DNA of 36,685 nt from Bacillota bacterium. Lineage in GTDB: Bacteria; Bacillota; Sulfobacillia; Sulfobacillales; Sulfobacillaceae. The translations under genes were made by a program, and so were the position numbers. Location: NCBI GenBank assembly GCA_021795465.1, contig JAJYPK010000016.1, forward strand, positions 1 to 36,685. Direction: 5' to 3'. The notes under the pieces were generated by a model, which worked only from the letters and a program-made list of their open reading frames with translations, did not search any database and had not been told where the DNA came from. This document shows positions 1 to 36,685 of the stretch, piece after piece (positions within the stretch are counted from its first letter, which is position 1; every line of letters begins with the position of its first letter).

Positions 1-2448
1 CAGACGGCTCCTCCCCCTCGGCCCACGGTGTATCAAGGTCATGTGATTCGTCTACTCACAGAACGTTTAAGATTGCAAAACTTGGCCGAAGATATTACGC
101 GCATGGATCTGGTGGCCTCCCATCGCGGTGTTGAGCACCGATTGCCTCATGGGTCCCTCGACGAACTCTCGCAAAGGTTGGTGCGTGAAAACCCGGTTGG
201 CCATACGGGTACTCTATCGGGCCGCATCGTTCTGACCGTCCATCCCACGGAAAGCACGCGTCGAACAATCCTCCAGCATATCCGGGCCATTAGTATGCAA
301 TTTCGGGAGTATCGCAACTTGCAGGGAGTAGCCCGATCGTACAAAGACGCTGAATTACGAGAAATGCTTCGCGTCTTGTGGCGTACCCCCAGCCAACGCG
401 CTAATCGACCGCAGGTGCGCGATGAAGTCGAACTCGGTCTTTTCTACCTCAAAGAAAGTTTAGTCGACGCGCTCACCGACATTCTCGTGGAACTCGATTG
501 GCTCTTGCCCGAGACTTCCGTACCCCGAATGGATTGGGCGATTGACTCCTGGATTGGGGGAGATCGGGATGGTCATCCCTTTGTCGATGCAAACATCACG
601 GCATTCACCTTGATGCGCCATCGCAACACCGCCCTATCGCTTTATGATGCACCCCTAGCCAGTGTGGAGCGCACCTTATCCGCATCACGAACCTATCTTG
701 GCGACACGCATAAATTAGAACCATGGCTGGCGGCTCAGCAAAAACACCACGCCATTGTTGCCGAATCGCTAGCACGGCAGTATCCCGAGGAACCTCTGCG
801 TCAGATGGTCGGCTTAATCCGGGCCAAGATAGCGGCGACCCAGGAGAATCTAGACGGCGGGTACCCGCATGCACAGGCCTTTGCCGAAGACATCCGGTAC
901 CTGGCTCGGCTCTGGGATCCTAATCCTCGACACTGGCCTTTGCCTCTAAAGCGGCTTCTGGTCCAAATTCGGACCTTTGGGTTTCACCTTGCAACCTTAG
1001 ACGTCCGCCAACATAGTCGGGTCCATGAACAGGCGATCAGCGAAATCCTAGGCCCCGAATATTTATCATGGACTGAACTCGAACGGATCCAAGCCCTAAG
1101 GAGACTCAGGGAGCATCCATTGCCGTGGATACCGGCGACGCCGAGCACAAGAGACTTGCGCGATCTCTTTGAGGTGGTGTCCCAGGCACGCCGCCAATAT
1201 ACGCCCAAAGCGGTGCAACGGTATTTAGTAAGTATGGCACATGAGCCCAGTGACCTTTTGGAAGTCTTGGTGTTAATGCATCTGGTGGACGAGGACCTCG
1301 ACCTGGCTATTGTGCCGGTGTTTGAAACCTTAAAAGACCTCAAGACTGCGAAGAGCACCCTCACAGCCCTTTTAGAGATCCCGATATGGTCTCAATATAT
1401 CGGGCGGCATAACCATACGATGGAAGTGATGTTAGGGTACTCCGATAGCACAAAAGATGCTGGCGTGTTTACGGGTTCCTGGGCTCTTTATCACGTGCAG
1501 CGCGACCTCTTGGCTTGGGGAGAGGCCAACGCCATCAACCTAAACTTTTTTCACGGTCGCGGCGGCACGTTAGGACGAGGCGGAGGGCCTACGTCTCGTG
1601 CCATCATGGCACAACCCCCGGAAACCCTATGGCATCCGTTTCGAATCACCCAACAAGGCGAGGTGCTATCCCAAAAGTTCCTCTTACCGGACATGGCCCA
1701 CCGGAGCCTCGAATTAATGCTCACCGCGCATCTAACGGCGGCCTTGTATCCGGGGCCCAACGTCGATAGCACGACCGAGGAATTTTTTGCTCCGCTGGTC
1801 GCCCGTGCTCTTGACGTGTATCGGGACTTCATTCACAGCCCGGGTTTTTGGGAATATTTCTTAGCGGTCACCCCGATCCGCGAGATGACTGCGCTCAATT
1901 GGGGATCACGCCCTTCCTGGCGGGAACAATTCCAATGGGAAGACTTGCGCGCCATTCCTTGGGTCTTCGCATGGAATCAAAATCGGATCGGCATTCCTGG
2001 ATGGTTCGGTGCAGGGTCCGCATTAGAACTAGCGTTGCAACAGCCCGGTGGTGCGAGTAGACTCCAAGAGCTTACACACACCTGGCCATTTTGGTCGACC
2101 ATGGTCCATAACCTTGAACTGGCTTTAGTAAAATCTGACCTCCATGTCTCCAAACATTATCAGTCGCTCGCAGATCCCGCCCTGGTACGGAGTTTTTGGC
2201 CAACCATCCAAGCAGAACGCACCCGACTGCATCAAGCACTCAAAGAGATTACCGGTAAACAGGGCCTCCTTCAAAAGAATCCCCGGCTGGCAAAGGCCGT
2301 GGTTTGGAGGAATCCCACCGTCGACGTCTTAAATTATCAACAAATAGACTTGTTAGCCCGATATCGTGATACGTCCGATGATCAACTGCTGTCCTTGATC
2401 GCGCAAACCATGGAGGGCATTGCGCTGGGCCTTCGAAATAGCGGATGA
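1..2448 (+). CDS. ppc: Phosphoenolpyruvate carboxylase, 5'-truncated by the window edge
   Basis: This enzyme carboxylates phosphoenolpyruvate with bicarbonate to oxaloacetate and refills the TCA cycle. The frame is open from base 1. A GTG at 28 could serve as a start, but the conserved VHPTE motif then falls only about 70 residues in, against about 138 in the E. coli enzyme, so the true start probably lies upstream of the window. From the GTG, the signature elements appear in order: VHPTESTRR (catalytic His, about residue 72), WIGGDRDG, GYSDSTKDAG, the glycine loop FHGRGGTLGRGGG, the LRAIPWVFAWNQNR block, and the C-terminal RNSG that ends bacterial PEPCs. The 3' end is therefore complete and nothing suggests a frameshift. 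It stands apart from the next gene on its strand by about 1.1 kb. The family assignment is very secure; only the 5' end is uncertain. Confidence 0.97.
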   Translation, partial: QTAPPPRPTVYQGHVIRLLTERLRLQNLAEDITRMDLVASHRGVEHRLPHGSLDELSQRLVRENPVGHTGTLSGRIVLTVHPTESTRRTILQHIRAISMQFREYRNLQGVARSYKDAELREMLRVLWRTPSQRANRPQVRDEVELGLFYLKESLVDALTDILVELDWLLPETSVPRMDWAIDSWIGGDRDGHPFVDANITAFTLMRHRNTALSLYDAPLASVERTLSASRTYLGDTHKLEPWLAAQQKHHAIVAESLARQYPEEPLRQMVGLIRAKIAATQENLDGGYPHAQAFAEDIRYLARLWDPNPRHWPLPLKRLLVQIRTFGFHLATLDVRQHSRVHEQAISEILGPEYLSWTELERIQALRRLREHPLPWIPATPSTRDLRDLFEVVSQARRQYTPKAVQRYLVSMAHEPSDLLEVLVLMHLVDEDLDLAIVPVFETLKDLKTAKSTLTALLEIPIWSQYIGRHNHTMEVMLGYSDSTKDAGVFTGSWALYHVQRDLLAWGEANAINLNFFHGRGGTLGRGGGPTSRAIMAQPPETLWHPFRITQQGEVLSQKFLLPDMAHRSLELMLTAHLTAALYPGPNVDSTTEEFFAPLVARALDVYRDFIHSPGFWEYFLAVTPIREMTALNWGSRPSWREQFQWEDLRAIPWVFAWNQNRIGIPGWFGAGSALELALQQPGGASRLQELTHTWPFWSTMVHNLELALVKSDLHVSKHYQSLADPALVRSFWPTIQAERTRLHQALKEITGKQGLLQKNPRLAKAVVWRNPTVDVLNYQQIDLLARYRDTSDDQLLSLIAQTMEGIALGLRNSG

Positions 2449-2624
2449 GAAACAAACGGTCATGATGTCAGAAGCTAAGGCTTGGATGGGCCGGAACGAC
2501 CATGTGCCAGCGTGTTGGCGAGGATCCGTTGCCAGGTCTTATTAGGATACAAACCCGAATAACGCATAAAATCGGCCCTTCAGTCGTTGCTTTCAAATCT
2601 GCGTCTGGTATTGACAGGTGCGGT

Positions 2625-2783
2625 TCACCCATGCGTGATTATCTTCCATGCCGCATTGACAACCCACCCGATCGCCAGCACCCACAGCAAAATTGGCAAC
2701 CAACGCCAGTGAGAATTTCGAAAAGTGATAGCCAATAGAGACGCAATCACCGCAAGGATAAGATTTCCCGCGATCACGCGCAT
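2625..2783 (-). CDS. Small two-helix membrane protein (52 aa), unknown function
   Basis: This short ORF is chosen because its ATG (2781-2783) is preceded by an excellent ribosome binding site, AGGAGGAGGTGAT, and because the product is clearly membrane-like. One hydrophobic helix spans about residues 3-20, a short basic, aromatic turn (RNSHWRW) follows, and a second helix spans about 28-46. The ORF could be extended upstream to 74 aa, but the extra residues are Gly/Arg-rich and lie across the ribosome binding site, so the short form is preferred. It is convergent with ppc and isolated. No family is recognised; proteins of this shape are common in Firmicutes and mostly uncharacterised. Confidence 0.6.
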   Translation of the reverse strand: MRVIAGNLILAVIASLLAITFRNSHWRWLPILLWVLAIGWVVNAAWKIITHG

Positions 2784-3460
2784 ATCACCTCCTCCTGTCC
2801 CCCCGAAAATTCTCGTTCCTGGGGTACGATCATGACCTAAGCCAAGCAAACATGGGCTCCCAAAGCCTTTTAACTTTTGGAACGCGATCCGACCGATATT
2901 GTTTAACTTCTCTTCCCTTCCTTTCTAGGCCCGTTGCCGTTGTCTGTGCCATTCATCCGGCCCATGCCCGATTCAACAACGGGCTCAACATTAACGAAAA
3001 CTGCAGAGTGTTCATCGTCATCGCCCGATGTGTGATCTGCTCATGGAGGTCCCACTGGTTTCCTTGCACGACCCTCAACTGACTTTCTATCGGACGACCT
3101 GTCACCGGGGTGGCCGCCCCACGCACGACCACCTTAGCGTCCCTCTGCAGGAGATATCAGACATCGTAACCTACAGTAAGCCACGCGGCCAAATGACTTG
3201 GGTGAATAATCGCCCCTCTACCAATAATTGACTGACAAATATTGGACCAAATACTTACCTACGTAGTCAGGACATGAAGCGGATACAACGCAGATTTCGA
3301 CTCATCACCGATGATACTCTCTCCAAGACGCCGTGATGAATAGAGTTAATCCCTAAGGTCTGATCGGGAAGATACTCTGGCCAGATTTTTTCGCGGGGGT
3401 CACCACCCACGACAATATGCAGGGATAGAGGAACCTCAATTATCCGGTGATGCATGAAAG
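2784..3460. other. Non-coding gap between the small membrane protein and the alcohol dehydrogenase promoter
   Basis: About 680 bases without a convincing gene. Several ORFs of 60-110 codons cross it on both strands, but none has a good ribosome binding site or a recognisable motif. One frame, about 3043-3231 on the plus strand, reads slightly protein-like (charged, no low complexity) and could be a gene remnant, but this cannot be supported from sequence alone. Confidence 0.4.
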
Positions 3461-3524
3461 TGGTATAGAATCCCCTGGTTTTCGGGATGGCTAAAGATAT
3501 TGGGAAAACCAGGGGGGTTTTTGT
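3461..3524 (+). promoter_or_regulatory. Promoter and 12-bp leader hairpin controlling the alcohol dehydrogenase
   Basis: An extended -10 element (TGGTATAGA, 3461-3469) lies just upstream of a perfect inverted repeat. The 5' arm CCCCTGGTTTTC is at 3472-3483 and the 3' arm GAAAACCAGGGG at 3504-3515, with a 20-nt loop. GG and TTTTT (3516-3522) follow, and the TTG start codon is at 3525. The transcript would begin inside or just before the 5' arm. The hairpin has the form of an intrinsic terminator, and its 3' arm also contains the G-rich ribosome binding site (AGGGGGG, 3511-3517). It could act by transcriptional attenuation, by sequestering the ribosome binding site, or simply stop upstream read-through. 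Confidence 0.6.
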
Positions 3525-4697
3525 TTGAAAGCGGTCGTATACCATGCACCCTATGAGGTGCGTGTTGAAGAAGTCGCCATTCCACGAATCCAAGATCCCG
3601 CCGATGCCGTCGTGCGACTCACCTCTAGTGCACTCTGCGGTAGCGATTTACATATGTATCAGGGACGTATTGTGCCGGAGCCCGGTCTGATTTTGGGACA
3701 TGAGGGGATGGGCGTTATTGAAGAGGTGGGATCCTCTGTGCGGCTTCGAAAGAAGGGCGAACGAGTGGTGATGCCCGCACACCTTTTCTGTGGAGTTTGC
3801 GTCAAATGTGCTGAAGGCATCACAGCAGAATGTCTTACGATGCGTCCTGGAAAGGTTGGGGCAGCATTTGGCTATGCCGGCGAAGGACACTATCCTGGGA
3901 TGCAAGCGGAGTGGGTTCGTGTGCCCTATGCGGATGCCAATTGTGTTCCTTTGCCGGGCACTCCGGGGGATGATCAAGAAGATGACTTCCTCATGTTGGC
4001 CGATGCGTTGGTCAGTGGTTGGCACGCAGCAGATTTGGCCCGTGTCCAGGGCACTTCGACTGTAGCCGTCTTTGGTGCGGGTCCCATCGGCCTATTAACC
4101 GTCATGAGCCTCCTGATGCGAGGGGCGGGTCTCGTGTTTTCGGTCGATTACATCGTTGAAAGACTAGGTTTGGCCCAAGAGTTGGGAGCCATTCCTGTTA
4201 ACTTTCAAGCAAGCGATCCAGTCGACCAAATTCGCGAATATCGTAAACAGCACGGGATCCCACCTGGGGAGGGGTCCCTTGACGGCGTGGATGCGGCCAT
4301 TGACGCGGTGGGATTCCAAGCATTAGATCGGTCGGACCCGACCGTCGAAAATCCGAATCAGGTCATTCAAGACATGGCCCGTCTGGTTAACCCCGGTGGG
4401 ACCCTAGGAATTATCGGCGTTTATGTTAAAAAAGACCCCCGTCCCACCGCAGGCGAAGGTGCCGACGGCAGTTTGAGAGTACCATGGGGACAGCTTTTCT
4501 CCAAGGATGTGACCATCGGCATGGGACGTACCAACGACCGCCAGTATACCCGTCGCATGCGTGACTTGGTGATGTCCGGCCGGGTCCATCCCGGGAGAAT
4601 CGTTACACATCACATACCGCTTGAGGCTGCCCCTGACGGCTATCGACTCTTTGCTAAGAGGACCGACGGCGTCATCAAAGTGGTGTTCCATCCGTGA
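3525..4697 (+). CDS. Zinc-dependent alcohol dehydrogenase, glutathione-independent formaldehyde dehydrogenase-like
   Basis: This is a medium-chain NAD-dependent dehydrogenase of 390 residues, the length typical of the formaldehyde dehydrogenase/dismutase (FdhA-like) branch. Catalytic zinc ligands are visible at Cys38 (CGSDLH) and His59-Glu60 (GHEGMG). The structural zinc site is the complete Cys89/92/95/103 set. The Rossmann motif VAVFGAGPIGLL lies near residue 180. The characteristic insert before the C-terminal VNPGGTLGIIGVY block supports the FdhA-like assignment over a simple ethanol dehydrogenase. The TTG start at 3525 gives the canonical MKAVVYH N-terminus and sits 7 nt behind a G-rich ribosome binding site that lies inside a hairpin. 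The gene is monocistronic. The substrate could be formaldehyde or another small aldehyde or alcohol; the sequence does not decide. Confidence 0.9.
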   Translation: MKAVVYHAPYEVRVEEVAIPRIQDPADAVVRLTSSALCGSDLHMYQGRIVPEPGLILGHEGMGVIEEVGSSVRLRKKGERVVMPAHLFCGVCVKCAEGITAECLTMRPGKVGAAFGYAGEGHYPGMQAEWVRVPYADANCVPLPGTPGDDQEDDFLMLADALVSGWHAADLARVQGTSTVAVFGAGPIGLLTVMSLLMRGAGLVFSVDYIVERLGLAQELGAIPVNFQASDPVDQIREYRKQHGIPPGEGSLDGVDAAIDAVGFQALDRSDPTVENPNQVIQDMARLVNPGGTLGIIGVYVKKDPRPTAGEGADGSLRVPWGQLFSKDVTIGMGRTNDRQYTRRMRDLVMSGRVHPGRIVTHHIPLEAAPDGYRLFAKRTDGVIKVVFHP

Positions 4698-4966
4698 ACT
4701 CTGAGCGAGGGGTGGGACCGCAGGAATTCCGCCTGTTCGACTCCGAGCCGCTTGTAGTTCTGCGTGGAACGGTTCATGTCGATCGGACCCGTATTTAGAG
4801 CCACAACTCATTGATCTAGATTGGTGGACACATACTAATATACGAGCACAGCCGGAAAGACCCTAGGTCGTCGACAGGTATCACTTCTGGGGAAACTGGG
4901 GAGTACTTTTGCGGTAGCCGAGAGTCTTTGAGGCATTCTCGGATGCCGCGTTGCATCCTGGGAGGT

Positions 4967-5950
4967 TCAAGCGATGCGAGCCAAAAGCCACACTAAAATA
5001 GCGCCGATTGTTTCAGGGTCGAGTATGGCGTCAACCGCATTGTAACCTTGCGACACCTCCCCGACGGTCAATTGAGTGCGTGCTTTTGGTTCATATTTCA
5101 AGACGTGGTTGGCGTTATCAGGGAACAGCAGGACTACGTCCACATGGCCGGACGCAGCGTGCGTCAGACGTTCTCCATCGTTCTCCCAGTCGATTTGCAT
5201 GTCCTTTTTTCCGATGATCACCAAGACCGGACCATCCACCTTCTCCAGAAGGATCGCGGCGTCGACCGACCACAATTCCCGAGCAAATGGAAGGTTGGCA
5301 GGAGATTCCAGCGATTTTAGAAGCAACTGAATGCTTTCGGGTAAGGCCGGATCGGGCGCGACCGGTTGGCCGTCGAGAAAACGGGCGATAGCTGAATCGT
5401 AAAGAACCATGAATGCCTCTTTATTGGGAAGGGTGTTGGCCTCGACCGCAAGCTGGGATCGTGCGACGACTCCCACCGCACGTCCCGGCGGTCCTGTCAG
5501 AATAATCCCAGCCAAAGGCACCATAGGGGTCGCGAGCTGATAATTGAGAACGTGTAAGGTGCCTTCGCTGTTGCCGAGACCGTAGATATGGCTGACGTCG
5601 ATGTCTGGTCTCTCTGCCAAGAGGTCCACGGCTCCCAAAAGCTCCTCGACATGGGATGACATGCTAATCTGGCCCAAGAGATGCGCTACATTCGCCTGAG
5701 CATGAGGCCCTGAGACTCGCTTGTCGTAGCGCAATGAGGCGATTCCCGCCTCGGCCAAGGCTTCTGCGATGAGACGGGCGCTGCCGTTTGTTCCCGGTAC
5801 GAGCGGCGAATTCCAGTCGCGATCCGTAGGACCGCTACCCGCCACCATCACGACTGCCGGAAAAGGGCCGGGTCCAGGAGGCAATACGAGTGTGCCATAC
5901 ACGGTGGTTGGTCCCAATTTCCACTGCACATCGATGCTCCGTCCGCTCAT
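4967..5950 (-). CDS. Alpha/beta hydrolase (esterase/peptidase-like), 327 aa
   Basis: A serine hydrolase of the alpha/beta fold. The oxyanion-hole strand is VAGSGPTDRD (about residues 36-45), followed by the nucleophile elbow GLGNSEG with Ser128. Asp250 (GKKD) and His282 (NANH) are the likely acid and base. The start ATG at 5948-5950 is chosen because AGGAGGG lies six bases upstream and the next residues enter directly into the predicted fold. The frame stays open for another 53 codons to 6109, but that extension has no usable ribosome binding site. It could be a remnant of an extra N-terminal domain such as those on related bacterial hydrolases. The gene is 174 nt behind the nitrilase gene on the same strand and may be co-transcribed. 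The substrate is unknown. Confidence 0.82.
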   Translation of the reverse strand: MSGRSIDVQWKLGPTTVYGTLVLPPGPGPFPAVVMVAGSGPTDRDWNSPLVPGTNGSARLIAEALAEAGIASLRYDKRVSGPHAQANVAHLLGQISMSSHVEELLGAVDLLAERPDIDVSHIYGLGNSEGTLHVLNYQLATPMVPLAGIILTGPPGRAVGVVARSQLAVEANTLPNKEAFMVLYDSAIARFLDGQPVAPDPALPESIQLLLKSLESPANLPFARELWSVDAAILLEKVDGPVLVIIGKKDMQIDWENDGERLTHAASGHVDVVLLFPDNANHVLKYEPKARTQLTVGEVSQGYNAVDAILDPETIGAILVWLLARIA

Positions 5951-6124
5951 AGTCCGCCCTCCTAATAAGTCAGAAATCCCGGCCATTAGTTTCTTATACA
6001 CGCCTGGTTGTCGGCACATCACTCCCATGGTGCCATTCAGCGATGCCGGATTAGACGTTTTCCTCTCTATTTCACCCTCCACAACATAGGATCTTTTCAG
6101 TCTGACCATTCCTATGAGTCTTTC

Positions 6125-6952
6125 TTACTCTTGATTAAAGGTCCAGCATTCGGTATGGGGTCCTTCTGTATGGGTTGCACCGGGCCAACGGATCCTCCGT
6201 TCCTCCAGGTAATTATAATCTTTGCGACTCTGAGTCACCTGGCAAATATCCAAGTCGGCTGAGAGGAGTCCCTCGTCATCGTGGTCTAGTGCCGCCAAGA
6301 TGTCCCCGTAAGGGCTTGCTACACAACTTTCCCCCACGAATCGCATGCTTCCACTGGTTCCGACCAAATTCGCCGATACCAAAAAAATCTGGTTTTCTTG
6401 AGCGCGCGCCCTGATTGCAGTTCGATGCACGGGACCATAGGGCGCCATATTGCCATTGGTCAGCAACACCAATTGAGATCCTAACAACGCTGCGGTACGA
6501 GCCGTTTCCGGAAATTCCACATCATAGCAAATCATCAGTCCCACCGGTATATCTTGGATGCTCCCCCGGCACATCGTGCTTCCGGGGGACATCCAACGTT
6601 CGTTCCGCCATAAATGGATTTTTCGGTAGACCCATGACAACCCATTTGGACCTAGAACCACCGACGTGTTGTAAATCTGTTGTTCCAAACGCTCCGCCAT
6701 GCCCGCTACGAGGTAGGTATCATAGATCCGAGCCAGGCGTTGTAGTTCTTGGACAATGGGTCCATTTAACGGTTCGGCCATGGCACGGACCTGGTCTTCG
6801 TCGGCGAATCCCATAACATAGGCTTCAGGAAAGAGCACCACATCATGGTCGGACGCTGCCATGCGCATCACTTCGTGCATGCGAGCGATATTTTTATCCA
6901 CATCGCCATGAATACATTCAAGTTGGGCCGCCGCCACTCGCAGTTGTGTCAT
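6125..6952 (-). CDS. Carbon-nitrogen hydrolase (nitrilase superfamily amidase)
   Basis: Members of this superfamily hydrolyse amides, carbamoyl amines or nitriles with a Glu-Lys-Cys catalytic triad. All three are in place: Glu43 (LFPEAY), Lys111 (YRKIHLW) and Cys142 (MICYDVEFPE). The length of 275 residues is typical of omega-amidase and N-carbamoylputrescine amidase relatives, not of true nitrilases, which are longer. The ATG is preceded by GAGAGGGA at a short spacing. It lies 36 nt behind the amino-acid permease gene, so the two are probably one transcript. Together with gabT they suggest that an amide or carbamoyl derivative of an omega-amino acid or polyamine is imported, deamidated and transaminated. 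That pathway is inferred from context; the exact substrate cannot be read from the sequence. Confidence 0.9.
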   Translation of the reverse strand: MTQLRVAAAQLECIHGDVDKNIARMHEVMRMAASDHDVVLFPEAYVMGFADEDQVRAMAEPLNGPIVQELQRLARIYDTYLVAGMAERLEQQIYNTSVVLGPNGLSWVYRKIHLWRNERWMSPGSTMCRGSIQDIPVGLMICYDVEFPETARTAALLGSQLVLLTNGNMAPYGPVHRTAIRARAQENQIFLVSANLVGTSGSMRFVGESCVASPYGDILAALDHDDEGLLSADLDICQVTQSRKDYNYLEERRIRWPGATHTEGPHTECWTFNQE

Positions 6953-6988
6953 AGAGTCCCTCTCTGGTTCAGGATAGCGGTTAAGTGT

Positions 6989-8401
6989 CTACTCGTCCGC
7001 GACAATGCTTCCGACTCTCTCCCGTAAGTCAGGAATCTGCCGTTGGCGGATCATCGCATAAATTAAGCCCAGCACGAGCACTGCGAGAATTATCCATGGA
7101 AAGAGATTAAACGGCGACGGCTGTCCCGGTTGAATTAAACCCCACAGGGGAAGGATCAGGAACGCGATCCCTAAGCCAGGGATAATCAGATGCCGCCAAG
7201 CCGAAAATATTTTTTTGTGATGCCGCCAATAATAGACAGGAAGCGCTACGTTAAGCACGAGGTAGACCAAGGCAATCGGGATGGTCCCAAGAGCTCCCAT
7301 TTCCCCAGCCATAGTAAGGGCGCCTCCATGACTGGCCCAAATAAGGGTCATGACCAAAGCAAAGACCGAATAAATCGTCAAAGCCATCGAGGGCGTTCCA
7401 AACCGACTGACTCTTCCGAGCCCAAATGGTAGCAATCCTTCTCGCCCGGCACTAAAAATGATCCGCGTTTGCGATGTCGTGGCTCCTAGCAATGACGAGA
7501 AGGTACTGGTCAAACCCGCTAGATAGACCAAAATCGAAAACGGTCCTAAGGCTCGACTCGCCGCCGTCACAAACGGAACCGCCTGGCTAGCAATGGTCGA
7601 CGCCTGGTTATGAAATGCAACGGAGGTGGCCCAGGCCATGAACACATATAACACAGCTACAAAGATGGTGGCGGTGTAAATAGCTTTAGGCACGGCCTTT
7701 CGTGCATCCCGGGTCTCTTCGACCATAGCGCCCGGGTTGCCCACGCCGATAAACATAAAAATTGCCAAGGGAAACGCCAGACCCATTCCAGACAATCCAT
7801 TCTTCACTAAGCCCGGTTGAAAACTTGCGAAATTTATGTGGGACGCCTGCGACACCAGCATGGCCACAATGCTCACAAGAATCAGGAGCAACTCAAACGC
7901 AAAAGAGGCCATCGCCCAACGCGCAGAGATTTTCACCCCACGATACACAAGATAGCTGACTCCCGCCACAAAGATGATCGTAATGGGTTCCCACGGCACT
8001 GTAACATGCAAGAACTGTTTTATCATCAGTGTCGTCCAACCACCCATGACCGCCATAACATAACCGACGGCAACAATATATCCAAAGCCCAAGGCCCAGG
8101 CCGTCATCACCCCAGGAATTGGTCCGAAGGTTTTTCCGATATAAGAAATATACGATCCCGGGCTCGGTGAAACCTTCGTGAATTCCGCCAGACTATTGAT
8201 TTTTAATAGGATGGCGATTGCGGCCACAATAATAGCCAAGGGACTAGCCACCCCGGCCGCTCCAGCAATGACCGCAAAGGAAAAGAAGAAGCTCATCGCT
8301 GGGGCCGTATCGGCAAGAGAAACCCCTAAAATATCCGTCGTAGAGAGCGAATTCGCCATCAGTCGCGCCGGTTTGGCACTCGTCACTCGTGATTTCGTCA
8401 T
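6989..8401 (-). CDS. APC-family amino-acid permease
   Basis: A 470-residue integral membrane protein with about 12 hydrophobic segments, typical of the amino acid-polyamine-organocation superfamily. The N-terminal part carries the conserved helix-1 pattern around LADTAPAMSF and a helix with PSPGSYISYIGKTFG. The middle carries FMFIGVGNPGAMVEETRDARKAVPKAI, which corresponds to the conserved FxGFE...EE..NP..PRAI-type block of APC transporters. The ATG has AAGGTGG upstream. The gene lies 103 nt downstream of gabT and 36 nt upstream of the nitrilase gene. It is the likely importer for the compound those enzymes degrade, for example GABA, beta-alanine or a polyamine derivative; the substrate is inferred only. 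Confidence 0.9.
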   Translation of the reverse strand: MTKSRVTSAKPARLMANSLSTTDILGVSLADTAPAMSFFFSFAVIAGAAGVASPLAIIVAAIAILLKINSLAEFTKVSPSPGSYISYIGKTFGPIPGVMTAWALGFGYIVAVGYVMAVMGGWTTLMIKQFLHVTVPWEPITIIFVAGVSYLVYRGVKISARWAMASFAFELLLILVSIVAMLVSQASHINFASFQPGLVKNGLSGMGLAFPLAIFMFIGVGNPGAMVEETRDARKAVPKAIYTATIFVAVLYVFMAWATSVAFHNQASTIASQAVPFVTAASRALGPFSILVYLAGLTSTFSSLLGATTSQTRIIFSAGREGLLPFGLGRVSRFGTPSMALTIYSVFALVMTLIWASHGGALTMAGEMGALGTIPIALVYLVLNVALPVYYWRHHKKIFSAWRHLIIPGLGIAFLILPLWGLIQPGQPSPFNLFPWIILAVLVLGLIYAMIRQRQIPDLRERVGSIVADE

Positions 8402-8504
8402 GGGATACCACCTTCGTTTCGTATTGTATTCCCCAGGCCATTCGTCATATTAGTCTGACTCCCGATGCCGGACCGAATTATGTTCCAGGGTCCGCCCGGC
8501 ATCA

Positions 8505-9830
8505 TCATCGAACCTCTACACGCGTTGTGGCTTCCTCTAGTGCTTTATCCAAGATATCTAGACCTTGGTTCAGGTCCTCCGCACTAATGACCAAAGGCAT
8601 GAGAGTGCGGATAACGTGGTTATGCATCCCGGCGCGCATGACAATCACACCGTGTTGGTAGGCGTACTGGGCCACAAAGTCGGCCACAGCGGTAGACGGC
8701 ACGGCGCTGTCCTTAGATGTCACTAGTTCGAGTGCCGCCATGGGGCCTATCCCGCGAACATCCCCCACGATGTCATAGCGATCGCGAAATCCAGCGAATC
8801 GTTTTTGGATCACCGTCCCCAACTGCACGGCGTGCTGAAGGTAGGAAGGATCGTCCCAGGCTTTTAACACCGCCAATGCCGCTGCTACGGCCAAAGGGTT
8901 GCCTGCATAGGTCCCCCCTAAGCCTCCCACGTTGGGCGCATCCATCACATCGGCGCGGCCAATGACCGCTGACAACGGCAACCCAGCCGCCAGTGACTTC
9001 GCCACGGTCATGAGGTCGGGTACCACCTGGGTGTGTTCGACGGCAAAAAGCTTCCCGGTTCGCCCAAACCCGGTTTGAATTTCGTCGGCAATGAGGAGAA
9101 TTCCGTGGGCCTTTGTAATTTCCCGCAGACGCGGCATAAAATCTGGGGGCGGTACCAGAAATCCCCCTTCCCCCGCCACCGGTTCGATGATAACGGCCGC
9201 AATTTGATCGCCGGGAATTTGGGTTTGGAATAGTTCCAGGAGGCGATCGGCCGCAATTCGACCAAAATCCTTCTGTGATCCCAAAGGATCCCGATAGGCA
9301 TAGGGATACGGGAGATGGTAGATTTCCGGCGCTAATGGTCCAAATCCCGCTCGGTACGGCTTGGCCTTGCCAGTAAGCGTCATCGTGAGCAGAGTTCTCC
9401 CATGAAATCCATAGGTAAACGCCACGACGGCACTCCGACCGGTATAGGTGCGGGCTATTTTTACCGCATTTTCGACGGCCTCCGCCCCGGAATTTACCAA
9501 CAACACCTTTTTATGGAAATGTCCCGGTGTGATCGCAGCTAGTTTTTCTGCCAATTCCACATAGGGTTCGTAGGGCAAAACATTGACGGAGGTGTGAATA
9601 TATTGATCTAATTGTTCACGGATAGCCGCTACAATCCCATCGGGGCGATGTCCGAGGTTTTGGACACCGATGCCCCCGGCAAAATCGATGTACTCGTTCC
9701 CATCGACATCCCAAACCTTGGCACCTTCTGCTCGTGCGACAAAGATCGGGGTGGCATGACTTAGACCACGCGGTATTGCGGCCTCTCGGCGTTTCATGAG
9801 CTCAAGCGATCGCGGGCCAGGAATAGACAT
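8505..9830 (-). CDS. gabT: 4-aminobutyrate (omega-amino acid) aminotransferase
   Basis: A class III PLP-dependent aminotransferase of 441 residues that moves the terminal amino group of GABA or a similar omega-amino acid to 2-oxoglutarate. Visible motifs include WDVDGNEYIDFAGGIG near the N-terminus, NSGAEAVENAVKIAR, the FTYGFHGRT cofactor loop, LIADEIQTGFGRTG, and VAKSLAAGLPLSAV with the Schiff-base lysine. The start ATG at 9828-9830 (MSIPGPRS) is chosen because AAGGAGG sits seven bases upstream; an extension to 9917 has no ribosome binding site. It heads a minus-strand group with the permease and nitrilase genes. An operator-like inverted repeat lies about 80 nt upstream. Among class III enzymes the GabT assignment is good, but related substrates are possible. 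Confidence 0.92.
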   Translation of the reverse strand: MSIPGPRSLELMKRREAAIPRGLSHATPIFVARAEGAKVWDVDGNEYIDFAGGIGVQNLGHRPDGIVAAIREQLDQYIHTSVNVLPYEPYVELAEKLAAITPGHFHKKVLLVNSGAEAVENAVKIARTYTGRSAVVAFTYGFHGRTLLTMTLTGKAKPYRAGFGPLAPEIYHLPYPYAYRDPLGSQKDFGRIAADRLLELFQTQIPGDQIAAVIIEPVAGEGGFLVPPPDFMPRLREITKAHGILLIADEIQTGFGRTGKLFAVEHTQVVPDLMTVAKSLAAGLPLSAVIGRADVMDAPNVGGLGGTYAGNPLAVAAALAVLKAWDDPSYLQHAVQLGTVIQKRFAGFRDRYDIVGDVRGIGPMAALELVTSKDSAVPSTAVADFVAQYAYQHGVIVMRAGMHNHVIRTLMPLVISAEDLNQGLDILDKALEEATTRVEVR

Positions 9831-9911
9831 AAAATTCCTCCTTGTTGAAAGCTGTTTAGACAATTTAAGCAAATCCCACTGAAAAAATACATGGGCAATA
9901 CGGTTAACCCC

Positions 9912-9928
9912 GCACAATTTGATTGTGC
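9912..9928. promoter_or_regulatory. Operator-like inverted repeat upstream of gabT
   Basis: GCACAAT-ttg-ATTGTGC is a perfect 7-bp inverted repeat with a 3-bp centre, about 80 bp upstream of the gabT start. The size and symmetry fit a dimeric repressor or activator site. No cognate regulator gene is adjacent, and no clear -35/-10 pair was found around it. Confidence 0.4.
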
Positions 9929-9994
9929 ATGATGAACAGCCTTTGACTTATCGATATTTGGTATCGACTGGATGTCTAGACGGTCAACGGGGCA

Positions 9995-10480
9995 TTATGC
10001 CTCGTCGCTATCGCTGATCCGAGTAGGAATATGGTCATGACGCTCAATCTCAGTACTAAGTTTTTGATAGAATCCCACCCCTAGCATCAATAAACCCGCG
10101 ACCACGATGAGGCCAGCTGGATAAAGGATCGCTTGTACGGTGGTTTGTCCGGTAATAAAGATGAACGTGAGGCCCTGCAAACTCAGAGCAATAATGATAA
10201 TCACCATAAACTTCGTCAAACTTTTCCGTGCCTCTCTGGCCCTCCCTAATTCACGGTTGCCTACGACCTCCTCTTCAAAGAGATATTTCGCGACATCAAA
10301 CACAGCCATGGCGACCACAATAAGACCTACTGCTCGCAATAAATGTGTTTCCACCGAATGTTGCTCAAACGCCCGCATAATATCCCAGAGACCTCTGGCC
10401 ACTAAGGCGACCGCCGCAATTAACAATGATCCGCCAGCGACACTATAAATCACGTTGGTGAGATATCTAAAGTTTTTGAT
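9995..10480 (-). CDS. Small integral membrane protein (about 4 TM), start codon unusual
   Basis: The product is a 150-160 residue membrane protein with four hydrophobic segments. A conserved-looking polar stretch lies between helices 2 and 3, AVFDVAKYLFEEEV followed by REARKSLTKF. It resembles a widespread but uncharacterised bacterial membrane family; that resemblance is from memory and not tested. The only standard in-frame start is GTG at 10451-10453, but it has no ribosome binding site. A very strong one (AAGGAGG, 10489-10495) lies eight bases ahead of an in-frame ATC at 10478-10480, which would add nine residues (IKNFRYLTN). The coordinates given use that ATC; if GTG is used the gene ends at 10453. 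It lies upstream of gabT on the same strand with a 164-nt gap. Function unknown. Confidence 0.65.
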   Translation of the reverse strand: MKNFRYLTNVIYSVAGGSLLIAAVALVARGLWDIMRAFEQHSVETHLLRAVGLIVVAMAVFDVAKYLFEEEVVGNRELGRAREARKSLTKFMVIIIIALSLQGLTFIFITGQTTVQAILYPAGLIVVAGLLMLGVGFYQKLSTEIERHDHIPTRISDSDEA

Positions 10481-10495
10481 AGCGACCCCTCCTTA

Positions 10496-10807
10496 TGTTC
10501 TCCTAACTCTGTGGGTTATACCACGGCATCGTGCGCGTCTAAGACGAAAGAACCCCAAACAGTGTGTTGGGTTGTACTGCGCAGTGTACAAGACGAGCCC
10601 AATATACACAAACTGAGCATCAGCGACGGCACCGATCCGGTTCCGAGAAACTCGATCAAAAAAGGGCCCAATGGCCCCTTAATCCATCCCCTAATAGTCC
10701 TAGGGACCGCAATATCACACCCATATAATTTAAACTAGCCTATTTAATGCGTTATTAAGCTCGAGACGCTCGGAACTCTCAGGTCTCGAACCGCTAGAGG
10801 ACGAGGA
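10496..10807. other. Intergenic region with a G/C-rich hairpin
   Basis: No gene is seen here. At 10658-10680 an AAGGGGCC/GGGCCCTT stem with one mismatch and a 3-nt loop is followed on the minus strand by a T run. This would work as an intrinsic terminator for minus-strand transcription, although no minus-strand gene lies directly upstream. It may shield the small membrane protein gene from read-through. Confidence 0.35.
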
Positions 10808-11629
10808 GTGTGCCCCTTCTTGGCGTATAACATAGAGACATCAAGATCCACCACAACAGAGCATCGGCATTGGAATCCGACAAGGGTTACCGAAGCGATC
10901 CGTGACCGGCAAAATCGGGGCTTACCGTTAAATGCGCACGCCGTCGAAATAGACGATTCTCGCCTCATCGCGGCGGCACGACGACTTTTCGGATGTTGGA
11001 ACGATGCCCTGACAGCCGCCGGTATCGAGCCCAAGTCGGTGCGGCCAAAACCCATACGCCATCCTCACGGGTTCTGGTCACGCACCACGATCATCGCAGC
11101 CATTCAGCAATATCAAAATCGTACAAGCCGTCTCGATGCCCACCATATGCAACACATTGACAATCCCTTAGTGTCCGCGGCCACCTACTATTTTGGATCG
11201 TGGTCCAAGGCGCTAGATGCCGCAGGCATCGATTCCAGCGCGGCACGCCAAAACACTCCGAGAAACCCAAGGCAAATTCTCCGTGCGATCGAGACCATGG
11301 CGAAATCTCATCAGACACTCCGTGACTTTGCAGCCCGTACCCATGATCGCGCCCTCTATGGGGCGGCCCAAAAATATTTTGGTTCGTGGAGAAACGCGGT
11401 GCGCGAAGCCGGGTATGAGGATGCCGCCCGTTCTTCAAATTCACGATGGTCGCGCGCAGATATTGAGTCCTTACTTGCTCATTATTTAACTTCGGGTGTT
11501 CCCCTGGACGACGTGTTTCGGCGCCATTCTCATCTCAACGCTGCCATTATCCGTGAATGGGGATCTTGGAACACGTTTGAACAAGCCCATCACGAGTGGT
11601 TCTTAGGAATCACGGAAGACCAAGGCTGA
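10808..11629 (+). CDS. Protein of four tandem HNH-associated DNA-binding repeats, no nuclease domain
   Basis: The 273-residue product consists almost wholly of four diverged repeats of about 60 residues, spanning roughly 21-80, 88-149, 150-209 and 212-264. Each has a W-(N/S)-(P/R)-x3-(I/V)-type opening (only partly kept in the third), a helical middle and the hallmark block (F/W)G-x-W-x3-(A/F): FGCWNDALTAAGI, FGSWSKALDAAGI, FGSWRNAVREAGY and WGSWNTFEQA. This pattern matches the repeat found beside HNH homing endonucleases (Pfam HNH_repeat type), thought to contact DNA. No HNH, GIY-YIG or other catalytic motif is present and there is no room for one. The GTG start follows an AGGA-rich stretch. 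It may be a sequence-specific DNA-binding protein or a relic of a selfish element; the role is unknown. Confidence 0.75.
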   Translation: MCPFLAYNIETSRSTTTEHRHWNPTRVTEAIRDRQNRGLPLNAHAVEIDDSRLIAAARRLFGCWNDALTAAGIEPKSVRPKPIRHPHGFWSRTTIIAAIQQYQNRTSRLDAHHMQHIDNPLVSAATYYFGSWSKALDAAGIDSSAARQNTPRNPRQILRAIETMAKSHQTLRDFAARTHDRALYGAAQKYFGSWRNAVREAGYEDAARSSNSRWSRADIESLLAHYLTSGVPLDDVFRRHSHLNAAIIREWGSWNTFEQAHHEWFLGITEDQG

Positions 11630-11732
11630 GTTGAGTCTCTGTTGCGGCATCCACTGCGTCTCATGCAACAGGGTCGACGCGTTCGTGCGTCGTAGGAGGT
11701 CCTCGTGTATTTGCCGGTCGACGTCGCAAATC

Positions 11733-11756
11733 CCCGAAAAAAGGCAAATTTTCGGG
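11733..11756 (+). terminator. Weak hairpin after the repeat-protein gene
   Basis: CCCGAAAA (11733-11740) and TTTTCGGG (11749-11756) form a perfect 8-bp stem with an 8-nt loop, about 100 nt past the stop codon of the repeat protein. The following TTATC is not a true T tract, so termination is only a possibility. Confidence 0.3.
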
Positions 11757-11851
11757 TTATCAAGGACCACTTGGCCCTCATTTTTGGTTCCAACGGCCCT
11801 ATAAAACTCTGTCCTCGCTCATTATCGTAAAAAGAAACGAGGAGAAGAACT

Positions 11852-12103
11852 ATGATGGAGGAACCACACCCGACGGAGTTATGGCCGGTTATCCGAAATA
11901 TTTTAGTCACCGATTGGGGATTTGATGATCAAGTGTTGGAACCCACCACCCCCCTTTTCCCCAACACGATTGCGGCCTGGATGGATTGGGTCGACTTAAT
12001 CCAAACCATTAGCGAACAGGTAGCGATCGAATGGCCGAACAACGTTACGCCCGACTCTTTAACCTGTGGACACGATCTTCTGCACCTTTTGGAATCCGTA
12101 TAG
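11852..12103 (+). CDS. Acyl-carrier-protein-like protein lacking the phosphopantetheine serine
   Basis: The 83-residue acidic protein has the size and helix pattern of an acyl carrier protein. Helix 1 is about residues 8-22, a long loop contains EPTTPLF, helix 2 (MDWVDLIQTISEQVAIEW) aligns with DSLDAVELV...FGIEI of ACPs, and a terminal helix resembles the TVGDLV segment. In that alignment the prosthetic-group serine of the DSL motif is replaced by Trp43, preceded by Ala42, so it could not be phosphopantetheinylated at the usual site. The ATG at 11852 has GGAG eight bases upstream. Three bases separate its stop from the next ATG, so it is translationally coupled to the dehydrogenase. Its role may be that of a protein adaptor. 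The fold assignment is by eye and needs a profile or structure check. Confidence 0.6.
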   Translation: MMEEPHPTELWPVIRNILVTDWGFDDQVLEPTTPLFPNTIAAWMDWVDLIQTISEQVAIEWPNNVTPDSLTCGHDLLHLLESV

Positions 12104-12106
12104 CGG

Positions 12107-13360
12107 ATGGACGCCCTAACGCACACGGCGGAAACCTACCAAGGATTAGAATTCCACATCAATCCACTCTATATGGCGTGGCAAAAACTAAGACCCTCTC
12201 ATGCCTTGGCCGTAGCTTCTAAATCATTACATCTGCGATCGCGTCCGGCTCCTCTTGTGGTTGAAGATCCTGCGTGGGTGGCTATTAAACCGATCCTCTC
12301 CGGCATATGCGGTTCGGATCTTAGTATCATGCGCGCACAAAGCTCTCCATACCTCGCTCCATTGACCTCTTTCCCGGCGGTGCTCGGTCACGAAGTGGTC
12401 GGGGAAATTGATACATTGAATGCCCCGTGGCCCCGTGGTACTCGCGTGGTCATCGATCCCAGCTTAGCCTGCGCGGCACGGGGCATAAGGCCGTGCTCGG
12501 CCTGTGCAAAAGGTGAACCCGATGAATGCGCCAATCGGCACCATCCTAAATTGGGTCCAGGCATGCTCTTGGGATACCATCAAGACATTCCAGGGGGGTG
12601 GTCGACTCGGATGTGGGTTCCGCGCCAACAAATCTACCCCATTCCGACGACCATGACGGCACGTCGAGCCGTCCTGACCGAACCATCCAGTATTGTCTGG
12701 CAAGCATTATCACGGATCCAAGATGATGGCGGGAGCCCTACCACACTGATATTAGGAGGCGGCACTATCGGGTTACTGAGCATCTGGCTTTTCAAAATGC
12801 TCCATCCCACAGCGAAAGTTTTTGCACGAACCCGCTATCCCTTGCAATCCCGCTTAGCCTCCCAACTCGGTGCCGACGTCGTTTATCAAGACCAAGCCGG
12901 GATAAATTTGGTGACCAGTCTGACACTCAATCCTATTGCGGGAGAGCCTCTCGACACCAAATTCGGCGGCTGGCCGTTTCGACCGCGGGGGTTTGACATC
13001 ATTATCGACACCGTGGGGAGCGAGACCTCGTTCTATCAGTCGGCTACATTAGTCCGACCTGGCGGACAGATCCTCTTGCTCGGGGGTGCGGGCAAAATGT
13101 CGGTCGACTTGACGCCAATTTGGTCGCGCCGGGTCACACTCATCGGATCCTTCGGGTATGGTCACGGCCCCTCGTCTCCTGCCACAACCACGTTTAACAC
13201 GGTCATTAAAACTCTTGACGAAACCCCCAAACCCATTGAACAATTAGTGACCCACATTGTCGCGTTAAACCAATACCAAGAGGCCATAGAGATTCTCCAA
13301 AGACGGCAAGGAGCCGAGCCCATCAAGGTGGCATTTGGCCCACCCAGCCTCGCGACTTAA
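12107..13360 (+). CDS. Zinc-dependent medium-chain dehydrogenase
   Basis: A 417-residue member of the alcohol dehydrogenase superfamily. The catalytic zinc ligands are Cys68 (GICGSD) and His95-Glu96 (GHEVVGE). Four cysteines that could bind a structural zinc occur at 122, 130, 133 and 141, but the first is eight residues ahead of the second where three is usual. The NAD(P) motif LILGGGTIGLL lies near residue 215. A roughly 50-residue N-terminal extension precedes the usual start of the fold. The ATG follows the ACP-like gene by three bases and has no clear ribosome binding site, which points to translational coupling. A plausible terminator follows at about 13372-13415. The substrate is unknown; a role with the carrier-like protein is inference from coupling alone. 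Confidence 0.85.
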   Translation: MDALTHTAETYQGLEFHINPLYMAWQKLRPSHALAVASKSLHLRSRPAPLVVEDPAWVAIKPILSGICGSDLSIMRAQSSPYLAPLTSFPAVLGHEVVGEIDTLNAPWPRGTRVVIDPSLACAARGIRPCSACAKGEPDECANRHHPKLGPGMLLGYHQDIPGGWSTRMWVPRQQIYPIPTTMTARRAVLTEPSSIVWQALSRIQDDGGSPTTLILGGGTIGLLSIWLFKMLHPTAKVFARTRYPLQSRLASQLGADVVYQDQAGINLVTSLTLNPIAGEPLDTKFGGWPFRPRGFDIIIDTVGSETSFYQSATLVRPGGQILLLGGAGKMSVDLTPIWSRRVTLIGSFGYGHGPSSPATTTFNTVIKTLDETPKPIEQLVTHIVALNQYQEAIEILQRRQGAEPIKVAFGPPSLAT

Positions 13361-13371
13361 GCCTCACGAGA

Positions 13372-13415
13372 ACCGGACCACCGGGCCCCACCTGGTGAAC
13401 GGTACCTTTTATTTT
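13372..13415 (+). terminator. Putative intrinsic terminator after the dehydrogenase
   Basis: Nested complementary arms ACCG/CGGT (outer) and CACC/GGTG (inner) are followed by ACC and a TTTTATTTT tract, just downstream of the stop at 13360. The stem is imperfect. The T tract and position make termination plausible. Confidence 0.4.
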
Positions 13416-13713
13416 GTGGCGTTCTATGGTTAGACCGATTATAATGTCCTCATCACATGCACCGAATGGTGGCACTTTATGATTGCGACCGTAGCTCGTG
13501 CCCGGCGCCTTCATCGTGCAGGTATAGGCTATCAGTGCTTGACACCTGGCGAAGTCTTGCGTCTCAGGAAGATACTAAACGGTTGGATTCTCCGGTCCCA
13601 ACCCACCATTCTGAAGCATCGTCGAAAGCCAATTTGGTGAGTCCCCCGCCAAACACAATGCGGTAGAGGATTATCCCCTCCGACGGGGAACCAAGAAAGG
13701 GGCGGAACTTCTG
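13416..13713. other. Gap upstream of paaA, with possible promoter
   Basis: No gene is seen. A good -10 hexamer, TATAAT, lies at 13440-13445, but the best -35 candidate (TTGTGG, 13414-13419) is 20 bp away, longer than ideal. A TTGACA near 13538 has no matching -10 box. A short hairpin (TCCCC/GGGGA) sits about 30 nt before the paaA start. The promoter assignment is tentative. Confidence 0.3.
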
Positions 13714-14673
13714 ATGGATCTCATGCATCACTCGAAAGAAGAATTTATCGAACAGATCGCAGCCGGGAACAAAGTTGACACCGGTGATTGGATGCCTGAT
13801 GACTATCGTCAATTGCTCATTAAGCAAATCCATATGCACGCGATAAGCGAAATCATGGGAGCCTATCCGGAGAAAGAATGGGTGAAGTATGCTCCGACCA
13901 TTCAACGAAAGTTAGCACTCAACGCCAAAATTCAGGATGAAATCGGTCATGGTCATATGCTGTTGCGGCTCGCGGAGGATCTGAGTGCCCCACTCGGGCG
14001 TGGACGCGAGGATTTGTTACACGACGTGCTAGACGGCCGCGTGAAGTTTCATAATGTGTTCCATATGTCTGCCCCGAGTTGGGCCGACGCTGGCGTCATT
14101 GGCTTCTTAGTGGACGGTGGCGCCATCATCACCCAAGCGATGTTGTTAGCGAGCTCGTATGCTCCCTATGCACGTATGCTAAAGCGGATCGTCGCCGAGG
14201 AAAGTTTTCATATGCAGTTTGGGGAATCGGTGGTTCTGGCTTTGGCATCGGGTACCGAAGTGCAGCGCGAGATGTTGCAACAAGCCATTAATCGCTGGTG
14301 GCCCGCCATGATGTTCTTCTTCGGACCCAGAGAAATGGGCCCGCAGTCCCAACGCATGCTGGAATACCGGATTCGTACGATGACCAACGAAGAATTACGG
14401 CAAAAATTTATCGCCCGCTACGTCCCCAGGATCCACGCACTGGGCATGACACTATCGGACCATGAACTCTACCAAGACCCCGATCCTCCCCATTTCTGGC
14501 ACTACACCGATCCCGATTGGGATTGGTTCAACGACATGGTGCATCACAACACTGGCCCCATGTCTCAAGCACGATTAGCCCTAAGACGTGGTGCCCAAGA
14601 AGGACTGGCATGGGCCCGACATGCCGCATTGCAAGCCCATGCCACGATCGATGTAAGAGCTGCAACACTGTAA
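13714..14673 (+). CDS. paaA: Phenylacetyl-CoA 1,2-epoxidase catalytic subunit PaaA
   Basis: PaaA is the di-iron oxygenase subunit that epoxidises the ring of phenylacetyl-CoA, the committed step of aerobic phenylacetate breakdown. The 319-residue length is typical. The ferritin-like ligand motifs are visible: Glu76-x2-His79 (DEIGHGH), Glu163-x2-His166 (AEESFHMQFGE), and a helix-1 glutamate near residue 46. The block WWPAMMFFFGP is also typical of the family. A second ATG nine bases in (13723) is an alternative start; the ribosome binding site AAAGGGGCGG lies about 10 nt before the first. It leads paaABCD; no paaE reductase follows. Confidence 0.95.
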   Translation: MDLMHHSKEEFIEQIAAGNKVDTGDWMPDDYRQLLIKQIHMHAISEIMGAYPEKEWVKYAPTIQRKLALNAKIQDEIGHGHMLLRLAEDLSAPLGRGREDLLHDVLDGRVKFHNVFHMSAPSWADAGVIGFLVDGGAIITQAMLLASSYAPYARMLKRIVAEESFHMQFGESVVLALASGTEVQREMLQQAINRWWPAMMFFFGPREMGPQSQRMLEYRIRTMTNEELRQKFIARYVPRIHALGMTLSDHELYQDPDPPHFWHYTDPDWDWFNDMVHHNTGPMSQARLALRRGAQEGLAWARHAALQAHATIDVRAATL

Positions 14674-14702
14674 CCATGCGCTCGAAAGGATGGTGACATA
14701 CA

Positions 14703-15059
14703 ATGAGTCTAGTGGACGACGCTCCGATTTACGAAGTTTTTGGTCAACGCGATGCCCTGAGCTTTGCAACCTATGTGGGCAGTGTGCGAGCCGCGTCTCT
14801 TGAATTAGCCCTCCTGTTAGCACGTGAAACATATTTTCGCCGGGAAAAGATATTTGATATGTGGGTCGTGCCCAAAGAATCCGTGACCCATGCTCGGGCG
14901 TTTGATGCCACTTTGCTGATGGGGAGTATGGATAAAGAATATCGCCTACCCAGCGGTTATGACAACGCGCCGATTTGGAAACAATTTAAAGCCCAAGCAC
15001 AAACCATCGAAGAGGTGGCATTAGATGTGGCCCCTCCTGCAAGGAGCTCGTCATCATGA
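14703..15059 (+). CDS. paaB: Phenylacetyl-CoA epoxidase subunit PaaB
   Basis: PaaB is a small non-catalytic subunit that links PaaAC heterodimers in the epoxidase complex. The 118-residue product has the family start (YEVFGQRDALSFATYVGSVRAAS), the LALLLARETYFRRE segment with the conserved Arg-Glu, and the MWVVPKE motif. It is somewhat longer than the usual 95 or so residues because of a low-complexity Ala/Ser tail. The stop overlaps the paaC ATG by four bases (ATGA), so translation is coupled. It sits 29 nt after paaA. Confidence 0.95.
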   Translation: MSLVDDAPIYEVFGQRDALSFATYVGSVRAASLELALLLARETYFRREKIFDMWVVPKESVTHARAFDATLLMGSMDKEYRLPSGYDNAPIWKQFKAQAQTIEEVALDVAPPARSSSS

Positions 15060-15829
15060 TCCTATTAACGCCTGAGAAGCACTCCGCCCTAAAGTCCATT
15101 TTAATTTCTGTCGCCGATGATGAATGGATCATGGGCCATCGAGGCTCGGAATGGCTGGCGGAGGCCCCAGACTTAGAAGATGATTTAGCCCTGAGTTCGA
15201 CGAGTCAAGATGAAATGGGCCATGCAAGATTGCTCTATCGCCTGATCGAAGAGTTGGGTGGCCCCTCGCCCGACCATCAAGTCTATGCTCGTCCCGTTGA
15301 TGACTGGTATCCTGCTCGGCTGGTCACGCTTGCCCGCCAAGACTGGGCGGAATGGGTCACCCGTCGATACTTCTACGAGGTTTTCGACGCAATTAGGCGC
15401 CATGCGCTGATCAGCATTCCATTTCCTTCTTTGGCTTACGCTCTCCAATCCATAGAACGAGAAGAGGCTTATCATATTCGCTACATTGAAGCGCAGATGA
15501 CGAATTTGGCCTATGGTGGGCAAGTCGCTCACGATTATCTCGCCCATGGGATCGCGGTCGACTGGGCGTTCATTCCGAGCCTCTTTAGCTGGGGCACTGC
15601 GGAGGAAACCTGGCAAATCCTCCAATGCCCCGCACTCGATCCCCGATCCCTACAACAGGCCTTCGAGGCGTCTATCCAAAAACAATTTGCAACCTGGGAT
15701 CTCGCCTGGCCCGGGCCTTTGGGTTCTATCGATGGCAACGGCCGCAGCGCAGCCAAGAACCCTGATCTCGCCCAGATTCGGGCAGAACTGCGTGCTGTCC
15801 GCCAAATAGCACCTGACTCTCATTGGTAG
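15056..15829 (+). CDS. paaC: Phenylacetyl-CoA epoxidase structural subunit PaaC
   Basis: PaaC is the ferritin-fold partner of PaaA that holds it in the active heterodimer. The 257-residue protein begins with the family block DDEWIMGHRGSEWLAEAP, followed by LEDDLALSSTSQDEMGHARLLYRL and later IEREEAYHIRY. The overall match to PaaC is strong. The ATG overlaps the paaB stop by four bases. PaaD begins 12 nt after its stop behind a good TAGGAGG site, so the four genes are one operon. Confidence 0.95.
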   Translation: MILLTPEKHSALKSILISVADDEWIMGHRGSEWLAEAPDLEDDLALSSTSQDEMGHARLLYRLIEELGGPSPDHQVYARPVDDWYPARLVTLARQDWAEWVTRRYFYEVFDAIRRHALISIPFPSLAYALQSIEREEAYHIRYIEAQMTNLAYGGQVAHDYLAHGIAVDWAFIPSLFSWGTAEETWQILQCPALDPRSLQQAFEASIQKQFATWDLAWPGPLGSIDGNGRSAAKNPDLAQIRAELRAVRQIAPDSHW

Positions 15830-15841
15830 GAGGCACCCCCG

Positions 15842-16285
15842 ATGACACGTGATGATGTAATGGAACGGCTTCGCACGGTTAACGACCCTGAGATTCCCGA
15901 CTTAAGTATTGTCGACTTAGGGATGGTCGAGTCCATCATTGTCACACCCGAACGTGTGCATGTCACTTTGCGGCCGACCTTCATTGGATGTCCCGGACTG
16001 GATTGGATTCTCGACCACGCGGTGGCCGCACTGCAGCCGGCCAAGGCCCTGGTATCCTATGACTTTGAACATCCATGGTCCGCCAGCGATATTACCGAAA
16101 AAGGACACCAACAACTCCGCTCGTTTGGCATTGCCCCGCCAGATGGTGGGTCTACAACGGTCTCTTGCCCGCTTTGCGGGAGCCAGGAGACCCATCAATC
16201 CAGCATGTTCGGCGCCACCCTATGCCGCTCGCTATATTACTGCAGGCAATGTCAGCAACCCTTTGAGGCATGGAAGCCTATCTAA
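15842..16285 (+). CDS. paaD: PaaD, iron-sulfur/assembly protein of the phenylacetyl-CoA epoxidase
   Basis: PaaD is a MIP18/SufT-type (DUF59) protein needed for an active phenylacetyl-CoA epoxidase, probably for metal-centre assembly. The N-terminal ~95 residues carry the DUF59 pattern VNDPEIPDLSIVDLGMV and PTFIGCPGLD. The C-terminal ~50 residues form a zinc ribbon with two Cys pairs (CPLCGS, CRQC), as in true PaaD and unlike generic DUF59 proteins. The ribosome binding site TAGGAGG lies about seven bases before the ATG. This is the last gene of the paa group here; it converges on the radical SAM gene with a 27-nt gap. Confidence 0.93.
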   Translation: MTRDDVMERLRTVNDPEIPDLSIVDLGMVESIIVTPERVHVTLRPTFIGCPGLDWILDHAVAALQPAKALVSYDFEHPWSASDITEKGHQQLRSFGIAPPDGGSTTVSCPLCGSQETHQSSMFGATLCRSLYYCRQCQQPFEAWKPI

Positions 16286-16312
16286 GTTACCCTCCCAAGA
16301 GAACGGTATGGG

Positions 16313-17329
16313 TTATGACGCGGTCCTGGGACACCCCGGGTCGTCGGCCATGAGCTGTGTGGTCATGGCGTAAGCCCGGGCCCTGGAACCACCACAGCTC
16401 TCACGGTAGATGCAGTGGCCGCAATGGCCAGTCAGCCGGTTGGGGTCGCGCAAGAGTTGAAAGAGATCGGAGTTCCGATAGATCTCTGAAAATGACGCTT
16501 GACGAAGGTCACCGGCCACCACCGGTAAATACCCGCTTGGATAGACTAAGCCATGGTGATCGATAAAAGCAAAGCCCCGCGCTTCACGCGCAACCACGCG
16601 AGGCGGGGTATCGCGATGACGTTCATGCCACACGCGAGACCACTGCGGAGCCCCGACGGTGGTTAAGCGAAAACCTGGCTGAGGTTCGCGCTCGGCCACC
16701 CACTCTAGAACTTCTTCAATCTGGTTAGGTAAGAGGGCATCGGCAATCCGTGCCCGACCCGTGGGGATCACGAAAAATATTTCCCAGCTCGTGACCCCAA
16801 GGGACTCAACCAGTTGAGCCATGGGTCGCACTTGGGCCATTGTTTGTTGACTCACTGCGGTATTGATTTGCAGAGCCAAGCCTTCCTCTACGATGGTATG
16901 TGCCAAATCGATGGTCCGGCTATAGGTCCCCCTTACCCCCCGGTAGGTGTCATGGGTCTCGGCGTCGACACCATCTAAACTTAGTGACACCGAATGGACC
17001 CCTAACTGTTTCCACCGTCTTATCGCCTCTTGGTCCAATTTCGGTGTGACGCTCGGTGCAATGGCGACGATTAAACCACGTAAACGGGCCTCTTGAATCA
17101 TGTCATCTAAATCGGGACGTTCTAGCGGATCCCCTCCGGTAAACACCAGAATCGGTGGATGCGTAAAGGTCGACCGCATGTCATCCAAGATCGGCCGCAT
17201 CTCCTCAAGCGTCAATTCTCCTGCATCACGCCTCGGAATGGCCCGGGCCCGACAATGTCGGCAATGGAGTTGGCAGGCCCGAGTCACTTCCCAAGTCACC
17301 ACATGTGGAGCCTTATTGTACGCATCCAT
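16313..17329 (-). CDS. Radical SAM/SPASM enzyme, NirJ/AhbD-like or TIGR04053-like
   Basis: The 338-residue protein opens with VTWEVTRACQLHCRHCRA, which contains the Cys19-x3-Cys23-x2-Cys26 site for the SAM-binding [4Fe-4S] cluster, and continues with the GGDPLERPD and SLDGVDAETHD motifs of the family. A C-terminal SPASM-like region has Cys303, Cys306, Cys312 and Cys333 (CGHCIYRESCGGSRARAYA), suited to an auxiliary cluster. Relatives take part in haem d1/alternative haem synthesis or in peptide modification; the GGSRARAYA tail points to the TIGR04053-type subgroup of unknown substrate. The ATG at 17327-17329 is preferred over an adjoining GTG because of spacing to GGGGGG. No precursor peptide ORF is evident next to it. 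Confidence 0.88.
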   Translation of the reverse strand: MDAYNKAPHVVTWEVTRACQLHCRHCRARAIPRRDAGELTLEEMRPILDDMRSTFTHPPILVFTGGDPLERPDLDDMIQEARLRGLIVAIAPSVTPKLDQEAIRRWKQLGVHSVSLSLDGVDAETHDTYRGVRGTYSRTIDLAHTIVEEGLALQINTAVSQQTMAQVRPMAQLVESLGVTSWEIFFVIPTGRARIADALLPNQIEEVLEWVAEREPQPGFRLTTVGAPQWSRVWHERHRDTPPRVVAREARGFAFIDHHGLVYPSGYLPVVAGDLRQASFSEIYRNSDLFQLLRDPNRLTGHCGHCIYRESCGGSRARAYAMTTQLMADDPGCPRTAS

Positions 17330-17511
17330 CACGGCGTCCCCCCTATTTCATTGATATCCTAACCTGTTCGCGCTCAGTTCGAAATGCCTGGCTTGATGTT
17401 GGTTCTTATGGACCACTCCGGAAGGTCCATTGGATCCTAACCTCTATTTACCAGTGGATTGTATGGTAAAGTTAGGCATGTTGCGAGGAATTTCTCGAGG
17501 GGGTCTTCGGA

Positions 17512-18591
17512 TTGCAATTTGGTTTTGATGAGCCACCATATACATCTAGCTGGTTTTCTGCTATGCAACAAGGTCTGACCGCCGCCATGGCACGGGCAGG
17601 ACATGAGTGGGTCGCTGACCCTGACGATGCCAAACTTGTCTTCCATCACGTAGATCCCAACCATCCCCGGCCTTTTCGCCGTAAATCCCAGTCCACATTT
17701 GTGGTGGGATTAGTCCATGGCGCACCGCTAGGACGCTCGCCAATCGAAGAAATTTACCCGATGTTGCTACGTTCACTATCCAATCTATTGGTCTATGGCG
17801 CGGGACCGTTGGAAAATGGTGCTACCTTGGTGACTCCTGAATTAGGCTGTTACCCCGTCACCTATACCACTTCTCCGGACGCTTGGTTTGATCGGCTGTA
17901 TACCTACATCGACCCTTTGGCGTCTTCCCATTTGGTCATTGCCAATCACTTCGACTGGGATCTTCCGCCCGAATTAGCGCAAGGCACCCCGGTGACCGAC
18001 GCACTACGCGAAGCAAGCCGAGTGCTGGCCCGGTGGAATTTGTTCCCGACCCCTTATCCGCTTGATTCCATGTTGGCTCCCCAAGATTACCGTCATCTGC
18101 AACGAATTTTTGGCATTGGAGGGATCAGTTATGGCAATCTCAGTGCCCGGCACGATGCGACGCGGTTTTGGATGTCAGCCAGTGGAGTGGATAAAGGGGC
18201 CATCGGTACGGTAAGCCGTGACATTCTCCTCGTAACCGACTACGATGCTTCGATGAATGCCATGCGTTTATCCGTGGCTCCCGGATCAAAACCCTTGCGG
18301 GTCTCGGTCGACGCCGTTGAGCATTGGGGAATTTATCGATCGCTACCCGCGATTGGTGCCATGATCCATATTCATGCCTGGGTGGATGGCATCGAGACGA
18401 CATCCATTAATTATCCTTGTGGAACCGTCGAGATGGGAGATGCGATGGCGGATTTACTCCATCATGATCCGCACCCGGAACGCACCATTATTGGTCTACG
18501 CAATCATGGGATTACCGCCACGGGTCCGAATTTCGCGGATATTTTGGCGAGACTCAAAGGTCGCGTGGAAACCCAAGTACCTATGCAATGA
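17512..18591 (+). CDS. Class II aldolase/adducin-fold protein with an unrecognised N-terminal half
   Basis: Residues about 190-359 have the class II aldolase/adducin fold: GNLSAR (209-213), SASGVDKG, Glu270-His271 in the VEHWGIYR helix, the metal-binding IHIHAW histidines (286, 288) and NHGITATG with His332. Such domains cleave or epimerise phosphosugars, dehydrate methylthioribulose phosphate, or decarboxylate. The first ~190 residues match nothing recognised; they contain HHVDPNHPRPF and look globular. The TTG start at 17512 is chosen because GAGGGGG lies eight to nine bases upstream, and no ATG gives a better N-terminus. The monoglyceride-lipase-like gene follows after 81 nt. Reaction and substrate are unknown. 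Confidence 0.75.
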   Translation: MQFGFDEPPYTSSWFSAMQQGLTAAMARAGHEWVADPDDAKLVFHHVDPNHPRPFRRKSQSTFVVGLVHGAPLGRSPIEEIYPMLLRSLSNLLVYGAGPLENGATLVTPELGCYPVTYTTSPDAWFDRLYTYIDPLASSHLVIANHFDWDLPPELAQGTPVTDALREASRVLARWNLFPTPYPLDSMLAPQDYRHLQRIFGIGGISYGNLSARHDATRFWMSASGVDKGAIGTVSRDILLVTDYDASMNAMRLSVAPGSKPLRVSVDAVEHWGIYRSLPAIGAMIHIHAWVDGIETTSINYPCGTVEMGDAMADLLHHDPHPERTIIGLRNHGITATGPNFADILARLKGRVETQVPMQ

Positions 18592-18672
18592 ATCCTCAGA
18601 CACACTACAAATTTACTCAAACAATCGCGTCGGGCCGGGGCAAGAACGCACCCCATAAAGGAGTGAAGATGG

Positions 18673-19575
18673 ATGCGGGATGCATCGAGATTCATCACGT
18701 CGGCGATGGATAAGATCTCGTTGCATGCGCATTATTTTCCTGCCCGCCATTCGCTTTACATTCGCACCATCGATGTGCCTAATCCTATTGGGCAAATGCT
18801 GTTTTTGCATGCTTCAGCGGTCCATTCTGGTTTTTACGTCCCCTTCGCCATCACCCTGGCCCAAGCCAATATTCGTGTCTGGTTACCTGACTTACGAGGA
18901 CACGGTCGATCCTTCGGGACCTCAGGACATATCCGGTCATTTGACGACTATGTGCAAGACGCCACCTTAGTGTGGCAGCACTTTAAAGCCTCCTCGCCGC
19001 ATCCCGTGCCCACAATCCTTGCGGGGGAAAGCCTCGGTGCACTCATTGCTGCCATCGCCGCACAACAAGAGATTCGCCCCCATGGGCTATTTCTATCTTC
19101 CCCGGCCTTGGCTCTTCATTTTAACTTTCCCCCGCATCTCGGGCGATATTTGTGGCGTCTTCAACACGTTGTTGGTCGCCTACACCCCATGCTCCCCTTG
19201 CCTCTCCGGGGTGTCACGCACCATCCCAACATTACGGACCTCATTACCCGCGATCCCTTAAGCACCCGATATTACACGCTGGCGTTCCTGCTTCAACTGC
19301 TGCATGCCCAACATCACCTCCTGCGTCCCGAGGACATTGAATGCCCGAGTCTCGCCATCTTTAGCCCTGACGATCCCATCGTGGATACCGCAACATCTTC
19401 GAAGTGCTTGGAGGCGAAGCTTAGCCGCGGTCAGATCCGATTTATGGACGGTACCCGACATAGTGTGGTGGCCGATGCCCCCGATCGGCTAGCCGCGGCA
19501 TTTCTCAATTGGTACCGGCAATCCTTCACGGAGTTCTCGGTCCCCACTGACAGCATCCCTCTCAACATTGAATGA
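18673..19575 (+). CDS. Alpha/beta hydrolase, monoglyceride lipase-like (serine aminopeptidase S33 type)
   Basis: The 300-residue hydrolase has the LHASAVHSGFYVPFAITLA oxyanion region, WLPDLRGHGRS (the usual D-x-R-G-H-G-x-S motif), the nucleophile elbow GESLG with Ser120, an acid in SPDDPIVD (about 233-234) and His263 (GTRHSV). These form the lysophospholipase / monoacylglycerol lipase pattern. The ATG at 18673 has AAAGGAG nine bases upstream; an out-of-frame ATG at 18669 is closer but opens only a 14-codon frame. It probably shares a transcript with the aldolase-type gene. The natural ester is unknown. Confidence 0.85.
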   Translation: MRDASRFITSAMDKISLHAHYFPARHSLYIRTIDVPNPIGQMLFLHASAVHSGFYVPFAITLAQANIRVWLPDLRGHGRSFGTSGHIRSFDDYVQDATLVWQHFKASSPHPVPTILAGESLGALIAAIAAQQEIRPHGLFLSSPALALHFNFPPHLGRYLWRLQHVVGRLHPMLPLPLRGVTHHPNITDLITRDPLSTRYYTLAFLLQLLHAQHHLLRPEDIECPSLAIFSPDDPIVDTATSSKCLEAKLSRGQIRFMDGTRHSVVADAPDRLAAAFLNWYRQSFTEFSVPTDSIPLNIE

Positions 19576-19939
19576 TGACAACGCCCCCTATTCGACCACG
19601 CGCCACGATGACTCTTGACCGCTATCTTGAGGGCCAGGGACGGGCTTCTACCTCATTACGACTTACTGTCGTGGAATGAGTCCCTGGCCAGTATGGAAAC
19701 CCTACGAATTTGTTCGCGGCCTTTTACTGTATCCCATGGTCACTATCCGTACCTCTCTAATAACTTGTCATAGCGTGAAGAAGGATTACCGTCCATTCGT
19801 GGAGAACTAGAAACCTACTAGGATTGACGGAGGGATGCGAATCAACAAAAGGACCCGTATCATTACGCTGTGAACATTCAAAGACAACTTACGGACATCA
19901 TGGAGTGGCACTCAGACCCTGTGCCGCTTACGTTAGGGG
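19576..19939 (+). other. Non-coding gap with a long structured hairpin (19632-19689)
   Basis: No gene is seen here. The segment 19632-19689 can fold into three stacked stems: GGCCAGGGA (19632-19640) with TCCCTGGCC (19681-19689), CTCATT (19652-19657) with AATGAG (19675-19680), and CGAC (19659-19662) with GTCG (19668-19671). There is no T tract after it, so it is not a standard terminator. It may be a structured RNA or a small repeat element. Confidence 0.4.
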
Positions 19940-22003
19940 ATGGACACGTCGGAAAACCACAATCGTGCTTTGGCAGACGAGACCAAACAGGATTTAAAGG
20001 ATTTTGGGCTCTATTTTTCTAACCAATTTGTCACGCAATTTTATTCCCAACTCAGTCAAAAACCGGATACCAAGGTGTTCCTCGAGCGACTCACTCCAGA
20101 AGAATTTGAACACCTAAAATCACGACAGGCGGAGCATGTGCTTCACCTTACGGATCCCGATATGGGAAGCGCACAATTGAGTAAGGCCTCCAAAAGTGTG
20201 GGGAAAGTCCATGGCATGGTCGGTCTTACCGTGTCGATTTTGTCGCGTGCCTACCAACTTCAAACCAAAATTATCATCGAAGGCGTGTCCCGATATTTTA
20301 GACATCGTCCCCAACGCGATAGGGTGCGTACTTTTATGTATCAACGCATCCTGGAGGACCTTGTAGATCAGATGAGCGCGATGCAAGGAATCGGCCAACA
20401 ACAAGAGTACGTGTTGAGTAACATCACCCAAGTCATTCACGAGATGGACCCCATGTCCGATATCTTGGGGAGCGTGATCACAGAAATTTCCTCGCTATAT
20501 GGAATGCAAGCCGTCGTCCTGACACGCCCGGATTCCAATGGTCGCTTTCAGATTGAGCGATATTCAGGAGCCCTGGTAGAACGCTTTCTCGATCACCAGA
20601 GCGGAGGGCTCGCTCTGGACCTAAACGTCGAGACCCTCCCTGAAAAGGGTAGCATGGCCCAGGCCTGGGCTACCGGTACGATGTTCCTTGTCGATAACTA
20701 TGCCCTACGGAACCTACCCGAAGCCTGGCGTCTCGTGTTCCAAAGTGAAAGAGTGAGATCCGGGGCCGTCCTTCCGCTGATCGATGCAGAGGGAGAAACC
20801 CACGCGTTGTTACAGATGTATCACGAGATTCCGGGATACTTTTCGGGACCCGAACGGGAAACGTTTTTGTTGCGACTACAAGAGGTGCTCCACACCATTG
20901 TGGTGCAATCTGTCAAAAATCAACCGATCATTAGCCAACGTCAAAGGCAGACTTACCGCCACCTGTTGGAGGAAAACGGATTGGTGATGTACTATCAGCC
21001 GATCGTCAACTTAAAGACTCGGGCCATTCACAAGATGGAAGCCTTGGCCCGACTGCGAGAACCGGGGGGCAAGGTCATCCCACCCAATGAATTTCTGCCG
21101 ACATTTGGCCACCGTGAATTACTGTCTCTCTTTACCAAGGGCTTATACCAAGCGCTTCGAGATTTGCATGGCTGGCACGCTTACGCCTCGCTCGGTATCT
21201 CCGTCAACCTTCCGCCTGCAGGGATCGGGCAAGGCACCTATATGCGTGAAATAAAGCGGTTGTTAGCAGCTACCCGAACGGACCCCGCCCGATTGACGCT
21301 GGAACTACTGGAAACTGAAGACAGCACCACGAACACCTTGGCTCAAGGTATTGCGGAGCTTAAAGGTTCAGGTATTCACTTAGCCCAAGACGATTTGGGT
21401 TCTGGTTATAGTTCCTTAATGCGGATGGGCCGCGTGACCTTTGACGAGATCAAGATCGATCAAGGCTTAGTTCGTAACCTCACGTTTGGTCCCCAAAAAG
21501 CTCTGGGGTTCATCCATCATTTGACCAGTCTAGGACATGATTTCGACACCGTTGTTACGGTCGAAGGGGTTGAGCACGCGGGGTTACTCGAAGCCGCCGC
21601 CATCCTTGGCGCCGATTATGCCCAAGGCTATTGGATTTCACGTCCCATGCCGGAAGAAGACGTCATTCCCTGGATGAAGCAATACCAATTGGACTTAGAC
21701 ATCAATGGACCCAAGACAGCATTAGGCGCGTTCGCGGCCAATATTTTATGGCATTCTCAACTCCGTGCTTTGGCCCCTTTACCAGACTCCCTGTCCCATT
21801 TCCTACAAACTCGCTGTGGTTTGGCGCAATACATTGAGACGAAAGGCATGAAAGGCACGTCGCTGCACCACATACACGATATGATGCACGTGGTTGCACT
21901 AAAGGGAACCAACGATCCTCAGTATCATCGCATAAAGAAAGACATGGAACGTGTACTCACGGAGTATGTCGCATTGGAAGGAGCCGAAGGATTAGGGCGA
22001 TAG
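19940..22003 (+). CDS. Multi-sensor c-di-GMP phosphodiesterase: globin-like, GAF, EAL and CZB-like domains
   Basis: The 687-residue protein joins four modules. Residues ~20-145 resemble a globin-coupled sensor, with His91 in VGKVHGMVGL as the likely proximal haem ligand. Residues ~160-330 look like a GAF domain. Residues ~345-580 form an EAL domain with key residues kept: EAL at 367-369, the LETED glutamate, DDLGSGYSS (484-492), Lys505-x-Asp507 and Glu542 (VEGVE), so it should hydrolyse c-di-GMP. The tail (595-660) has His605, Cys626 and His643-650 arranged like a zinc-binding CZB domain. There is no GGDEF domain. The ATG has only a weak AGGGG immediately before it. It is predicted to be cytoplasmic, linking oxygen or redox and zinc signals to c-di-GMP. 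Confidence 0.88.
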   Translation: MDTSENHNRALADETKQDLKDFGLYFSNQFVTQFYSQLSQKPDTKVFLERLTPEEFEHLKSRQAEHVLHLTDPDMGSAQLSKASKSVGKVHGMVGLTVSILSRAYQLQTKIIIEGVSRYFRHRPQRDRVRTFMYQRILEDLVDQMSAMQGIGQQQEYVLSNITQVIHEMDPMSDILGSVITEISSLYGMQAVVLTRPDSNGRFQIERYSGALVERFLDHQSGGLALDLNVETLPEKGSMAQAWATGTMFLVDNYALRNLPEAWRLVFQSERVRSGAVLPLIDAEGETHALLQMYHEIPGYFSGPERETFLLRLQEVLHTIVVQSVKNQPIISQRQRQTYRHLLEENGLVMYYQPIVNLKTRAIHKMEALARLREPGGKVIPPNEFLPTFGHRELLSLFTKGLYQALRDLHGWHAYASLGISVNLPPAGIGQGTYMREIKRLLAATRTDPARLTLELLETEDSTTNTLAQGIAELKGSGIHLAQDDLGSGYSSLMRMGRVTFDEIKIDQGLVRNLTFGPQKALGFIHHLTSLGHDFDTVVTVEGVEHAGLLEAAAILGADYAQGYWISRPMPEEDVIPWMKQYQLDLDINGPKTALGAFAANILWHSQLRALAPLPDSLSHFLQTRCGLAQYIETKGMKGTSLHHIHDMMHVVALKGTNDPQYHRIKKDMERVLTEYVALEGAEGLGR

Positions 22004-22036
22004 GATAAGAGAACAATTCTGCCTAGACAACGCCAG

Positions 22037-22104
22037 GCGATACAGCAACGGGCATCACCTATCCTGGGGATTATGGGCGCGTGATAAGGGTCTGGCTGTA
22101 TCGC
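22037..22104 (+). other. Nested inverted repeat, possible structured RNA, between the EAL gene and the membrane protein gene
   Basis: GCGATACAGC (22037-22046) pairs perfectly with GCTGTATCGC (22095-22104). Within it ATCAC (22054-22058) pairs with GTGAT (22081-22085), and ATCC/GGAT closes an inner loop. No T tract follows. It lies in the 212-nt gap after the phosphodiesterase gene. Confidence 0.4.
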
Positions 22105-22215
22105 ACGTCCATTCTTCCAATAAATACAGCGCAAAATGTTGAGGTAACGCGTGAGGTTTTGCATACTGTTTGAAGTACCATCGAGAAATGTGGTGTGGAA
22201 GAAAGGAGTTTTTTC

Positions 22216-22968
22216 ATGTTGTCTCGCACATGGGCGACAAGCCGTCGTGCTCTGTCTCGCGGTGGCACCTGGACAGCATTGGTTTGGAGCGCCCTCTTTG
22301 TAATATTATTGGTGGCCGGACTTTTATTGGTCGGGGGCAACGCCTTGTTATCTGCCATGGTCCATCCTCACTTTATCGGATCCCCGCTAATGTCACCAAC
22401 CCAGGCCAAGCAAATCCTCCTGGGCATGCTTGCCTTGTATGGTGTCCTCCTCGTTGTCGGCCCATTTTTTATGGCAGGGATTTATGGCATGTTCGGTGAA
22501 GTTGTAAAAGATCGACCCGTTTCATGGGGAACCTTTTGGAGCATGGGTAAGAAACTCTACGGGCGTGGCTGGGGTCTATACCTGTATTTGCTTATTTATG
22601 CGATTGTGTTGGGCATCGTGGGTGGAATCCTCGGTGGATTGTTACATGTAGTAGGCCTCGTGGTCCTTATGCTAGCGATTATTGCCTCGTTTCCCTGGTT
22701 ACTACGCATGACGGCTGGCTTATTTGTCGACCAGTATACCTGGGGACAGAGCTTTAAGGCCAGTTTCATGGGGGCACGCTATCTAGCCTTACTCGGAACA
22801 ATGCTTCTAAGCGTGCTATTTTATGGCGTCATTCTTGTCGCGATATTCAAAGCCACCTCATTTTTGGGGGTGTTTGGACTCGCTTTGTATTTCGCCTGTG
22901 AGATGGTCCTCTCTATAGTCGGCCCCGTGTGGTTTTTTGCACTGTATAGAGCCGCTCAACATACTTAG
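22216..22968 (+). CDS. Polytopic membrane protein, unknown function
   Basis: The 250-residue protein has about six hydrophobic segments, the first after a short basic N-terminus (MLSRTWATSRRALSRGG). A polar loop near the middle reads VVKDRPVSWGTFWSMGKKLYGRGWGLYLY, a pattern seen in DUF4013- or YciC-like bacterial membrane proteins in which a membrane-embedded amphipathic stretch repeats. That family link is weak. The start ATG at 22216 is chosen because GAAAGGAG lies seven bases upstream; the earlier in-frame ATG at 22195 has none. It follows the EAL gene on the same strand with a structured gap, and no functional link is evident. Confidence 0.8.
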   Translation: MLSRTWATSRRALSRGGTWTALVWSALFVILLVAGLLLVGGNALLSAMVHPHFIGSPLMSPTQAKQILLGMLALYGVLLVVGPFFMAGIYGMFGEVVKDRPVSWGTFWSMGKKLYGRGWGLYLYLLIYAIVLGIVGGILGGLLHVVGLVVLMLAIIASFPWLLRMTAGLFVDQYTWGQSFKASFMGARYLALLGTMLLSVLFYGVILVAIFKATSFLGVFGLALYFACEMVLSIVGPVWFFALYRAAQHT

Positions 22969-23359
22969 AGTGTAGCGCGAAATCATCCCGGCAGATGTCC
23001 AGGTGCTAGGGTCGTTCCATCACAGTAGGGCCCTAGTACAGGAGGACCTCCACAAGTCCATCACCGGGTACTATGGTAAAGCCTAAGCGGGTGTGAAAAG
23101 CTATCGACGACGGTTAATTGGTGATGGGATGACTTCTACAATGTAGCGCCCGTTACTGCACATGACCTGAAAGAACTGCTGGTAAAGTTGCTCCCTTAGC
23201 CACCATCGCCATAAGTTTGAGACAGGAATCCCACTTGAGCGTGTTGAAAAAATAAACGGGGCAGAAGGGCCGTCATTGACCGTCCACCCCACCCCTCATC
23301 GATCTTCAAAAGAAGCGCCGGATAGCCCCTGTCCTGTAAGTGTCTCAGGGGCTCTCACC
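22969..23359. other. Gap between membrane protein and cupin genes, with a hairpin at 23324-23353
   Basis: No convincing ORF is seen. AGCCCCTG (23324-23331) and CAGGGGCT (23346-23353) form a perfect 8-bp stem just past the cupin stop codon; without a T run it would be a weak terminator for the minus strand. Confidence 0.35.
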
Positions 23360-23734
23360 TCAGAGTGATTCCTGGGTCAAGTCATACCAGGGTCGGTTTG
23401 ATAAGGGCGGTGTGTATGTTTTTTGGCCACTATCGAGGACTGGCATGTAGTCTGCAGGATTTAAGCCCTCGGATTCGATCACGATCGCCGTGAGGCCCGT
23501 GTCGGTCGTCGTTTCGTGCCATTCTTCGGCGTCCCAAAATATTGCATCCCCAACGCCCACCGGCAACATGTCTGGCGTGTCACCCCGCACTCCACCCTGT
23601 CCTGCGACAATTAGCAGCAAGTGAGGCATCGCAGCTCGGTGTAAGCCGATAACCCCATGTGATTCGAGATACATGCAACCAATATGGGCCGGTTTCTCGG
23701 CGACCACGATCCGCGCCATGATAACAGGATTCAT
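23360..23734 (-). CDS. Cupin-fold protein
   Basis: The 124-residue product has a single cupin barrel. The pattern IGLHRAAMPHLLLIVAGQGGVRG corresponds to motif 1, and PVGVGDAIFWDAEEWHETTTDTGLTAIVIE to motif 2. The usual metal ligands are only partly visible (His in GLHRAAMPH and in EEWHET). Such small cupins act as sensors, isomerases or dioxygenase-like enzymes; nothing here decides. The ATG at 23732-23734 is used, with TAGGTG nine bases upstream. A GTG at 23773 and an ATG five codons in are alternatives. It stands alone. Confidence 0.7.
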   Translation of the reverse strand: MNPVIMARIVVAEKPAHIGCMYLESHGVIGLHRAAMPHLLLIVAGQGGVRGDTPDMLPVGVGDAIFWDAEEWHETTTDTGLTAIVIESEGLNPADYMPVLDSGQKTYTPPLSNRPWYDLTQESL

Positions 23735-24268
23735 GGCTTTTGCACCTAGGATCGGGTGGGCAATCGCAGCCACGATCCACGAAAACCCGGAATAACGGTA
23801 GAGCGATCACTAAGAAGGCCCAGGTGTCCGCCCACTATCTGGCCCTTGGATATAAGCAACTCGCCATGACTAGACATAAAGCCTCTTCATTTCGCATCGC
23901 GATGTCCCGAAACTCGTTAGAAAGAAACATATCACAATTAAGCTGAGGCACAGGGATATGGTTACTCCTCGTCGTAATGGAACAGAGTGTCCGCGATGAG
24001 CCGAATCACATCACGGCAAGATTGCAGGTGTCACGGGTGTGGACGTTCGGATGCCCGGATCCCGATGGTGCACACCAAGAATGGACTTTGGGGCGCCTTA
24101 CAGACGACATTCATTCATGGGTTGGCAAACATCAACGGGGATTATCGAGCCATATTTAAACACTGGGTTGACACGCGAATGCCGAGGTTTAACATCGTCC
24201 GGGTCATCCGTCACTGATCAGAGCCAAGGAGTACAATAGCACGGGAATGCAATTAACGTCATACCCTC
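23735..24268. other. Non-coding gap upstream of the EamA transporter
   Basis: About 530 bases with no supported gene. Overlapping short ORFs in three plus-strand frames between 23977 and 24239 lack ribosome binding sites and family motifs. No clear promoter was identified for the transporter. Confidence 0.35.
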
Positions 24269-24277
24269 AAGGAGGAG

Positions 24278-25156
24278 GTGGGCCGCACGACGAAACTTAC
24301 CTACATCGGCGGGATTCTCTTCACTACGGCGCTCATGGGTAGTTCGTTTTCCATCGGCAAGTTAGAACTTCGCGACGTATCACCCTTGCTGTTGTCTGGG
24401 ATTCGCTTTACCCTGGCGGGGATCATGATGGCCTTGGTGGGTTGGCACCGTCCCCGACCCCACGGCATCCACCAATGGTTCAAGGTAGCGTTGATTGGAT
24501 TCTTTCAAACGGCCGGCGTCATGGGCACGATCTTCATCAGTTTGCGGACCATCACCGCCAGTGAGGCGTCCATTCTCCTCTTTACCAATCCGATCATCGT
24601 GGTACTGTTGGCCACTCTCTTTCTGAGTACCCGCTACCACTGGATTCAATGGTTGGGGGTTGTGTTGGGGTTCTCCGGAATTCTCATGACCTTGGGCCTC
24701 CATCTCAATCTCAGAGTGGGTACGATCTTAGGTCTTCTAGGTGCCATGTCTTGGGCCGTGGCGACCGTGCTCATTAAGCGGTGGGGCGACGCGTTTGACA
24801 CGTGGACGCTCACCGCCTATCAAATGCTGATAGGCGGATTGATGTTGCTGGTCCTGTCCCCCATACTCGAGCACCCGATGCTCGTCATCACCGGGATGTC
24901 GGTCAGCATCATATTGTGGCTCGCCATCATGGCATCGGTGGTCCAGTTTAGTCTGTGGTTTTGGCTGCTACAAAATGGAGATGCGGCTAAAACCAGTGCG
25001 CTTCTCTTTTTGGCCCCCTTTTTCGGGGTGTTGTCTGGCTGGATTATTTTGGGCGAGCCGTTAACCCGTGACATCATGTTAGGCGGCGTCTTTATCGCGG
25101 TCGGTATCATCTTGGTCAATCGTCCACGTCCCGCCAACTCTGCCGCGCCGCCCTAA
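24278..25156 (+). CDS. EamA/DMT-family transporter
   Basis: A 292-residue membrane protein with about ten hydrophobic segments arranged as two EamA repeats (roughly 5-135 and 145-285), as in RhaT/YdcZ-type drug/metabolite exporters. Family features include GSSFSIGKLELRDVSPLLLSGIRFTLAG in the first half and LFLAPFFGVLSGWIILGEPLT in the second, the latter matching the conserved LxPvfaallgwlfLgE block. The GTG start at 24278 lies only two bases after AAGGAGG, which is unusually close, so initiation may be inefficient or occur elsewhere. Substrate unknown; related proteins export amino acids or metabolites. Confidence 0.85.
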   Translation: MGRTTKLTYIGGILFTTALMGSSFSIGKLELRDVSPLLLSGIRFTLAGIMMALVGWHRPRPHGIHQWFKVALIGFFQTAGVMGTIFISLRTITASEASILLFTNPIIVVLLATLFLSTRYHWIQWLGVVLGFSGILMTLGLHLNLRVGTILGLLGAMSWAVATVLIKRWGDAFDTWTLTAYQMLIGGLMLLVLSPILEHPMLVITGMSVSIILWLAIMASVVQFSLWFWLLQNGDAAKTSALLFLAPFFGVLSGWIILGEPLTRDIMLGGVFIAVGIILVNRPRPANSAAPP

Positions 25157-25164
25157 CCTCTCAA

Positions 25165-25461
25165 TCAACATCCCCTGGGTAGTCTCCGGACCACGGGTGT
25201 GGACTCCAATCCATAGGAAACGAAACTCATGCCTATCACCACAATCCAAGTAAGCCAAGGATACCGCCACCAGGCCCTGGGTCGTCCGCAGTTTCCCCAG
25301 TGCCAACTCCACCCCTGAGTTGCAAGAATGATGACCACCATCAACGCCTCAAAGGGACGACGCAAGTCCCGAAGCACAAGAAACAGATGTAGCGGGATGA
25401 GTACACTGCCGTGGAGTTCTTGGGCCAAGGTCTTTTCACCGAACACGAGATCCAACGGCAA
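25165..25461 (-). CDS. Possible small membrane protein or gene remnant
   Basis: A minus-strand frame of 98 codons from a TTG has three hydrophobic stretches (SVLIPLHLFLVL, ALMVVIILATQ, WLTWIVVIGMSFV) and protein-like composition. The frame stays open for a further ~19 codons upstream without a standard start or ribosome binding site. It may be the tail of a decayed membrane protein gene. Nothing in it is recognised. Confidence 0.25.
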   Translation of the reverse strand: MPLDLVFGEKTLAQELHGSVLIPLHLFLVLRDLRRPFEALMVVIILATQGWSWHWGNCGRPRAWWRYPWLTWIVVIGMSFVSYGLESTPVVRRLPRGC

Positions 25462-25884
25462 GTGGCTGAGGTTGGGCCCCTGGCTCGCTGGAGGAATCGA
25501 TAGCGGGGCGGGTAATCGTTAATTCCCCGATTCACCAGATCGCCTTAGGGTTTCTGCACCATCCGAATGGGCCGTGGGATCCCGAATTTCGGTAAGTCCC
25601 CCGAAACCCTCTGGCACCCCCTCAGTCGACTGGGGGTTGGCCCCACATGCAATCCCATCCACGATTCAGCAGACGTCCCGTCACCGCTTTCGCCAAGTGC
25701 TTGATATAATGCGAGACATCGCTCTGTTGAGCCTTAGCCCGAGACCTCACGGCCTCGGACCCAAAACTCTTCGCCGCGAAAGGCTCGTCTTCTTTGTACA
25801 CCGAGAGTTGAGTTCGTTACGTGGATTCCTGACCACGTATTGCGTTCAGTATCTTGACCTCACGCTACCTATCCCTCGTGATAA
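25462..25884. other. Gap downstream of the acid-sugar operon
   Basis: No supported gene. A plus-strand frame at 25574-25888 is open but has no ribosome binding site and runs into the 3' end of the dehydrogenase gene. A C/G-rich imperfect hairpin lies near 25617-25640. Confidence 0.3.
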
Positions 25885-26958
25885 TTAACTGCCAGCTAAA
25901 GCGGTCAAGTTCCGAAGAATCGCGTCGGTCACGGTCTCCGTCGTATCATTCCCCCCCAAATCTCGCGTCTTGATACCTTCTATCAAGGTGGACTCAATGG
26001 CTTGCAATACGAGAGTTCCCAATGTTGTCAACCCGAGATGATCTAACATCAGCTTGCCAGCCCATATTTGCCCTATGGGATTGGCCACCCCTTGTCCGGC
26101 GATATCCGGAGCAGACCCGTGGATCGGTTCAAACATCGATGGATACTTTTTCTCGGGATTGATGTTAGCCGAGGGACCGATTCCAATGCTTCCTTGGATG
26201 GCCGCTCCTAGGTCCGTCAGGATGTCGCCAAATAAATTGGACGCGACCACCACATCAAAACTTTCGGGGCGGGTTACAAAATATGCAGCCAATGCATCAA
26301 TGTGGTTACTATCCTGCCTAATCTCGGGGTACTCCTTCCCAATCTCGCGAAACACGTCATCCCAGAACGGCATCGAATAGTTAATTCCATTGGATTTGGT
26401 CGCAGAGGTTAGATATTGGCGCGACTGTCTCGCTAGCTCAAAGGCGTAACGCATCACACGTTCAGTCCCGTATCGTGTAAAAATCGAATTTTGTACCACC
26501 ACTTCTTCGGGCGTACCGATCCGCAAGCGACCGCCCATATTGGAATACTCCCCTTCGGTATTCTCCCTAACCACCACAAAGTCTATATCGCCAGTCTCGT
26601 AAGCACGTAACGGGCTGGTCACGCCAGGTAACAGTTTGACCGGTCGTAAGTTGACGTATTGATCGAAGGTACGACGAATGGGCAACAGGAGCCCCCACAG
26701 TGATACATGGTCCGGTACCGTTGGGTAGCCAACAGCGCCGAGAATAATGGCATCGAAATCTCTAAGCCTGTCCAATCCGTCAGTGGGCATCATGGCCCCT
26801 TCCTTCACATAACGTTGGCAACTCCAATCAAACGTTTGATAAGAAAATTGAACTTGGTTCGAGAGACTTGCAACATGATTTAGGACCCGCACCGCTGCGG
26901 GTACGGTTTCCTGTCCTACGCCATCCCCAGGTATTAGGGCAAGGTGGAACGATTGCAT
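25885..26958 (-). CDS. Tartrate dehydrogenase / D-malate dehydrogenase (decarboxylating) family
   Basis: The 357-residue protein belongs to the isocitrate/isopropylmalate dehydrogenase family, which oxidises a 2-hydroxy acid with NAD and often decarboxylates it. Visible motifs are ALIPGDGVGQE, LLLPIRRTFDQYVNLRPVKLLPG, VVVRENTEGEYSN, SNLFGDILTDLGAAIQGSIG (metal-binding Asp residues) and the family block EPIHGSAPDIAGQGVANP. The YVNLRP and ENTEGEYSNMGGR versions favour the TtuC/DmlA tartrate-malate branch over LeuB. AAAGGAG precedes the ATG. It is the last gene of the acid-sugar operon, 66 nt after pdxA2, so the natural substrate may be a four-carbon acid such as tartrate, D-malate or a threonate relative. 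Confidence 0.88.
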   Translation of the reverse strand: MQSFHLALIPGDGVGQETVPAAVRVLNHVASLSNQVQFSYQTFDWSCQRYVKEGAMMPTDGLDRLRDFDAIILGAVGYPTVPDHVSLWGLLLPIRRTFDQYVNLRPVKLLPGVTSPLRAYETGDIDFVVVRENTEGEYSNMGGRLRIGTPEEVVVQNSIFTRYGTERVMRYAFELARQSRQYLTSATKSNGINYSMPFWDDVFREIGKEYPEIRQDSNHIDALAAYFVTRPESFDVVVASNLFGDILTDLGAAIQGSIGIGPSANINPEKKYPSMFEPIHGSAPDIAGQGVANPIGQIWAGKLMLDHLGLTTLGTLVLQAIESTLIEGIKTRDLGGNDTTETVTDAILRNLTALAGS

Positions 26959-27024
26959 TCTTGGACACTCCTTTCAGTTTTCAAAAAGTCCCTTGTGGTC
27001 TGATCTACCTCGGTGGTTTTTATG

Positions 27025-28038
27025 TCATGTGGTGAGGCGGGTAAGACGAGCCAGTTCGCTGCATACGCGTAAGGCCTCAGATTGCCCATGAGCGTCGGCC
27101 ACTCCTTTTCCCGCAATATCGAACGCCGTACCGTGATCGACGGACGTTCGGATTACGGGTAGTCCCAATGTGACACTTACGGTTCCATTGAAATCTAAGG
27201 TTTTGGTCGCAATGTGACCTTGATCGTGATAGAGAGATAAGACTCCGGTATAACGTCCTTGTCGCGCTTGATAAAACACGGCATCCGCTGGTACCGGCCC
27301 CACCACCGACAATCCGGCGGCTTGTGCTTTAGACACCGCAGGCGCCAGGATGTCGTGCTCTTCGGAGCCAATTAATCCGTTTTCGCCTCCGTGCGGATTC
27401 AAGGCAGCGACCGCCAAACAGGGCTCGGAAAACCCGAGATTTTGGAGATAGCGGATGCCTTGCTCAATACCTTCGTAGACCCGATCAATCGTCAATAGGG
27501 CGATGGCCTCTTTCAGTGGATGATGGCGCGTAAGAAAAAACACCCGCAAGTTTTCGACCACGAACATGGTCACAACGTGGTCCGCACAAAACAGTTCCGC
27601 GAGCATCTCGGTATGGCCAGGATAGTGATACCCGGCTTTACGCACGGCCTCCTTATTGATAGGTGCTGTGTTAATTGCCGCGATGTCTTGGTTTTTGGCC
27701 GCTTCGATGACGGCCATGATGGCTTTCACCGCCATGTCACCGGCCTTTGCACTCACCTTCCCGTAATCCATCGGATGTCCCACGTTGCTGGTGGCGACCA
27801 CGTCTAACACGCCGAGTTCACCGACGGCTTCCCGTGCATTTTCAATGACCTTAATGTGACCGTGCCATTGCACCAAATGTGCCGTTTGTCGAAAAACCTC
27901 CGGATCCCCGTACAACACCGGAATAATCTTCTCATACACTCCGGTTTCGGCCAGGGACTTCACAATGATTTCTGGGCCAATCCCCCCTGGATCTCCCATC
28001 GTAATACCGATTCGTACGCGTTCTTGGTGACTATTCAT
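27025..28038 (-). CDS. pdxA2: PdxA2-like 4-phospho-threonate/erythronate dehydrogenase
   Basis: This is a PdxA-family, NAD-dependent, metal-binding dehydrogenase of 337 residues. Next to DUF1537 kinases such proteins act in sugar-acid breakdown, oxidising 4-phosphothreonate or -erythronate at C3 with decarboxylation to dihydroxyacetone phosphate, and not in vitamin B6 synthesis. The ITMGDPGGIGPEI start and three metal histidines are clear: His142 (YPGHTEM), His216 (LNPHGGENG) and His271 (YHDQGHIATK). The start at 28036-28038 is chosen because AGGAGGT lies ten bases upstream inside the kinase gene and the ORFs overlap by only eight bases. An upstream ATG at 28062 is possible. PdxA for pyridoxal phosphate cannot be excluded by sequence alone, but the operon argues against it. 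Confidence 0.88.
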   Translation of the reverse strand: MNSHQERVRIGITMGDPGGIGPEIIVKSLAETGVYEKIIPVLYGDPEVFRQTAHLVQWHGHIKVIENAREAVGELGVLDVVATSNVGHPMDYGKVSAKAGDMAVKAIMAVIEAAKNQDIAAINTAPINKEAVRKAGYHYPGHTEMLAELFCADHVVTMFVVENLRVFFLTRHHPLKEAIALLTIDRVYEGIEQGIRYLQNLGFSEPCLAVAALNPHGGENGLIGSEEHDILAPAVSKAQAAGLSVVGPVPADAVFYQARQGRYTGVLSLYHDQGHIATKTLDFNGTVSVTLGLPVIRTSVDHGTAFDIAGKGVADAHGQSEALRVCSELARLTRLTT

Positions 28039-29194
28039 GCGGTCCGCTACCTCCTCTGTCATTGCCTATTATCGAGGGAGCCATCACCAGTCGATGAAAG
28101 AGTGCTTCATCTCCCACGAGGCCACCCTTGGTCACAATCTCTCGGCCATCGTATGCCCCCCCGTCAATAATGCCTTGTGCCACTAAAGGAGACAACAATC
28201 GTTTGACATTAGTGCCATGGGCCCCGATTTGATCCAAAAACGCTTGAGCCATTTCTCCCCCGGTCACAATGAGACGATCGGGAATCCAATGTTGGGATTG
28301 GAGTTCATCTAACCGACACTTCGCATCTCGTGCCAAGGCACGAGCCAATGGTTGACGATGTGCTGCATCGATGGGTTCCAATCCCGAATGGATTACGATG
28401 ATAGAAGGCAGTCTCTCCCCATCTATCGGTTCAGATAAATTCCGAATTGCCACCTTACGGCGCCGTCGTAAGTATTCAATCTGGCGTAAGTTGATGACGG
28501 TGGGACTGCCTACCACAAGGGCGACCCGGTCTGGCCCAATCCCGGGATAATGTTCAAGAAGAGCCCCACTCGTGACGGTAACCATCGGTGTCGTAATGGT
28601 GGCGCGTAGGCGATGGAGCACGTAGCCAATCTGCACCAGATCGTTGTCATCCGTCACGTCAAAGCACACGCGTCTGGTTGCACTTAAATGAGCTACCAAC
28701 GCATCCGTGTCACGATAGAGAGCCTCGCGTGATATCACTTGAGGGGACGCAGCACTCGAAAACAGGTACGCACCGAGGTCGTCCGTTGGGACTTCAGGAA
28801 GTTTGGATGACACCAGCACGCCATGAAGATATTGCTTCCCGCCTCGTGTCGTCCGACCCGCGCTGGGATAGGCTGCGATCACACCGATCCACGGTTCCTC
28901 AGGCAATGCGTCCAATAGCAACTGCAGTTCATCGGGAGCCGGACCCCGCAACGTCGTATCAATCCGCTTGTCAAAATTCCGATATTCATGCGCCCAAAGA
29001 TGCTTCACCCATGCAGTGATCAGGTTTCGGCGACGGGGATCTTCACGACTGCGGGTATTGAGTACCAGTGTACGGTTTGGCATCTCGGGGATCTGTTCCA
29101 GCACAGGAATCGACATCCCCAATCCTACGGCGAGTGCCCCAGCCGAGGCACTCGCTCCCGTAAGATCGTCTGCAAGAACCGCAAAGCGTCTCAT
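28031..29194 (-). CDS. Four-carbon acid-sugar kinase (DUF1537, OtnK/DtnK-like)
   Basis: The 387-residue protein matches the DUF1537 kinase family, which phosphorylates C4 sugar acids (D-threonate, L-threonate, D-erythronate) at O4. N-terminal substrate-domain motifs are visible, LADDLTGASASAGA and DKRIDTTLRGP (the family KxDSTLRG motif). The C-terminal ATP-binding part has LIVTGGEMAQAFLDQIGAHG. The family is usually ~400-430 residues, so this is a short but apparently complete member. The ATG overlaps the deoR stop by four bases, and pdxA2 overlaps its 3' end. The order kinase-PdxA2 is the classical arrangement for conversion of a C4 acid to dihydroxyacetone phosphate. Which stereoisomer is used cannot be told. 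Confidence 0.9.
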   Translation of the reverse strand: MRRFAVLADDLTGASASAGALAVGLGMSIPVLEQIPEMPNRTLVLNTRSREDPRRRNLITAWVKHLWAHEYRNFDKRIDTTLRGPAPDELQLLLDALPEEPWIGVIAAYPSAGRTTRGGKQYLHGVLVSSKLPEVPTDDLGAYLFSSAASPQVISREALYRDTDALVAHLSATRRVCFDVTDDNDLVQIGYVLHRLRATITTPMVTVTSGALLEHYPGIGPDRVALVVGSPTVINLRQIEYLRRRRKVAIRNLSEPIDGERLPSIIVIHSGLEPIDAAHRQPLARALARDAKCRLDELQSQHWIPDRLIVTGGEMAQAFLDQIGAHGTNVKRLLSPLVAQGIIDGGAYDGREIVTKGGLVGDEALFHRLVMAPSIIGNDRGGSGPHE

Positions 29195-29988
29195 ATACGG
29201 TCTTCCCTGTCCGTATCGACGCCATCCAGATCATCCGCCACCATGAGGTCCCAGCCTCGATCCAAAATTGCTTGCACATCATGTTCCGACGGCGGCGTGT
29301 CGGTCACGATAGTCACGGGGCCATCGATCATACTGACATGCGCAAAATTTTTATGGAATTTACTAGAATCTACCAAGATGAACGCCTCTCGAGCCGACGT
29401 CACCATCCGCGTTTTCAATACTGCTAGGGATGCCGTAGGCGACGTTACCCCGACCGTTGGGTCCAAGCCAAATGCCCCCAAGAAACAGACATCAACCTGA
29501 AGCCGCGACAGTTGATCGAGGGCAGCATCACCCATGAAGGCTTGGTTTTTATGACGCAATCCGCCTCCCAACCCTACCAATTCGATGTCATCCCGGTACC
29601 GTAACTCATCTAAGATACTGAGACCATTTGTGACTACCAATAGAGAGTGGTTTTTCGGAATAGATCGGGCAAGGCATGCTGTGGTGGTCCCGGCATCTAG
29701 AATAACCGACTTAGCCTCCAGTAACACCGGGAGTACCGTGGCCGCAATACGGCACTTCGCCGATTGCTGGGCACCCATCCGTTGTTGAAAACTTTGCTCG
29801 GTGCTCGATGGAGCAATGACGGCTCCTCCGTAGGTCCGTAGCAATCGTCCATGGCCTTCAAGGCTAGAGAAGTCTCGCCGGATCGTAGCAATGGAAACAT
29901 CCAGTGCCGACGCTAAGTCTTCGGCCCGCACGGTGGCATTGCGTTGGATGTTTTTTACAATGTATTCCCGTCGCTCTCGTTGGTTCAT
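29191..29988 (-). CDS. DeoR-family transcriptional regulator
   Basis: The 265-residue regulator has an N-terminal winged helix (QRERREYIVKNIQRNATVRAEDLASALDVSIATIRRDFSSLEGHGRLLRTYGGAV), with the helix-turn-helix and RRD motif of the family. A C-terminal phosphosugar sensor domain follows, with LDAGTTTACLARSIP, VVTNGLSILDEL, GGGLRHKNQAFMGDAA and VDSSKFHK. Such proteins usually repress their own catabolic operon and are released by a phosphorylated intermediate, here perhaps a 4-phospho sugar acid. The start at 29986-29988 is the normal family start; the frame extends 30 codons upstream but the extra residues look unstructured. A perfect CCAAAG-gcg-CTTTGG palindrome directly precedes the ATG and covers its weak ribosome binding site. 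Confidence 0.93.
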   Translation of the reverse strand: MNQRERREYIVKNIQRNATVRAEDLASALDVSIATIRRDFSSLEGHGRLLRTYGGAVIAPSSTEQSFQQRMGAQQSAKCRIAATVLPVLLEAKSVILDAGTTTACLARSIPKNHSLLVVTNGLSILDELRYRDDIELVGLGGGLRHKNQAFMGDAALDQLSRLQVDVCFLGAFGLDPTVGVTSPTASLAVLKTRMVTSAREAFILVDSSKFHKNFAHVSMIDGPVTIVTDTPPSEHDVQAILDRGWDLMVADDLDGVDTDREDRI

Positions 29989-30079
29989 CCAAAGCGCCTT
30001 TGGGTGTCCTCCGCATTCAACTCGGGACACCCTACGGGCTTCACTCCTCTCATCCATGAAACGCGCATAGCGTTTCATG
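29989..30079. promoter_or_regulatory. Three inverted repeats between the MFS and deoR genes
   Basis: CCAAAG/CTTTGG (29989-30003) abuts the deoR start. GGGTGTCC/GGACACCC (30002-30032) has a 15-nt loop. CATGAAACGC/GCGTTTCATG (30055-30079) has perfect 10-bp arms around a 5-nt centre. They could be DeoR operators, a site for transcript processing, or an attenuator that sets regulator level below transporter level. Confidence 0.45.
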
Positions 30080-30109
30080 CGCTATCGGATCTCACCTGGC
30101 ACTGCCTGA

Positions 30110-31402
30110 TTAAACCTGAACTTCTGCGGCTTCGGTATCTACGGTTAAATTCCTCACCCGCAATGATAAGATCAGCAGGCCGGCCACGATAAGAACGATC
30201 GTCAACGCAACCATCCCAGCAACGGTCGAATTGGTCGCCGTAATTAAAGCTCCGACGATAAAGGGTCCAAAGAATCCGCCCAAATTGCCGATTCCGTTGA
30301 TTAGTCCCATAGTGGGTCCCAATCCAGCCTCCGTCACGAACAGAGGGGGCAGCGTCCAGAACACTCCCACGTAAGGCAACATGAAGCCTTCTGTCAGAAT
30401 CAAAAATACCAGGGATAACAGAATGACGTGCGTGGTCAGCAGAGACCCCAATAAGGCTAGCCCCCCAAAAATAAGCGGGAAGGCCGTATGCTTTTTTCGT
30501 TCGTTCGTCTTATCCGAGTGATTCGCATTGATCCACATTAAAATCAGTGCGGCCACATAAGGAAGCGCTGTAATGAATCCAGTCACCGTGAATCCCGATT
30601 TGGTCAACCCCTTAATAACCGTCGGCAACCATAAGGCGAAGCCGTAGAACCCGACTTGAACCAAAAAGTAGATGACAACTAAGAGCCATACACGTGGATT
30701 ACTAAAGGCCACACGCCAGTCCTGGGAGACGGTCCGGCTACGGAGTCGGTCTTCCTCGAACTTTTGGTGAAGATAAGCCTTTTCCTCCGGACTGATAAAC
30801 CGAGCTGTGTCGGGAGAATCTGCAATTAAGAGCCACCAGACTAATGCCCAAATAAATGGGGGCAAGCCTTCAAAGATAAAGAGATACCGCCAGGATAGAT
30901 GTTGGACAATAAATCCTGACAACGGCGCCATAATGATAGCCGCCACCGGCAAACAAAACATCCAGTACATATTCGCTCGTGCTCGTTCTTCGGCCGGGAA
31001 CCACCGCGAAAGCAATATTAGGGTCGCGGGCCAAACGCCCCCTTCTGCCACACCTAATAAGAAGCGTACGATCATTAGTTCGGTTTCGTTCTGCACGACG
31101 CCTGTAAGAATCGCAAAGAGACCCCACACTAACAACGCGCCAAGAACAAACTTCTTGGCACTGAACTTAGACGCGATATGCCCTCCGGGAATTTGCAGAA
31201 ACAGGTAGCCAAAAAAGAAAATACCGCCCGCCAAACCGGCAGCTGATGCAGAAATGTGCAGCGATTTTTCCATCCCACTGAATCCGAAGCCTACATTTAT
31301 GCGATCCATATACGCAATGGTGTACATCAAAAATGCGACAGGAATAATACGGCGCCAACGTGTACGCCCAACTTCTCCCCCAGTTAAGGAATTGTCGGTC
31401 AT
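30110..31402 (-). CDS. MFS transporter, anion:cation symporter (sugar acid / tartrate type)
   Basis: A 430-residue, 12-segment major facilitator of the ACS family that imports organic anions such as galactonate, glucarate, tartrate or threonate with protons. Family motifs include YTIAYMDRINVGFGFSGMEKSL in helix 1, GYLFLQIPGGHIASKFSAKKF, and RFLLGVAEGGVWPATLILLSRWFPAEERARAN, the latter being the ACS signature. The ATG at 31400-31402 is chosen because AGGGAGG lies six bases upstream; earlier in-frame ATG and TTG codons are too close to or ahead of it. It is the first gene of the five-gene operon and the likely importer for the acid that the kinase phosphorylates. Confidence 0.93.
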   Translation of the reverse strand: MTDNSLTGGEVGRTRWRRIIPVAFLMYTIAYMDRINVGFGFSGMEKSLHISASAAGLAGGIFFFGYLFLQIPGGHIASKFSAKKFVLGALLVWGLFAILTGVVQNETELMIVRFLLGVAEGGVWPATLILLSRWFPAEERARANMYWMFCLPVAAIIMAPLSGFIVQHLSWRYLFIFEGLPPFIWALVWWLLIADSPDTARFISPEEKAYLHQKFEEDRLRSRTVSQDWRVAFSNPRVWLLVVIYFLVQVGFYGFALWLPTVIKGLTKSGFTVTGFITALPYVAALILMWINANHSDKTNERKKHTAFPLIFGGLALLGSLLTTHVILLSLVFLILTEGFMLPYVGVFWTLPPLFVTEAGLGPTMGLINGIGNLGGFFGPFIVGALITATNSTVAGMVALTIVLIVAGLLILSLRVRNLTVDTEAAEVQV

Positions 31403-31433
31403 TTCCATCCTCCCTATACTTTTTGATCTCAAA

Positions 31434-31484
31434 TTCGATCACTACGATCGTAAGTATTAAAATTTGTGCGTGTTTCGATCACAA
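31434..31484 (-). promoter_or_regulatory. Acid-sugar operon promoter with two TTCGATCAC sites 40 bp apart
   Basis: On the minus strand a -35 box TTGTGA (31479-31484), a 17-bp spacer and a -10 box TTTAAT (31456-31461) form a good promoter for the MFS operon. The 9-mer TTCGATCAC occurs at 31434-31442 and again at 31474-31482, exactly 40 bp apart. One copy overlaps the -35 box and the other lies just past the predicted start of transcription. The downstream copy is also part of CGATC-ACTAC-GATCG. The layout suggests a repressor bound on one DNA face, with the operon's DeoR protein as the obvious candidate. Confidence 0.55.
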
Positions 31485-31662
31485 TTATATGATTAAGAAA
31501 ATTTTCGGTCAATACTATAAATGTCAATTATTTAGAGATGACGCACACGAGTACTCCGCATCGAGAACAGGCAATCCCGATGAAAACGTTCTAGCCTTCA
31601 ATCGAAGGTGTCCTCCCAAAGCGTCTCTGGACATATTTTTCTCCCCGTATCGTAAAATACTC

Positions 31663-31692
31663 TTGCAAAAACGACATCAATGTCTCTATAAT
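31663..31692 (+). promoter_or_regulatory. Promoter of the MFS exporter-tetR pair
   Basis: TTGCAA (31663-31668), an 18-bp spacer and a perfect TATAAT (31687-31692) lie 42 bp before the exporter start, in an AT-rich stretch. Confidence 0.6.
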
Positions 31693-31734
31693 TATATAAA
31701 CGACAGTTATGTCACTTATATGGAGAATGAAAGC

Positions 31735-32985
31735 ATGCTACTTCGAAATAATCCCCGATTTGCAGCTCTCACGGCTGCCCAAATGCTCAGCAGTCTGGGC
31801 AATTGGCTCATGATCTTGGCAGTCATGGTGCTTATTGGTATCCGGTGGCATCATGGTCCCTTTGCCGTGGCGCTTGGTGTGGTGGTCTTGGTTGCCCCAG
31901 GTATGGTGGTCCAGCCCATGGCCGGGTTGCTGGCCGACCGCCGTCCTCGCAAGGGGATAATGCTTACCGCCAATCTTCTCAGTGCAGTGGCGGCCTTATC
32001 CGTGCTGGTCGTACGCGATCTATGGCAACTCTATGTCGCGCTGGCCTTGCTAGGAAGCTTTGACGCCTTCTTTTCGCCCGCCGAAAGCGGCATGATAAAA
32101 GAGCTGGTCGCCGACTCTGACATGCCCGGAGCCATGTCGTTACGCATGGCGGTGTCCCAAGGCACCAAGATATTGGGGCCTAGTCTTAGTGGGATGTTGG
32201 TGGCTACGTTTGGTGCCCGTGTGCCCTTTGCGATCGATGCCGGTTGCTTTGTCGCCTCGGCTGCCATTATTACCTTTATCCCCGGGGGACGTGCACATCT
32301 TGCGCACAGGGTCGGACCCCGCGAACCTGCGCACTACGGAGACGGATTTCGCTACTTGCTGACAAGTCGACCTCTCAGGACCATTCTAGGATTTTTCGCG
32401 ATCGTGCTGTTTGTCGTACAAATGGTGGATTCGCAATTTGTCATTCTCTTACGCGGTATCCCCAACGCCGCTCGGCTCTTGGGCATCACGATGTCAGCGT
32501 CGGGACTAGGAATGGTCATCACCGCTCTGCTGATGGGACGCGCTAGCATCCGGCGACCCATGGTGTGGATCGCAGTGGGGTCACTCACCCTCGGCGTAGG
32601 GTTCGGTGGGGCCGCAATTTTGGTCCTGATAAGGCTCTTTTGGGCGGTGCCGATATTAATGCTGGGTACGGCCGCTGCCGCCGCTCTGGCGATTATTCCG
32701 TTTCAAACGGTGATGCAACGAGATACCCCGGTGGATTGGACCGGCCGGGTCATGGCTGCCGTGGGGGTTATCACCTCGGCATGCGTCGTCGCGGGTCCTT
32801 TGGTCGGAGGCCTCGCGGTGTCCAATTTCGGCGTAATCCCGGCATTCCTCTTGGTAGGTTTGCTACTCATCCTGGTCAGTGGGATGGGTGGCGTGATAAC
32901 ATGGGGACAAGGGAGGGTCCATCATGCCGAAAGTGAGTCAGACCTACAAAGAGGACAAACGGGCACAACTCATCGCGGCCGCTGA
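31735..32985 (+). CDS. MFS exporter (DHA3 / MFS_3-like)
   Basis: A 416-residue major facilitator with about 12 membrane segments. The N-terminus, LLRNNPRFAALTAAQMLSSLGNWLMILAVMVLI, and the segment QPMAGLLADRRPRKGIML (motif A) are typical of the drug or siderophore exporter branch (MefA/EntS-like). The open frame reaches back to 31360, but that part spans the promoter region. ATG 31735 with GGAG nine bases upstream is preferred over ATG 31720. Its last 62 bases overlap the tetR gene in another frame, so the two are translationally linked. The TetR protein is the likely regulator. The exported compound is unknown. Confidence 0.88.
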   Translation: MLLRNNPRFAALTAAQMLSSLGNWLMILAVMVLIGIRWHHGPFAVALGVVVLVAPGMVVQPMAGLLADRRPRKGIMLTANLLSAVAALSVLVVRDLWQLYVALALLGSFDAFFSPAESGMIKELVADSDMPGAMSLRMAVSQGTKILGPSLSGMLVATFGARVPFAIDAGCFVASAAIITFIPGGRAHLAHRVGPREPAHYGDGFRYLLTSRPLRTILGFFAIVLFVVQMVDSQFVILLRGIPNAARLLGITMSASGLGMVITALLMGRASIRRPMVWIAVGSLTLGVGFGGAAILVLIRLFWAVPILMLGTAAAAALAIIPFQTVMQRDTPVDWTGRVMAAVGVITSACVVAGPLVGGLAVSNFGVIPAFLLVGLLLILVSGMGGVITWGQGRVHHAESESDLQRGQTGTTHRGR

Positions 32986-33529
32986 GAACGTCTTTATCCG
33001 TCTTGGTTACGCACACACCACCATCCAAGATGTCCTTAAGGAGGCCGGCGTCAGCCGCGGCGGCCTCTATTTATACTTTGCCAATAAGGCAGAACTGTTC
33101 GAAGCCGTGCTCGACAGCTACGACCAGCGTTTTTTCGGCGAGTTGGAGCGCATGCGCACCGATGACACGGCTATCGGACCCGCATTGCTTAAGTTAGTCA
33201 ATCCATCGAGCCGCATGGATGAACGAGATCGTCGTTTGGTCGCCATGGTGGTGGAGTACCATTTGGAGCATCGCGACGATCCGCTTCGTCAAGACCGTAT
33301 ATTTTCGCGATTCGATCGGGTTGAAAACCTATTTATCGAGGTACTCGAACGTGGTGTCGCGCGTGGTGAATTTCATCCCCGGCTTTCCCTTACCAGCATC
33401 GCCCGGTTTCTCATCGGATCTCAAGATGGTCTGGTGATACACGTCACCGTCCAGGGCTCTTTTCGCTACGACCCCCAAGACTACGCGCAGGCGATCAGTC
33501 TCTTTGTCCACGAGAGTCTAGGATTTTAG
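32924..33529 (+). CDS. TetR-family transcriptional regulator
   Basis: The 201-residue protein starts with a TetR DNA-binding domain: RAQLIAAAENVFIRLGYAHTTIQDVLKEAGVSRGGLYLYFANKAELFEAVL (about residues 13-63), a near-consensus match. A C-terminal ligand/dimer domain follows with RFLIGSQDGLVIHVTVQGS, as in TetR_C-type exporter regulators. AGGGAGGG lies about six bases before the ATG. It overlaps the end of the exporter gene by 62 bases, so it almost certainly controls that gene and itself. No clear operator was identified near 31663-31734. Confidence 0.93.
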   Translation: MPKVSQTYKEDKRAQLIAAAENVFIRLGYAHTTIQDVLKEAGVSRGGLYLYFANKAELFEAVLDSYDQRFFGELERMRTDDTAIGPALLKLVNPSSRMDERDRRLVAMVVEYHLEHRDDPLRQDRIFSRFDRVENLFIEVLERGVARGEFHPRLSLTSIARFLIGSQDGLVIHVTVQGSFRYDPQDYAQAISLFVHESLGF

Positions 33530-33627
33530 GTGCCCAAGACCGGTGCTAATCAACCAGTTACCGCTCTTCTTAGACAACTAAACAGGGAATAGATCGAGAG
33601 AGAAGCTAATGTGGCCCCACCCAACGA

Positions 33628-33643
33628 GCTCGAAGTATCGAGC
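33628..33643. repeat. Short inverted repeat downstream of tetR
   Basis: GCTCGA-agta-TCGAGC is a perfect 6-bp inverted repeat, closely followed by CTATC-cc-GATAG (33646-33657). It sits between the convergent tetR and DUF2726 genes, where terminators are expected, but has no T tract. Confidence 0.3.
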
Positions 33644-33660
33644 CGCTATCCCGATAGCCA

Positions 33661-34092
33661 TCAATTCCACACTTCCAATTCAATGCCCCATCGCCCGAGA
33701 ATGGCTCTCTTGCGTAGATCATGACCCCGTTGTCGTGTGTTTTGGTGAAATGCTCCGTTAACTTCGACAACCTTGACAATCTTTAAAGACGCACGTGACA
33801 CGATGACGAAGTCACAATGCGCACGCCACACAAACTGACGATCATCAGCACTTAATTGTTCGAGATTCTGACGACCAATGACATCGACCAGCAGCATGTG
33901 AGCAGAAATTAGGTGACGATCACGAGAAAACCGTTGTTCCAGTCGACGAAAGGCTCGGATTTCCAGGTGCGATGCTAGCCACGGATTCCCATGCCCCTTG
34001 AACGTCCTCTGCCAGGTATCGCGACCTAGAGCGAGGAGGCCCATCAGAGCTCCCGGAATCGTAAGAGACCAAAACAAGGTGGAAAGATCCAT
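33661..34092 (-). CDS. DUF2726-domain protein with N-terminal membrane anchor
   Basis: The 143-residue protein has one hydrophobic N-terminal helix (about 4-21) and then a DUF2726-like domain, a restriction-endonuclease-like fold often found in small membrane-anchored or helicase-linked proteins. Supporting pieces are LLVDVIGRQNLEQLSADDRQFVWRAHCDFVIVSRASLKIVKVVEVNGAFH and the ending RKRAILGRWGIELEVW. The pattern 'HCDFV...VVEVNG.FH...R...D..K..IL...GI' is the usual DUF2726 core, although the family's D-G is VNG here. The start at 34090-34092 is preferred because GAGAGGAGA lies seven bases upstream; the frame extends 34 codons further without support. Function unknown. Confidence 0.65.
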   Translation of the reverse strand: MDLSTLFWSLTIPGALMGLLALGRDTWQRTFKGHGNPWLASHLEIRAFRRLEQRFSRDRHLISAHMLLVDVIGRQNLEQLSADDRQFVWRAHCDFVIVSRASLKIVKVVEVNGAFHQNTRQRGHDLRKRAILGRWGIELEVWN

Positions 34093-34954
34093 CGTCCGAT
34101 CTCCTCTCTCACCATGGCGGATGGCCTGACTCTTGGCACTACCACAACCCTGAAAGCACCCACGACCGAGTATCCGACGCCGGTCAGAATGCATGGTGTG
34201 GCTGACGTCAATACCGAGTTAATGTAAAACAATTGTACCCTCTAAATAGGATTATGGCAATAACTGTAAGACTCATACTTTTACGGCCAAGACGGCGATC
34301 TAAATCAGAGGAGGAGGAAACTGTTGCCATCGTCTCCCTAAGGACTCCAAGTAAAATAACTAACTCATTGTGGTACGATGACATAATTCCACTCGCCATG
34401 AAAGTTCGCGGGCACACAATTGAAATTGGACAAAACGTTGGGGTCGACGGGCTAGCCCGTCGAGTAAGCAGTCGTACCCAGTTCTGCTTGGGACCGTTGA
34501 CCCCTTCGTCGCCCGCGTGCTCCCAATTCATTGGACCACGGTTCCGATTTTTAATGTAGAGCAATAGGTTATGTGGCGAGATGGGTACGTCTGGATAAGA
34601 CCCCGAAAAGTCAATGAGATTCCTGGAACCCGATCTCTGTCAAGCGGACAGACCTCGTCAACTACGGATATTGCATCACTATGCCATGCATCTATGGGTC
34701 CCATCTTGTCCATGAACACTTTTCTCGAATAGGACTGGGAACCATGATGGAGGTATTGCATGAGAACCTCCCATCACGCACGTTGTTTAGCACTCAGTGA
34801 GGATTGCCTTACTTTGAGCGCCCGGTCGAATCTCACCCAAAACGCCAACCTACACATAAATAGGGGACACCCTCCACCGCTCAACGTAAGGGTTGTTTTG
34901 TCGAAATTGACAGGAGTGCCCCACATTATCCGCCCGTTTACCTCGGGCCGAGAG
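34093..34954. other. Long gap downstream of the thiF-like gene
   Basis: About 860 bases without a supported gene. A minus-strand ORF at 34528-34761 (77 codons, ATG with GGGAGG five bases upstream) is the only candidate with a good ribosome binding site and could be a small partner of the adenylating enzyme; it has no recognised motif (confidence about 0.2). A 20-bp perfect palindrome lies at 34444-34463. Plus-strand ORFs at 34233-34559 and 34760-35062 are unsupported. Confidence 0.35.
34444..34463. repeat. 20-bp perfect palindrome
   Basis: TCGACGGGCT followed directly by AGCCCGTCGA is fully self-complementary with no spacer. It stands inside a gene-free stretch and could be a protein binding site, an element end or a hairpin. 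Confidence 0.45.
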
Positions 34955-36052
34955 TCATGCAATCGGAACCAACTGCCACAGCGCATGGTCAGCATTGCCA
35001 TGATCGCCGCATGTTACGCAATCTGGACGGCGGATCCAGGTACTCACGGGGGCCACCGCTAGGGTCGAAAAATCTAAGCGCAGCACGGCATTGCCCCGTG
35101 CCAGATCGGGACCAGTTACGAGGTCCACCCAGCGTTTCATAATCCACGATGTCATGAGACCCAAGGTAGGGCTAATGAGTGGTGTGTCGGGCTGGAATTG
35201 GTTCAACACTAAACTGGTAACCAGTTGGCGAAATGATGGAGAGCGGTCATCGCTCGTAGCTAAGAGACAATCGATGCATCCGGTGACCCCAGGAATCACC
35301 TCCATCATACGACCGCTCTGGCGCTGACTGAAGGCATATACGCTGGGAATGCCTTCCGCCATGCAAGCGTAGTTGACTAACCGCTGCATCTGGTAAGGTG
35401 GCTCGTCGGCTGCACAAAAGACCCAGTCCGAGCCGCGAACGATGGATTGAATGTCGGCGACTCGTTCGAGCTTCTGATTAAAAGACTGCACCTGGGACCC
35501 TGCAACGTGACGAGAAATATACTCTGATGCGACCTTGACTTTGGCGTAGCCAATGTGGTCGATATCGTACATCCATTGCCGGTTGAGATTCGAAACCTCC
35601 ACGCGATCATAATCCACGATCCGCATGTGCCGAACGCCGATGGCCGCCAGGTGCATGAGGAAGTGGCTACCGCCTCCTCCCGCACCAATAACCGTCACCC
35701 TCATGGTTTCCAAGCGGCGCTGAATCGCTAGTGCATCCAAATGCTCGAGCTTCCCGCGGGCACGTTCATCATCCGCAGATTCTACATATGGGGATTTAAA
35801 AGCGACGACAGGGCCGGCCTCGCGAAGTTGCGTCAGCGCTCCCTCCGCGTCTTCAGTACTCACACCCGCCGCGACCATGGTTTGAACGATGGCGACATCT
35901 GATTGAATACCATCGCACAATTGAAGTAGACGTTGCCAATGACCGTCAGGATCTGGAATTTCCCAGACTTCGTTATCGTCGGCTGCAATGCGGATTTGAT
36001 TATTACGCCAAGGGTAAATCGGTAAGTCCCGGCGTGTTCGTAGAAATTCCAT
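34955..36052 (-). CDS. ThiF/MccB-type adenylating enzyme with N-terminal RRE-like domain
   Basis: The 365-residue protein has an E1/ThiF/MoeB-type adenylation domain (about 105-340). It shows the nucleotide loop VIGAGGGGSH (121-130), DYDRVEVSNLNRQ (147-159), lysines 171/173, the ATP-binding CAADEPP (Asp216) and two zinc cysteine pairs (C259/C262, C345/C348). The first ~88 residues look like a PqqD-type winged-helix RiPP recognition element: basic start, IRIAADDNEVWEIPDPDGHWQRLLQLCDG, then a helical segment. Length and order match MccB of microcin C biosynthesis. CGGAGGG lies seven bases before the ATG. Upstream are a terminator and an 18-codon ORF. No E2, JAB protease or ubiquitin-like protein is near, which argues against a conjugation system. 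Peptide adenylation is inference. Confidence 0.82.
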   Translation of the reverse strand: MEFLRTRRDLPIYPWRNNQIRIAADDNEVWEIPDPDGHWQRLLQLCDGIQSDVAIVQTMVAAGVSTEDAEGALTQLREAGPVVAFKSPYVESADDERARGKLEHLDALAIQRRLETMRVTVIGAGGGGSHFLMHLAAIGVRHMRIVDYDRVEVSNLNRQWMYDIDHIGYAKVKVASEYISRHVAGSQVQSFNQKLERVADIQSIVRGSDWVFCAADEPPYQMQRLVNYACMAEGIPSVYAFSQRQSGRMMEVIPGVTGCIDCLLATSDDRSPSFRQLVTSLVLNQFQPDTPLISPTLGLMTSWIMKRWVDLVTGPDLARGNAVLRLDFSTLAVAPVSTWIRRPDCVTCGDHGNADHALWQLVPIA

Positions 36053-36074
36053 TGAATGGCCCTCCGTTCTTCAG

Positions 36075-36100
36075 AAAAAGGAGGGGCCGACGGGCCCCTC
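36075..36100 (-). terminator. Intrinsic terminator between the small ORF and the thiF-like gene
   Basis: On the minus strand GAGGGGCC (36100-36093), a 4-nt loop and GGCCCCTC (36088-36081) form a perfect 8-bp G/C stem followed by C and TTTTT (36079-36075). It lies 79 nt after the stop of the 18-codon ORF and only 22 nt before the thiF-like start, so most transcripts would end here and some read through. Confidence 0.75.
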
Positions 36101-36178
36101 ATAGTCGATAACATACGCAGATGAACTCCGTTCGCTCCAGTCGTGGCACGGTCTGGTATTCCGTGCGCGTTGACCCAA

Positions 36179-36235
36179 TTAAATAAAGTACCAATTGACA
36201 TCATCGGGATTCATAGTTAGGCGTTTGAGTTCCAC
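36179..36235 (-). CDS. 18-residue peptide, candidate RiPP precursor or leader peptide
   Basis: The GTG at 36233-36235 sits five bases behind AAGGAGGGG, one of the strongest ribosome binding sites in the window. It opens an 18-codon frame that encodes MELKRLTMNPDDVNWYFI and ends at TAA (36179). The N-terminal half is basic and the C-terminal half acidic then aromatic/hydrophobic. The next gene on the strand is the MccB-like adenylating enzyme, behind a terminator. In microcin C loci the precursor is a similarly tiny ORF, but it ends in Asn, while this one ends in Ile with Asn at position 14. The alternative is a regulatory leader peptide. An internal ATG (MNPDDV...) has poorer spacing. Confidence 0.5.
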   Translation of the reverse strand: MELKRLTMNPDDVNWYFI

Positions 36236-36263
36236 AGTCGCCCCTCCTTAATTGTTGTGCCTT

Positions 36264-36291
36264 AATTATTGAGCAAAAAATCTCACAACAA
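36264..36291 (-). promoter_or_regulatory. Promoter of the small ORF-thiF unit
   Basis: On the minus strand TTGTTG (36286-36291) and AATAAT/ATAATT (36264-36270) are spaced 15-16 bp apart, in an AT-rich segment about 30 bp before the small-ORF start. The -35 match is 4 of 6. Confidence 0.45.
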
Positions 36292-36308
36292 CCTATGCGA
36301 AATCTAAA

Positions 36309-36342
36309 CCGATATCGTTATCGGATAGAATTAGGTTATACT
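36309..36342 (+). promoter_or_regulatory. Operator-like inverted repeat and -10 box of the ArsR-type gene
   Basis: CCGATA-tcgt-TATCGG (36309-36324) is a perfect 6-bp inverted repeat with a 4-bp centre, where the -35 box of the divergent regulator gene should be. The -10 box is TATACT (36337-36342). A winged-helix dimer encoded by that gene would fit such a site and could control both directions. Confidence 0.5.
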
Positions 36343-36373
36343 ATCGTATATCATGCTGATGAAGGAGGATTTC

Positions 36374-36685
36374 ATGAACACCAAAGATCTACATGTTAAA
36401 GACAGCTTGACCCTCGGAGCACTGGCACATCCTACACGTTTCGCGATGTTGGAAGCGCTGATGCACGATACCATGACGCTGACCGACTTGGGTCGCCTCC
36501 TCGGTGAAAAGCCGGGTAAACTCCGGTTTCATTTGATGAAATTGGTGAAAGCGGAGTTGGTGGAATTGGTGAACGTCTCAATTGTTGGCGGCGTCGTCGA
36601 AAAGCGATACCACGCGACCATGAGTCGAGTCGTGAGCGAAGCGGACTCGCCGACCATTGACGCAAACCTCGCCGACAAACGGGCA
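36374..36685 (+). CDS. ArsR-type winged-helix regulator, 3'-truncated by the window edge
   Basis: The first 104 codons are present; no stop is reached before the window ends. The protein has the ArsR/HTH_20 pattern LTLGALAHPTRFAMLEALMHDTMTLTDLGRLLGEKPGKLRFHLMKLVKAELVELV, that is helix 1 with HPTR, the recognition helix with KLRFHLMKL, and a wing containing KRYHAT. No metal-binding ELCVCDL motif is present, so it is not an arsenic-type sensor. AAGGAGG lies five bases before the ATG. It is divergent from the peptide-thiF unit with an operator-like repeat in between, so it probably regulates that unit and possibly further genes outside the window. Confidence 0.85.
   Translation, partial: MNTKDLHVKDSLTLGALAHPTRFAMLEALMHDTMTLTDLGRLLGEKPGKLRFHLMKLVKAELVELVNVSIVGGVVEKRYHATMSRVVSEADSPTIDANLADKRA

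Follow-up and report, generated by a model that had tools for sequence, protein, structure and literature searches.

The closest described counterpart of the locus analyzed here is the ind cluster of Streptococcus pneumoniae, in which IndF, a ThiF-like enzyme with an RRE, joins the indole nitrogen of a Trp to the carboxyl group of a C-terminal Ile (PMC12150305). For the IndA core, EDTTNWYFI, the Trp6-Ile9 indolylamide was proven by NMR and a W6A substitution abolishes activity; indolylamide macrocycles were unknown in RiPPs before this 2025 report (PMC12150305). According to a review of the field, the NWYFI group occurs exclusively in Lactobacilli and has longer precursors as well as a peptidase. 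Among the other systems with RRE-ThiF enzymes, microcin C has precursors that all end in the Asn required by MccB, and a terminator between mccA and mccB has been described (PMC6495379), whereas for enterofaecin, made by EnfB from a precursor ending in WWIVI, the product was assigned as an imide and a single-ATP cyclization was proposed (PMC12250964).

We examined a locus near one end of the window, by which we mean the whole 36,685 nt stretch of DNA analyzed. On the minus strand, an 18-codon ORF preceded by a strong Shine-Dalgarno sequence, a hairpin with a T-run and the gene for a 365-aa RRE-ThiF enzyme follow one another, all in the places given by an initial sequence-only reading of this DNA. 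The ORF, a candidate indA-like precursor gene, extends from a GTG start codon at 36235 to the end of the TAA codon at 36179 and encodes MELKRLTMNPDDVNWYFI; its Shine-Dalgarno, AAGGAGGGG, is at 36241..36249. The enzyme gene occupies 34955..36052 and has a Shine-Dalgarno of its own, GGAGGG, at 36060..36065. In the interval between the two genes (36075..36100) is an intrinsic terminator-like hairpin with an 8 bp stem and a 4 nt loop, whose GC-rich sequence GAGGGGCCCGTCGGCCCCTC at 36100-36081 is followed by CTTTTT. On the plus strand, a divergent gene with a profile match to ArsR/HTH_20 regulators (36353..36685) has an uncertain start, at ATG 36353 or 36374, and is cut by the end of the contig. 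The ArsR gene and the precursor gene share an intergenic promoter/operator region, 36250..36373, in which the blocks GATATACGAtAGTATA and TTTTTGcTCAATAATtAA are conserved in a three-way alignment with the two orthologous loci described below.

Two close relatives of the enzyme (79% and 70% identity) were found among 101 genomes searched, both in the family of the window genome but in two other genera, on the public MAG contigs JAKACZ010000003 (locus L034) and JAKACM010000021 (locus L035). The sequence-only reading had proposed to ask whether homologues are preceded by a similar small ORF and hairpin and whether the ORF favors synonymous changes, and both questions could be answered in its favor. 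The same peptide is encoded upstream of both orthologous enzymes, with a hairpin; L034 has the intact precursor MEIRRVTAGPDDTIWYFI and an additional first copy that is frameshifted, and L035 has the intact precursor MELKRVTASPDDTIWYII and an additional second copy that is truncated. The consensus over the window and the two orthologous loci is M-E-[LI]-[KR]-R-x(4)-P-D-D-x-x-W-Y-[FI]-I, and the peptide is under purifying selection, with pN/pS of 0.11-0.39 in all six of the copy pairs. While the C-termini vary, with NWYFI in the window and TIWYFI and TIWYII in the orthologous loci, the Trp-x-x-Ile spacing is constant; every intact precursor copy ends in Ile, and a C-terminal Asn is absent.

In 154 genomes of the class, the degenerate pattern P-D-D-x-x-W-Y-x-I-stop matched only these four copies, and a reversed-pattern control gave no matches. 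A looser pattern applied to 398 genomes of the phylum gave four extra matches, none of which is a small ORF with a start codon beside a ThiF gene. Given the recurrence of the peptide next to both orthologous enzymes, the pN/pS values and the specificity of the pattern, we judge that the 18-codon ORF is a genuine gene, well beyond chance, as the initial reading of it as a precursor had supposed. An alignment also hinted at the remains of a second precursor in the interval from the window peptide to the hairpin, but this was unsupported, since 344 of 5000 shuffled sequences scored equally well. Separately, the NWYFI pattern was seen in four viral contigs (L067-L070) as an 11-codon frame, xRNTTNWYFI-stop, that has neither a start codon nor a ThiF gene in any of the four, and is perhaps there by chance.

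Taken alone, the hairpin in the window does not go beyond chance (six such structures found against 2.8 +/- 1.7 expected; fold z = -0.98). It gains significance from the two orthologous loci, each of which also has a hairpin directly upstream of the enzyme gene (fold z = -2.2 and -3.3).

The 365-aa ORF matches the ThiF family (PF00899, E=8.9e-44), and matches to the MccB (7e-32) and PaaA (7e-23) profiles, the latter extending into the RRE, confirm the class of the enzyme. Residues ~1-85 are RRE-like (bbb-aaa) and residues ~107-355 form the ThiF/E1 adenylating domain, with Q159, K171, Y220, R248 and T290. An AlphaFold2 model built from three sequences was poor (mean pLDDT 47), only the N-terminal bbb-aaa RRE-like part reaching ~55-82. 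Like the peptide, the enzyme is under purifying selection across the window and the orthologous loci (pN/pS 0.18-0.23). We also considered an anti-phage E1-E2 system (Bil/CBASS Cap2-like), and rejected it: the matches were generic to the ThiF domain, and neither an E2 nor a JAB gene was seen among the neighboring ORFs of the window and the orthologous loci.

For comparison with IndF, we used a genome that we take to be of Streptococcus type, picked with a 16S probe sequence, and its family was the set scanned for ind loci. Across 335 genomes of this family, a scan for NWYFI-stop gave nine matches, six of which adjoin a ThiF gene. One of the six, L125, encodes MIMI-MEDFNILELEFEEIREEDTTNWYFI, and the mass computed for its dehydrated IndA core (585.7587) agrees with that published (585.7591). 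Since the streptococcal enzyme L129 has Q167, K179, Y228, K256 and T298 exactly at the published IndF numbers, it is, to judge by these five positions, IndF or a very near copy.

Aligned over its full length, this streptococcal IndF is 34% identical to the L035 enzyme (372 aa, E=7e-75) and 32.7% identical to the window enzyme (361 aa). The five residues tested in IndF correspond to Q159, K171, Y220, R248 and T290 of the window enzyme, all invariant in the three orthologues; four are identical and K256 is replaced by R. In a tree of 15 RRE-ThiF proteins, IndF joins the three orthologues in one clade (support 100/99), and the remaining proteins, among them a Niallia enzyme whose precursor ends in WWIII, fall outside it; an earlier tree built without IndF had given no firm sister to the window enzyme family. 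Among 18 RRE-ThiF enzymes, IndF excluded, the combination of an aromatic residue at 220 and Thr at 290 is confined to those with a W-x-x-I precursor end. Because the enzyme falls in the IndF clade and the peptide ends in the same five residues, NWYFI, as IndA, we predict a Trp-Ile indolylamide and not a peptidyl-nucleotide, and consider a compact IndA/IndF-type RiPP cluster the likely identity of the locus. Counted against this reading are the identity to IndF of only about 33% and the Arg in place of K256, as are the lack of ind accessory genes nearby, the deletions in the enzymes and the imide assigned to EnfB, all described below.

According to this model, the 18-mer would be translated from the short ORF with strong ribosome binding, and the hairpin would probably stop most transcripts, leaving more mRNA for the peptide than for the enzyme. 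The RRE domain is expected to bind the N-terminal portion of the peptide, which carries the E-[LI]-[KR]-R motif. By analogy to IndF, the ThiF domain, with ATP and Mg, would then adenylate the carboxyl group of the C-terminal Ile18, and attack of the Trp15 indole nitrogen on the activated Ile18 would release AMP and, with net dehydration, close the ring Trp15-Tyr-Phe-Ile18. Judging from the orthologous loci, the MFS protein of the divergent operon probably exports the product, and the ArsR and winged-helix proteins would act as regulators of the common promoter region. As the neighborhood lacks a gene for a dedicated leader peptidase, the peptide may leave the cell whole or be trimmed by housekeeping proteases.

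The likeness to the ind cluster (PMC12150305) lies in the NWYFI precursor end, the RRE-ThiF enzyme and the functional residues Q, K, Y and T. The window precursor, however, has 18 aa against 29 aa for that of ind, and the host belongs to a different, distant class of Bacillota. The streptococcal cluster also carries the M16 peptidase IndP, an ABC transporter and an Rgg regulator; tblastn searches of the window and of L034 and L035 with their 10-kb flanks found no counterpart of any of them at E<=1. These are accessory genes, not the defining chemistry. The orthologous loci carry an MFS exporter and ArsR/winged-helix regulators. Judged by gene content, the window cluster is a shorter, simpler variant that combines an mccABC-like arrangement with a substrate and an enzyme of the ind kind. 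More tentatively, and with chances that we would put somewhat short of even, it may represent a minimal, peptidase-free indolylamide pathway outside Lactobacillales, with an mccABC-like layout, in which the whole ring-bearing 18-mer is exported without removal of a leader.

Both L034 and L035 show a divergent ArsR gene followed by a Trans_reg_C winged-helix gene and an MFS transporter gene. In the genome of the window, the MFS orthologue (82% identity) is interrupted by the end of a different contig, C213, and no winged-helix orthologue was found. A gap between two contigs would give this separation of ArsR and MFS genes, which fits but is not proof, and for this genome the connection of the cluster to the MFS gene depends on that contig end. 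Since the cluster is present in three of the 34 family genomes searched and its flanking genes differ among the three loci, it behaves as an accessory island.

The small indels seen in the enzymes bear on whether the cluster is still functional. The window enzyme is missing five residues (AYFWA) that directly precede the ThiF domain in both orthologues, and in the L034 enzyme the ATP-binding glycine loop is shorter by two residues; owing to these deletions, one or both copies may be impaired. Together with the frameshifted first precursor of L034 and the truncated second precursor of L035, this raises the possibility, which we regard as unlikely, of a decaying cluster that formerly made an indolylamide and whose enzyme in the window genome is now inactive. 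Both deletions are in frame, however, the enzyme pN/pS values indicate selection, and in each of the three loci one precursor is intact and the reading frame of the enzyme is open.

The main chemical rival is an EnfB-type reaction, in which a backbone amide nitrogen near the C-terminus attacks the activated Ile to give a macrocyclic imide and not an indolylamide. The enterofaecin (EnfA/EnfB, WWIVI/WWIII) group has a precursor of ~20 aa that shares the W-x-x-I spacing and has a leader motif, (V/I)RKA (PMC12250964), similar to the basic [LI][KR]R of the window peptide, and EnfB R167/K180/D225 correspond to R158/K171/D216 of the window enzyme at a constant offset. The window enzyme nevertheless clusters with IndF, apart from the WWIII-type Niallia enzyme, the substrate end is that of IndA, whose ring was determined by NMR, and the enterofaecin structure needs further NMR according to the IndF authors (PMC12150305), which together make an imide rather improbable here. 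Pantocin A (PaaP/PaaA) is likewise made by an RRE-ThiF enzyme, the one behind the profile match at E=7e-23, but PaaA cyclizes internal Glu residues and the window peptide has no such Glu pair.

The initial reading had taken the locus for a candidate microcin C-like system while noting that the chemistry might differ, as the peptide lacks the C-terminal Asn. The gene order that it invoked, mccA, terminator, mccB, is indeed present, and the orthologous loci add an MFS exporter in the role of mccC; the tiny precursor, the strong Shine-Dalgarno, the hairpin between the A and B genes and an RRE-ThiF enzyme matching the MccB profile complete the resemblance to MccA/MccB/MccC. C-terminal nucleotidylation to a peptidyl-nucleotide antibiotic is nonetheless very improbable. 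The Asn needed for the N-P bond is missing and a conserved Ile is found instead, the peptide is an 18-mer and not a heptamer, and the enzyme is closest to IndF, not MccB, so that the predicted product is cyclic and bears no nucleotide adduct. The caution about chemistry was therefore well placed, while kinship with microcin C in the strict sense is contradicted by the IndF clade and the IndA-like peptide end. A transcription-attenuation leader peptide or a chance ORF, the alternatives named in that reading, or a housekeeping thiamin/molybdopterin sulfur-transfer enzyme, which a short ORF followed by a terminator and a ThiF fold might suggest, can hardly be credited, as the peptide sequence and not merely a codon run is conserved and recurs next to the enzyme, no Rfam leader elements were found, and the enzyme scores far below the NCBIfam cut-offs for ThiF (103 bits against 275) and MoeB (77.5 against 266) in a genome with two further full-length proteins of ThiF/MoeB type, encoded in reading frames of 417 and 290 codons.

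More distant RRE-ThiF genes were examined in genomes of the same family and on plasmids of Macrococcus bovicus, Sporosarcina, Niallia, Priestia and Pantoea. Most are preceded by an ORF of 16-21 codons with a good Shine-Dalgarno, and on a Salmonella plasmid the Shine-Dalgarno of a similar small ORF is weaker. Several of these loci also show a hairpin-like repeat ahead of the enzyme gene, and MFS or ABC exporters follow in many; most of the peptides are unannotated. The order of tiny ORF, hairpin and enzyme is a property of the superfamily, and so does not by itself mean microcin C.

Several of these loci encode precursors that had escaped annotation. In the same family as the window genome, they include MTIRKVAVIRNSTNPR (L036, 6782-6832), MRLRPTNAGSVFGSVPG (L037, 6377-6430) and MKIQVKKVEDVQTTCHVDQNC (L038, 220-285), the last ending in Cys and adjoined by apparent M14 and M50-like peptidase genes. 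Niallia taxi pMEGANia (L060) encodes a WWIII-type, enterofaecin-like precursor, MKKVTVRRATKVEATTWWIII, at 3799-3864 and the RRE-ThiF enzyme at 3983-5119, followed by genes for an HExxH membrane protein and an ABC transporter; a search for this enzyme in viral contigs found nothing. On a Priestia koreensis plasmid (L113, 1558-1834), three identical tandem precursors, MKKIVVRKLATVTVPQLRPGT, precede the RRE-ThiF gene. Plasmids of Salmonella, from an almond isolate (L116, 1849-1902), and Pantoea (L062, 3796-3849) encode similar short peptides, MKFTK...VG, with an RRE-ThiF gene, an MFS exporter and a divergent ArsR-type or winged-helix regulator, the layout of the window with a different peptide end.

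Elsewhere in the window, we noted at 10808-11629 a protein built of homing-endonuclease-associated repeats (HNH_repeat PF18780) that shows no obvious nuclease domain, and phenylacetyl-CoA epoxidase-type genes at 13714-16285, comprising two PaaA_PaaC domain proteins and neighbors. The PaaA_PaaC genes are adjoined at 16313-17332 by a TIGR04053-like radical SAM/SPASM protein that scores 385.5 bits, just below the cut-off of 395. A Protoglobin-GAF-EAL protein at 19940-22003 is a putative oxygen-sensing cyclic-di-GMP phosphodiesterase, and a putative four-carbon sugar-acid catabolic operon at 25885-31432 encodes a dehydrogenase, a PdxA-type protein, an SBD_N/NBD_C kinase, a DeoR-like regulator and an MFS transporter.

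As a distant, shorter and simpler version of the ind cluster, the window locus provides a second, independent enzyme-substrate pair with which the requirements of IndF chemistry can be tested, and its 18-mer precursor is readily accessible by chemical synthesis. The locus is also relevant to the question of whether members of the enterofaecin group, which share the W-x-x-I spacing and were assigned an imide, are truly formed by a different chemistry. The NWYFI group, described as exclusive to Lactobacilli, is met here in a distant class, and the window cluster suggests that indolylamide chemistry may be independent of IndP or a long leader.
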